Below are positions 1 through 64,000 of a DNA stretch of 64,000 nt, piece by piece; within the stretch, counting starts at the first letter, position 1; every line of letters starts with the position of its first letter. The position numbers and the translations under genes were made by a program. The stretch spans positions 248,001-312,000 of the forward strand of contig JAOTOM010005104.1 in the NCBI GenBank assembly GCA_034440615.1, in the 5' to 3' direction. Origin of the DNA: Ashinkailepas kermadecensis. Its lineage: Eukaryota; Arthropoda; Thecostraca; Neolepadidae. The notes under the pieces are model-generated. The model was not told the DNA's origin, did not search any database, and was given only the letters and a program-made list of their open reading frames with translations.

Positions 1-510
1 TTTTCCCGGCCAGAAGGACACCACCTTCTATGTCGGGGTACGTGGCCCCAGTGCCACCCCTGAATCCGCCCCTGGTTGTTCTTTCATCGAGACGTGTCTC
101 CATAACACCGATATAATTTTTTACGAATGCAATACCACCACCCGGGCTAATACCAGGGTTTGACTAGGTTGGGACACTAGTATTACCATAGTAACGATCC
201 CACAAAACCACCCGCGTTGGTTCTTCATTGGTAAGTTCTACGATGTATTAACAATTACGGCACCAATACCAAAGACAAACTCAACACAAAGGTGGTCAAT
301 CGTACCAATGTGGATACCAGTGTTATACCAGCATCATTTACCAAGGTCTTACCACCATCATGTTCCATGGAGCGCTTGTTCGACCCTCGTATCGTCCTAC
401 ACGTTAGTAATCGTCACATAGCATACCAGTCGACCATGGTATTTCTTCCGCGCATTGGCAATCACTACCAACACAAAACCAGTGTTCCCTGGTCACAGGG
501 ACGCCGACAG
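1..510. repeat. degenerate short tandem repeat, no gene
   Basis: No coding signal is seen. From about 125 to 510 the sequence is a decayed tandem repeat whose recurring core is close to 'accaatgtgg' or 'taccagtgtta', with units of roughly 20-30 bases. The first 75 bases contain 'gtgccacccctgaatccgcccctgg', in parts like the ends of other interspersed repeats in this window. Short open frames here are chance products of the repeat. Confidence 0.35.
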
Positions 511-1540
511 AACTCCAACTTGAATTCAGGTGGTTAAAGCGTCGGAGTGAGGTGCAAGGACGGCGTCCAACGATACAGGTAAAATAGGCTGGCTCAGTGT
601 CGCCCAACTGTGTAGTCACCTTTTGCGTCACGGTGCTTGACTACAGTGGATACCTGATGTCTTCTGATTCGAAATACTTTACGTTGAATGAGGGCAGGAC
701 ACGTTTAAGTGCCACGTTTGCCCCGTTTAAGTGATCGCCTTCTCCGGTAGTTACCGCCCGAAAATGTACATAAGCATGAGCGGCGCCAGCGGGACCAATA
801 AGGTGAGCTTGAGGTAGGGGCTCCCGGAAGTTTTATGGCATGCAACATTATATTTATATGGACATCGCACGAAAAGAAACGCATTAAAAGCCCGGCTGTA
901 CCCCCAAACGTTTGCCCCTGGCGCCACCCTGAGAGCGGCAGCGCCACGTCTTGAAGTGCCAGTGGCCCGTATCCACAGCTGCAATGTTCCAGCGACGCAT
1001 ACAAAAAAACTAAACTTGTCATGGTGTGTAGTGGTTGCAAAATTTTCAACATATTTTTTTAGAAGGTAAAAAAAGGTTTTTTTTGTCTTCAACAACAGAT
1101 CAGGCTAGGGTTAGGTTTGCTTGTTTTTAAGTTGATTTTTTTTGCAAAAGAATATTGTTTAAAGATTGTCCACTAAAAAAAAATAATTTGTCTTCTTGCA
1201 TGGACAGGTAGGTTAGTTTGTACTTTACTTTTTATGCTATATTACCAAACTCTAGGCCCATTTTGGGTGTTATTTTGTCTCCCAACGGAAAAGTATGCCT
1301 TTTTCAGAGGAAATTGATGGTTATAATGTGCTAACCACGTTAATAAACATGGCATTTAAAAAATCCAAGACTTTAAAATTACCTTGAACTGCAAACTTAC
1401 CCAATATTGGACTATGTTGTCACCAATAGTGTGGAATACTTGTTGCCATGTATGTTGGCAGGAGGGGTGAGGAAAATCTATGCATAAAAATTACAAGGAT
1501 CCAAGATAAGCTCCTGCCAAACTATGTAGGTAAATTTGCG
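511..1540. other. no recognisable feature (AT-rich toward the right)
   Basis: I see no exon-like open frame with splice sites, no transposon domain and no RNA gene. The right half is AT-rich with poly-T tracts. Open frames around 705-1095 show no protein family character. Confidence 0.4.
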
Positions 1541-1559
1541 CTTTAAGGTTTTTGATGAA

Positions 1560-1700
1560 TTCTTGGAATTTACATTTCCAGTGTAATGCTTATGAATGTG
1601 ACTAGGGTGATGGGACCACTGATTTTCTATGCAAGTGCTTACTTCTCAGTTTGTGAGCAAAATAACACCAACAACAGGGGCTTTCAGTTGGGGAACCGTA
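1560..1700 (+). repeat. AT-rich interspersed repeat, copy 1
   Basis: This stretch shares a clearly related sequence with 39456-39600: 'cttggaatttacatttcc' versus 'cttggaatttatatttca', followed in both by 'tatgaatgtg', a 'gatg(t/g)gacca' step, an 'agcaaaataaca' or 'agcagaataaca' step and 'aggggctt'. The order is kept over about 140 bases. No coding potential is seen, so this is a diverged interspersed family of unknown class. Confidence 0.5.
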
Positions 1701-2630
1701 TACAAATTAAGGTTTAAAAAATATAATCAACATGTAACATAACCTAATCTAACCGAACATAGCCTAATCTCCCTTTGGAGAAACAAGGCCAAGAAATAAA
1801 ATTTTGAAAAATATCAAACAATTTTCTTAATATTTTCCAACTTACAAAATCAAACCCAACACAACCTAATATAACCTATGACAAACTGCTTTTGAAGAAA
1901 AACAAGTTCCAACTTCTTTTTATTCTTTTATATTTTGTATTTCTCAACTTGAAAAAAAACTAACCTAACCTAACCAAACCTAACCAATTTGTTTGCCTTA
2001 TGGAGGCAAAATATGTGTAAAGCTTGTCTTGTAAACACCTTAAAGCGCAATAGTACCGCTCTGTCCCCCTAGGCCCTAGATTGATTTTGAAATAAGTACA
2101 AAAGTTTGGTGATATTAGGATCATATTACAATAATTTAACACAGCATATGGTGAGTAACGACAGTGCATTTCCACCTTAAGCATGATAACAATTTTTGGA
2201 GTTGGTTAGGATTGAATGTGGGTCGTCCACATGTGCTATCTTTCCCAGGTGCATTTCTTGAGGTTATTCAGATGCAAAAGAAGTCCCAGATGCACACCTT
2301 TAGTACCAGTTACAGAGCATCGACATCAGGTGTGCAAGACAGTAGCAACACTGAATTTCTGAAGCATAATTTTGAACACATTCCTTTTGATCATTATTGA
2401 TCATCATATATTTTTACAAAGTTATTAGGGTTAAAATGTAGTTTTCTAGTCAGGCAGGAATACAATTATATTTTCAAAGTGAGATGTATGTTTCATGCCC
2501 GAAATGGAAGACAGAAGCCTGCTCTTTACACTTTGGTGCCCTCTGTGGCTGCGGAACACGAAATAACTGCCAAAAATTGATGGTAACATCCTACTTAAGC
2601 ACTGTAAAGCTTTGTTTATGTCACCCACAT
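1700..2630. other. AT-rich DNA without genes; short CCTAA tract
   Basis: No gene is supported. At about 1958-1985 there are roughly three consecutive CCTAA units plus variants, and loosely similar 'cctaat' words occur at 1740-1880. The open frames at 2164-2400 and 2446-2705 show no family features. Confidence 0.35.
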
Positions 2631-2631
2631 C

Positions 2632-2760
2632 CCGTGGCGTACCTTGGATTTGGCGCCAGGGGGACGAACGGATTTGGAGGGGGCCCAACTACGCCATTTA
2701 AATAAGTCCCCGGATTTCGACCACTTTTTCAAAGGGCCTATTTTATTTTGATGTAAAATA
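2632..2760 (+). repeat. interspersed repeat with 'ggcgtacc' end, copy A
   Basis: The stretch reads 'gtggcgtaccttggatttgg', then 'ggatttggagggggccca', then 'ccccggatttcgaccactt'. The reverse strand at 27300-27430 carries the same order of words ('gtggcgtacctagaatttgc', 'tatttggagggggcccac', 'cctcggatttcgaccacta'). These are two copies of one family in opposite orientation. The CAGTGGCGTA-type end resembles ends of non-autonomous DNA transposons, but no terminal inverted repeat could be closed. Confidence 0.6.
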
Positions 2761-3129
2761 ATTGGTTACCAATTTAATTGTCCTGTTTAGGGGGCCCAAT
2801 CTACCGCTACCCGCCTTGTGCATTCAGCGCATTCGCCACACTTCGTGCGATTCTCCGGTTTCTGCCAGGCCTCCCACGTTTTGCTAATTGTTGTCATATG
2901 ATAGTATTATGCCGTATTTCACGTAGTTCACTGGGAAAATTCTGTTATCTCAATTCAATGATTAGGTCTCTTCTTCCCACATTTTCTGGTGGCTAAGAAA
3001 TCCGGAGACCCGCTGAGCTTTGATGCACCTCATCTCTTTTGTTAAATTCGCTCCCAGATTGGCTGCCGAACCGAGGCCCTAGCTAAGTGTTTTTTGACCC
3101 GTTGCGTTTTCTTCGTGTACAAATGTGTT

Positions 3130-3720
3130 AGGGCTTCAGCCAATTTTTGCTAGGGGCCCGGTACATTTTTCAGAACCAGGTTCTTTATTTTTAGAGTTTT
3201 GTTGCTTTTTTGTGCACCGACCATATTTTTGAGGAGTCGGCGCGTTTCGAAGACCCCGATGTGTTTATTTAGTGCCCGGTCTTTTTTATCTTTCATTAGG
3301 ACCATGTCGCCTTTTGAGGGTCCCAGCATGGTTTTGAGACCCCTACGCGGTCCCATGGCCCAGGTGTGCTTTGGGAGCCTTCGTTGTGTTTTTTTTTAGA
3401 GCTCCCGGTGTGTGTATTTAGAGCTGCAACGCATCTTTTAAGGCCCAGACACTTTTTGCGACACTCGGTACGCTTTGGAGGGCCTGGCGGATTTTCGGCC
3501 TCCCGTTGTGCTCTTGGGGTCCCGCTGTGTATATTGGGGGCTCCTGATCGCACATTTATTGCACCCAGCACGATTTTGTGGGCTCCTGTATAATTTATCG
3601 TGGTCCCGGTTCGATTTTTTTCGGGCCCGGTCGCGTGGTTTGGGCGGAGACGCCTTGTGGCCCCAATGTGATCTTTAGGGTACCTAGTGCGGTTGTTTGG
3701 GGTACCAGTGTGATTTTTTA
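3130..3720 (+). repeat. degenerate minisatellite, about 25-28 bp units
   Basis: The sequence is a decayed tandem array of units resembling 'ggtcccggtgtgtttttt': a G/C-rich half (ggccccggt, gagctcccggt, ggcccagac) alternates with a T-rich half (tatttttag, tttttgaga). Read on the other strand, the same unit style fills 24995-26660. Open frames on both strands arise from the repeat and are not genes. Confidence 0.6.
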
Positions 3721-3966
3721 GACACTGTTGACGGTAGACCTCACGACGACGGTTGGCCGTGCCCAGCGATCAGTCGCTTGTGTTACAATTGTCGCCAGAC
3801 GGCACACTTCTCAGCTGTGTGTCGGAACATCGCAGAGAGCAGCGAGCGGCGGGACGGTAGTTCCAGCCGCCGTCGTCAGGGGCGAGAAGCTTCCAGATCC
3901 CGCCGCCAGGTGCCGCTAGTGCTTGTTGAAGATGGCGCCTTGAGTCATAAAGTCATAAAGTATTAA
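3697..3966 (+). pseudogene. retroelement gag-like zinc-knuckle relic
   Basis: The frame contains 'CYNCRQTAHFSAVC', a CX2CX4HX4C zinc knuckle of the kind found in retroelement gag and LINE ORF1 proteins, followed by an Arg/Ser-rich tail. About 90 codons are open, but no capsid or reverse transcriptase part is adjacent and the left side is minisatellite. It is best read as an isolated gag or ORF1 fragment. A host CCHC protein is possible but there are no convincing exon borders. Confidence 0.45.
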
Positions 3967-4089
3967 GGCTTAATAAGAGCCACAGGGGCCCATCTAGGTT
4001 AAGCCTATCTAGAAAAGGTACTAGAATGTACATACTCCCACCCCAATCAATCCCTTATCCCAAGTTCCTAGGAAGCTATATATCCCAGC

Positions 4090-4500
4090 CCATCTAACAC
4101 CACTCACTTGCTACCGCCTAACACCCTTAATAATCACAAGCTCCTCCCATCACACCCATCGTGCCACCATAGACAACCTCATCAGCATCACATCCCGAAG
4201 GAAGGTGCCGAATCCACTGCTAGGCACATCCCACAGAAATTCATAAAGCGTTCAGACTTAATTAGAGACTCACTTGCTATTGCATAATACACTCAACAAT
4301 TACAAACTCCTCCCATCATACCCATTGTGCTACCATAGACAATCTCATCAGTATCACATCCCGAAGGAAGGTGCTGAATCCACTGCTAGGTACACCCTAT
4401 ATAAAGTTATAAAGCATTTAGACTTAATAAGAGACTCACTTGCTATTTCATAACACAGTCAACAATTACAAACTCCTCCCAACTCCCACTCCTCCCTGTC
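4090..4500 (-). repeat. 3' UTR tandem repeat of the CR1-like LINE
   Basis: Immediately downstream (minus strand) of the LINE stop codon there are two full units and one partial unit of about 165 bp. Each contains 'cccgaaggaaggtg(c/t)', 'gaatccactgctagg' and 'ctcacttgctat'. Tandem 3' UTR units are common in non-LTR elements. A single diverged unit recurs at 45824-46053 as a separate truncated insertion. Confidence 0.7.
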
Positions 4501-4502
4501 GA

Positions 4503-7392
4503 TCAACCTTCCCTGGAATACAGAAAAACAATCCCCCTATTCTTATAATGATTGTCTATGCCGTTTTTGAAGATGTTCAGTGTGTTGCTACTGACAATGG
4601 TTCCTGGCAGCTGGTTCCAGTGTTCTACTACCCTGTTGGTGAAGAAAGACTGTCTTAACATTGTCCTGCTGTGATTAACTTTAATTTTGAATTGATGACC
4701 TCTAATTGCATCATTTCTGTTAAATTCAAACATTTCCCTGAGATATCCCTGTTCCTGACCATGAACAAATTTAAAAACCTCGATGAGATCTCCTCTCAGC
4801 CTTCTATATCTAAGTGAAAACATGTGCAATTTTTTCAGTCTTTCCTCATATTCCAGGTTGCCTATACCATTAACCATTTTTGTTGCCCTCTTTTGTACTC
4901 TCTCTAAAAGCCAACAATCTTTCTCATAACTAGGGGACCAAGCTTGGACACAGTATTCCAAATGTGGCCTGACATATGCACAGTAAAGCTTCCTGATGAC
5001 CTCCTCACTTTTGTATGACACATTCCTCTGTATTGCCCCAAGCATTCTTAGTGCCTTCTTCCTGGCTTCTTTGGTCTGTTCTGATGCCCCCAATTTTGTG
5101 TTCAAAATAACACCAAAGTCCTTCTCCTGCTGAGTCACAGATAGTACTTGGCCACCCATCAAGTATGGAGCCTTCATATGCTGCCTACCTACATGCATGA
5201 CTTTGCACTTATCAAAATTAAACTTCATTTGCCATTTTTCTGACCACTTCACACTAGCTCGTCTAAGTCTTTCTGCAGCAAAACCTGCTCATTTTGCCCT
5301 GTTATTGCCCTAAAGATCTTCAAATCATCCGCAAATTTCAAAACCTTACTGCTTAGGCCACATTCAATGCTATTCACATATATAATGAACAATAGTGGCC
5401 CCAGTACCGACCCCTGGGGGACTCCACTAAGAACATTTTGCCATGATGACTTTGTACCATTTAGCATCACTCTCTGCTGTCTATCTGAAAGCCACAACTC
5501 TATCCATTTTAGGATGCTACCTGCAATACCATGGACCTGAAGCTGCATCATTAACCGTTTATGGGGTACCTTGTCAAAGGCCTTACTAAAGTCAAGATAT
5601 GCTACATCAACCTGATTTCCCTGATCAAATTGTTCTGTAGCAAAATTCAAAAAGTCCAAGAGATTTGTGAGGCACGATCGCCCTTTTCTAAACCCATGTT
5701 GAGTATCTTGAATCTGTTTCCTTCCAGAAAACTAACTATTCTATCCTTGATAATTGATTCGAGTACCTTGCAGACTAGGGATGTGAGGCTTACTGGCCTA
5801 TAGTTTTCAACTTTCCCTCTTTCTCCTTTCTTTAAAATAGGAACTACATTTGCTCTTTTCCAATCTGTTGGAATTTCATTTTGCGAAACTGATCTACAAA
5901 ATATTATACTAAGTGGAATTGCCACTTCCTTTTCAGCTTCCCGCAATACCCTAGCATAAATTCCATCGGGTCCTGCTGCCTTGTTTGTCTTTATTTTTCT
6001 GATATAATTGAAAACAATATCACTATCAATGAAATCAACATCGTGTATCTGATCACCTGTCACTGAACTGTGGTTCACGGTTGGCAGATTAGCCACATCC
6101 TCCACTGTAAACACTGATTTAAACTGCTTGCTCAGCTCCTCAACCATCTCACTATCCTCATTCAATATAGTCCCATTTACATCCAGTGGACCAATTGTGC
6201 TTGAAACTTTACTTAGCTTGTAGAAACTAAAGATCTTTTTACTGTCCCCATTACAGTTCCTAGCCAAATCCAATTCATTTGCTCGCTTTGCTGCTCTGAT
6301 TTTCTGCTTCACAGCGTCTCTAGATTTTTGATACGACCTTAGATTTACGATATTTGAAGCCTCCTTAAATACTCTAAATGCACCTTTCTTAGCCTTAATT
6401 GCTTTCATCACATCTGGTGTAAGCCATGCTGGCTTTCCTACCCTTCTTTTGCGCCTTTGCTTTTGGGGGACATGTCTAATCTGAATTTCCCTCAAGTAGG
6501 ATTTGAACTTTTCCCACATTTCACAGGCATTTAAATCAAAGAATTCTTCTTCCCATTTTATGGCACTTAAAACCTCTCTCATGCAGGCAAAGTCTGCCCT
6601 GTTAAAATTTGGAATCTTTGCCAAATTATCCTTGATTGTCCCTGATACCTGTGCCTTGAATCTCACTATGTTATGGTCACTTCTTCCCAGAGTTTCTCCT
6701 ACAGTCAAGTCTTGAACTATATCACTTAAATCTGAGAAGACAAGGTCCAAGAATGAGCCCTGCCTGGTTGGTTCCATTACAAACTGGTGTAAGAACAAGT
6801 CCTCTTCAAGGCATTTCCTAAACAGTTTACATGATGGGGAGCCAACACCAACATTTTCATATCCTTTTAGATTAAAGTCACCAAGAATAAGGCATTTCCT
6901 CTGAAAGTTTCTACTGATTTCCTCACAAATCACCTTATCAAGCTCCAGTTGCTGAGAATGTGGCAAGGTTCCTGATCGATACAAAGCTCCTATCCTCAAT
7001 TTATTGTTGTTGCCTTTTCCCACAGAAACATCAAGCCAAATGGACTCCACAGATACATTTTTCACCCCATCTACTACTTTTTGAGAACTGTATAAGCTAT
7101 TCACATAGAGCATTACACCACCCCCTTTCACTGCTGGACCCCTATTGCATGAAAACATATTGTATCCCCGGATCTCATAGTCCTGCAAGTTATCCCCAAA
7201 ATATCCCTCACTGACCCATGCCTCAGTAATGCAAACAAAATCTGGTTTCTCCTCAGCAACATAACACTTGAACTCATCAAATTTGGATCGAATGCTCTGA
7301 GCATTAAGCATCATACACTTAACAAAAAGTTCCATGACCCTCTTTGGCTTTTTTATGTTGAGTAGCTCTATCATCTCTGGATGAGCTACCAC
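4503..7392 (-). pseudogene. CR1-like ORF2: endonuclease and reverse transcriptase, frameshifted
   Basis: The protein would nick target DNA and copy the LINE RNA there. The N-terminal part shows the APE-type endonuclease: 'LNAQSI', 'ITEAWV', 'ILGDFN' and 'GRSDHN'. The reverse transcriptase follows with 'NYRPVSLTS', 'AYLDFSKAFDKVPH' (motif A), 'GVPQGSVLGPLLF' (motif B) and 'FADD' (motif C), then the usual thumb and C-terminal region ('YVRPHLEYCVQAWSP'). A one-base loss after 'GNRF' (near 5705) shifts the frame before motif A, and a two-base gain after 'DLDELV' (near 5255) shifts it back toward the C-terminal part. No in-frame stops were noted otherwise. Catalytic residues of both domains are present, so only the two shifts break it. 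Confidence 0.85.
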
Positions 7393-7512
7393 TCTGCCCC
7401 CTTGATCTACTGCTACCCCTATTTGCTGACTGTGAGGTTCTATTGCCTATGCTGTCACTATTGACATATCCCTGAGATGGCAATGCCAATTCTTCCCTCC
7501 CCACCCCATTAT

Positions 7513-8303
7513 CTAGTTTCCCTGAAGGACATGTTCGTATACTTTGCCTAACACTTGCACCCCCTTCTCAGAGAAGTGCAAGCCATCCCTCTGATAGAGG
7601 TCAGATGAGCCATAAAACCTGCACCACTTGTCAACAAAAGTCAAACCTAACTCATTGCAAAGCCTACCTACCCTGGCATTGGCTGCCAGTGCCCTAGAGC
7701 TCCACTGAGGGGAGACTCCAGCCCTAGGCAGAATAGCTGTCACAATAACTCTGCTATTGCTTTGCTTCAGGGTGGCCAGAAGGGCCACCCCTATTGTTTT
7801 CATGCAATAGGGGTCCAGCAGTGAAAGGGGGTGGTGTAATGCTCTATGTGAATAGCTTATACAGTTCTCAAAAAGTAGTAGATGGGGTGAAAAATGTGTC
7901 TGTGGAGTCTGTGGAGTCCTGTAGTCCTGCATCAGCTCCTCACTCCTAGCAGGACCTGTGTTGTTCACTCCTACCTGCACTATAACTGTACTGAACTGGT
8001 TTTCGCTGGTGGCCTGTGCGACCACTTGGACCAGGTCTCTAACCTTGGCACCAGGCCTGGTAATGCACCTCCTACCTTTCCGACCTTTACAGAATACCCT
8101 ATCCAAATGCCGCACACGAGAGTCTCCTACGACTAGCACTTTCTCCTTGCTGCTATCACTATCACTATCACTATCCTGGGGGCAGTCCTCCAATGCCTGG
8201 AACCTGTTGGATGTTGTTACTACTCCTGCCTGTTGAGCTGCTTCGCTAGGTTTTTTCCCACTCCTACCACCTACCAGGATAGTACCTGAGTAATGCAGAG
8301 GAT
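7513..8303 (-). pseudogene. CR1-like ORF1 with SGNH-esterase-like domain
   Basis: The frame contains block I 'GDSRVRH', 'VGVNN' and 'DGLHFS', matching the Gly-Asp-Ser and His-containing blocks of SGNH/GDSL hydrolases found in CR1-type ORF1 proteins. An Asp/Ser stretch precedes it. Reading continues upstream of 8193 without a stop to about 8303, but no ATG is seen there, so the N-terminus is lost. Between 'QDYR' and 'GVALLATLKQ' about 115 bases (7795-7909) are foreign to an esterase: they are an inverted copy of the endonuclease segment at 7042-7156. This insertion should break the esterase fold. Confidence 0.75.
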
Positions 8304-8960
8304 CTCCTAAGAGTCAGAGAGGACTGAACTGGAATTCTTCTGATGTTGAGAGCGGCCCCTAATGGATGAACAAGGCCACCCGAGAGGAAAAAATCCGTGC
8401 TGGCTGGCAATTGAGGTGAGGAATACCGAGGGCCATCCTCAGAGCTAGAATGCTCTGGAAACCACGAGAGCTGTCGATAACTAGGAAGGATCCCCTAACA
8501 GCATGAGAAGGCCCTTGAGGGCGAATAGAGTTCCCTGAGAGCTAAGAAGAGTCCCTTTGTCAATGAATGTGAGGAATACTGAGGGACAATGTCAGAACTA
8601 GAAAGTCCTGGAAGCTAGAAAGACTGTCATGGACTGGGAAGAGTCATAACAGCTGGAGAGGACCCCTGACGATTGGAAATGGTCACTGAGCGCCAGAGGG
8701 GACTGGACTGGGATGCCCAAGAGGCTTGAAAAGGGTCCCTATGAGCCGAGCAGGGCCCCCTGAGATATAAAGACTCCTTAAGGGCTAGCGATCGTTGTAA
8801 GGAATACTGAGAGCCAATTCCAGAGCTAGAATGTCATTGCCAGCCCGAAAAACTTGAGTAGGGAGGTCCTCTGAGAGCTAGAGCGGACCGGACTGTGATG
8901 CTCCTGAGGCTTGGGAGGAACACTGGGAGATGAACAGAGTCACCTAAGAGCCAAGGGGAG
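8304..8960. repeat. degenerate minisatellite, about 25-30 bp units
   Basis: Recurring words are 'gagagct(a/g)gaa', 'gagtccct', 'ggaatactgag' and 'ggacccctga'. The units are too diverged to count exactly. There is no coding signal. The LINE 5' truncation point abuts this array. Confidence 0.55.
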
Positions 8961-9950
8961 TTCCGAAAGCTGGCGATGTTTGCGAGAAATTGTGAGGTCT
9001 GTCTCAGAGCTGCTTTGTCACGAAGGAAGAGTTGGAGTAGGTCACTGCGAGCCTCGTAGATCGCTTTACGAAAGCTCTCGCCGTCAAGGAACACACAAAT
9101 TTCACAAGTTCTCGCCTGCTGATATTACGACTGTTTTGGTACATGTATTGTCGAACGACGAGGAACGTGTCGTGGAAGTGTCACGATTGGTGGACAAACA
9201 CAAGCTAGACACGAGACAGAAACAATTGGTGCACATATGAAACATGGTTTGTTACCGCAGCTACTTGCATATTTGTGTGTAGATCTGTCTTTGGGCATGT
9301 AACAGTAATTTTGGATCGTTCCCATGCCCTCAAATATGCAAACGGTACTTCGATGCACTCCTGAGGGGGCATGGTTGTGACGTGATGTACCTTCTTATTT
9401 CTCAGTTGGATACATGTTTGTTCTGAACATACAATGATTGCGTAACCATGGTGTATACATTGCCCTCGTGAATCCCTACGGATGGTGAATACAATAATAC
9501 CCTACTGTGAGAATACAAGCATTAACAGATGTCAGGAAGTGTTCTCGACGAACGAAATTGAAACGCATTTACTCAAGGATATAACTGGATACAACAAAGC
9601 ACAGTCTACTGGTCCCGACCACAGTTTAGTTGAGGCCAATGGCCACTTCTGACATCAGTAGGCTCTTTTCATCTGATGTAGACAACTGGATATTGGAGGT
9701 AAATAAGTGCATTAGAAGACATAAATACACAATGCCAGAGAACACGTTGCTACGTGTTATCAAACCGCATTTCGATTTTGGACGGAGAGACGGCCGAGTT
9801 AGTAGCTCAATCTTTGGAAGACTTCAAATATAGTAAAGTTTGCGCTCTCCAAATAACTATTTATAAAAACCTATTTGTATTCGCTATGTAACAAGCCAAA
9901 ACATGGTCCTTCCATTTTGTCAATTAAGAAAACAAAAATTTCACGGGCAT
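8961..9950. other. no recognisable feature
   Basis: No open frame here shows family features or plausible splice borders. Base composition is mixed and no tandem structure is evident. Confidence 0.4.
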
Positions 9951-9954
9951 CGAG

Positions 9955-10300
9955 GTCACCGGAGGTCACGTGACCTGAGTCACGCGGTAACTGTTTTATT
10001 ATTCATGACATATTACAAATATTGTCAGAATTCGATTCCTTGAATCTTTGCGAGTTGAAAAATTCCCGGATATTTATATTTTGACGACTAATTAACTTAG
10101 TTATCGGCCACCGAACATAACTTTGCAGCATGACCTTCCAGAAATGCTCGAAGCTATAACTTCTGAACCTTTGACCTGATCGAAGTAAATTTGCACAGGT
10201 GGATTCAGGGCATAAGATAACCTTATACACCAATTTTGCTCAAAATCTGGGACATGAGGGTGCCGGGCCCCGGTCGATCTGTCGTTTTTTTGTCCCACGC
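9955..10300 (-). repeat. interspersed repeat family R1, copy 1
   Basis: The reverse strand ends with 'gtcgatctgtcg' and contains 'gctataacttctgaac', 'cacaggtggattc', 'gcataagataac' and 'ggtcacgtgacct'. The same words in the same order occur on the plus strand at 19535-19925 and 21765-22185. No protein domain was found, so a non-autonomous element is likely. Confidence 0.65.
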
Positions 10301-10339
10301 CCTATTCCTTCCACCTCTGGCCCCACTCCTGGTTGTGCG

Positions 10340-11110
10340 TATCATGTACTCTAGATCCACCCTCTGGGATGTTCTCCTGCAGGTGTTTCCTCTTTGTTGA
10401 AGGATCTTTGGGATTGATGGTATGATGTGGACTTGGGTGGTGCCTTTTCAGTAGCCTGTATAATTTCTTGCTGTGCCATATTGTGATGTATGTGGACATA
10501 CCTCTGTTCCTTGCTCTTACGTGCCATGATCTTTCCATTTTTAGTGTGGTAGTTGACTATAAGGCCTTTGTCCCATAGATCTCCTAGCACCTGCATTTGT
10601 TTTGCCCGTTTTGCTGTCAAATTTTCATGTACTATGATTTTTGTTTTGTTGTCACCCTTCTGACTGGATTTTGAGTCATAAACAGCACTCCTATCATCAA
10701 GGTCCTTACATTTTATCAACACTCTCTTATTTTGTCTCAGACGGTGGCATGCTGAGATTGAGCCTTTCAGTTTCACTCCAAGTTTCTCTTCTATGACCCT
10801 TTTTGTGATTTCCCTTGTTTTTTTCTGGTTCCACATATGTATCCGGTGGGGCAAATGGGAACCCACCCCCACCCAAAATCAGAGAATCCTTCCTTGTATA
10901 TTGTTCAATTTCGTCCATCTGATTGTTTGTGTCCACTAGATCCATTTTTAGTTTTGTTTTCCTCATTTAATTGATTCATCTCATCCTTGATTTTTTTGCA
11001 CTCTTCCTTGATGTCCTGCAACTCCCTTCTAAGCTCCATTTCAATTTTATGTATTCCCTCTTGGATCAATTTGTTTACATCCTCCATGACACACCCAGTC
11101 CAGGTCCCCA
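10340..11110 (-). pseudogene. LINE ORF1 relic: coiled coil plus RNA-binding domain
   Basis: Three overlapping minus-strand frames form one decayed protein. The N-terminal part is an acidic/basic heptad-like coiled coil ('ELRRELQDIKEECKKIKDEM'). Next is 'DEIEQYTRKDSLILGG', as seen at the start of the RRM-like region of L1/Tx1/jockey-type ORF1 proteins. Last is a basic C-terminal domain with 'KIIVHENLTAKRAKQM' and 'YHTKNGKIMARK'. At least two frameshifts separate the parts. The protein would have been an RNA chaperone of the retrotransposition complex. No ORF2 follows on the minus strand, so this is a truncated copy. Confidence 0.7.
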
Positions 11111-11338
11111 ATCTATTCTATATCAGCTAGTAAGTTTTCAGTTGTGTATATAATCCTAGTCTAGTTTTATTTACTAATTCACCAGCAGCAGCCCAAGCAC
11201 AGAATCATAACAGGAAAAAAACAACACCAGAACAAGACAGTCCGTACCTATTCCCTGATCTACCGGTGCGCCGCTTATGCCCCGTATACTTATACGTCCG
11301 GACCGCTGGCCGTCACAGAACCGAATGAACTTGATTTC

Positions 11339-11626
11339 CTATTTGAAGCGGAACAACTGTCCAGATTGAACAATATAAAACTTGTCCCCTAATACTGCCC
11401 TTAGGGAGAAAGGAGCACGTCCAACGTGACGTCTTCGCTCATGGGTACGTCCGCGGCAGGAAATCAATACATGCCGCACTGACAATGTAGCATGGCACCT
11501 TGGATACAGCGGACTGTCACCACCGTTCAGATGATAGCAGTGGGTCTCGTATGTATGGCCTATTCGCAGGCGGCAGCATCGCCTCGTTACGTCTGATTTC
11601 CTGTGATGACGAGAACCATTCACCAA
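11339..11626 (-). pseudogene. LINE C-terminal tail fragment (post-RNase H)
   Basis: The frame reads 'CRLRIGHTYETHCYHL', then 'PLYPRCHATLSVRHVLISC', then a short tail ending near 'LGDKFYIVQSGQLFRF'. This matches the 'LRIGHTRLTH...C..C...L+V.HIL..C' signature at the C-terminus of I- and jockey-like LINEs. It lies next to, but is not clearly part of, the element at 11906-14285. Confidence 0.65.
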
Positions 11627-11639
11627 GAGATAGTTTGAT

Positions 11640-11797
11640 TGTTCTCATCGGGCCCGGCCCCCGACCTTACCTGGCCAGTCACCAACTGGACAACCTCAAT
11701 AGCGGACACGTAATGCGACTCGAACCCGTCCTACCGAAATGGGGAGACGTTCCCAGGCCAGCGCTCTATCCACTGAACTAACCTTGCGGCCGATGTT
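11640..11797 (-). mobile_element. tRNA-headed SINE, third head type
   Basis: On the minus strand the sequence starts 'cggccgcaaggttagttcag' and holds an A-box-like 'tagttcagtggatagag' and a B-box 'gggttcgagtc', spaced as in a tRNA. It then continues into non-tRNA sequence ('gactggccaggtaaggtcgg'). The continuation, and extra bases between the two arms, argue against a working tRNA gene. Target-site duplications were not identified. Confidence 0.55.
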
Positions 11798-11905
11798 CGT
11801 GTTCAATTCTAAGTAGTCGGTCTGCGACTGATGCTGGTTGTCCGTATTGAATGGCCGTTAAGCTTTGCATATGCAATTATATGTGATCAAATTTGTCTCG
11901 GTCAG

Positions 11906-14285
11906 CTATTTCGGTTCACGCAGTACATATGATATGGGATCAAATTTTCTTCGGCCACTGATCACCTTGGCACAGAAATTCATCTTTATTACCCCGTGTA
12001 ATTCAGTGGTACCGCAGGTGCCGTAAGTTTCGATACGGTGGCGTAAAAGTGGTAGTATGTACATACAAGAGCTGGGACTACCGGTTTTATGGTGGTCTGC
12101 GGGATGACGTGGCGTGCGTGCATCACAGCTATCAGCACTCCGATACATTTGCCAACAACGCTGTCAATGTGGATGTGTATGCTAAATATTATCATAATTA
12201 AACCCAGATTATTTTGCATACGAGGACTCGTTGATACCTGACCACCGAATCTAACAGTAATGCTTAGTATGTACATCGTGGAGCATTGAATGGGTTCCGA
12301 AGACGACCATGTATGTCCTAGCGGTATTTTATTTCATGATGTTGGAACAAAATCAGTATATAACTTTAAGAGTGTCCGCTCAAAGGTAGCTCCCATATTC
12401 TGGAGTTTTGATTTCCGTTCGCAAACTTGTTTCTGAGTGTCATCGGCGTACTGTAACACTGTAGGTCCGGACACGTACAAGCTCATCTCATTTGCGAAAA
12501 TGGCGTACACGGGACAGCTTAGGGATCCGCCACGGAAAATACCGGAGGTTACCGGTAATTATTTTGCTAGGCGACTTTGGCTATGACAATCTCCGGTGTG
12601 AACCTGCTGTATATTCCCACATAAATAATTTAGGAACATGGTGGTTGATATGTTGTATAAACTATACATGGAACATCACATGAATAACATGCTGATAAAT
12701 ATAATAGTACTAAAATAGCCAACTCTGCGTTGTCAACTGCTCGGTAAATGTTATTGGTGAGGACTGTTAGCATGGATTCAGCTGACCGGTGGCGTCTGTA
12801 TCCATGCTGAGCGTCAGTAAATAACTCATGGTCGTTAAGCAATTCGGAAAGTTGTTCCTGCACCAGGCGTTCGAAGATTTTCATAACCTGCAACACTCGC
12901 ATTATATTAATTCAAGACGCTGGGAGTATACAGCTCGGTGCGGTATTAGTGCACTGCTTCGAACCTATCACAGGGCGGAGCACGGACCACACCTTATGGG
13001 AGCCGGCTTCGCACAATTAGAGCGAGAAATACTCGGCGTGGTCCCTCCGCAATGCCGCACGACACCGCCGGTTGACATCACGGTACTTCTCTCGGTTCTC
13101 TAGACGCTGCAGGGCTCGTCGGCGAGCCATCAGGGCCCGCATTTCTGCGGTGATGTTGGGTGCACCTCGGGCGCAGGTAGCCTAACGCACGCAGGTAGCC
13201 TCACAGCGGCGTTCAACAGCGGTGTAAACACGTGTAGGAACGCCTCCCACCTGATGTCCGGTGTGTCGGCTGCAAAGACGTTGTTCCAGCTGTCGTGGAA
13301 CAGTGTTCGGTTGAACTCGTCGTTGCTGATGCACTTCAGCGCTCGCCGTTCAACGCCAGGACCTCCACGAATCGTAACGCTCTGCCGCCGCCGTAACACC
13401 AGTATCGCAAAATCCGTTGGCGTACCTTAGTGGTGGCATCTAGTGACGCCACTACAGACTACTGCCGTCGGCTGATTTGTCGCCACGAGGTCAAGTAGAG
13501 AGCTTGCCGGCCGGCACGTGGTACGTGTGGTGGCTACTGGTGTGAACTGGTAGTGGCACGTGTGGTTGCTACTGGTGTGAACTGGTAGTGGTGCGTGCGG
13601 TTGTTGTTGGTGTATACTGGTGGTGGCACATGTGGTGGCTACTGATCTGAACTGGTAGCGGCACGTTTAGTACAAACTGGTGTGAACTGGTGGTGGTTAC
13701 TGGTGTGAACTGTTGGTGGTTACTGGTGTGAACTGGTGGTGGTTACTGGTGTGAACTGCTGGTGGTTACTGGTGCAAATTGGTAGTGGTACGTGTAGTGT
13801 TTGCTGTTGTGAACTGGTGCGAACTTGTAGGTTGTCAGCATCCGGAGCAATCGATCACCAAAATTGTCCTCTCTTTCCAATATGCAGAGACTCAGGTCAC
13901 CGGCGTGTGCGATGATAGTCCCCGGGTAGCTACTGCACTGTCACTGCTGAAGTTGCATCTCGAGGTCGTCAAGATCAGCGAATACTTGTCTCATGGTATT
14001 GGATGTATGGCGGTGTAGAAAAGCCAGTAAAACTGACGTTTTCTTTACGACAATCTTACACCAAAGAAATTCGATACTTGATGTCACCAGTAGGTCGTTG
14101 TAATATTGTCACTCTCATGGCTATCTCTCACAAGAACACCAACTCCACAACGCTCACTCGATAAAGTGCCCGGTAAACTAAGTAGATTCCAGTTACTCAC
14201 ATTTCGCAGTTTATCTGGAATGTTCAGATTCAATCAAAGTTCAGATAACACCAGCACGTCGAAGCGATACACTTGAGGTAGGTTA
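11906..14285 (-). mobile_element. decayed non-LTR retrotransposon (CR1/jockey-like)
   Basis: Reading on the minus strand, endonuclease-like remnants occupy about 14285-13400. A linker follows with 'SWNNVFAADTPDIRWEAF' and 'FTPLLNAAV' (13399-13130). The reverse transcriptase comes next: 'KIFERLVQEQLSELLNDHEL' and 'AQHGYRRHRSAES' (about 12900-12780), 'GIFRGGSLSCPVYAIFAN' (near 12510) and 'VLQYADDTQ' (near 12450, intact YADD). Then come 'HIDSVVGKC', 'MHARHVIP' and 'FCAKVISGRRKF' (down to 11906). Many stops and frameshifts interrupt it. A minisatellite has grown inside the endonuclease part (13495-13800). Confidence 0.75.
13495..13800 (+). repeat. minisatellite inside the decayed LINE
   Basis: About ten imperfect units of 'tggtgtgaactggtggtggt' plus 'tactgg' and longer variants with 'cacgtgtggt'. 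The unit is short (about 24-27 bases). It splits the endonuclease region of the LINE at 11906-14285, so it expanded after the insertion. Confidence 0.75.
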
Positions 14286-14384
14286 TGTCGTAATTGCAGG
14301 TAGTTTGTGTTGGTAGGACTGGCAGTTCAGTTGGCTGATCTGCAGCCGTTGGGACGTTCCCGCTTCTTCTTGGCGCCGAATCTG

Positions 14385-14985
14385 CTCCCGCGGTAGTTCG
14401 AGCGGCGGCAGTGGCGGTTACGCGGTTTCCCGCCGGCGTTTCGCTGGGATAGGTCAGTGGCGGCTCCAGGCAGAACTGTATCACCTTCCGCGGTAGTTGA
14501 AGCGGCGGCAGTGGCGGTTACGCGGTTGCCCGCCGTCGTTTCGCTGGGATAGGTCAGTGGCGGCTCCAGGCAGAACTGTATCACCTTCCGCGGTAGTTGA
14601 AGCGGCGGCAGTGGCGGTTACGCGGTTGCCCGCCGGCGTTTCGCTGGGATAGGTCAGTGGCGGCTCCAGGCAGAACTGTATCACCTTCCGCGGTAGTTGA
14701 AGCGGCGGCAGTGGCGGTTACGCGGTTGCCCGCCGGCGTTTCGCTGGGACAGGTCAGTGGCGGCTCCAGGCGGAACTGTATCACCTTTCGCGGTAGTTGG
14801 AGCGGCGGCAGTGGCGGTTACGCGGTTGCCCGCCGGCGTTTCGCTGGGATAGGTCAGTGGCGGCTCCAGGCGGAACTGTATCACCTTCCGCGGTAGTTGG
14901 AGCGGCGGCAGTGGCGGTTACGCGGTTGCCCGCCGGCGTTTCGCTGGGATAGGTCAGTGGCGGCTCCAGGCACCAGTTGACAGTT
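14385..14985 (+). repeat. 100-bp tandem repeat, six copies
   Basis: Exactly 100-base periodicity. Each unit contains 'cttccgcggtagttg', 'gcggcggcagtggcggttac', 'cgcggttgcccgcc' and 'ggctccaggc(a/g)gaactg'. Copies differ at only a few positions, so expansion is recent. Open frames on both strands are by-products of the period. Confidence 0.9.
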
Positions 14986-15531
14986 GGCTTCGGACGGCTC
15001 TCGGCTCACGTTCAGGGTCGCGCGACAGTGGGAGAGATCCGCATCTGCTGCCCAGGACCAGGGGCGGGCCGAGCGAGCCATAGGTCTGCAGCTGGGTGGC
15101 GATCCGAACAATTGTTGACACGAGGGTCGCGCACACCAACAGCCTCAGAAGTTCCTATCGCATGTCATTGTTGTGGTGTTTTCGATCTTGCACAGGCACG
15201 TAGACTCTCTGAGCCAGTGCAATGCTCAATCACTTCACAATCAGAAGTTGCTCGAATAGCGCGCAAATTCTGATCCAGGAAGTTGCAGCACTTCCGCGTC
15301 ATCGTCCCCGAAACAGAGCCAGAATACGTAGCGAAAATATCGACCGATAAGTAAGGTGGTCTGGGAACTGGCGCGACTTATATGCATAATGCATTCCACG
15401 TAGTTTACTACGTAGAGCAAGGAACGGTTCGCTTGCATATGTCAAAAGACTGGCTGGCGAATCGTGTCCAACATTTCTTTTGTTGTATCACAGCCACCGT
15501 GATGATCAAAACAAGCATAGTCCAATTTTGA
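14986..15531. other. no recognisable feature
   Basis: Unique-looking GC-rich then AT-rich sequence. No exon, RNA gene or transposon domain could be supported. Confidence 0.4.
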
Positions 15532-15880
15532 TCAAATCAAGGATCTGTACAGGAGAAGCAACGTTGGTTTGTGAGCACCATGCGACGTTCGTGCTGCCAT
15601 CTGAAGCACGTTCAGTGCTTTAACACATTTATCGCAGAATATTTCAAAGTGGACCCTGTAGGCCAAACGACTGCCAAATGCGACACCGAGAAACTTGGCC
15701 GCCGGCTTGGCTTGGATTGCCGACATGCATAGACGAATTTCCGTGTTTTGGCATCGCTGACGCCCGCAGAAGTGTATGTCGACCGTCTTCCCTGGTGATA
15801 AGCGGAAGCCACTTTTGTTCAAACTCACCCCATCACTCCAGACACAAGACGACAAGCTGCAGCTTCCTCTGCGTTGCCAG
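15532..15880 (-). pseudogene. LINE reverse transcriptase fragment (thumb region)
   Basis: The frame reads 'NKSGFRLSPGKTVDIHFC', 'EIRLCMSAIQAKPAAKFLGV', 'AYRVHFEIFCDKCVKALNVL' and 'LLLLYRSLI'. This is the segment just after the YADD box in I/jockey-type reverse transcriptases (the 'K..FLGV.FD..L.Y..H' and 'LYRSLI' motifs). Upstream of about 15880 the similarity stops abruptly and downstream it ends at 15532, so it is a short fragment. Confidence 0.75.
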
Positions 15881-16103
15881 TGCAGATGTGCTAGAGCTCC
15901 AGACCCCAAGTTCATCTGCAAAGAGCGAGCGACAAATGGAAGGTCGACAGTGCCGATAATGTGGGCGGACAGTGCCGACTCGCCAGTGCGACTGGCTGCG
16001 CGGGCGCACGGTCCCTCACCCCTCCCTTCTGGCCCCACAGTCGCAGTGTGGCGGTTGTTCGGACGGCCTGTGCAGGTCCGCCGCCTGCCGCCTGCCGCCT
16101 GCC

Positions 16104-16347
16104 ATGAAACCGCCTGCCATGAACTCAGCCGGGAGGTCACCAGCAGTCGACCCGGAGTTGGGCGCCGTCGCGCCGGCCGGCCGACTCGACCAGAATGATG
16201 TGGACATTCTGAGTCAGCTGTCCACCAAGCAGCCGAAGCTGCTACGCAGCAATGCCCAGACCAGCTGGGTGGATTTCGGCCGGCCGCAGCAGCAGAGGCC
16301 CGTGGATCAGCTCAGCATCACCGGCATGCCTCTGATCTGCAACCCAG
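16104..16347 (+). CDS. probable 5' coding exon, unknown protein
   Basis: The frame starts at ATG 16104, after an upstream GC-rich region with three 'cgcctgc' repeats, and is open for 81 codons. It ends at a good donor, 'aacccag' followed by 'gtgagg' at 16348, in phase 1. The peptide is hydrophilic at first ('NSAGRSPAVDPELGAV') and then looks like ordinary coding sequence ('DQNDVDILSQLSTKQPKLL', 'SWVDFGRPQQQRPVDQLSI'). GC is high at third codon positions, unlike the surroundings. I do not recognise the family, and no matching downstream exon with compatible phase was found. A second ATG at 16119 could also be the start. Confidence 0.5.
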
Positions 16348-16620
16348 GTGAGGCGAGACACTACATTCTACAGGTAGTTTCCCTGAACACCTGAGTCTCA
16401 CCTGAAGCGCAGGTGAGAGGACACATGGATATTACAGGCTAAATATCGGATCTGCAACCCACATCAGAAGAGATTCTGGAACTTACATCAATTAACTCTG
16501 GTATGCAATTTCTGTGAGCACAGATACTGTTCCTTACTTGCAACCCATGCGAGAAGGTAGAGTAGAAGTTCGGTATCACCAGCACAACTCTGCTTTGGTA
16601 ACACTTGCATTGCATTCTTT
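16332..16620 (+). repeat. decayed repeats of the 16347 donor region
   Basis: The exon-end word 'gatctgcaaccca' followed by a G-rich step ('ggtgaggcgaga') recurs as 'gatctgcaacccacatcaga' near 16449 and as 'cttgcaacccatgcgaga' near 16538. Spacing is about 90-115 bases. This looks like three diverged tandem units, the first of which contains the exon end and its donor. Confidence 0.4.
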
Positions 16621-17162
16621 GGACTGCACTTAACACATATGCAAATAGGTACTTCTGGAAAGAAAGTGTCATTGTAGTTCAATTCGTTTTTCCCCTCTAT
16701 GCCAATTATATAATTTCATTCACGCAATCTTGGACACCTGACAACTAGGATCTTCAGTACTTCATTTAAATGGAGAGTAGGCAGTCGTTCTTCGAGCCAT
16801 GCGCTCAGAGCACACGCATGTATGTGCAAATGTCTCTATTTATTGCCGTGTCTAGATAAATGAGACGGGGTACACTAGCTTCGAAACTTCGACATACTGG
16901 AAGTTTATCCCGATATAATCTGATGCTAAGCATGAAAATATTTGTTGCACCAAGATGAACATGGGCATAGTGATCCCCCTCCCCAGTGTATATTAAACGG
17001 TATCTTGCATGTGTGGAGGAGCACCGAGTAAATGCAGATATTGTGGAGGAACACCGGGTAAATGCAGACGTCGTGTTTGGTGCATAGCTTTTACCATTTC
17101 CCCCGAATTTATTGATAAAACATTAGGTAAACTCATCGTCTCCGAAGATGGATGCTAACAGC

Positions 17163-17198
17163 TGCATGACCAATGCGGTCGATGCGCCCTAAAGCCCA
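17163..17198 (+). mobile_element. 36-bp micro-retroposon (SINE tail) with 12-bp TSD
   Basis: The insert runs from 'tgcatgaccaatgcggtcga' to 'tgcgccctaaagccca'. It is bracketed by perfect direct repeats 'gatgctaacagc' at 17151-17162 and 17199-17210. The same tail occurs at 43316-43374, 45859-46004 and 47420-47474, each with its own duplication, and near 44918. Confidence 0.7.
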
Positions 17199-17210
17199 GA
17201 TGCTAACAGC

Positions 17211-18299
17211 AACATAGATTCCTTCCTTAGCCCTTTCTTAGCCATGTCATAAACACAAATGCGATTCGAATTCATGGTAGGAACATGGTTTATTTATTGT
17301 AGGTTGGGAACACATCGACTACTTAGGTCATACAGCACCCATGACGTCATTATTAAGACAGAGAAACAAGTCGAGACGAGCTACATGTCATGATGATCAT
17401 GATTATTGTAGTTGTATAAAATGGAGAATGACTGTCATGGACATTATTATAATAATTATAGAAATGGTCCGTAACATGCCCATAGATTGTTCAAATTTGG
17501 GACCGAAATGGCCTAAAGTGCAATGAAAAGCTTTCGGCTGCAAGCATCGTCGGTTGAAGTATAACATTTGCTTTTCAGTTCCCAGTAAAAAATGGCCCTC
17601 ACATTGAACCACAATCACTCGTCGAACAACTCATCGCACTTCCTCTTCACATGTACAAATAGTTAACCAAGATCGTGTAAAAACCAGTACAAATAAAGCC
17701 CACTACTTCTGACCTCCGCGGTATCGCAGTTCCACACATATCCAACAGCATCAAACAGTATGCACGTCTACGTCTGCTCGGGTGCTACATTGCTCATGTG
17801 CGTGCCACAAGCAAGATTAACCAGTTGCATTTACTAGAGGCCAAGAGCGGGGCATGGTGTTGAGAGTGGGTTTAAAGCCACGAGGGCGTATATACTCATC
17901 AACTTTTACCTCAATTTTTACTTCAGCACTGTCGCGATTAGTGCTAGGAAATTATATTCTGAACGCCGTATTAACACAAACATTTTTAACGTGAATGTAT
18001 TCTCTAATGATGGCTCCCCGAGCGGAGGATCAGGTTTCCGTTGGCAGGCGTTATCTCTACCGCAGTGCGCACTTCTGGTAGACAATTTGGCATATTTGTC
18101 ATTGCGGATCGGAAGACAAATGCCTACATAGAAATGCTGCAAATAATTAACATGCATGGCATTTGAAAAAGGATCACAAAAAGGACGATACACACATTCA
18201 TAGGAGAAAACGACAAATAGGGGAAAGCAAGTGTCCGATCCGTTACCAGTTCAATGAACACCTTAGGCACTGAAAAAGGAAATGATTTCCATGAGGTCA
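17211..18299. other. no recognisable gene
   Basis: AT-rich, unique-looking DNA. No domain, splice-bordered frame or tandem structure can be supported beyond short A/T runs near 17440-17465. Confidence 0.4.
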
Positions 18300-18690
18300 T
18301 CATGGGGAAATAGACCATTTTGATGCTACCAATATCCCACAATATACAATCAGTATTCTCCAGAAATTCCCACAACATTGTGTTGGTAGTGAAGCATGAT
18401 TCTACCGATATTCCCTGAAAAGTATCCAGGTGTTCCAGCAATATACCTCCGACATTTCCACAACGTTCTGCAATATTCCTGTTGTACCGCAAGATGTCCG
18501 TGGATGTTTCCCCAGGTGTTCTCTCAATATTTTCACAACAACCCCGCATTATCTCTCCAATATTTTGCCCACATTCTTTTTCACCTAATTATTATTTTCC
18601 TATTCAAACAAGATCTTTCTGCTCTTCCTCCAGTATTACCTCAGTATTACTCCAAACATCCCTCCAATACTCCCCTAAGATCGCCCACCC
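18300..18690 (+). repeat. degenerate minisatellite, about 22-25 bp units
   Basis: Units resemble 'ccaatattcccacaacat': 'gatattccctgaaaa', 'caatatacctccgacatttc', 'caatattttcacaacaac' and 'caatattttgcccacat'. The array is strongly decayed and does not code for protein. Confidence 0.55.
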
Positions 18691-18974
18691 GCCACCCCTT
18701 GACCCTGCCTTGACTGAATCGCAGTCCAGGCCCCCGATCAGCCCAGGCGACAAGCTACTTGGCCCGTACGGAACCATACAGACCGGCCCGCCGTTCCGAG
18801 ATATCAGGAACAAAGAGGCGTGCTGGTCCCCCTCCATAACTGGCACCGTGCGGGAGAAAACTCGACCTCCGGAACTCCGTTAACCCCGGGGACGGTCCGA
18901 AGGAGCGTGACTACCCCAATATGACTGAGCGGACGGATAGACACGGAGAAGTTGGCCTACCTGCTCTTAGGGGG

Positions 18975-19130
18975 AGGGATGTGTTGCAGGGCTTGGTGAA
19001 GGACACCGATGTTGACACGAACAGCCATCGGAATGGAAGAGAAGGATGGAAGGACGTGTTGCAGGGCAGGGTGAAGAACAACGATGTTGACACGAACGGA
19101 TATTGGAACGGAAGCAGAGGGATGAAAGGA
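18975..19130 (+). repeat. two-copy tandem repeat, about 75 bp
   Basis: Two copies share 'gtgttgcagggc', 'gtgaag(g/a)ac', 'gatgttgacacgaac' and 'ggaa(t/c)ggaag'. No coding assignment is possible. Confidence 0.6.
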
Positions 19131-19534
19131 TTGAAGAGGCACACCTAGTTTGGCTCCTACCCTTTGGACATAAACCGTCCGCCGGATCATTAGAGCACTA
19201 AATCTCCACCACGGAAAGGTGGTGTCTCGTCCGATAGGGGTGGGAGAGCTACATGTTACCATGTCGAACTCTTCCTGTGTGGGAAGATGCATTCGAATTA
19301 TCCTGATATTGCCACATGCATCGCAAGTTAATGGGGAGCATAAATAATCGAATAAGTAGATTCCCAGAGGAATCAGAAAAGCTTCCCCGAGTGAAGAATG
19401 GTCTACTCTTCCCTTGATACTTTTTAAAGCGATACAAAGTGACCTCCAAAGCGACGCTTTCGCTCGTGGACAATCCGAGGACAAGTCAATAGCATGCGAC
19501 AGCACTGTAATTGGTGCGAGGCACTTGGGTCACA

Positions 19535-19925
19535 ACGGGCCCATTCCACGACAAATCGACCAGGGCATACCACCCAATATTTTATATATCGATTAAAATA
19601 TTTGTAGGGCGTTATCTTATGCGCCAAATCCAGCTGTGTCATTTTTAGAAAGATCGGGTGAACGGTCAAGGAATTATAGCCTCGGGAATTTCTGAGGTGT
19701 CATCAAACAAGGGTTTCTTTTGACGTCTTTAACTCAATGAAGAACAATTTGAATTGTGCAAAAGTATATATCGATGAACTCACAATGACCCACGGCATCT
19801 TTTGGCTATTTCGACATTTTCGTTTACGGATTATTTGAAATCGTGACATCGTAACATTAGGTCACGTGACCTACTTTAACTATCGGGACAGTCACAATGC
19901 GATTTGAAAAAGTGCAGAAACGAAG
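19535..19925 (+). repeat. interspersed repeat family R1, copy 2 (left flank of inverted array)
   Basis: Begins 'cccattccacgacaaatcga' and contains 'cttatgcgccaaatccagct', 'gtgaacggtcaaggaattat', 'aactcaatgaagaac', 'aggtcacgtgacct' and 'cgggacagtcacaatgc'. The same order is found at 21765-22185 (same strand) and 9955-10300 (opposite strand). Confidence 0.7.
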
Positions 19926-20094
19926 TTCGATATCTTATTTTTCGAAGCAAATAAAAAATAATCATAGGGTTTTTGCCCGTAAAAATCTACATATCCGTTC
20001 AAAATTAGGTATGCATGGTTGTTTTTTTGCGCTAATTTATCGTGGCCTGTTTTAATATTTGTTTAGAACAACATATTACTGAAATACGATTATA

Positions 20095-21615
20095 GGACAA
20101 ATGTACGTAAGGACAAATGTACGTATGGCAGATGTACGTAAGCAAATGTACGGAAGCAAATGTACGTATGGCAATTGTACGCAAGCGCAGATGCACGTAT
20201 GGCTAACGTACGTAAGCGCAAATGTACGTATGGCAAATGTACGCATGCGGAAAGGTATGTAGGCGCAAATGTAAGTAAGCGCAAATGTACGTAAGCGCAA
20301 ATGTACGTATGTGGAAAAGTACGTAAGCGCAAATATACGTATGCGCAAAAGTACGTATGTGCAAATGTACGTGAGTGCAAATGTACATATGCGCCAAAGT
20401 ACGTACGCGCAAATGTACGTAAGCGCAAAAGTACTTATGCCCAAATGCACGTAAGCGCAAATGTGCGTAAGCGCAAAAGTACGTATGCGCAGATGTACGT
20501 AAGCGCAAATGTGCGTATGCACAAAAGTACGTAAGGGCAAATGTACGTATGTGCAAAAGTACGTAAGCGCAAATGTACGTAAGCGCAAATGTACGCATGC
20601 GCAAAAGTACGAAAGCGCAAATGTACGTATGTGCAATTGTACGTATGCGCAAATGTACGTATGTGAAATCGTGCGCAGGAGCAAATGTACGTACATTTAC
20701 GCATGCGTACCTTTGCGCTTACGTACATTTGGTTAAGTACATATGCCATACGTACACTTACGCTTATATACATTCGCCATACGCACATTTGCTCCTAAGT
20801 ATATCTGCCATCAGTACATTTGCCATACGTACTTTTGCGCTTTCGTATATCTGAGCGTACGTACATCTGTCTTACGTACTTTTGCGCTTTCGTATATCTG
20901 AGCTTACGTACATCTGCCATACGTACTTTTACGCTCACGTCCATATCTGCATATGTACACTTGCGCTGACATACTTTTGTCCTTACGCACATTTTCAATT
21001 ACGTACATTTGCGCTTACGTACATTTACGCATACGTACATTTGCGCTTACGAACATTTGCGCTCACGTACATTTGCGCTCACGTACATTTGCGCTGATGT
21101 GCATTTGCGCGTACGTTACGTACTTTTGCGCTTACGTAGATTTGCGCTTACGTATATTTGCGCCCACGAACTTTTGCGCATACGTACATTTGCGCTTACA
21201 CACATTTGCGCATACGTACCTTTGCGCATACGTACGTTTGCGCTTACGTACTTTTGCGCTTACGTACTTTTGCATATACGTACATTTGCGCTTACGTACA
21301 TTTGCGCATACTTACTTTTGCGCTTACGTACATTTGCGCTTACGTACTTTTGCACATTCGTACATTTGCGCTTACGTACATTTGCGCATACGTACTTTTG
21401 CGCTTACGTACATTTGCGCTTACGTAGATTTGCGCTTACGTACATTTGCGCATGCGTACATTTGCCATACGTGCATTTGCACTTACGTACATTAGCCATA
21501 CGTACATCCGCGCTTACGTACAATTGCCATACGTACATCAGCGCTTACGTAGATTTGGTTACGTACATTTGCGTACGTACATCTGCCATACGTACATTTG
21601 CTTTACGTACATTTG
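20095..21615. repeat. 1.5-kb inverted array of a 16-bp repeat
   Basis: Left of about 20692 the unit reads 'aagcgcaaatgtacgt' or 'atgcgcaaaagtacgt'. To the right it reads as the reverse complement, 'acgtacatttgcgctt'. The switch occurs at the palindrome 'aaatgtacgtacattt' (about 20685-20700). There are roughly 90-95 units in total, with a left arm of about 600 bp and a right arm of about 920 bp. Open frames on both strands are artefacts of a unit with few stops. The array sits between two direct copies of repeat family R1. Confidence 0.9.
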
Positions 21616-21764
21616 TCCGGTTACCCTGAAATACAAGCCTTTTGATGTTCGTGGCACGTGATGGGATAATAATGTTAGTCATCTGATCTTGAGTTCTGTG
21701 TTGCACAAGTGTTCTAACTCTTTGTGAGGTCAAGGGTTAAACAAATGGCAGAAATGTCTCAGAA

Positions 21765-22185
21765 TTGTGGTAGGTGGCCCATTGTGGTAGGTGGCCCATT
21801 CCACGACAAAACGACAAGTGAAGGGGCCAAATTACAATTTATATCTTGATGAAAATACTTATATAAGGTTTGTTTATCTCTATAATCCAGCTGTGCAAGT
21901 TTGTGAAAGATTGGAGCAATGGTTAAGAAGTTATAGCATCGGACATCTTTGAGAGGTCACCTTAGTTTTTGGAGACCTGGAACTCAATAAAGAGTAACAC
22001 GAATTGTAAGAAGCTATATATCGCTGAACTGGTCATTACCCACTGCATCTTGTGTCAATTTCGAATTATTTGTTCACGCGTTTTTTTAAATCGTGAGCTT
22101 CTAACTTAAGATAACGTGACCTAGTTTGACCTTCGAGACAGTCACAATGCTATTTTGGAAATTCAGAAGCGACGAAGGATGATTT
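21765..22185 (+). repeat. interspersed repeat family R1, copy 3 (right flank of inverted array)
   Basis: Begins after a small duplication of 'attgtggtaggtggccc' with 'attccacgacaaaacgacaa'. It continues with 'ataatccagctgtgcaag', 'gaagttatagcatcgga', 'aactcaataaagag', 'aacgtgacctag' and 'cgagacagtcacaatgc', matching copy 2 in order. Confidence 0.7.
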
Positions 22186-22729
22186 GTAAAATCCCAGATC
22201 GTCACTTGCAAGGAAAAGCTATAGGAATGTTTTGATCCTATGCAATATAAGGGGCGGGGAGAGTGATTTTTTAGGCGTGCCGGACCATAAAGGTCATTTG
22301 CGCCGTCTTTAAAGCGAGTACGTTACATGTCTGTCTATAAAGCGAGCGTTTGCGATCAAGGTGCAGGCAAGTGGACATTTACGTTAAGGAATTTTACGTT
22401 AGTTTGCGTGATATTTTAGGTGCTGAAGGCGAGGGTCTGGGTTGGGGACAGCTCCCTGATGTCTAAATGGTTTAGTTTCACTTGACTCCTCCAGAAAATA
22501 ATTCGTAGTTTGTGTGGGGGTGGGAGTGTTTTGAGAGTGGCGAGAAGTTGATTTTGCCAGGGTGCCGGCTTTAGCCTACTCTTATCGAAGAGCACCGAGG
22601 GATCTTTACCGTGCGAACAAGGAGGTAATAGTCCACACCGCCTATCACGTCGGCCGCCGCGTGTTAGTTGTTAGTAGCGGGTTAGTCCAAGCATGCTATG
22701 CAGGGTTGTCAGTTGGGTTAGTACGGTGT
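22186..22729. other. no recognisable feature
   Basis: Unique-looking sequence. A frame at 22562-22771 runs into the tandem repeat at its right and has no family features. Confidence 0.35.
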
Positions 22730-22990
22730 TTTCCAATTCGGCTCTTCTACGTCCGCTGTACCTCTGGGTAGCCGTTGACGTTATGAGTTGGAAGACAAAT
22801 CGGCTCATCTACGTCCGATGGCTCCTCTGGGTAGTCGTTTTACGTTATACCAACTTTTTTTCTTTTTTTTTATGTTTTCCTAAAGCAAGTCGGCTCATCT
22901 ACTTCCGACGGCACCGCTAGGTAGCCATTTATTTCTATTTGAGAAGCAAATCGGCTCATGTACGTCCGACGCCATGCGGGGATGGCTATT
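22730..22990 (+). repeat. decayed tandem repeat, about 60-90 bp units
   Basis: Four copies of 'cggctcatctacgtccga' followed by 'ggctcctctgggtagccgtt' variants, separated by unequal AT-rich segments. Confidence 0.65.
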
Positions 22991-23061
22991 TACGTGTTCC
23001 CTACGAGTGTTTCGCGGTCATGCATTGAGAGTTCATGTGATTGTTGGTCTTGTGGTGCCTA

Positions 23062-23250
23062 CAGTGCTCCTGCTAGTTTTGTGGCATACAGATATTCAAA
23101 TAGCAATTGAAGGAGTTCTGGGTGCTTGTCACCGAGAAGCGATGGAAGCGATAGGGTGATGCCCTCTTTTTGGCAGAATGCCTTAAGTGGTTGTCTTTGA
23201 GAGCTAAAGCTACTACAGTCTAGCAGGATGTGGCCTATGCTTAACCCTTT
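23062..23250 (-). pseudogene. LINE C-terminal tail fragment
   Basis: The frame 'SIGHILLDCSSFSSQR', 'PLKAFCQKEGITLSLPSLLG' and 'LLQLLFEYLYATKLAGAL', ending in a stop, matches the C-terminal region that follows RNase H in I/jockey-type LINEs ('HILL+C...R', 'LLGD', 'L..FL..T'). Upstream the match is lost within about 60 codons. Confidence 0.65.
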
Positions 23251-23753
23251 GACTGCCACAGCCGGTTTGTAGAATTTCGTCTGTACTGCCGCAAGTGTGT
23301 AACTCGGCGGGTCCCCGGCGGGCTGCCCATTGCCATATCTCGAATCAGTGATCACCTGTCACACCTCCCCTCCGGTCTGACACCTGATCCCATCGCGCCG
23401 GTTTTGCGGTAGGAGGGTGCCACGTTTCGTGGCGTGGTGGTGGTCGGTAATACCGGGCTGCCTGCAGGTATGGCATTGATCAGCACGGCGCTTAGCGATC
23501 GAGCCCAGAACGGAGCTGCAAATTTCCAGAACTGTTGCAGATTGAAGCGAAATGCTGATATTGTAAGCCTGATTCCCATGCTGCTGATTTCCTAGATACC
23601 ACAGCTGAGTGATGGGACATATGCATTCGACTCATCTAGCTTTCTACAGTTCCTGAACAGAGTTATCGGAAAACGTGCTGAATGTACGGCGGCATTGTAA
23701 TATGTTGAAATAGTAATAACCCGTAAGCCGTATCACTGCGACTACTCAAACGG

Positions 23754-23842
23754 ATATTGTGAGCCTTGAAAAAGGCTGGGTTGGGGTCGTGAATCTTCTC
23801 ACGACGCCAGTCGAAACATTTTCAAGGCTCACCACAATATAT
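23754..23842 (+). other. long imperfect hairpin
   Basis: The 5' arm 'atattgtg' plus 'agccttgaaaa' pairs with the 3' arm 'ttttcaaggct' plus 'cacaatat' (with a three-base bulge). An inner stem 'gtcgtga' pairs with 'tcacgac' around the loop 'atcttc'. The middle of the stem is mismatched. Length (about 89 bases) and shape would suit either a small MITE or a pre-miRNA-like transcript. There is no evidence of expression. Confidence 0.5.
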
Positions 23843-24019
23843 GTCGGAACAGGTGTGCCGGCCATTACCATTCCCACGTATCTGAATATACTCTTAGTTA
23901 TGACATATAACTCACATCAACGTTCGAAATATTTTGAGCATTTTGAGGCCTCAAGCATGTCCAGGCCTATATATCGACCCAACACACCAATTGGACAATG
24001 CTCTTTGTAGTTCTGTATC

Positions 24020-24050
24020 ATACCGCTGTACCTATGTGGTACAGCGGTAT
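24020..24050 (+). other. perfect 13-bp hairpin
   Basis: 'ataccgctgtacc', loop 'tatgt', then 'ggtacagcggtat': 13 perfect pairs with a five-base loop. It lies in otherwise featureless DNA between the imperfect hairpin and a SINE. Confidence 0.7.
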
Positions 24051-24238
24051 TCGCGCATTATACCTTTGTGAGTACAAGAAGATTACGCAATGCGGACGAC
24101 AGTTAGGGGGACAGATATCGGCTCGTCTTTCAATGCCTTTAGAACATTCGTTTTTCTCACCCACGGACCGGTAACCATTACGAGATTGTCTATTCCCCGT
24201 AATGCCACAATATATGTTGGAATGTAATGGTACATATG

Positions 24239-24400
24239 CTCAGTGGCGCAGCCAGGATCCTCTAAAGTGGGGGCTGACTTAAAAAATGACATGACATTGA
24301 AAACGCTTTTGTCGCGCTTGAAGCGTCGAAAATTTTTGGTTTTGCGCGGTGAGAATCTCCAAATTTCTTGTTTGATCTCATGTCTTTTTGGTTGCTAAGG
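24239..24400 (+). repeat. interspersed repeat family R2, copy 1
   Basis: The stretch 'agtggcgcagccaggat', then 'ggggctga', 'atgacat', 'cgcttgaagcgtcgaaaatt', 'ggttttgcgcggtgagaatc' and 'ttggttgctaagg' parallels 36812-37000 ('aggggcacagccaggat', 'gatgtcatg', 'aaagcgcgccgaaaattt', 'ggttttgcgcagtgaaaatc', 'ttagttgctaggg'). The CAG(T/G)GGC start resembles ends of non-autonomous DNA transposons. Confidence 0.6.
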
Positions 24401-24420
24401 GGATGACGGCCACTTGGCTG

Positions 24421-24582
24421 GGGACGAGTGGTCTAGGGGTAAGATGCTCGTCTCACAGTCGAAGGGTTGTGGGTTCGAGTCTCACCTGTCGCTACTCTTC
24501 GCCCGCGACCAATCGGCGTGAGAGATTGGCGACGCTACATGACTCAACGGTCGACGTGTCGTAATACCAATAACCAACCAAC
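24421..24582 (+). mobile_element. tRNA-headed SINE, head type 1, with TSD
   Basis: The head is 'gggacgagtggtctaggggt' (A box) with 'gggttcgagtctc' (B box). The body is 'cgcgaccaatcggcgtgaga' and 'attggcgacgctacatgac', and the tail is 'aataaccaaccaac'. Near-perfect direct repeats flank it: 'ggccacttggctg' (24408-24420) and 'ggcccttggctg' (24583-24594). Two sister copies lie at 42287-42451 and 56531-56694. Confidence 0.9.
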
Positions 24583-24594
24583 GGCCCTTGGCTG

Positions 24595-24994
24595 CGCTTT
24601 TATATATGCAAATGTCACATCCTTCGTAGTATTCGCTATTTATGTTTTGACATGTGAACGTGTTAGAAAAGTGCGAGCACCTGGGTATGCACTAAGCCTG
24701 CCGTGTAGTCAGGTCACTAAACCATTGGAAGATAAATACTCGAACCCAACCATACTCCGGATTGCACAATTTTAGTTCAGCAAATCCTGCAAATAATTTT
24801 TTTTTTTTTTTAAAGTATATATGAGTAGAACAACGGTCATCCATTTGCATCCTCTTTGCATCCAACCAATTTCCACCCGCCCACGCCCGAGGTCCAGCAC
24901 TACTATTCATTGAGAATGTAAGCACGCAGAGGGAATCCAGCGAGCTACCTGTTGTAACCAGGGGCGTCGCCACCTGGGGGTGGGGGGGGCAGCG
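24595..24994. other. no gene; possible DNA-transposon end at 24958
   Basis: AT-rich sequence with a poly-T run at 24800. At 24958 'caggggcgtcgccacctggg' resembles the same end-type word at 63410 ('caggggcgtcgccccacc'). No open frame is convincing. Confidence 0.35.
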
Positions 24995-26660
24995 GGGGAA
25001 GTCACCACTTCCATGCCGTAATATTACGTTCGGTGCCTCAAAAGTTCGCGTCTTGGCTCATGAAAATCACACTGGGGTCGCCAAAACAAAGTCGAGCCGG
25101 GGTACTTGAAAATCACGATTTGAGCCTCAAAAGAGCTGGAGCCCCTGAAAATCACGCTGAACCCGGGGGGTATCAAAAAGTCATGCCCGGGACCTGAAAA
25201 TCAGGTTAGGGACACGACAGGTCGTACCGAGCCCCAAGAGTCTCATCGGGACCATAGCAAATGGAGACTGGGAAACGAAAAACAATCCGGACATGGATAA
25301 TCACCCTGGGGCTCCAACCATAACGCCAAAAGTCCCCAAAACGTGTTGGACCTCCAAGAAGTGTCGAGGCCGCTAAACCTCGCGTATGGGATCCAAGCAA
25401 ATGACGTCGGAGCCCAAAAGCTCACACTTGAATTTTTTTTTTAAAAAGTCGCGTTGCAGCCCTTGAAGATCACACTGGAGCCACAAATTGTCGCTCCGGG
25501 CCACAAAAGTTCCAGCTCTCTTCCATTCAAATACCTCTCCCCTCTGAGAAGGGCAAGCTCCAAAGAATCATGCCGGGGCCCCTAAAAATTGCGCTGTGGC
25601 CACCAAAATTTGCGTCGGTTCACCAGAATTCGCGTAGGGGTCTCCAAATAAAACCAGCGGTCCCCAGAAAACTCGCTCTGAGGCCCGAAAATGTGCAACA
25701 GGAAGCGCCAAAATCGCATTGGGGACAGAGCTCAGTACAACGCGCCCCGCAAACTCCAACCGGTCCCCCAAATATCGCGCTCGGGACCCACAATTCCCGT
25801 CGGTGATCCCAAAATTTTGGTCTGGGCATAAAGAATTCACGTCGGGGCTCCCCAAAATTGGCGTCTAGGGTCCCATATAAGCACAGTGTGACCACAAAAA
25901 TCGCAACGGTACCAGCAAAAAAAAAATCAAGCTGGTGCCTTCCAAAATAAGGAGGGATTCCGAAAAAAATAAATGTCAAAGTCGGAAAAAATGGTTCTGA
26001 AGCACCGAACATAGCGCCAGATACCTTCACAAATCGCGTACGGCCCAGAAAATAAATCGTACCGGAGCTAGAAAAATCGAGGCGGGATACCCAAACATGG
26101 CAGCAGGGGCCCGAAAAATCAGGCCGGGATCCTGACTTTTTAAAAAAATCCAGCAAAGATCCACAAAAATCACATCGAGCCCAGACAACTGGAGTTGGGT
26201 CCCCGGCATCACGTGCCTTGGCGCGAAAAGTCGCACCGGGACCCCTAAAAATCGCATCGAAGCCAAAAAAATCGTACTGGGGCCCCATAAATGTGCGCCA
26301 GAGGCGCCAATTAAGCACAGCGGGATCCCAACGGGAGCCGAAAATGCACCTGGCCCTCCAAAACACACAGTCTCGCAAAAAGCGACAGAGCCTTAAAACA
26401 TGCGCTGCAGCCATATATGCACATCGAGAGCTCTAAAAATATACACCGGAAGCTCTCAAAGCACACAGGGGCCATGCGACCGCATAAGGGCCTGAAAATG
26501 AGGCTGGGGCCGCAAAAAGCAACATGGTACCAAATAGAACAAATAAACCGGGGGCACTAAATATTCAAATCTGGATCTTCGAAAACGTCCAGGTACCTAA
26601 AACAAATTATCGGTGCACAAAAAGCAACATACCCTAAAACGAGCAGGGGTTTAGAAAATG
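24995..26660 (-). repeat. 1.6-kb degenerate minisatellite, about 25-28 bp units
   Basis: Some 60 decayed units alternate an A-rich half ('aaaaatcgc', 'ccaaaattgcg') with a G/C half ('accggggcccc', 'ctggggaccc'). On the minus strand this is the same unit style as 3130-3720. The minus-strand frame of 264 codons at 25620-26414 reads through the array and is not a real protein. Confidence 0.7.
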
Positions 26661-27294
26661 TGTTGGACACCTATTATACATCAATTGCAGCCCTAAGACA
26701 CATCCGTAGACGAAGAAAGACTCAACAGGTCCAAAAAAGAACAGCGAGACAGGGCCTCGGTTCGGTAGTCAATCTGGGAGAATACTTGACCAAAGATATG
26801 AGGTGCATCAAGGCTCAACAGGTATCCACATTTCTTAATCACCAGGAAATATTGGAAGTAGAGAACTAACGATCGAATTTGATTAATATCATTTTCGCAG
26901 CAAACGCTCATACGAAGCATTCCATCGCGTCAAATATGGCGCAAGTCTAGCATTTGGCAGCAATTATCCAAACGTAGGAGGCCTAGAAAAACCGTAGCAT
27001 CGCACGAAGTGTGGCGATTGCCCCGAATGCGCAAGATGGGTGTGCACGTGCACGAACCACCGTTCGTGCACGCGTCTTGGTGACCGGGCGCTTTGAACTG
27101 GAATGCCTGAAATTGGTAAATTTACATTTTAAGGTGATTTGCATAGGTGTAAGTTCAGCAGTGTGAGGTGACTTATCAAGGCATACCAAAAGAAAACCTT
27201 CGAACAGGGTGGAATGTTAGGGATGCAATCCGACGACTCAGAAACGGTGGTGATAGATGAGGCCCCTCCACAGAACAATTCAGTTGGTCACTAA
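26661..27294. other. no recognisable feature
   Basis: No family-like frame, tandem structure or hairpin of note was found. Confidence 0.35.
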
Positions 27295-27430
27295 TTATTT
27301 TGTTTAAAAACGTCCCCTTTGGAAAACAATAGTGGTCGAAATCCGAGGACTTTTCTAATGGAGGTAAGTGGGCCCCCTCCAAATACGTTTGCCCCCACCC
27401 CAGATGCAAATTCTAGGTACGCCACTGATC
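27295..27430 (-). repeat. interspersed repeat with 'ggcgtacc' end, copy B
   Basis: Reverse-strand partner of 2632-2760: 'gtggcgtacctagaatttgc', 'ggagggggccca', 'ggatttcgaccac' and 'aaaggggacg' keep the same order. Confidence 0.6.
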
Positions 27431-27439
27431 CCCCAATAA

Positions 27440-27560
27440 TTTTCAGAAACATGGGCATGGGGTTCATTGCCCATGGGGCAAGCCAACATTGAAGGGGCAA
27501 ATTCGCCCTCACAAGCATACAAAACAACACCCATGCCCCCATATAAAATGGGAGGAATGA
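27440..27560 (+). repeat. fragment related to the fold-back element arms
   Basis: 'gccaacattgaaggggca' followed by 'acaaaacaacacccatg' parallels 'gcaaacattgaggtggca' and 'ataaaacaacacccctg' at 37680-37735. It shows that sequence of the fold-back element occurs elsewhere as fragments. Confidence 0.45.
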
Positions 27561-28570
27561 CTTTTTCAAATGCATTTTCCTCCTACAAACTTGTTTTCAG
27601 TGATTACAGCCTGCATGATTAGAGCTAGCTTCAGTACCTTCCCAACGACGTCATTTACAAAACTGTACACCGCAGCGAAAACCATGGGGGCGTGGAATTT
27701 GAAGGTTTTGCATGATTTATGCATTGTCATTGTTGCATTGTCATTTATGCACTGTTGTTCAATGCTTGTTCTAGCCGTGAATGTGTTCGCTGAGGGACCA
27801 CCCTAAAGGAACCTACACAATGCACACCTACTAGCAGAAGTCCTATTTGATGTTCATAAAGGGAATATACCATAACCCTGGCGAAACGACACTCCTCACC
27901 CCAACCAACACCACATCCATAATTCCCAAGAATACATCCACCAACATCCCCCACACTCATCAATGTCTATCTGCATTACCTATTCAGCTCCATTCACTCC
28001 ACCTCACAGAACTATGGAAAGACCAGATATCCGACGAGATTGTGCAATATGTGCAAAGAGCGCGTGAAAACAACATGTGCAGTATCGGGGTGCGTGTCAG
28101 CACTTTGCGAGTCGTGCTTTCCTAAGTTTAGGAAGCATACCAGCGACAGTGAGCGGCGACAACACATTGTGTAGTTACAACACATACGCATCCGTGTTTC
28201 ATTTCATTTCAAAGACTGCCATCACTTCAGCGAATCGTATGCCGTTAATGATTACTTTCCGTGAGTAAGCAGATGCGAGGCAAATATATTTGTGTTTGAC
28301 GCTCCGTTATGCGTTTCTCAGAAAGGAATTACGGTGTTCTGTTCAAAATATATCCCTAACCTTGCCATGCCTTGAAACATAGGTATGCGGCAGCATGATC
28401 AGTGACAGATTCCGCGAATTGGACTGACAACACACATATATGTACATTATAATAGACATATCGCATTCCACACTCAATATACATTTAGTTCACTTTCTAG
28501 CCCACAAATTGTGCACTATCGCCGAGCCGCCCACTGCCAAGTTGACGAGGTGATGTCAATACCAAGCCAC
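27561..28570. other. no recognisable gene
   Basis: Mixed AT-rich DNA. Frames at 27570-28268 show no domain features. Confidence 0.35.
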
Positions 28571-28580
28571 CAGCGTGTGT

Positions 28581-28651
<71 letters not shown>

Positions 28652-28660
28652 ATATATAAA
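28571..28660. repeat. (TA)n microsatellite
   Basis: About 45 TA dinucleotides with one TT interruption near 28641. Confidence 0.95.
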
Positions 28661-29149
28661 TTTAGAGTGATGCTGAAATGCATTATTGCATTATTCTGAG
28701 GTAGAGATGCTTTGGCCTTTTCTTACTGAGACCTACCATGGCATACGCAACAACATGTAAGTAAGTCGGAAAACAGGTACACAACGTGAATAACATGGAT
28801 GCATATGCCAGATTATTTATATCATGCTTTATATCAAATGACAGGTCTTGATGAGCTGGATGCACCTTTCACAAGCATGAATGGAAGAGAGCCGTCATTT
28901 TCAATGAGAATCATGCCGAAACACGATCCTAATTACCCCCTGCCGAATGGTGTGATGGAATTCTGACCCCACCAGTCAGGCCCGCCATGAATGGTGCCGC
29001 CAACCCATCGATCACTGGTCCTTGACAAGGCGAATCGCCCAGTCCCGCCCACGGCACGAATGGAAGGAATTACACAGAGTTACTCGTTTTGCGGCAGTCA
29101 GGGGTTGGCCAGAAAGTTACTCGATTTACACACTTCGGCAGGCAAAGGG
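28661..29149. other. no recognisable feature
   Basis: No gene or repeat is supported in this stretch. At its right end it passes into the 3' end of the I-like LINE. Confidence 0.35.
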
Positions 29150-29459
29150 TTAACGTGGTGTTGCAGGTGCCGCAGTGCGGTGTTGTATATTGGTCACCCC
29201 CTAATTGAGGTTGTTAGTTTTGTGCAACCAGTTCTAAGTATAGTGAGGATGACCTCTTTTTATCGGTGAGATTGATTTGATGTGTTCCATGTGCCTATTG
29301 TTGGTTTGATTGCGTGGGTGTGGTTGGATTTGTGTTGTGTTGAGTTGTGTTGTGTCCATGTGTTCTGTTGATGTTGGCGAATGTGGCGTTGTAGGAGTGC
29401 TTTGCAATCGTCTACCGAATATTCCACGCTAGGGTAAGTGTTCAATTCCAAGGTTTGCT

Positions 29460-29813
29460 TTGCGAGCCGGTCTGCTTCTTCGTTACCTGGGATGTTGGCG
29501 TGGCCCGGAATCCAGAGGAAGGAAAAGTTCATGTTTACGTTATGGGCCACGAGTTGTTGGATTATATCAATGAAGTGATATGGACAGTCGTGTGTGTTGC
29601 TAATTGACTGGAGGACAGATTTGGAGTCTGAGCAAATTACTACGTTTCTAGCTTTATGCCTCATGAGAGTGGTGATAGCGGCCAGAATGGCCATTGCTTC
29701 AGCGGAGTAGATGGAGAAGTTATCCGGCAGACGCTTGGAAAGTTTGAGACCTGGTCCAGTGATGCCGATGCCTACCTTAGCCTCGTGTTTCGACCCATCC
29801 GTGAATACGCGTT
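29460..29813 (-). pseudogene. LINE RNase H domain, catalytic residues kept
   Basis: The frame shows 'VFTDGSKHEAKVGIGITG' (first Asp), 'YSAEAMAILAA' (Glu), 'VVICSDSKSVLQSI' (second Asp) and 'WIPGHANIPGNEEADRLAK' (third Asp with the GH.G..G.E.AD pattern). These are the four DEDD-type residues of RNase H that removes template RNA during target-primed reverse transcription. The domain is open without stops for about 115 codons although the rest of the element is broken. Confidence 0.85.
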
Positions 29814-30234
29814 ACGGACCGAGCCGCTCATTTAGCCGTTTTGGGCCGGTTCTAAGCGTTAATCCGCCATAGGGAAAGTTACTTAAAATCGTGATGTAAT
29901 CGGTATAGCTACTAACTGACCGGGAAAACTAAAATTCGACGCCTGGTTCCAAGTGGAACCAAGCTTTCGCTATAAGATGCACTACTCCTTGTGGCCGTAG
30001 TGGCCGTACTTAAGAGGCCAATTTGCATGGAATATTTGCATGCAAGCCGATCTTAACATTGGACATCCGTGAAAGTTACACGCAACCTGATCTTATTTAG
30101 TCCTCACCTTAGCGGTGTAATCACTTTCAAATTTCGACGCCCACTTTCAAGTAGAGCAATATCTAAGGTAACTGCCAAAAATATCCGGGATGTCGTACTA
30201 TTGTAACTTTAGGGGCCAAATTGCATTGCATTTG

Positions 30235-30370
30235 CAATTTGTTGCTGCAAATTGCCTGCAATCCTGCAGTTTGTGAGCATGTGAAAAGCCTGCAGTTTGT
30301 GAGCATGCAGAGTCTGCAGCTTGTGAGCATGCAGAAAGCCTGTGGCTTGTGAGCAAGTGGAATGGAGAAC
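30235..30370 (+). repeat. short tandem repeat, about 31 bp, four copies
   Basis: Units 'cctgcagtttgtgagcatg' plus 'tgaaaag' or 'cagaaag'. It lies in the foreign stretch between the RT and RNase H parts of the LINE. Confidence 0.75.
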
Positions 30371-31139
30371 TCAAAACTCAGAAGACTGCCATTCAAAAAT
30401 GAAATGTTTTCTTCAAAAATTAAAAGCTTTACACTTCTAAAAGTAAAAAGGTATGTAGCTTCTCGTGACCAGGCCTGAGCTTTGTAAAAAGAAATAGGCC
30501 TGTATGGTTTTACAATAAATTAACATCTATTAAGCCTTCTCTCATACTATGCTGATTTGGGAATATGCATAATCATTTCAAGTTCGTCACAAACAAAGTC
30601 ACGAGAATATAGTTCTGACCTCAGGATTGCTAAATACCTTACCTACCTCAGTCTTTTCCAGGAACATTTCCCATTCAAACTCGGTCTAGCATGCCTAACA
30701 CTGAGAGCAAGTTAAAAAATACTCTGGCTACTTACGTCAATCCATAATACTCGCAATCTCCACACATCAATGAAGGAAGGCCGCGCGGTACACGTACAAT
30801 TACAAAGGTGGGACGCCTCAACATATGGCTCCAGCATAAACGCACAACTACAGCGAATGTCGCACGCGCGCCAGAAATGTAGAAGCCCGCCTGCAGTGAA
30901 GGGCAGACGAAAACGCACACATTACCAATATATTCCACTCCTGATCGCTCAGAAATCTACTAATGTTTGAACTTATTGACTTCTTGCGAGATATGTACAA
31001 TACGGATTGAGGAAAATGAGACACGGAATGGAAGGCATGATAAATCTTCGTGTAATGTTTGGCTAGCTGCTCAGGAAGGTGCCTGATATAATAATAAATA
31101 TATAATATCCAGCAAATGGTCCTTCAAACCATCGGTCCC

Positions 31140-33330
31140 TAACGGAGTGATTTGTGCTTGTTGTCATCGGCGAACCTGTGGAAGAAGCCAAGAATTTCCG
31201 CCGATGTCATAGTGGATTTCTTCTCCGAGAGCAAGTACTCGACCTTTGGTTGACTGAAAGTCCAGAATGGCCTAGTGGGCGGTCGAGTTGCAGTGGATGG
31301 CATTGCGAAGTTAAGATCTGAGAGAGCCGTGGAAATTTGAATGCTATATGATGGAAGTTTGCGCACAAATCGGCTCTTGTCGTATCTGTCTGGCGTAAAG
31401 CAACGCTGTGCCGGATGCTTTTTAATGGATTTGATTTTGATGTGGTAGCGGCACAGCTCTTGTGTTCCTGACGTGGAGTGGGGGCGTGTTTGAGTCCACT
31501 AGAAGACTGGCTATCGGTGTGGTGCTGAGAGCACCTGTGGCTGCTCTTATGCAGCTGTTTTGGATGATTTCTAAATTTCGGCTCTGGCTTTCTGAAATGG
31601 TGGCAAAAATGATGCTGGTGTATTCTAGGATGGGTCGTATGATTGATGTGTACAGTCGCAGTAGTGTTTTCCTGTCTCCGCCCCAGTCTGTGCCTGCAAG
31701 TGCACGTGGTATTTTGACGCGCTTCGCGCATCGCTTCGAGATGGAGGTGATGTGGGTGTTGAAATTGAGTTTTTCGTCTAAATGTACTCCTAAAGAACTT
31801 GAAGCATTTCACCTCTTCGATGTCTTTGCCATCGATTTTAAGTAGAGTTTTGGGTGTTGGGCGGAGACGACTATATGTGACGGTGGCCGATTTTTCTGCG
31901 GACAGGGTGAAACCCCAAGTTTTGCGCCACTTTGTAATGTAATCTAGTCCTGCTTGAATGTTTTTTTTCAGCTTTAAAGAAGCATTGTGATGTTGTCCAA
32001 ATGGCTATGTCGCCCGCGAAGAGTGAGTATTGAAGTGAAGTGTTAGTGTGGTCAGCAAGTATGTCGTTGATCATGATGATGAAGAGGCTCGGTGAGAGCA
32101 GGCCCGCTCCTGTGTTGTGGTGTTTGATGTGACACTGCCGCATCGGACCTTAAGGGTCCTGTCTCTAAGGAAGTTGAGAATGAAGTGTGCCATATGTCCG
32201 CGTAGGCCTATCTTGTGGAGTTTGTGTGTCAGTGCGGATTTGTGTACTCGGTCGAATGCGGCAGTGATGTCCAAGTAGGCAGCTACTGTTGTGCGTTTGA
32301 TGCGTAGACCACTTTTTATGAGATTTGTTTTTTGCCACATTTTATGAGCACTAATCTAATGAGATTGTCTCTAGTTGATTTTTGACGCTAGAAGCCGCAC
32401 TGAAATTCGTCGAGCAGGTCGTTGTGTTCCAGAAATTGCCTCAATCGTGTGTTGACCATGCGTTCGACTAACTTGCTAGCACAGCTTTTAAGTGAGATGG
32501 GTCTATAACCTTTTGGGAGTGGAGTGATCTTTGTGCGGCTTTGGCAATGGAATGACTACGCTCTCTCGCCAGGATGCGGGAAACGTGTCGCTTTGGTACA
32601 ATTCATTTATGGCCGCTAGTAGGTACGTTAGAGAGTTTTTGCTAAGTCGTTTAAGAAACTGGTAAAGGATGTCGTCCGGCCCAACCGACGTGTTTCCACA
32701 CTTGCTGAGGGCAAGTTGTAATTCGTGCATAGTAAACGACTGATTGTAGATTTATCTATTGCTAGAGCTAAAATTTGCTTTGGAGGCAAGGGCGTCTAGA
32801 GTGCTTACTATAGTGGTGTCGTAGTAGCTGTTGCTAGATACGCTGGCGTAGTGTAGTTTAAAGTGGTCTACGACTTGCTGTGGGTCAGTGATGTGCTGTC
32901 CTTTCACCGTCAGCTGGGGGAAGGGGCCTGGTGGTGGGCGTTTCAGGTTGAAACGCTTTATCAGGTCCCAGATTCTGCCGGTAGGGGTGAACCTATTGAA
33001 TTGAGAGGCAAAAGACTGCCAACAGTTTTGTCGTGCTTTTCGAATTGTGTACCGGCAGTGTTTTTTAGATTGTCTGTATTCTGATAGGTGTGCTTCGCAC
33101 ACGCATCTTTTGAATTGTTTGTGGGTACGGCGCCGTGCGGCGATTGCCCTTTGACAGTCCGGGGTCCACCATGGCGTAGATGCCTTTTTCCTAGGTTTGT
33201 TACTTTTTGGGACTGAGTCTCGTGCTGCTGAGCTGATGGCTCTTAGGATTGTCTCGATCTTATTGGTCTCTGAAGTTATTAGGTTGAGGTCCACCTGTTC
33301 CTCGAATTTATCCCAGTCCGCTCTTTTCAA
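31140..33330 (-). pseudogene. I-like LINE linker and reverse transcriptase, broken
   Basis: A linker frame (33330-32752) has 'STPWWTPDCQRAIAARRR'. RT blocks follow: 'CGNTSVGPDDILYQFLKRL' and 'SWRESVVIPLPKPHKD' (32730-32503), 'VAAYLDITAAFDRVHKSAL' (motif A, near 32290), 'GLLSPSLFIIMINDI' (motif B, near 32100) and 'YSLFAGDIAIW' (motif C, near 32020). The thumb has 'LYTSIIRPILEYTSIIFA' (near 31640). Motif C reads FAGD where an active enzyme has F/YADD, so one catalytic Asp is replaced by Gly. Several frameshifts separate the blocks. Confidence 0.85.
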
Positions 33331-33399
33331 GTTCCAAGATTGTCTGAATAGCTTAGTGTGGTGGATAGCGTCCGTGCTGAGCCTAATTGTGATTGGGTA

Positions 33400-34040
33400 G
33401 TGGTCGCTCAGCCCGGGAACGTCTGAAACTGACCAGTCAAATAGTGAGCTAAGTCGTTGGGAGCAGCACGTTAAGTCAATGCAGCTGTCCGATCCTCCTA
33501 AGGTCGGATTGTAGCGGGTGGCGGCCCCGGTGTTAAGAAGTACTAGGTTGTGGTCCGAAATAAACTGGTGAATTTCGCGTCCTCTAGCGTCAGTCTGGTC
33601 GCTTCCTCAGAAGGGGTGTTTAGCATTAAAGTCTCCGATAATGAGAACTGGTGGAGGGGCCTGAAGCAGCAAGTCGCTCAGCTCCTGTGTTGTGGGGGTT
33701 TCAGCTGACGGCGAGATGTATAGTGAAATGACTGTGGTTTGGCAATGGGCAATTTTGATTGAGGCTGACTGCTACGCAATTCAGGGGAGTATTTAACGTT
33801 ACTCGACGGTGAGGTATGCTGTTTGAAATGAGTATGGCTGCGCCCCATTTCCTATTTGGGCCGTTTACGTTGTCGACATGCCAAGTGTAATCTGGGATTT
33901 TGTTCCAAGTGGAGTCAGAATCTCGAAAGTGAGCTTCTTAGAGCGCAGCTAGTAATGGTTTTCGTTGCAAGAATTCAGATTTGAATTATATGAACTTGCC
34001 TGGAAGGCCTCCGGTGTTCCACTGCAGAAAAAGTCCCATT
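33400..34040 (-). pseudogene. I-like LINE endonuclease remnants
   Basis: Reverse-strand frames show 'LQWNTGGLPGKF' at the start, as is usual for the first strand of the APE-type domain in I-like LINEs, then 'WHVDNVNGPNRKWGAAILIS' and scattered later blocks. Stops and shifts are frequent, so individual catalytic residues cannot be judged. Confidence 0.6.
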
Positions 34041-34051
34041 GCCGAACGCGC

Positions 34052-36032
<1,981 letters not shown>

Positions 36033-36146
36033 CGATTGCCGACGTTTTCATCTGCGCATCCAGCAGGCAACGAGTTGGCGGACGACCGCCTGCACTCGCT
36101 GAAGCAGATGACGCCTCGCTGGTTGGGATTTCTGCACTCAGTGCAT

Positions 36147-36178
36147 GCTGGCGAACCGCGGAGCCGCGGTTCGCCAGC
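36147..36178. other. perfect 15-bp inverted repeat with 2-base spacer
   Basis: 'gctggcgaaccgcgg', spacer 'ag', 'ccgcggttcgccagc'. It lies just upstream (minus strand) of the gag start in GC-rich DNA. Another hairpin of identical geometry lies in the XKR gene at 47672-47703. Confidence 0.85.
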
Positions 36179-36616
36179 TTCCGATGCCCGCCGACAGGCG
36201 TCGCCATTGTGCGACAGACAGATGTCGCTAGTGCGCACGGCGACCAAAGCCGGCGGAGGTGTGGCTGCCGCTGTTGCTTCTATACCGCCGCCAACTATAC
36301 CGCCGCCAACAGCGTCAGCAGCAGTCGCGTGGGACCGAATGCACGAATTCATGGTTGTTGATGTACTGATGTGCTGATGCGGGGAGTGAGGTGCCACCGC
36401 ACAAGGCAGCTCCAGCCACTGGCGCGGGCGCACAGACGTACGATAGCGCCATGACTGATACGGGATCTGGATACGCCCGACACGGGAAGTCAGCTCCATG
36501 CCGATGAGAATCGTGGTACAATTTGGCATCAAACGTCTCGATCGACCTCCACTTACAAACAGACTGCTGAATGCAGACAGTCACGGAATGGAATGTCTGT
36601 GACAGTGACTTTACAG

Positions 36617-36721
36617 CCCATTGTGGACGTCACGCGCAGCTCGCACGACACCCTGCTGTCACGGCGCAGCGGCGTCCAGTTCGGGATGTTGCACGTCAAT
36701 TCCGCGCTGCAGATCTGTTGA
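36617..36721 (+). CDS. probable terminal coding exon, unknown protein
   Basis: After a pyrimidine-containing acceptor ('gtgactttacag') the frame reads 34 codons to a stop: 'PIVDVTRSSHDTLLSRRSG' then 'VQFGMLHVNSALQIC'. Third codon positions are strongly G/C, unlike the flanking AT-rich DNA, which supports real coding origin. I do not recognise the family. It cannot be joined in phase to the 16104-16347 exon without a further exon. It could also be a fragment of a retrocopy. Confidence 0.4.
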   Translation, partial: PIVDVTRSSHDTLLSRRSGVQFGMLHVNSALQIC

Positions 36722-36811
36722 TCCATCAATTAGCCACTTCACAGTAAAAATCCGGATCTGGATCCAGATGCAGAACCGTTTATCCGGACACGAGCACACA
36801 GGTTCCCACAC

Positions 36812-37005
36812 AGGGGCACAGCCAGGATTTTCTGGGAGGGGGGGGGGGGCGACCTAGGAAGATGTCATGAAACAGAGGCCGCTATTCGCACGCAAAGCGC
36901 GCCGAAAATTTATGGTTTTGCGCAGTGAAAATCGCAAACTTTCTAGTTTAATCCAGTGTATTTTTAGTTGCTAGGGTGGCACGGACCCCACTCCCCCCCG
37001 GCTAC
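36812..37005 (+). repeat. interspersed repeat family R2, copy 2
   Basis: Partner of 24239-24400 (see there). It begins 'caggggcacagccaggattt', carries a poly-G run at 36839-36850 and ends near 'ttagttgctaggg'. Confidence 0.6.
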
Positions 37006-37190
37006 GCTTCTGCTCCCACCTCTCTAGCTTCAGTCGTCAGCATCAACTGAGACGACCGTTACCACCCTGCCTGGAAACAGACTGCAAGTACAATGGCATG
37101 TGTAGAGGGAGCTAGGTACAAAACGAAAATCGCAAATTGTGGAACGCATTTTTCAGGACATTTCTATAGGCATCTATAACTAAGCAACTA

Positions 37191-38808
37191 AGCCATGGAT
37201 CATGTACGCCTGGATTGGAAACCAACAGCTCTGCGTATCGGCCCACTCAGCTGAGGGTATGTAAAAACACGGAATCGCGGCCGGTTTTAGACCGTGCGCC
37301 TATGGGAGTTCAGGGTACGCATTTCGTATTTGATGTTTTTCCAATTGATTCAGCCATCCCAGGAAGATTGCATCACCCTTTCATGATACAGAATTGATCA
37401 AGGAACCTTACAGTTCTTTCCTTATTGATTTATTACGCTCCGTTCAGAAGTTGTCGTGGTGCGAAGTGAAGAAATTGTTTAGAGGGAGCCCACCTCGCCC
37501 CAAGGGTCGGCCCACCGATGTTGATATCTGGATGATCTTTATCTTGAATCTTGATCTTGATCTTGAAATGATTGGACTGTGCAAAGTACATGAAGGCAAT
37601 GGGCAGACCAAAATTAATTGGGGGGGGCACATTCCATTGGCTCCCATGTTAGAAGTTGAAATAATTGCGGGGGTGGGTTAAGCAAACATTGAGGTGGCAG
37701 TTCCCCTTAAAGGTGTATAAAACAACACCCCTGAGTCGAACGACTGGCAAGTGGTAGCGAATCGGCGAGAGGTAGTAGCGTTGCCAGCTAGGGTATGTTG
37801 CAAGGGCTGATCCAAGGGGAGGAAGTGAATGTTGCGCCCCTTATGACCCGAAGGACGCCTCTCTTGGAGGCTCCAGTGTATCCCCTCCCTAGAATTTCTC
37901 AGCGCAACGCGCTCCTCGGCCTGGGAACGACAGTCCTCTGAGAGTCCGAACGCACGCCGCGAATTTTTCGGCGAAAGGCACTCAGACAAAAACAAATGGT
38001 GCCTCTCTGGGAGATCGGAGTGTACCCCGTCCAAATGTTCTGGACAAAGAGCCGCCCCTCTGGATAAATGACGTCTCCTTGGCAAAATCATAAATTTGTC
38101 AGTGGTATGGTATAGGAAGAGGGGGGGGGGGGCTTGTACCCTTCATGGAACTTCCGCTCAATCCTCTTTGCGGATTGGTTGGTACGCCGAAGTCTGTACT
38201 CACCCATTCAGTTATGTAAACCACTCCACCTGAAAATATAAGCCACATATCTAGAGAGCAAGGAGGATGGTGGCGAAAGGAGAACCGTCTATTCTTATCT
38301 TTGAGGGTGAAACTGCCCCCTCAATGCTTGCTTCCCCCACCCGCAATAATTTCAACTTCTAACATGGGAGCCTATGGAATGTGACCCCCTATTCATTTTG
38401 GTCTGCCTATTGCTTTCATGTACTTTGCCCCTCCGATACTTTTAAGAAATAAACATCGGCGGGCCGATCCTTTCGTCGAAATAGGCTCCCTCTCACAGAT
38501 GCATGTACTTCGCATCACGACAACTTTGGAACGGAGTGTAATAAATCAATAAGGAAATAATGGTAAGGTTCCTTGATCAATTCTGTATCACGAAAGGCAG
38601 ATCCAATCCTCCTGGGGTGGCTGAATCAATTGGATATAAAAAATAAATACGAACTGCGTACCACGAACTCCCATAGTCACACGGCCTAAAACTGACCGCG
38701 TTTCCGTGTTTTTACTTACCCTCCGCTAGGTGGCAGGTTGATGCCGCTGATACGCGCAGATCAAAGGCGCCGACGCGGAGTTTCCAATCCAGGCGTACAT
38801 GATCCATG
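37191..38808. mobile_element. fold-back element with arms of about 500 bp and 12-bp direct repeats
   Basis: The left arm (37191 to about 37712) begins 'agccatggatcatgtacgcc' and contains 'ggtatgtaaaaacacgga', 'ttccaattgattcagcc', 'ttgatcaaggaaccttac', 'catgttagaagttgaaat' and 'gcaaacattgagg'. The right arm (about 38296-38808) is the same order reversed and complemented, ending 'ggcgtacatgatccatg'. The spacer of about 580 bp has no recognised protein. Direct repeats 'actaagcaacta' flank it at 37179-37190 and 38809-38820, as expected for a target-site duplication. Confidence 0.8.
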
Positions 38809-38820
38809 ACTAAGCAACTA

Positions 38821-39214
38821 GAACTAGAACAGCAAGCAACTAGAAATCTGCATGATAGCTATCGCAAAAGTAAAAGCAGGGATTTCCCCTTCCTTTAACA
38901 CGTCAGTGGGTTGACATCCCATTGGTGACGTCACGCCACCTCACCAAATCTAGTAGATACAGGCTTTGACACACCTGATTGGAAATAAGGAAAAACGGCG
39001 CACAGCTCAAATGTCGCGACAGTTACAGCGCAATTTTCCTCTGCTTGGAACCGTAGGTTCGAACTGGCAGGTGACACGATTTCCGTGCAGTGTTTTTGCG
39101 CGGGCAGGGTCTGTGCTGATGGTGAGCATTATGAAGGTAGTGACATGGTCATCGGCTCTGGGCGTGGGGCAGGCCTGGGAGCTTTCAGGTTTGGGCTTCC
39201 ACTAAATACTTCAC
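38821..39214. other. no recognisable feature
   Basis: No gene or repeat could be supported here. A frame at 38966-39205 lacks family features. Confidence 0.35.
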
Positions 39215-39350
39215 CTCTTCCCAACGTAGGTACCTAAACAAACCCCATATTAATATGGCGAGTAGGTATGTAGGTGCCTAGGTAAGTACCTAGGTAGGTG
39301 CCTAGGTAGATAGGTACCTAAGTAGGTACCTAGGTAGGGGTAGTGGGTAT
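39215..39350. repeat. (GGTACCTA)-type simple repeat
   Basis: Imperfect repetition of 'taggtacctaggtaggt'. Similar short tracts occur near 43310-43435. Confidence 0.8.
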
Positions 39351-39455
39351 GCTTAATCATGCCCAACCTGCCATTCATCCAGACATAGGTATTCCATGAA
39401 GATTGGTGTGAAGCAGGAATGTTTGTGATTTTTTTCAGTACATTTGCAGTGTAAG

Positions 39456-39640
39456 GTAATTTTCATTTCTTGGAATTTATATTTCAAATGCCATGTTTAT
39501 GAATGTGCTTTTAACATGATGTGACCACTCGTTCTCTCTGAAAAGGCAAACTTCACTTGAGAAGCAGAATAACATCCGAAAGGGGCTTGGAGTTTGGTAA
39601 TATTGGCACTGAAGTAGGTATAGCCAGATAACATTTTGTG
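39456..39640 (+). repeat. AT-rich interspersed repeat, copy 2
   Basis: Partner of 1560-1700 (see there). Confidence 0.5.
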
Positions 39641-41271
39641 CACATATTGTAAATTTGGCAAGTAGTGGTACTAACACATTTTCAATACATATTTGCCCAC
39701 CTGAACACAACACTGAATTACTAGATTTTGATTTCAAAATGGTAGTAAAGATTGGCTGGGATAGTTGAGTATGGTCAGTTTGGATCAGGCTTGGATTCAC
39801 ACTTTGTGATCCTGGATGAGGAGAGGAAAGTGTTTTGATGACAAATATGGATACAATTTTTTTTTTCAAACCTTTGACATCAATATTTAATGTTGCACTT
39901 TTCAGTGCATTTTATCACTTAATCAAAGAGCAGATTATTGTCAAACATTAATCCAGCCTTCAAGTGAGAAAAAGAAGAGTATAATTTACAATTTAAGAGA
40001 TAATGTTCTGGATACTAAAATGCCAGGACCAGCCTGTGTTTCCAACTCTGGTTTGTACTGCTTTATAGCAGGGCTGTTTTGTCTTGTAAGTAGTTAACTG
40101 AGAGCCTGCAAGCACAGCACTAAGGAATGGGGCAAATTTGAACACATGAATACAGTTTTTGGGAGGTAGAGTGCAGTCATTACTTAATATTTCATACCCA
40201 TTTTGGGGTAATGACTCAAATCACTATTGCAAGGAAATTACAAGGAAATACAAGAGGTATAAAGCTTCAAAATATTGACAGGTTGCTGATGCCTGAAATT
40301 TCTACACACCTTGCCCGAACCTATACCACCAGTAGGAAAGATCCAAAAATTGAGATGAGTCCATTTACCAGACCTTGGTGGCTAAATTTGCAAGCTATCT
40401 TCCAGTTCTAGGTGGCACATACACAGCTAACAGATGTAGCCACCTACAGCAGTACATGCCTTTTCTCCAATGCAAGACATTGTCACATGGGAATGTTAGA
40501 TTCTTTAAATGTCTGGCCCAGCCCATCTTCCCCTATTTTTTTTCATTTCCAGTACATTTCTTGAGATCTTCAAAATATTGATTACAATATGTATTATTTA
40601 TTTAAATTATGCTTAAGTAAACAAGTTATACATGTATATGCTATGAAAATGACAACTGTAGAATCAAATTGTGGTAGCTCAAGTTTTCAGTGCAGCTCAC
40701 TGTTCAAAGTTCAGGGACATTTCACAAGATGTTTGGAGTTGGTGGTCATATTTTCAGGTTCAGAGAGGAAATCACCCTCCCAACTTTGCAGGATTCTTCA
40801 CCCTTGCATGTAAAGTCTGAGACAACTGGGTAAGTAGCAGTGGACAAGTCAGAGAACCACTAAAGCCCCAAAACAACAGCATAGCTGGTGCAGGTGACCA
40901 GGTAATTCAGAACTAAAATATACATCAGAGTAGTTCAAGGCAGTGCACAAGAGCCACTGAAAATATGGCAATTTCAACTGCCTTTAGTCAGTCTGAAAAT
41001 CTGGATGTATATCATTGTCATTTTGGCCATGCACTCAGAGTAAACGAGGGCAAGTGATGCTGGTTAGCAGTGGTGGGCATAGCCAAAACCAATTATATAG
41101 CCAACAATTCCAGTTCTATGTATATTACAAAAACACAGGTATTTGGGTACACGATATAGACATACACATACACTAATTGCCATGCAAAAATACGATTTGT
41201 CCAATGGCACCCCAAATAGCATTAGGGCACCTACCAGTGCATTTAAGACTGCCTATTGCAAATTCATGACT
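39641..41271. other. AT-rich DNA without recognisable genes
   Basis: No splice-bordered frame, RNA gene or transposon domain could be supported in 1.6 kb. The composition resembles 1080-2460, and both may derive from the same family of AT-rich repeats. Confidence 0.4.
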
Positions 41272-42735
41272 TCACTGAAACGAGTCAGCTGCCTCGAAGA
41301 AAAGGATGTAGGCGTCTCTGCTGATGGTGCGCATCTGGGTGGGCCGTACACTATAATCGCTATGCTCGTGCCACTCGGACGAGTACGGGTGCTCACAATG
41401 TGCCGTGTAGTGGCCGGTGAGCAGTGTACCAGAGTGATGCCACGCCGTATAGGTCGTACTTGCAGGTGTGAGCCGCCGAGTAGGGCGATAGGTCGAGCCC
41501 GTGTGTGGGAGAGCTTGCGGCCGTGTCGAACTTGCCGAGGTCGCATTCCTGCGGCGAAAGCCGCTTGAATTGCACCACCAGAATGCGAGGGTACTTTTGG
41601 ATTGAGAAGCTCGTAGTGATCTTCTGGCGCTTCCGGCACTTGCAACACATCGGCTTTTCATCTCCGTCGAGCACTTCCTCTCTAGTGAAGAGATCGAAGC
41701 AGGCTGGCAGATTCACCTGTCCAAACTTTAATGGGATGGGCAGGCTCAGTTCCCAGAACGGGTCGAAGGTGTTAGACGAATGGCCGCACACGATGCATTG
41801 TAGCGTGGACCTGAGCTGACCGACAAAATGGACAAAATGGTTCCACGACTCGATGGACTTCTGGCTCACACTGACGTTCTTATTAATGCCAGCGGTGATG
41901 GACTTGAGTCGACAGGTGACCCGGTTGACATCCTCGTGTAGACCCTCCAGTAGAGTGCGGAGAAACTCATGTGCGTCCTGCTGCCGGGAGCCTACGAAGC
42001 GTTCATCGAAACGCTTCACCTGCGACTTGAAATGCGTCGTGCTGACCACCCGGTTCGACTTGTCGCAGGGCCGCCACAGGTCGCGCATGAGCGTTGCGAA
42101 CGAATTTGTGAGTGCTCACTTCATGTCGGATGTAGTTATGCTGATGTCGGACGAGTACTGGTCGCACAGAAAGTAGTTGTGCAGCATACGCGTGTTACTC
42201 GGACACGGTAGCCCAGAGTTCATAAAACATGTGTTGCCTATGTTCCGTAGCCCGATGAGGCCGCGGCGGCGGCTGACGCTACGACTTGGGGACGAGTGGT
42301 CTAGGGGTAAGATGCTCGTCTCACAATCGAAAGGTTGTGGGTTCGAGTCTCACCTGTCGCTACTCTTCGCCCGCGACCAATCGGCGTGAGAGATTGGCGA
42401 CGCTACATGACTCAACGGTCGACGTGTCGTAAAACCAATAACCAACCAACCGACGCTACGACTGCCGCCGCCACTGTCGTCACCACCGCTGCCAAAGTCA
42501 CTGTCACCATCACTGCCGCCGCCATAGCCACTTCCTCTGCCTCCGCTCCCGTGTCCGTCGTCACCGCTACCGCCGCCTCTGTCGCCGTCACGGCTGCCAT
42601 CGCTGCTGCCGCTGCCATCATCTCTGCCGCCGCCATTGCCGTCAATCAGGCTGTCGCCGTGGCCGCTCGCGCAGCGACACGTGGCAAACGTTTCGGCTAC
42701 AGCTTTACTGGAGTCGGAGCCACTTCTCGAAAGTG
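41272..42735 (-). pseudogene. intronless USP2/USP21-like deubiquitinase retrocopy, broken
   Basis: The parent enzyme removes ubiquitin from proteins as a cysteine protease. A Gly/Ser/Asp-rich N-terminal segment (42735 to about 42270) leads into the Cys box '[15 protein letters not shown]' (near 42250). Next come 'FVGSRQQDAHEFLRTLLEGL', 'CIVCGHSSNTFDPFWELSLP', 'FTREEVLDGDEKPMCCKCRK' (zinc-binding CXXC pairs) and 'YPRILVVQFKRL'. After a shift come the His box 'TGHYTAHC' and 'SDYSV', and the C-terminus 'SRDAYILFFEA'. There are no introns over the whole catalytic domain. Breaks are an in-frame TGA at 42116-42118, a two-base loss near 41440 before the His box, and a SINE in the Gly-rich part. This is a processed pseudogene. 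Confidence 0.85.
42287..42451 (+). mobile_element. tRNA-headed SINE, head type 1, perfect 12-bp TSD
   Basis: Same head, body and 'aaccaaccaacc' tail as 24421-24582. Perfect direct repeats 'gacgctacgact' lie at 42275-42286 and 42452-42463. Removing the insert and one repeat restores an uninterrupted Gly/Ser-coding frame of the USP retrocopy on the minus strand, so the SINE arrived after the retrocopy. Confidence 0.95.
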
Positions 42736-43064
42736 ATGCAAGATGGGGTCAGCCGAAGATCATCTGTGGGCCGGGCTGTGGCGAGCAGAGAAGCCGTGTT
42801 GTCGCGCGCGATTGTGGCAGAAATGCGTTGCCGCAGCCACGCTGTCTCGCGGCGTTCGCCGGTGCGGGCCGTTATGTGCCACCCGAGCTCTCGCACAAAT
42901 TCTGAGACGGCAGGTCCTAGAACGCCGGTCGTGTCAACTGCTAAGGGCTCGAACCTGTACCGCGAGCAGAGGTCGGCGTAGTGGCGGCGTTTGCGAGCTT
43001 CTGCCGTACGAGCGGCGGACCCGAGCTCTGGCGCCGATTGCACCAGTACGGTATCGGAGCACAT
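42736..43064 (-). pseudogene. retroelement C-terminal tail fragment
   Basis: The frame reads 'YRFEPLAVDTTGVLGPAVSE', 'FVRELGWHITARTGERRETA' and 'WLRQRISATIARDNTASLLA'. This pattern (F.P+AV+T.G..G.......ELG..+...TGE+R...++.QR+S.A+.R.N..S+L) is one I know as a conserved tail after reverse transcriptase in many invertebrate retroelement polyproteins. No RT is attached. The USP retrocopy adjoins it directly on the left. Confidence 0.55.
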
Positions 43065-43315
43065 TCCAGTTCTATATTTAGCACAATATGAACCGAGGGT
43101 TTGACTTACTCATGTAGCCAAGCCTGGAAGACCTTTCAGGCTAGCGTCCTTCATATCTATTGGGCTCATCATGTAGCAATTGACCCCCTTGCACCATGAG
43201 GGTTAATACGTAACATGTAACAATAACATGGTAATCAGTAACAGGAGGTACCATGTTTCTAGTTGCACAAGATGTTATGTTTATTATTTAGTCCGAATGT
43301 GTGTTCATGTAGGTA

Positions 43316-43374
43316 GGTATGGGCGCTAAATGACCTCGTAGTCGGCGCGCCCTTAAGCCCAAATAACTAACTAA
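43316..43374 (+). mobile_element. 59-bp micro-retroposon with 15-bp TSD
   Basis: The insert contains 'gggcgctaaatgacctcgta', 'gtcggcgcgccctt' and an 'ataactaacta' end. Perfect direct repeats 'gtgttcatgtaggta' lie at 43301-43315 and 43375-43389. It belongs to the tail family of 17163-17198. Confidence 0.8.
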
Positions 43375-43481
43375 GTGTTCATGTAGGTACCGGGGTACCT
43401 ACCTGCCCACTACCGGGATATCTACCTACTACTACTTGCTATAAACTTCAATGTTGTTCTACTGCATTTCCTTTGTTCTAG

Positions 43482-43671
43482 GTGATCAACCAGGATTGGT
43501 TTTATGATGGATGTTTAATGCTTGCCATCGTGTGTGCACTGACATGAAGACGTCGGAGAAAAATGAAAATAAATCCGACGAAGATGAACTTCCATCAGTC
43601 AAATTCACCAATTGGGATCAAGTTATTTTACTGTTTTCCATCGTGGCGTACATTTTCAATAAGATAATCGG
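43482..43671 (+). CDS. XKR gene exon 1 of those seen (start codon exon)
   Basis: Acceptor 'cctttgttctag' precedes 43482, so a non-coding exon must lie upstream. A TGA in frame at 43505-43507 puts the start downstream of it, at Met 43511 or Met 43544. A short upstream ATG (43504) opens only four codons. After a hydrophilic, acidic/basic N-terminus comes 'WDQVILLFSIVAYIFNKII', a membrane segment. The donor is 'gtaagt' at 43672, phase 1. No minisatellite touches this exon. Confidence 0.8.
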
Positions 43672-46600
43672 TAAGTGCGTCAGGCGTATAAGGCGCCATC
43701 GGGAGCGGTGAACGTGTGAGGTGAGAGGTAGGCAGTGGGGCTGCCCTGCTGTAGGCACGTGATCGGGCACCATGCCGCTCCAGGGAGCCGGGGGCCGCGG
43801 TAGCTCAGTTGGTAGTGCGTCGGACTCCTGATCGCAGGATTGTGGGTTCGAATCTCACAGCCGACGGAATTTACCGAGTCCACCCGCGACCAATCGGCGT
43901 GAGAGGTTGGCGACGTTATATAACCTAGCAGTTGAATGCGTCGTAAAAGAACCCAAGGTTCTTCTTCTTCCAGGGAGCCGACCGACCGAAGCTGCGCGCT
44001 CTCGACAGCCCGTGGAAGCATGTGCCTTGTTGCGTCCAATTTGATTGCAGAAGTGCAGGCACTTCAGAAATAAGTAAAGGTCCTCGACAATTCAACTTGG
44101 TGCATTGAACTCCGACGCGCATGCTCCGTATTCGGCCGACCAGCTCCATTGCGGAAGTGGTGTCTCCAATTTCGTCTGGCCGACATTGCATGCCAGCCGA
44201 CACACAGGCTTCGCATACAAAAACAAAAAACCTGATGCATCCGAAACTGGCTGCAATATTGCCGAAATCCGGCTCATCTGCGGAATATGGTGCATGTATC
44301 TTAATAGCCCTCGCCCGTACAGCGGGAGGAGGTGATGCGGACCCCCCCCCCCCCCCATGTTTCTTGTCACCACGGAAATAACGCGACACGTTGGTAAGCC
44401 GCCGCTCCGTGTATCGCCTCCGCCTGGTAAGCCCCGTGTATAAGGCATCCTTTGCTTACTGTGTGATATTTTAAACGTTGTGGATGTCATTATTTGACGA
44501 TTTTCGTCAGACTTTCTTCTCTTCATCGTGAATCCAGGGTCATTGCTCACAGGGACGGCGTGAGTAATTTGCTCCTCGCGACATGCATCTGTAAAGTGTT
44601 TTCTTCTAAAAACGTCGTTAAATTCTTCATTGAGCAGTGTTCTGCTTGTTCACTTGTGCGGCGATGGTTATTTGTGCCATATCTCATGATTTCGCTTGTT
44701 TTGTTAAGAGCAGAGGGAGCCATCATGCCCAGTTTTCGACAGTCTGTTAGGAAGCTTAGCCGCCAGTTTATATTGTATTTGAAAGTTGCCATCTCCAGTC
44801 AGCGACCATACCCAGGTAGCTGAAGTTGCCGTCGAAAACATGGAGAAAAACGGACATCCTCGTACAAACGCTGACGTCTCTTTCTCTTATGACACATCGT
44901 GTTGAGATAGATCTGCTGAGCTACATGGCCTATGCAGTCAATGCGCCCTGAAGCCCCCCCCGAATAGCCCTGCTGGTAGGCTACCCGACCGCCGTGTGAG
45001 GTTGTCTTCGCACGCGAGCCTGGAGACTCGGCCACTGTCCAGTCAGAGCGGCCGTACGCGCCTCTGATTCGGCGCACCACCGCCGTCGCGCTGTTGGCGC
45101 CAAAATGCACGGCTGCCCGCCGGTGGTCCTGCGCTTCGCTCGCGAAAACGTTCGCGATCGACATCTGTCCTTCCATGAGACGTTGATGGCCCACGATACG
45201 ACGATTGTTTTTTTTCATCTTGGTTCATTTTTACTCATTTCTTTTTGTACTTTCTTTTTGTACTTGGAGGAGGGTGGACGATATGTGGCGCGATGGAGCG
45301 GCGGCCATGCTGACGTGAACACTACGGCACGCTGTTCTCAGCACACCGCCATGCCGTCTTTGTCGATGGGATCACTCGCAACAGCGCGTGGTGGTGTGAC
45401 GTCACACAGCCTGGCCGTACGGCTTCCACTGCTGTCCCTGTTTCAGACGTGGTGCTGATCCACACGTACCTGAGCTCGGGCGACCTCAGCTGGGGTCTGC
45501 TCACCATCCTGGTGGTGGTGATGCCCCAGGCGGTGATCCAGGTCATCTCGTACCGGTGGCACGTGCACGACGGCGAGGCCAACACCAGTCTGCTGGTGAT
45601 TCACTGGTGCCAGCTGGGACTGTTCCTCCGGTGAGGCGCACCTCCGGGGTGCCGTCCCAGGCTGGCTGGTGGCACACTTCGGCTTGGCACCGCAACAGGC
45701 GTGGGTGATGTTGTAAACATGGCCCGTCTGAGCCTATGAAGGGAAAATACTATATGAAGAGAGGATAGAGACTGAGACCACCTAATCAGTGTTACACCCT
45801 GAGTTCTAAAGAAGCTATTTGCCCCCATTGTGTTGCCATGACCCATGTTTTCAGGATGTGATATATCGTCCTTGATGAACCAAGATTTTACCCCCACAAA
45901 TGACTATTTGAAGGACATACCGTTTTAGTCTCCCTCTAATCATTGTTATGGGCACAAAATGACCTTGCTGTCGACGTGCCCCTAAACAGCAATCCACCAC
46001 CACCACCATGTTTTCAGGATCACATTCCCGAAAGAAGGTACTGAATCCACTGCCATTCGCACGCGTTTTCATTTCCCGGCGACGTGCTGCGTCCACATTT
46101 CACCGGTTGAGATTTTGCAGACCCAATGCGCACTCCATCGAAGTGTTTCGGAGACTCGTGTGTAGGAGTAAAGCTGTTGATTTTGCTGTCGAAGTGACTG
46201 TCATGAAGCTGACTGAGCACCCTGCCGGTCAGGTTATAGACATTGGTAGGGAATGAGGAAGGCTTTTAGATTGTGGACTTGATGAGCGCAAAATATGTTC
46301 AAAGCCAATATCTTCCAAGATGGCTGGGCAGTGAGCGGGCATTGTGTGTTTAGTTTGGTGCTCGGCTGGGAGGTGAAATATACACTGACCACCGATATTG
46401 AAATATAATGTGTCCATCACAGAATAAGAGCAAAGTTCACACAGCTGCGTGCTGACAAATAACACCGACGCGTTCCGATCGCATTTTAATCTTAAGATAG
46501 CATCGGTATATTTTTGTCCCAACTGCCATGGCCCATAGAACAGGTGTCGCTACGTTCCCCGTGTCTAACGCGCTCTCCAGAGTGGCTGGAGGCGCTCCTC

Positions 46601-49600
46601 CGTGTGGCAGGAGCCACTCTGACGCCGTCCTCCGGTGCCATTGCAGGCTGGTCACCCAGTTCTCCAACGGCCGTCGCTGGCGCCGCTCCGGGTCGCGGCA
46701 TGACTCCATGGTCAGTGTAGAGCAGACGCGGTCCCCAGACGCTGACAGGTATACCACGTGTGTGGGCGCCACGACTCCATGGTCAGTGTAGAGCAGACGC
46801 GGCCCCCAGACGCTGACAGGTATACCACGTGTGTGGGCGCCACGACTCCATGGTCAGTGTAGAGCAGACGCGGCCCCCAGACGCCGACAGGTATACCACG
46901 TGTGTGGGCGCCACGACTCCATGGTCAGTGTAGAGCAGACGCGGCCCCCAGACGCTGACAGGTATACCACGTATGTGGGCGCCACGACTCCATGGTCAGT
47001 GTAGAGCAGACGCGGCCCCCAGACGCTGACAGGTATACCACGTGTGTGGGCGCCACGACTCCATGGTCAGTGTAGAGCAGACGCGGCCCCCAGACGCTGA
47101 CAGGTATACCACGTGTGTGGGCGCCACGACTCCATGGTCAGTGTAGAGCAGACGCGGCCCCCAGACGCTGACAGGTATACCACGTGTGTGGGCGCCACGA
47201 CTCCATGGTCAGTGTAGAGCAGACGCGGCCCCCAGACGCTGACAGGTATACCACGTGTGTGTGTGGGGGGGGGGTGTTACGGTGGTGGCCGGCACACGCG
47301 TCGGCGGGTGGTGGCGTCCGGGGGGACTCAGGTGGGCTGTGTCCCGGGAATATCAGGCAGACCGTGTGAGACGAAGCTTCGGGTAGACTCAGTCCCGGGC
47401 AGACAGAGTACCGGATTATGGGCGCAAAATGACCAACGCAGTCGACGCGCCCTAAAGCACAACTCCACCACCACCCGGATTATTTGTGTCTCGGATAAAC
47501 TGTGTCCAGGTAGACGGAGTCCCCTGTAGACGGAGTCCCCGGTAGACGGAGCCCCGGGTAGACGGAGTCCGTGTGGACAGAGTTCCGGGTAAGCGGTGTC
47601 CCTGGCAGACGGCGTCGAGACTCGGGTGAGTCGCGGGTGGTTGGAACGCACTGGGTGTCTGTCCGCACATGCACCTGTCCAGTGCATGTGCACTGGACAG
47701 GTGTGTCTGCTGCCGTTGCGTGTTGTTGCCGTTGCACCACCTAGTCCAGTTGTCAGCGTGTCCTCGTCTGGCTGTCCGTCACGTGCTGTGAGGCGCATGG
47801 AGCCGGGGTGGGTGGGGTGCCGCCGTCCCACTCGTCAGTCCGGCGGACCGCCACGGTGGTCTGCCGGCCTCGGTCGTCACCAGTGACGGGAACAGTGACG
47901 TGGCCGTCAGGTGTGCCTGCGAGAGAGCAGTGACAGTCTGCTGCTGATAGTGACGTGGCCGTCAGTGGCACCTGCGGGAGAGCAGTGACGTCGGCCTGCT
48001 GCTGACACTGACGCGGCCGTCAGGTGTACCTACAGGAGAGCAGTGACGCCAGTCTGCTGCTGTCACGGGTACCTGCAGGAGAGCAGTGACGTCGGTCTGC
48101 TGCTGACACTGACGTCAGTCTGCTGCTGACAGTGACGTGGCCGTCAGGTGTACCTGCAGGAGAGCAGTGATGTCAGTCTGCTGCAGCTCTTCCTCAGCTA
48201 CATGGAGGCGGCGCCGCAGCTGCTGCTGCAGATGTACATCACGTCATCCAGAGACGGCTGGCAGATTGTGCAGGGTCAGTGGCCGGGCTGGGGTCAGTGG
48301 CCGGGATGGGATCGGTGGCCAGACTGGGGTCGGTGGCCGGGCTGGGGTCGGTGGCAGGGCTGGGGTCAATGACAGGGCTGTGGCTAGTGGCGAGGCTGTA
48401 TAGTAGCCGGGCTGGGGTCGGTGACTGGACTGGGGTAGGTGGCTAGGCTTGGGTCGGTGGCTAGACTGGGGTCGGTGGCCAGACGGGGGTCGGTGGCTAG
48501 ACTGGGGTCGGTGGCCAGGCTGGGGTCAGTGACCAGGCTGTGGTTAGTGGCCGGGGTCGGGTCGGTGGCAGGGCTGGGGTCAATGACGGCTGGGCTGGGG
48601 TAGGTGGCTGAGCTGGGGTCAGTGGCTGGACTGGGGTCGGTGGTCGGGCTGGGGTCAATGACAGGGCTGGGGTCAATGACAGGGCTGGGGTCACGTGGCC
48701 GGGCTGGGTCAGTGACTGGGCTGGGGTCGGTGGCCGGGCTGGGGTCAATGACAGGGCTGGGCTGGGTCGGTGGCCGGGGTGGGGTCAATGACAGGGCTGG
48801 GCTGGGGTAGGTGGCCGGGGTGGGCTCAGTGGCTGGACTGGGGTCGGTGGCCGGGCTGGGGTCAATGACAGGGCTGGGGTCACGTGGCCGGGCTGGGGTC
48901 AATGACAGGGCTGGGGTCACGTGGCCGGGCTGGGTCAGTGACTGGGCTGGGGTTGGGTAGCCGGGACTCGACGCTACAGCGTGTGTGACCGAGCCACGTG
49001 TTGCAGCGGCGAGCGCCGTGTTCTCTCTGGCCAGGCTGGGGTCAGTGACAGGGCTGGGGTCGGTGGTCGGGCTGGGGTTGGGTAGCCGGGACTCGACGCT
49101 ACAGCGTGTGTGACCGAGCCACGTGTTGCAGCGGCGAGCGCCGTGTTCTCTCTGGCCAGGCTGGGGTCGGTAGCCGGGACTCGACGCTACAGCGTGTGTG
49201 ACCGAGCCACGTGTTGCAGCGGCGAGCGCCGTGTTCTCTCTGACTGGGCTGGGGTCGGTGGCCGGGCTGGGTCAGTGGCCGGGCTGGGGTTGGGTAGCCG
49301 GGACTCGACGCTACAGCGTGTGTGACCGAGCCACGTGTTGCAGCGGCGAGCGCCGTGTTCTCTCTGGCCGGGCTGGGTCAGTGACTGGGCTGGGGTTGGG
49401 TAGCCGGGACTCGACGCTACAGCGTGTGTGACCGAGCCACGTGTTGCAGCGGCGAGCGCCGTGTTCTCTCTGACTGGGCTGGGGTCAGTGACTGGGCTGG
49501 GGTCGGTGGTCGGGCTGGGGTTGGGTAGCCGGGACTCGACGCTACAGCGTGTGTGACCGAGCCACGTGTTGCAGCGGCGAGCGCCGTGTTCTCTCTGACT

Positions 49601-52600
49601 GGGCTGGGGTCAGTGACTGGGCTGGGGTCGGTGGTCGGGCTGGGGTTGGGTAGCCGGGACTCGACGCTACAGCGTGTGTGACCGAGCCACGTGTTGCAGC
49701 GGCGAGCGCCGTGTTCTCTCTGGCCAGGCTGGGGTCACGTGGTCGGGCTGGGGTCGGTAGCCGGGACTCGACGCTACAGCGTGTGTGACCGAGCCACGTG
49801 TTGCAGCGGCGAGCGCCGTGTTCTCTCTGGCCAGGCTGGGTCAGTGACTGGGCTGTGGTTGGTGGCCGGGCTGGGGTCGGGTAGCCGGGACTCGACGCTA
49901 CAGCGTGTGTGACCGAGCCACGTGTTGCAGCGGCGAGCGCCGTGTTTTCTGGCCGGGCTGGGGTCAGTGACTGGGCTGGGGTTGGGTAGCCGGGACTCGA
50001 CGCTACAGCGTGTGTGACCGAGCCACGTGTTGCAGCGGCGAGCGCCGTGTTCTCTCTGGCCAGGCTGGGGTCACGTGGTCGGGCTGGGGTCGGGTAGCCG
50101 GGACTCGACGCTACAGCGTGTGTGACCGAGCCACGTGTTGCAGCGGCGAGCGCCGTGTTCTCTCTGCTCTCGCTGGCCTGGAGTAACGCCTCCTACGCCA
50201 AGTGGATGCGCAAGTCTCGCGGCGACAAGCTGCCGCTGGGCTGGACTGCTGTCACGCTGCAGGTAGGCGACCGCTTCAAACCGCATCTGAGATGAAAGCT
50301 GCCCACTCGAAATTAAAAGAATTAGTGTATTTCTGAGTACGCAAGTTTGGATTTGAATTGGCTGTTAATTGGAGTGAATTTTGTGAATCATTGGCAAAAA
50401 ATCAAGCCTTCCGTGCTTTCTACGTATGACGGTCTGGGCTTGCCGGGTCGCTGATCTCAATTGTTTTCGTGTGTACGTGGGAATATTTGACGCATTACCG
50501 TGACGTTTTCGTGTGTACGTGGGGATGTTTTACTGCACTGCCGTGACGTTTTCGTGTGTACGTGGGGATGTTTGACTGCACTGCCGTGACGTTTTCGTGT
50601 GTACGTGGGGATGTTTGACGGCACTGCCGTGACGTTTTCGTGTGTACGTGGGGGTGTTTGACTGCACTGCCGTGACGTTTTCGTGTGTACGTGGGGATGT
50701 TTGACGGCACTGCCGTGACGTTTTCGTGTGTACGTGGGGGTGTTTGACGGCACTGCCGTGACGTTTTCGTGTGTACGTGGGGTGTTTGACTGCACTGCCG
50801 TGACGTTTGAATGCTTCGTGACAAGGAGGCGTTGATTAACACACAAATAAATCATTTTTCTCGTCATGAAAAGTTCTAGTTTTAATACTAATTCGCGTAA
50901 CACTCTATCGTCCACTCACATTGAATTACAGCTTTCCATTGGAGTCAACTATGTCCTGGACCTCATAGCTAAGATATTTTTTTTATGTAGTATAGCCCAC
51001 TGAGGACATCAATCGTAGTGTCGGGTGACATCTTGTGCCTTGCCCGCCCATCTCTCTGATGTCGCTGTCCTGGCAGCTGGTGTGACGGCTGTGTATGACA
51101 TCTGCCCGCCCCGGCAGCTGGTGTGGCGGCTGTGTATGAGATCTGCCCGCCCCGGCAGCTGGTGTGGCGGCTGTGTATGACATCTGCCTGCCCCGACAGC
51201 TGGTGTGGCGGCTGTGTATGACATCTGCCCGCCCTGGCAGCTGATGTGGCGGCTGTGTATGACATCTGCCCGCCCTGGCAGCTGATGTGGCGGCTGTGTA
51301 TGACATCTGCCCGCCCCGGCAGCTGGTGTGGCGGCTGTGTATGACATCTGCCCGCCCTGGCAGCTGGTGTGGCGGCTGTGTATGACATCTGCCCGCCCTG
51401 GCAGCTGGTGTGGCGGCTGTGTATGACATCTGCCCGCCCTGGCAGCTGATATGGTGGCTGTGTATGACATCTGCTCGTCCCGGCAGCTGGTGTGGCGGCT
51501 GTGTATGACATCTGCCCGTCCCGGCAGCTGGTGTGGCGGCTGTGTATGACATCTTCCCCCCCTGCCCCCTAGCAGCTGGTGTGGCGGCTGTGTATGACAT
51601 CTGCCCGCCCTGGCAGCTGGTGTGGCGGCTGTGTATGACATCTGCCCGCCCTGGCAGCTGATATGGTGGCTGTGTATGACATCTGCCCGCCCCGGCAGCT
51701 GGTGTGGCGGCTGTGTATGACATCTGCCCGCCCCGGCAGCTGGTGTGGCGGCTGTGTATGACATCTGCCCGCGCCGACAGCTGGTGTGGCGGCTGTGTAT
51801 GACATCTGCCCGCCCCGACAGCTGGTGTGGTGGCTGTGTATGACATCTGCCTGCCCACGCAGCTGGTGTGGGCGGCTGTGTATGACATCTGCCCGCCCTG
51901 GCAGCTGGTGTGGCGGCTGCGTATGACATCTGCCCGCCCCGCCAGCTGGTGTGGTGACTGTGTATGACATCTGCCCGCCCCGAAAGCTGGTGTGGCGGCT
52001 GTGTATGACATCTTCCCGCTCCGGCAGCTGGTGTGGCGGCTGTGTATGACATCTGCCCGCCCTGGCAGCTGGTGTGGCGGCTGTGTATGACATCTGCCCG
52101 CCCCGACAGCTGGTGTGGCGGCTGTGTATGACATCTGCCCGCCCCGGCAGCTGGTGTGGCGGCTGCGTATGACATCTGCCCGCCCCGGCAGCTGGTGTGG
52201 TGACTGTGTATGACATCTGCCCGCCCCGACAGCTGGTGTGGCGGCTGTGTATGACATCTGCCCGCTCCGGCAGCTGGTGTGGCGGCTGTGTATGACATCT
52301 GCCCGCCCTGGCAGCTGGTGTGGCAGCTGTGTATGACATCTGCCCGCCCCGGCAGCTGATGTGGTGGCTGTGTATGACATCTGCCCGCCCCGGCAGCTGG
52401 TGTGGCGGCTGTGTATGACATCTGCCCGCCTCGGCAGCTGGTGTGGCAGCTGTGTATGACATCTGCCCGCCCCGGCAGCTGGTGTGGCGGCTGTGTATGC
52501 TGCTGGCGCGCCTGTCGGCTCTGCTGGCGTTCTCGCTGCTCTACTCCGGCTGGGTGCTGGTCGCGCTGGCCGCCCGCTGGCTGCTGATGACTGGTTGGGT

Positions 52601-55600
52601 GGTCTCCCAGCGCACCGACCTCTTCCCATCGCGCTGGGAGGAGCGCATCTTCAACGCTGTCGTCGGCGTTGTGTACTGCTTTTCATTCTTCAACGTGAAG
52701 GTGGGATCGAGGCGGCCGTGCCACTGGCTGGTGTGGTGTAAGGTGGGACCGAGGCGCTGGCTGGTGTAGTGTAAGGTGGGACCGAGGCGCTGGCTGGTGT
52801 AGTGTAAGGTGGGACCGTGCCGCTGGCTGGTGTGGCGTAAGGTGGGCTGGTGTGGTGTAAGATGGGGCCGAGGCGCTGGCTGGTGTGGTGTAGGGTGGGC
52901 TGGTGTGATGTAAGGTGGGACCATGCCGCTGGCTGGTGTGATGTAAGGTGGGAACGAGGCGCTGGCTGGTGTGGTGTTAAGGTGGGCTGGTGTGGTGTAA
53001 GGTGGGCTGGTGTAGTGTAAGATGGGTTGGTGTGGTGTAAGGTGTGAACGAGGCGCTGGCTGGTGTGGTGTTAAGGTGGGCTGGTGTAGTGTAAGATGGG
53101 TTGGTGTGATGTAAGATGGGTTGGTGTGGTGTAAGGTGGGCTGGTGTAGTGTAAGGTGGGCTGGTGTGGTGTAAGGTGGGCTGGTGTGGTGTAAGGTGGG
53201 CTGGTGTGGTGTAAGGTGGGCTGGTGTGGTGTAAGGTGGGACCGAGGCGGCCGTGCCGCCGGCAGGTGTGGTGCAAGTTGTGCAGACCGCGGAGCGGCCG
53301 CCGACTGGTGTGGCGCTGTAGCAGCATGGCTGCGGATTTGCATGTCACTGGTCGGCCGGAGCAGCTCCAGAGGCATGCTGTGGTGTGACGCGGTCCGGTC
53401 GGCAGCAGGTCGGAGCGGCATGTGGGTGTTCGTTGCCTGGCTAAACTGGTCGGTGTGGGAGACGCGCTGCACCGTAATGCCACTCCCGTCGGCGAAGAAA
53501 CGCGCTAGCCGTCTGGCTATGGGTACCTATGGTTACTGGTTCTTGTGGTGCTTGTCCTGTGACACTTCTGCCTCAGCATGTCTCATTACTCGCAATCATA
53601 CCCGGGCGTAAAGAGCGGAAAACTATGCTGATAAACTGAGTGGCAAGAGAAGTATCGATTTCCGTTGAATACACGATAGCGTTATCAAAGCAAACCTTGT
53701 CAACAGATCATGGCAGGATCACAGCCCGGCGAGAAGAGTGCGCGTAGAAAATGCAACCTGTGGGCATGCTGTAAATCGTGCATCGTATGCGTGTACACCT
53801 CTACTTTGCGAACGCGAACCATCCTGCCTGGCATGTTTCAGCCTGAATGCGACCGCGGCATGCGACGTCTGTATCGTCTCGCTGTCGTCAGCTAACACGG
53901 ACGGCGCGACTGCTCGGCCGCCCGCTGGGGCAGCCTTGGCCACGTGTCTCGGCCGCCCGCTGGGGCAGCCTTGGCCACGTGTCTCGGCCGCCCGCTGGGG
54001 CAGCCTTGGCCACGTGTCTCGGCCGCCCGCTGGGGCAGCCTTGGCCACGTGTCTCGGCCGCCCGCTGGGGCAGCCTTGGCCACGTGTCTCGGCCGCCCGC
54101 TGGGGCAGCCTTGGCCACGTGTCTCGGCCGCCCGCTGGGGCAGCCTTGGCCACGTGTCTCGGCCGCCCTCTGGGGCAGCCTTGGCCACGTGTCTCGGCCG
54201 CCCTCTGGGGCAGCCTTGGCCACGTGTCTCGGCCGCCCGCTGGGGCAGCCTTGGCCGCGTGTCTCGGCCGCCCGCTGGGGCAGCCTTGGCCACGTGTCTC
54301 GGCCGCCCTCTGGGGCAGCCTTGGCCACGTGTCTCGGCCGCCCGCTGGGGCAGCCTTGGCCACGTGTCTCGGCCGCCCGCTGGGGCAGCCTTGGCCACGT
54401 GTCTCGGCCGCCCGCTGGGGCGGCCTTGGCCACGTGTCTCGGCCGCCCTCTGGGGCAGCCTTGGCCACGTGTCTCGGCCGCCCGCTGGGGCAGCCTTGGC
54501 CACGTGTCTCGGCTGCCCGCTGGGGCAGCCTTGGCCACGTGTCTCGGCCGCCCGCTGGGGCAGCCTTGGCCACGTGTCTCGGCCGCCCGCTGGGGCAGCC
54601 TTGGCCACGTGTCTCGGCCGCCCGCTGGGGCAGCCTTGGCCACGTGTCTCGGCCGCCCGCTGGGGCAGCCTTGGCCACGTGTCTCGGCCGCCCGCTGGGG
54701 CAGCCTTGGCCTTATCTGAGCCGCCTGCCGGCCACCGGCGCTGTCCCCAAGCCATAGTCGATCGGCGCCGCTGCTGCTGCTGCTGCAAAGCCGGAGCCGT
54801 CCACCGACACTTCCGACCTGCTAGCTTCCTCTCCCGTGACAAACATGCTCGGTAACCATAAACGTGGTCTGTAGTCCTGCACGTTGGTCCGTATTGATGG
54901 CATGTGCTGGTGAAGGCTGTGATCAACCAACCGGTGTACCTGCTGGCGTACCGAAACCAAAGGCTGTCTCACGTCTTAACGAGGGACGAGTGTCCGTCGG
55001 CCGTCAGCTGAATGTGACATGCTGCGATTATGGGTGTTTTGGAAGGTGCGCTGCTCGTGAGGAGAGTTCGTTTTGTGTCGTGCGACACGACAACGAGCGA
55101 GATCAGTCACACCGCTGGTCAGTCTACAGCTGCAGACTGACTGGACCGGCGTCCCAGGCTCCTGGAGATGAAACGTAACTCTTATCTGGATTTGTTGTTG
55201 AAGTCATTCACCCTATTTTCCAAGAGGGCAACAAAATCACAAAATTACACCAATCAACCAATTCGTAGATAAGCAGTCACTTCACGCTGACTTTGTAAAC
55301 CAAAAGAAGGATATTGAAGCAGCCAAGACATGCATGCTCACCAATATTGCTGTGCCAACTGCAGTGGGTACCTGGTGCCGGTACCTGGGCGCCTGGATTG
55401 GGGATCCTACCTGGGCTGAACGACCTGCCCACCACAAACCTGGGCTGAACGTCCTACTCACCACATACCTGGGCTGAACGTCCTGAACGCCATATACCTG
55501 GGCTGAACGTCCTGCCCACCACATACCTGGGCTGAACGTCCTGCCCACCACATATCTGGGCTGAACGTCATGCCCACCACATACCTGGGCTGACCGTCCT

Positions 55601-58121
55601 GAATGCCACATACCTGGGCTGAACGTCATGAACACCACATACCTGGGCTGAACGTCCTGCCCACCACATTCCTAGGCTGAACGACCTGCCCACAACATAC
55701 CTGGGCTGAACGCCATGAACACCACATACCTGGGCTGAACGTCATGAACACTACATACCTGGGCTGAACGTCATGAACACCACATACCTGGGCTGTACGT
55801 CATGAACACCACATACCTGGGCTGAACGTCATGAACACCACATAATTGGGCTGAACGTCCTGAATCGCAGGTGTTCAGTAAGAAATGGTCATCTCTGCCG
55901 TTGAATGTCGTGTGGCATTGTTATAGCCCGACGCTTCCTGCCTACAGAGATTCCAGATGCTTCAACTATTCTAAACCATTCGGAAAATCACATGATAACC
56001 TTTTTTTTAGCGGGTATTGGAAACACGCATGTGCAATGCGTATATTCCATATTTCGTACTCGTCATCAACATATTTATTTATTTATTTATATATATGTAT
56101 TTTTTTTTTAGTAGTAGTCTCAGAAGCTTGCGAAGCGAGCAGCATAGGGCAGATAAGCCTGCGGCAGCCGGCGCATCTGACCTAGTGTGTATAGTATATT
56201 GCTATATGAGTATGCGTGTACATCGCATGTGTGTGTACAGATTCGTCAGTTGTGCGAGAGTGCACGTATGTAAATATGGATTGTGTGAGCCTGCACAGGT
56301 GTTATGGTTTGATGCTCGTATATATTCTGTGTCCATACACACTATACTAGTATGTGTTTGTATGTGCCTGTGCATGTTTGTACCAGCTAACCATAGCTCC
56401 TTCCATGATTATTTTGATTCTGGCGCCACTTGTGCGCTCGTGTTGAGTTGGCGGCCATCTCAGCTGATGGCGCGGTGACTTCATTGCTTTTTCTTCTTCT
56501 TAACGCGCTCAGAAAGTGGCCGAAATCCGTCCACTCCTCTGGTCTAGGGGTTAGATGCTCGTCTCGCAATCGAAAGATTGTGGGTTCGAATCTCACCTGT
56601 CGCTACTCTTCGCCCGCGACCAATCGGCGTGAGAGATTGGCGACGCTATATGACTCAACGGTCGACGTGTCGTAAAACCAATAACCAACCAACCATCACA
56701 TAAGCTGCCGGGAATATTGTAATGCAATCTTGTGACTTCGTTACAAACTGATAAGCGCATCTTGCGCAACAAAACGAATTCGAAATCCGTATGTACATAA
56801 TGAACTGCAGCGGTGCAAAGTCGACCGAACGGCTGCCAGCTGAGCGTTCAGAGTCGCAAAGGTTTCGTCGGTGCGGTAGTGCGGCGGCGCGGTGTGGCAG
56901 CCGATTTCGACCTCATTTAACCCCCAAGGCATCGACCTATGGTCATGGGATTTATACTGAAGCGTGTTCACTACAGTCGTACTCTACGGTCCAAATGTAG
57001 TGCTTCCGGCTTCAGCAGTTTCCGAGATCCTATGGGGGGGGGGCGAATCCGCCGCCGGACCAGACGTGTTGTCTGTGGTGGTGTTGTCACCAGCCGTACC
57101 AGACGTGTGGTGTTGTCTGTGGTGGTGTTGTCACCAGCCGGACCAGACGTGTGGTGTTGTCACCAGCTGGACCAGACGTGTGGTGTTGTCACCAGCCGCA
57201 CCAGACGTGTGGTGTTGTCACCAGCCGGACCAGACGTGTGGTGTTGTCTGTGGTGGTGTCACCAGCCGTACCAGACGTGTGGTGTTGTCACCAGCCGGAC
57301 CAGATGTGTGGTGTTGTCACCAGCTGGACCAGACGTGTGGTGTTGTCACCAGCCGGACCAGACGTATGGTGTTGTCTGTGGTGGTGTTGTCACCAGCCGG
57401 ACCAGACGTGTGGTGTTGCCTGTGATGGTGTTGTCACCAGCCGGACCAGACGTGTGGTGTTGTCACCAGCCGGACCAGACGTGTGGTGTTGTCTGTGGTG
57501 GTGTTGTCACCAGCCGGACCAGACGTGTGGTGGTGTCGTCACCAGCCGGACCAGACGTGTGGTGTTGTCTGTGGTGGTGTTGTCACCAGCCGGACCAGAC
57601 TGTGGTGGTGTTGTCACCAGCCGGACCAGACGTGTGGTGTTGTCTGTGGTGGTGTTGTCACCAGCCGGACCAGACGTGTGGTGTTGTCTGTGGTGGTGTT
57701 GTCACCAGCCGGACCAGATGTGTGGTGTTGTCACCAGCCGGACCAGATGTGTGGTGTTGTCACCGGCCAGACCAGATGTGTGGTGCTGTCTGTGGTGGTG
57801 TTGTCACCAGCCGGACCAGATGTGTGGTGCTGTCTGTGGTGGTGTTGTCACCAGCCGGACCAGATGTGTGGTGCTGTCTGTGGTGGTGTTGTCACCAGCC
57901 GGACCAGACGTATGGTGTTGTCCGTGGTGGTGTTGTCACCAGCCAGACGAGCCTTGTGTCGCTGCACCAGGAGACGCCGGCGCGCTGGCGAATGCTGGCC
58001 TTCTACGTGCTCACGCACACGGAGAACACGGCCATGGCAGTGGTGTTCTTCTGTTGGCGGCTCCCCTCCGACTGGCTCTACACGGCGCTGCTGGTCTGCA
58101 TTCCAGTCGGCGCTGTGCTGG
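43511..58121 (+). CDS. XK-related (XKR/CED-8 family) membrane protein, 3' partial
   Basis: XKR proteins are multi-pass membrane proteins. Some (XKR8, CED-8) expose phosphatidylserine as lipid scramblases during apoptosis. Seven coding exons join in phase: 43511-43671 (exon from 43482), 45447-45630, 46647-46710, 48160-48274, 50144-50262, 52479-52700 and 57947-58121. All junctions are GT-AG. Family signatures are 'LFLSYMEAAPQLLLQMYI' (like LLETFLESAPQL), 'SLLSLAWSNASY', 'WEERIFNAVVGVVYCFSFF' (like WEE.LFNMVVG..Y.F..F) and 'TENTAMAVVFFCWRLP'. At least seven hydrophobic segments are visible. About 347 codons are present, against roughly 400-650 in relatives, so the C-terminus (with the caspase site in some members) is missing. 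Introns 3 to 7 are filled with minisatellites seeded at the splice sites. The paralogue is not resolved. Confidence 0.9.
43791..43968 (+). mobile_element. tRNA-headed SINE, head type 2, perfect 12-bp TSD
   Basis: Lies in intron 1 of the XKR gene. The head 'gggccgcggtagctcagttgg' type is tRNA-Lys-like ('tagctcagttggtag' A box, 'gggttcgaatc' B box) and differs from head type 1. The body 'cgcgaccaatcggcgtgaga' with 'gttggcgacgttata' is the same as in the type 1 SINEs. The tail is 'cgtcgtaaaagaaccc' plus a 'ttcttcttctt' end. Perfect direct repeats 'tccagggagccg' lie at 43779-43790 and 43969-43980. Confidence 0.95.
44918..44965 (+). mobile_element. possible further copy of the micro-retroposon tail
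   Basis: 'acatggcctatgcagtcaat' followed by 'gcgccctgaagcccc' matches the tail family, but no clear direct repeats were found. Confidence 0.45.
45447..45630 (+). CDS. XKR gene exon 2
   Basis: Acceptor 'ctgtccctgtttcag', donor 'gtgagg' at 45631. Encodes 'DVVLIHTYLSSGDLSWGLL', 'TILVVVMPQAVIQVISYRW' and 'LLVIHWCQLGLFLR', matching the second and third membrane segments of XKR proteins ('D...D...Y...G...W..LT...+..P...VQ..S+RW'). It starts in phase 1 and ends in phase 2. No minisatellite lies at either border. Confidence 0.9.
45824..46053 (+). mobile_element. truncated CR1 3'-end fragment split by a SINE-like insert
   Basis: Outside the insert, 'cccccattgtgttgccatga' and 'atcacattcccgaaagaagg' plus 'actgaatccactgcc' match the 3' UTR unit of the CR1-like LINE at 4320-4400 ('cccattgtgctaccatagac', 'atcacatcccgaaggaagg', 'gaatccactgc'). 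It lies in XKR intron 2. Confidence 0.65.
45859..46004 (+). mobile_element. 146-bp SINE-like insert with 14-bp TSD
   Basis: Ends with the shared tail 'gggcacaaaatgaccttgct', 'gtcgacgtgcccctaaac' and a (cca)n end. Direct repeats 'catgttttcaggat' lie at about 45845-45858 and 46006-46019. It is nested in the CR1 3' fragment. It is the longest member of the tail family here and shows sequence upstream of the tail, without an obvious tRNA head. Confidence 0.7.
46647..46710 (+). CDS. XKR gene exon 3 (64 bases)
   Basis: Acceptor 'gtgccattgcag', donor 'gtcagt' at 46711. Encodes 'LVTQFSNGRRWRRSGSRHDS' plus Met after completing an Arg codon, a basic loop between membrane segments. Its last nine bases and the donor form the edge of the 71-bp array that follows. 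Confidence 0.8.
46711..47265 (+). repeat. 71-bp minisatellite carrying the exon 3 donor
   Basis: About eight nearly identical 71-base units. Each unit contains 'gactccatg' followed by 'gtcagtgtagagcag', which is the end of exon 3 with its donor, then 'cccccagacgctgacagg' and 'tataccacgtgtgtgggcgc'. So seven further copies of exon end plus donor stand directly downstream of the true donor. The unit also contains 'gacaggtatac', another donor-like word. Confidence 0.95.
47330..47640 (+). repeat. 18-20 bp minisatellite in XKR intron 3
   Basis: Units of 'gtagacggagtccccg' with variants such as 'cagacagagtaccgg'. It is interrupted by the 55-bp insert at 47420-47474. No splice-site word of a neighbouring exon is part of this unit. 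Confidence 0.8.
47420..47474 (+). mobile_element. 55-bp micro-retroposon with 9-bp TSD
   Basis: Insert 'gggcgcaaaatgaccaacgc', 'agtcgacgcgccctaaagc', then a (cca)n-like end. Direct repeats 'ccggattat' lie at 47411-47419 and 47475-47483. It is inserted in a minisatellite in XKR intron 3. Confidence 0.8.
47672..47703. other. perfect 15-bp inverted repeat with 2-base spacer
   Basis: 'cacctgtccagtgca', spacer 'tg', 'tgcactggacaggtg'. It lies in intron 3 between the donor-bearing and acceptor-bearing arrays. Confidence 0.85.
47885..48159 (+). repeat. minisatellite carrying the exon 4 acceptor
   Basis: Four decayed units (about 45-60 bases) of 'gtgacgtggccgtcaggtgt', 'acctgcag', 'gagagcagtgacgtcagtct' and 'gctgctgac' precede the true exon. 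The part after 'acctgcag' copies the first 22 or so bases of exon 4 ('gagagcagtgatgtcagtct'). Two of the four decoys keep the AG (at about 48033 and 48076). The others read 'cctgcga' and 'cctgcgg'. Confidence 0.85.
48160..48274 (+). CDS. XKR gene exon 4
   Basis: Acceptor 'gtgtacctgcag', donor 'gtcagt' at 48275. Encodes 'ESSDVSLLQLFLSYMEAAPQ' and 'LLLQMYITSSRDGWQIVQ', the most conserved XKR segment (LL..F.E.APQL.LQ..I). It starts in phase 0 and ends in phase 1. Minisatellites touch both borders. Confidence 0.9.
48275..48955 (+). repeat. 18-bp minisatellite seeded at the exon 4 donor
   Basis: Some 36 short units of 'ggtcagtggccgggctgg' and variants ('ggtcaatgacagggctgg'). The array begins inside the donor itself: exon end 'cagg' followed by 'gtcagtggccgggctggg'. 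Units that keep 'ggtcagtg' or 'gggtcagtgac' repeat the donor word. Confidence 0.9.
48956..50143 (+). repeat. higher-order repeat with ten decoy exon 5 acceptors
   Basis: Each higher-order unit is a block of about 70 bases ('gccgggactcgacgctacag', 'cgtgtgtgaccgagccacgt', 'gttgcag' then 'cggcgagcgccgtgttctct') plus one to three 18-bp 'gggctggggtcagtgact' units. The acceptor AG ends at 49006, 49131, 49219, 49343, 49449, 49574, 49699, 49806, 49930 and 50034; the true site ends at 50143. Most spacings fall near 88, 106 or 124, that is 70 plus 1, 2 or 3 times 18. Each decoy has a perfect copy of acceptor and first 18 exon bases. Confidence 0.95.
50144..50262 (+). CDS. XKR gene exon 5
   Basis: Acceptor 'gccacgtgttgcag', donor 'gtaggc' at 50263. 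After completing an Ala codon it encodes 'ASAVFSLLSLAWSNASYAKW' and 'MRKSRGDKLPLGWTAVTLQ', matching the XKR segment with SL.W....Y. It ends in phase 0. Its donor is the only one between exons 3 and 6 without a directly attached array. Confidence 0.9.
50460..50815 (+). repeat. 43-bp minisatellite in XKR intron 5
   Basis: About eight units of 'ttttcgtgtgtacgtgggga' with 'tgtttgactgcactgccgtg'. No exon-derived sequence is recognised in the unit. Confidence 0.9.
51060..52478 (+). repeat. 41-bp minisatellite with about 34 decoy exon 6 acceptors
   Basis: Each 41-base unit is 'ctggtgtggcggctgtgtat' plus 'g' (the first 21 bases of exon 6) followed by 'acatctgcccgccccggcag' (the acceptor). The last unit runs straight into the true exon. 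Most units keep the terminal 'gcag'. Because 41 is not a multiple of three and the unit has no stop on the minus strand, minus-strand frames of up to 548 codons arise and are not genes. Confidence 0.95.
52479..52700 (+). CDS. XKR gene exon 6
   Basis: Acceptor 'gcccgccccggcag', donor 'gtggga' at 52701 (exon end 'aacgtgaag'). It encodes 'LVWRLCMLLARLSALLAFSL', 'LYSGWVLVALAARWLLMTGW' and 'WEERIFNAVVGVVYCFSFFN' plus Val-Lys, closely following the XKR block with WEE.LFN.VVG..Y...+FNVK. 74 codons, phase 0 at both ends. Both borders lie in splice-site-bearing arrays. Confidence 0.9.
52701..53265 (+). repeat. minisatellite carrying the exon 6 donor
   Basis: Units of 33 or about 20 bases: 'gtgggaccgaggcgctggct' plus 'ggtgtagtgtaag', and the shorter 'gtgggctggtgtggtgtaag'. 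The join 'taag' followed by 'gtgggac' repeats the true border 'gaag' followed by 'gtggga'. About 20 such donor-like joins follow the true one. Confidence 0.9.
53910..54715 (+). repeat. 35-bp minisatellite, about 23 copies, in XKR intron 6
   Basis: Period exactly 35: 'ggccgcccgctggggcagcc' plus 'ttggccacgtgtctc'. Very low divergence. Long open frames occur on both strands and in several frames (up to about 340 codons) because the unit lacks stops, so these are rejected as genes. Confidence 0.95.
54716..55395. other. intron 6 sequence without recognisable feature
   Basis: A short (ctg)n run near 54770 and otherwise unique-looking sequence. No exon fitting the XKR reading frame was found. Confidence 0.4.
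55400..55870 (+). repeat. 29-bp minisatellite in XKR intron 6
   Basis: About 16 units of 'cctgggctgaacgtcctgcc' plus 'caccacata'. No splice-site word of a neighbouring exon was recognised. Confidence 0.9.
55871..57044. other. intron 6 sequence with one SINE
   Basis: AT-rich part with (ttta)n at 56070-56090, then unique sequence. The SINE is listed separately. No further exon was identified. Confidence 0.4.
56531..56694 (+). mobile_element. tRNA-headed SINE, head type 1
   Basis: Head 'ctctggtctaggggttagat' with B box 'gggttcgaatctc', body 'cgcgaccaatcggcgtgaga' and tail 'aataaccaaccaacc', as in 24421-24582. Direct repeats were not evident, so it may be older or 5'-truncated by a few bases. 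Confidence 0.85.
57045..57946 (+). repeat. minisatellite carrying the exon 7 acceptor
   Basis: About two dozen units of 'gttgtcaccagccggaccag' plus 'acgtgtggtgttgtc', some with an inserted 'tgtggtggt'. The true border is 'gtcaccagccag' followed by 'acgagccttgtg'. The units read 'gtcaccagccggaccag' followed by 'acgtgtggtg', so the pyrimidine/AG context and the first exon bases are repeated in each unit. Confidence 0.9.
57947..58121 (+). CDS. XKR gene exon 7 (last in window)
   Basis: The phase-0 acceptor is the second AG of 'caccagccag'; using the first AG would break the frame. Encodes 'TSLVSLHQETPARWRMLAFY' (corresponding to the '..G.TR.RM..YY' stretch of relatives), 'VLTHTENTAMAVVFFCWRLP' and 'WLYTALLVCIPVGAVLG'. 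Donor 'gtaagc' at 58122, phase 1. No exon to follow was found up to 64000. Confidence 0.85.
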
Positions 58122-58139
58122 GTAAGCGGCCAGACTGGT

Positions 58140-61100
58140 GCCCTGGTGTACTGTGGACACCGGTGTACTGTGGACACTGGTGTACCCTGGTCCCCGGGGC
58201 GCCCTGGTGTACTGTGGAGGCTGGTGTACCCCGGGGGCGCTCTGGTGTACTGTGGACACTGGTGTACCCCGGGGCGCTCTGGTGTACTGTGGACACTGGT
58301 GTACCCCGGGGCGCTCTGGTGTACTGTGGACACTGGTGTACCCCGGGGCGCTCTGGTGTACTGTGGACACTGGTGTACCCTGGGGGCGCTCTGGTGTACT
58401 GTGGACACTGGTGTACCCTGGGGGCGCTCTGGTGTACTGTGAACACTGGTGTACCCGGGGCGCTCTGGTGTACTGTGGACACTGGTGTACCCCGGGGCGC
58501 CCTGGTGTACTGTGGACACTGGTGTACCCTGGGGGCGCTCTGGTGTACTGTGAACACTGGTGTACCCGGGGAGCTCTGGTGTACTGTGGACACTGGTGTA
58601 CCCCGGGGCGCTCTGGTATACTGTGGACACTGGTGTACTGTGGACACTGGTGTGCCCCGGGGCGCCCTGGTGTACTGTGGACACTGGTGTACCCCGGGGC
58701 GCCCTGGTGTACTGTGGACACTGGTGTGCCCCGGGGCGCCCTGGTGTACTGTGGACACTGGTGTACCCTGGGGGCGCCCTGGTATACACTGGTGTACCCT
58801 GGGGCGCTCTGGTGTACTGTGGACACTGGTGTACCCTGGGGCGCCCTGGTGTACTGTGGACATGGGTGTACCCCGGGGCGCTCTGGTGTACTGTGGACAC
58901 TGGTGTACCCTGGGGCACCCTGGTGTACTGTGGACACTGGTGTACCCTGGGGCGCTCTGGTGTACTGTGGACACTGGTGTACCCCGGGGCGCTCTGGTGT
59001 ACTGTGGACACTGGTGTATCCCGGGGGCGTCCTGGTGTACTGTGGACACTGGTGTACCCCGGGGCGCCCTGGTGTACTGTGGACACTGGTGTACCCCGGG
59101 GCGCCCTGGTGTACTGTGGACACTGGTGTACCCTGGGGGCGCTCTGGTGTACTGTGGACACTGGTGTACCCTGGGGGCGCTCTGGTGTACTGTGGACACT
59201 GGTGTACCCCGGGGCGCCCTGGTGTACTGTGGACACTGGTGTACCCTGGGGGCGCTCTGGTGTACTGTGGACACTGGTGTACCCTGGGGGCGCTCTGGTG
59301 TACTGTGGACACTGGTGTACCCGGGGCGCTCTGGTGTACTGTGGACACTGGTGTACCCCGGGGCGCCCTGGTGTACTGTGGAGACTGGTGTACCCCGGGG
59401 CGCTCTGGTGTACTGTGGACACTGGTGTACCCCGGGGCGCTCTGGTGTACTGTGGACATGGGTGTATCCCGGGGGGGCATGGTGTACTGTGGACACTGGT
59501 GTATCCCGGGGGCGCTCTGGTGTACTGTGGACACCGGTGTACCCTGGGGGCGCTCTGTATGGGGCGCTCTGGTGTACTGTGGACACTGGTGTACCCCGGG
59601 GCGCTCTGGTGTACTGTGGACACTGTGTACTGTGACACTGGTGTACCCCGGGGCGCTCTGGTGTACTGTGGACACTGGTGTACCCCGGGGCGCTCTGGTG
59701 TACTGTGGACACTGGTGTACCCTGGGGGCGCTCTGGTGTACTGTGGACACTGGTGTACCCGGGGCGCTCTGGTGTACTGTGGACACTGGTGTACCCCGGG
59801 GAGCCCTGGTGTACTGTGGACACTGGTGTACCCTGGGGGCACTCTGGTGTACTGTGGACACTGGTGTACCCCGGGGCGATCTGGTGTACTGTGGACACTG
59901 GTGTACTGTGGACACTGGTGTACCCCGGGGCGCTCTGGTGTACTGTGGACACTGGTGTACCCCGGGGCGCCCCGGTGTACTGTGGACACTGGTGTACCCC
60001 GGGGCGCCCTGGTGTACTGTGGACACTGGTGTACCCTGGGGGCGCTCTGGCGTACTGTGGACACTGGTGTACCCTGGGGGCGCTCTGGTGTACTGTGGAC
60101 ACTGGTGTACCCGGGGCGCTCTGGTGTACTGTGGACACTGGTGTACCCCGGGGCGCCCTGGTGTACTGTGGAGACTGGTGTACCCCGGGGCGCTCTGGTG
60201 TACTGTGGACACTGGTGTACCCGGAGGCGCTCTGGTGTACTATGGACACTGGTGTACCCCGGGGCGCTCTGGTGTACTGTGGACACTGGTGTATCCCGGG
60301 GGCGTCCTGGTGTACTGTGGACACTGGTGTACCCCGGGGCACCCTGGTGTACTGTGGACACTGGTGTACCCCGGGGCGCCCTGGTGTACTGTGGAGACTG
60401 GTGTACCCCGGGGCGTCCTGTTGTACTGTGGAGACTGGTGTACCCCGGGGCGCCCTGGTGTACTGTGGACACTGGTGTACCCTGGGGGCGCTCTGGTGTA
60501 CTGTGGACACTGGTGTATCCCGGGGGCGCTCTGGTGTACTGTGGACACTGGTGTACCCCGGGGCGCTCTGGTGTACTGTGGACACTGGTGTATCCCGGGG
60601 GCGCTCTGGTGTACTGTGGACACTGGTGTACCCTGGGGGCGCTCTGGTGTACTGTGGACACTGGTGTACCCCGGGGCGCCCTGGTGTACTGTGGAGACTG
60701 GTGTACCCCGGGGCGCCCTGGTGTACTGTGGAGACTGGTGTACCCCGGGGGCGCCCTGGTATACACTGGTGTACCCTGGGGCGCTCTGGTGTACTGTGGA
60801 CACTGGTGTACCCTGGGGCGCCCTGGTGTACTGTGGACACTGGTGTACCCCGGGGCGCTCTGGTGTACTGTGGACACTGGTGTACCCTGGGGCACCCTGG
60901 TGTACTGTGGACACTGGTGTACCCTGGGGCGCTCTGGTGTACTGTGGACACTGGTGTACCCCGGGGCGCTCTGGTGTACTGTGGACACTGGTGTATCCCG
61001 GGGGCGCTCTGGTGTACTGTGGACACTGGTGTACCCCGGGGCACCCTGGTGTACTGTGGACACTGGTGTACCCCGGGGCGCCCTGGTGTACTGTGGACAC

Positions 61101-62755
61101 TGGTGTACCCTGGGGGCGCTCTGGTGTACTGTGGACACTGGTGTATCCTGGGGGCGCTCTGGTGTACTGTGGACACTGGTGTACCCCGGGGCACCCTGGT
61201 GTACTGTGGACACTGGTGTATCCCGGGGGCGTCCTGGTGTACTGTGGACACTGGTGTACCCTGGGGGCGCTCTGGTGTACTGTGGACACTGGTGTACCCC
61301 GGGGGCGCTCTGGTGTACTGTGGACACTGGTGTATCCCGGGGCGCTCTGGTGTACTGTGGACACTGGTGTATCCCGGGGCGCTCTGGTGCACTGTGGACA
61401 CTGGTGTACCCCGGGGCGCTCTGGTGTACTGTGGACACTGGTGCATCCCGGGGCGCTCTGGTGTACTGTGGACACTGGTGTACCCTGGGGGCGCCCTGGT
61501 GTAATGTGGACACTGGTGTACCCCGGGGCGCTCTGGTGTACTGTGGACACTGGTGTACCCCGGGGCGCTCTGGTGTACTGTGGACACTGTTGGTGTACCC
61601 CGGGGCGCCCTGGTGTACTGTGGACACTGGTGTACCCTGGGGGCGCTCTGGTGTACTGTGGACACTGGTGTATCCCGGGGGCGCTCTGGTGTACTGTGGA
61701 CACTGGTGCATCCCGGGGGGGCATGGTGTACTGTGGACACTGGTGTATTCCGGGAGCGTCCTGGTGTACTGTGGACACTGGTGTACCCTGGGGGCGCTCT
61801 GGTGTACTGTGGACACTGGTGTACCCTGAGGGCGCTCTGGTGTACTGTGGGCACTGGTGTACCCCGGGGCGCTCTGGTGTACTGTGGACACTGGTGTATC
61901 CCGGGGGGGCATGGTGTACCGTGGACACTGGTGTATCCCGGGGGCGTCCTGGTGTACTGTGGACACTGGTGTACCATGGGGGCGCTCTGGTGTACTGTGG
62001 ACACTGGTGTACCCTGAGGGCGCTCTGGTGTACTGTGGACACTGGTGTACCCCGGGGCACCCTGGTGTACTGTGGACACTGGTGTATCCCGGGGGCGTCC
62101 TGGTGTACCCTGGGGGGCGCTCTGGTGTACTGTGGACACTGGTGTACCCCGGGGGCGCTCTGGTGTACTGTGGACACTGGTGTATCCCGGGGCGCTCTGG
62201 TGTACTGTGGACACTGGTGTATCCTGGGGCGCTCTGGTGCACTGTGGACACTGGTGTACCCCGGGGCGCTCTGGTGTACTGTGGACACTGGTGTACCCCG
62301 GGGCGCTCTGGTGTACTGTGGACACTGGTGTACCCCGGGGCGCCCTGGTGTACTGTGGACACTGGTGTACCCTGGGGGCGCTCTGGTGTACTGTGGACAC
62401 TGGTGTATCCCGGGGCGCTCTGGTGTACTGTGGACACTGGTGCATCCCGGGGGGCATGGTGTACTGTGGACACTGGTGTATCCCGGGAGCGTCCTGGTGT
62501 ACTGTGGACACTGGTGTGCCCTGGGGGCGCTCTGGTGTACTGTGGACACTGGTGTACCCTGGGGGCGCTCTGGTGTACTGTGGACACTGGTGTACCCCGG
62601 GGGCGCTCTGGTGTACTGTGGACACTGGTGTATCCCGGGGGGGCATGGTGTACCGTGGACACTGGTGTATCCCGGGGGCGTCCTGGTGTACTGTGGACAC
62701 TGGTGTACCCTGGGGGCGCCCTGTTGTACCGTGGACACTGGTGTACCCGAGTGCA
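58140..62755 (+). repeat. 4.6-kb minisatellite of 37-38 bp units (about 120 copies)
   Basis: Units 'ctctggtgtactgtggacac' plus 'tggtgtaccccggggcg' or 'tggtgtaccctgggggcg'. It starts about 20 bases after the exon 7 donor. Few stops in any frame give spurious open frames of more than 1500 codons on both strands. The donor itself is not clearly part of the unit, unlike in the other arrays. Confidence 0.95.
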
Positions 62756-63300
62756 CTCCGACACAATGTTAAAATAATGCGTTATCATTAGGTGTGAGAT
62801 GTCGAAACGAGTACAGCAGGATGTCGAAATCGCCATGAAAATAATGACGTTTGAAATACCTCGGTCCTTAAAACCAGGTTTTGAAATGATTCCATGCATA
62901 TAGCTATCCATTTTGCGTGTTCTGAGAGGTACCTAATTTTGGGATACCGATATCAACTATAACGATACAAGAGCCTATGCTATTAACTGGTATTGTATAA
63001 CATGGCACATCATAGGTAATCACTTTACCTAGAATTGCACTACGGGTTGATCGTTATCACGATCCTGGATCCGCCATGATGAGCATGAGCATGATACTTA
63101 TCAACGGGACGCTGTTAGAAACGAGGCATAGAGACTTCACAAGCATGCACCAAGAAGCACGATGACGATACTTAATTGGGCAGAATGTCGACGCGCAATG
63201 TTCGGTAAATTGTATATTCCACCCTACTTCACGAATAATTTGTTACTGCTTTGACCTCAACACACCCAATGAAAACGCATTATTTTAGCTCAGTACAGCC
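62756..63300. other. no recognisable feature
   Basis: AT-rich unique-looking intronic or downstream DNA. No XKR exon was found here. Confidence 0.4.
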
Positions 63301-64000
63301 AGATCTGCGATGCTGCCCTACTACTGCGGGCGCGGCTGTGAGACTCCTCTACTACTGTAGGCACGGCTGTACTGCTGCTCCACTGCCGCAGACACGGCTG
63401 TGATGCTGCCAGGGGCGTCGCCCCACCCCCTGCCGTGAGACTGCCCCCCCCCCCCCCCACCCCGACATTTGAAGAGGCCCCTACCCGGAAATGCATAGGA
63501 AACAAAGGTGAGCAAGGAGGCAAATGGGACAGAAGATCATGCTGCCCAAGACTGGCAACGAGACCCCCGAAAAATTCAGATCAGGTCCCTATAAGAGACG
63601 TAGAACGGAAATGTGCAGGAGGCCCCCAGGACGAAAAGGATGTCATCGAGACGGGCAAGGAGCCACCCAGGTTAGATAAGAAGGCTTACGATGCGTCATG
63701 GAAGAGGAGGCCCCTACAATAGAAAATGAGGGCATAGGATAGGAGAGATGTCCCCTGGCGCACGAGGAGGCCCCAAAATGGGTCAGAACGTCTCCAGGCA
63801 CGGCTGTGATGCTGCTCTACTACCACAGGCACGGCTGTGATGCTGCCCTGCTACTGCAGACACGGCTGTGATGCTGCTCTACTGCTGCAGACACGGCTGT
63901 GATGCTGCTCTACTGCTGCAGGCACGGCTGTGGTGCTGTTCTCCTACCACAGGCACGGCTGTGATGTTACTCTCCTACCACAGGCACGGCTGTGATGCTG
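63301..64000 (+). repeat. about 31-bp minisatellite split by a foreign segment
   Basis: Units 'ggcacggctgtgatgctgct' plus 'ctactaccaca' occur at 63303-63405 and 63797-64000. Between them lies a segment starting 'caggggcgtcgccccacccc' with poly-C and then 'gaggcccc' words, which looks like an insertion or a second decayed repeat. The array runs off the window. Confidence 0.8.

Follow-up and report, generated by a model that had tools for sequence, protein, structure and literature searches.

Minisatellites that copy splice borders in an XKR gene of the barnacle Ashinkailepas kermadecensis: a probable cluster of 'mirages'

Introduction

How do the splice junctions of a single gene come to lie within tandem arrays whose units copy the junction itself? 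The question is raised by a stretch of 64,000 nucleotides of the barnacle A. kermadecensis (GenBank assembly GCA_034440615.1, contig JAOTOM010005104.1, positions 248,001 to 312,000 of the forward strand), referred to below as the window. Positions are counted from its first base, and the gene under study and its arrays all lie on the + strand. The original prediction placed seven splice sites of five consecutive exons of an XK-related (XKR) gene at the edges of tandem arrays. The gene model, the arrays and the number of border-spanning arrays expected by chance were analysed here, and the arrays were compared with published cases. Since the window was chosen for its border-array pattern, all P values given are post hoc.

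Results

The limits of the exons were set by tblastn with the XKR proteins of Pollicipes and Amphibalanus. Exon 1 (43544..43670; MKTSEKNEN...FNKII), found with both relatives, holds the start codon, and its frame continues into exon 2 (45447..45630). It is followed by exon 3 (46647..46710), exon 4 (48148..48274; VYLQESSDVS...GWQIVQ), exon 5 (50144..50262), exon 6 (52479..52700) and exon 7 (57971..58121; ETPARWRM...VGAVLG). Exons 1 to 7 join into a single open frame from Met, exon 8 lying beyond the end of the window, and GT or AG was present at 13 of 13 borders in the window (7 donors and 6 acceptors). The acceptor of exon 4 was placed at cgtcag/GTGTAC; another at 48160 was discarded, as the two barnacle relatives read VYLQ or LYLQ there. 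For exon 7 the relatives set the acceptor at 57970/57971 (gctgcaccag/GAGACG; NVK/ETPARW), and a site at 57946/57947, on the edge of an array, was discarded because it adds eight residues that are absent from the Pollicipes XKR protein and also from the XKR4 and XKR8 chains.

The spliced frame of this provisional gene model matched Pfam PF09815 (XK-related family) with an E value of 5.2e-74, over profile positions 19-332 of 337. When 5.8 billion proteins were searched with the same provisional model, there were 7739 candidates and, at E ≤0.001, two matches, both from barnacles: the closest was an XKR6-like protein of Pollicipes pollicipes (75% identity, query coverage 100%), followed by a protein of Amphibalanus amphitrite (67% identity, query coverage 53%). 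The Amphibalanus gene model ends in FLQ-VSELS, which suggests that it reads through the donor at the end of exon 5 and that intron 5 may be common to both species.

A second multi-exon gene that could serve as a control was not found in the window when the listed reading frames were inspected by eye. A lone candidate coding exon (16108-16347; MKPPAMNSAG...ICNP) ends at a GT donor and had no Pfam match. On the - strand, a broken copy of a gene for ubiquitin carboxyl-terminal hydrolase (UCH/USP), apparently without introns, lies at 41275-42349 in at least two frames; two of its pieces match PF00443, and it is probably a retrocopy. Frames of LINE-type reverse transcriptase and endonuclease were recognized by eye on the - strand at 4506-7446 and 32755-33606, one piece of the latter matching PF14529. 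Copies of a tRNA-derived SINE were present at 24420 and 42288 (two called as tRNA-Val) and at about 56540-56690, the third lying within XKR intron 6 as judged by eye. Outside the gene, a 16-base array (20098-21615) flips its orientation near 20690 (CAAATGTACGTAAGCG / TACGTACATTTGCGCT) and forms a large inverted arrangement, and a GC-rich 100-base array (14388-14972; 5.8 copies, 97% matches) has GGTCAGTGGC in common with the 18-base unit at an XKR donor described below.

After overlapping TRF rows had been merged by the analyst, 13 arrays were counted in introns 3-7, six of which neither touch nor span any border. Weak rows with TRF scores of 51-56 (45238-45265, 46570-46620 and 56071-56106) were left out; the second is a 22-base repeat of 2.3 copies (score 56) whose end lies 26 bases upstream of the exon 3 acceptor. 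No array with a TRF score of ≥80 was present in introns 1 and 2, which held two weak rows only (score 56).

Copies of each border were sought in the adjacent intron, using 10 bases from each side and allowing ≤4 mismatches in 20. They were found at 4 of the 13 borders in the window, namely the exon 3 donor (7 copies) and the acceptors of exon 4 (3), exon 5 (10) and exon 6 (34); both ends of exon 2 were free of them. With live copies included, the splice signal (AG or GT) was kept in 35/35 copies at exon 6, 11/11 at exon 5 and 8/8 at exon 3, and it was kept in 3 of the 4 extra copies at exon 4. The copying of exon sequence was also measured with 14-mers. Near-copies (≤1 mismatch) in a flanking intron were found for 42 of 903 exon 14-mers (20 in exon 4, 11 in exon 5 and 11 in exon 6), and 40 of these 42 start no further than 26 bases into exon 4, 5 or 6. 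The other two, from the interior of exon 6, do not exceed chance (mean 1.2 and maximum 6 in 20 mononucleotide exon shuffles), and exon 3 yielded none because its copies differ from it by two bases.

The seven array-edge splice sites first proposed thus divide into four that are spanned (the exon 3 donor and the acceptors of exons 4, 5 and 6), two that are merely touched (the donors of exons 4 and 6) and one, the exon 7 acceptor, that lies 22 bases away from its array; an array at the exon 8 acceptor was absent from the earlier list. The original prediction had named no position for the exon 7 acceptor, and the discarded site at 57946/57947 is the one that agrees with it. The exon content of the units, given before as about 5-22 bases, was corrected to 16-37 at the spanned borders and 2-6 at the touched ones.

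The donor of exon 3 (ATG/gtcagtg) lies inside a 71-base array (46695..47261) of 8 copies including the live one. Its 7 extra copies carry the last 16 bases of the exon, 14 of them identical, and the match stops beyond. All 7 differ from the live exon at the same two positions, both of them synonymous (CGG/CGC and CAT/CAC), as expected if coding constraint acts on the live copy only. The acceptor of exon 4 is crossed by an imperfect array of about 58 bases (47892..48184; about 5 copies, counting the live one), in which a looser search raised the extra copies from 3 to 4, with up to about 37 exon bases, imperfectly matched. The live copy has GAT where 4 of 4 other copies have GAC. With 8 bases from each side, one of 5 matches to this acceptor falls within the array of exon 3, probably by chance.

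Intron 4 is bounded by arrays at both ends. An 18-base array starts at the exon 4 donor (48273..48953) and has 2 exon bases in common with it, as judged by eye; 2 intron copies of this donor were found with 8 bases from each side and 0 with 10. It is followed by a compound array (48954..50166), the boundary at 48954 being the analyst's choice, in which 11 copies of the exon 5 acceptor, including the live one, are interleaved with 18-base donor units. Each of the 10 extra copies carries 23 exon bases. By eye, hardly any differences are seen among the 11 acceptor units along about 70 bases, and none in the live core; the donor units lying between them vary. Of the 1869 bases of intron 4, 1858 match the intron's own end units, that is, the 18-base donor unit (≤5 edits in 18 allowed) or the acceptor unit of about 72 bases; the 72-base pattern recovered 9 of the 10 upstream acceptor copies in this test. 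The non-acceptor part was covered to 99% by end units vs a mean of 50% in 5 shuffles, and the whole intron collapses to 106 bases. At the other end of exon 5, no array was found within 200 bases of the donor (CTGCAG/gtaggc).

The largest number of copies was found at the acceptor of exon 6, which is crossed by a 41-base array (51072..52499) of 35 copies, the live one among them; the unit contains 21 exon bases. For a test of substitutions, 3 of the 35 copies were left out (the first, whose left flank differs, and two with >8 mismatches). Among the remaining 32 copies there were 21 distinct units and 47 substitutions, none of them in the AG, which gives no sign of selection on the AG of these copies (P 0.086), and the live copy equals the consensus of the array. 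The most upstream copy (51072) has a different left flank, gatgtcgctgtcct, as seen by eye. This flank may be the original end of the intron, the array having been built between gatgtcgctgtcct and exon 6. If used, each of the five nearest upstream acceptors leads to a premature stop, so that strict neutrality of the array is not obvious; accurate choice of the site, or removal of faulty messages, would be needed.

The near-identity of the 11 exon 5 acceptor units over about 70 bases is what an assembly artefact, with repeats collapsed or mis-stacked, could leave behind. The exon 6 copies differ from one another by substitutions, however, and the donor units interleaved at exon 5 vary, and we consider such an artefact barely credible.

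Selection might instead have kept the arrays for a function, with repeated sites or runs of G aiding weak exons as decoys, intronic enhancers or recursive AG/GT sites. The retention of AG in all 35 exon 6 copies fits this explanation, as do the arrays at the donors of exons 4 and 6, which are strongly G-rich (skew 0.47 and 0.67), and the number of AGGT words in intron 3 (13, against 5.9 on average and at most 13 after shuffling). Against it, the conservation of AG is within chance, and AGGT was not enriched in introns 4-7 (3, 0, 22 and 7 vs shuffled means of 8.5, 9.0, 23.1 and 26.4). A functional origin is improbable on these counts.

The array at the exon 6 donor (AAG/gtggga) has units of 20-33 bases (52699..53240) with about 3-6 exon bases in common as judged by eye; its start was moved by eye from the TRF start at 52724, and 0 intron copies of the border were found with 8 or 10 bases from each side. 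Exon 7 has an array on either side. The upstream one, of 29/44 bases (57066..57948), stops 22 bases short of the acceptor, and the downstream one, of 37 bases (58147..62748), does not span a border and begins about 25 bases past the donor. The start of the latter was set by eye, at 58136 in the seeding model and at 58147 in the skew and border-distance tests (TRF start 58192). Arrays that arose within introns and grew until selection halted them at the exons, the border content of their units being incidental, would look like those touching the donors of exons 4 and 6 and like the two that end 22 and 25 bases from exon 7. Halted growth cannot account for the four borders whose units hold 16-37 exon bases in register with the live site, and we regard it as a very improbable source of the whole set.

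A further 31-base array (63297..64000) continues off the end of the window. Its unit consists of CAG and about 28 bases of exon 8 (GTAVMLLYYH), a stretch in phase with exon 7 that resembles GSAVMLLYYR of Pollicipes (tblastn E value 4; 8/9 residues). By eye, degenerate copies (63297-63409) are followed by an insertion of about 385 bases (63410-63794) and by recent copies from 63795. The acceptor of exon 8 would be a fifth border-spanning case, with the border placed from this resemblance and the live exon lying beyond the window.

The arrays had been described as unrelated in sequence, and this stood broadly; short GTG-rich words nevertheless recur. Exact words were shared by 12 of the 105 pairs formed by 15 units, two of which came from outside the gene, vs 5.25 pairs expected, the word length being one reached in ≤5% of mononucleotide shuffles.

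The number of spanning arrays expected by chance was estimated with a model in which founding units were placed at random and an array with ≥8 exon bases was counted as spanning; its outcome depends on the ancestral length of the introns. Seeding over the present unique lengths gave 0.68 spanning arrays, and P values of 0.003 for the four observed among 13 and of 0.0003 for five, with exon 8 included; when seeding was limited to introns 3-7 these became 0.005 and 0.0005. With five ancestral introns of 100-150 bases, 3.8-5.2 spanning arrays were expected and the observed count was ordinary. In a test of distance from which the window edge and intron 4 were excluded, 6 of 7 borders had an array no more than 30 bases away, against a null mean of 0.72, and 0 of 200,000 simulations reached this number. 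An earlier version, which took the window edge as a border and gave 7 of 8, had P 0.007 if unique sequence was once a fifth of today's and 0.29 if it was a tenth.

Such figures could reflect a targeting of borders, with duplications seeded there by a mutational process tied to splicing or transcription, for example through R-loops or through stalled replication where exon edges are rich in GC. The low P values from present unique lengths speak for it, and so do the GC content of exons 2-7 (59-70% vs 42-64% in the unique parts of introns 1-3 and 5-7) and the positive G skew of the coding strand in 10 of 13 arrays (only slight in those labelled A1 and A7). Targeting is not needed, however, if the five ancestral introns were 100-150 bases long, and the collapse of intron 4 to 106 bases counts on the same side, as do the six arrays away from borders and the lack of arrays scoring ≥80 in introns 1 and 2. 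We consider border targeting unlikely. Even so, the association with borders looks stronger than random placement, and simple tolerance combined with long ancestral introns does not predict it.

Discussion

The arrays of this working barnacle gene probably form a cluster of 'mirages', or minisatellites that began as tandem duplications across exon-intron borders. In the course of events that we propose, a tandem duplication would cross a border of the XKR gene, and the copy adjoining the intact exon would still be spliced correctly, the remaining copies being turned into intron. Such a duplication may be tolerated because the exon-proximal site survives; tolerance of this kind had been offered in the original prediction, and it appears to be the best-supported explanation here too. 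Unequal exchange, slippage or gene conversion would then amplify the units and lengthen the introns from their ends. Three elements of this account are inferred: splicing at the live site, near-neutrality of the copies and the way in which they were amplified.

The structure itself is already known, although the original prediction had found no named system to match it. Minisatellites that copy exon-intron borders have been published as 'mirages' in amphioxus, in Adh3 and the globin genes BflGb6 and BflGb9 (PMC3087553) and also in TnC and PGBD5 (PMC3902484), and RT-PCR suggested normal splicing (PMC3087553). There, mirages affect donors or acceptors, have units of 10-160 bases, keep AG or GT in many copies and have boundary copies that are not homogenised. 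The barnacle arrays likewise consist of tandem border copies and have the structure by which mirages are defined. They differ from the amphioxus cases in that four to five spanned and two touched borders occur in one gene, in the number of copies (up to 35) and in one intron derived almost wholly from its own ends. The barnacle set is unusual in its density and copy number.

Turri and colleagues reportedly described, in 1995, a minisatellite with multiple splice donors in human IFI6 (6-16). There as in the barnacle gene, a minisatellite supplies repeated donors. IFI6 differs in having a single minisatellite, whose copies are used as donors according to the title of that report, whereas the barnacle copies are putative sites.

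Two further published processes bear on such borders. In human segmental-duplication genes, internal tandem repeats occur at exon-intron boundaries, and 27 of 80 curated changes hit introns (PMC2812944). Expansion of a minisatellite at a border changes intron structure there as in the barnacle gene, but the human changes were read as new introns, whereas in the barnacle gene introns already in place seem to have been lengthened. Introns can also be gained when AGGT segments are tandemly duplicated in the genome (PMC3443670). That process, too, copies splice signals by tandem duplication; it makes new introns, whereas the position of XKR intron 5 looks common to Amphibalanus. No mirage of a barnacle or other arthropod was found among the literature matches listed, several of these lists giving the top 15 or 20 of many papers. 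The main text of one barnacle genome paper does not contain 'tandem repeat' (PMC8917513), and that of another contains neither 'tandem' nor 'minisatellite' (PMC8270832).

The barnacle XKR gene extends mirages from lancelets to an arthropod, with several of them within one gene. Exon 6 offers a natural test of how the spliceosome chooses among 35 near-identical acceptors, and the introns of this gene provide a concrete route for intron lengthening. A wider reading, which we put forward tentatively and hold to be possible rather than likely, is that in barnacles it is common for introns to expand from the splice borders that bound them, minisatellites being nucleated again and again by duplications across a border. 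If this were true, the lengthening of introns would be driven from their ends and would leave them packed with decoy splice sites.
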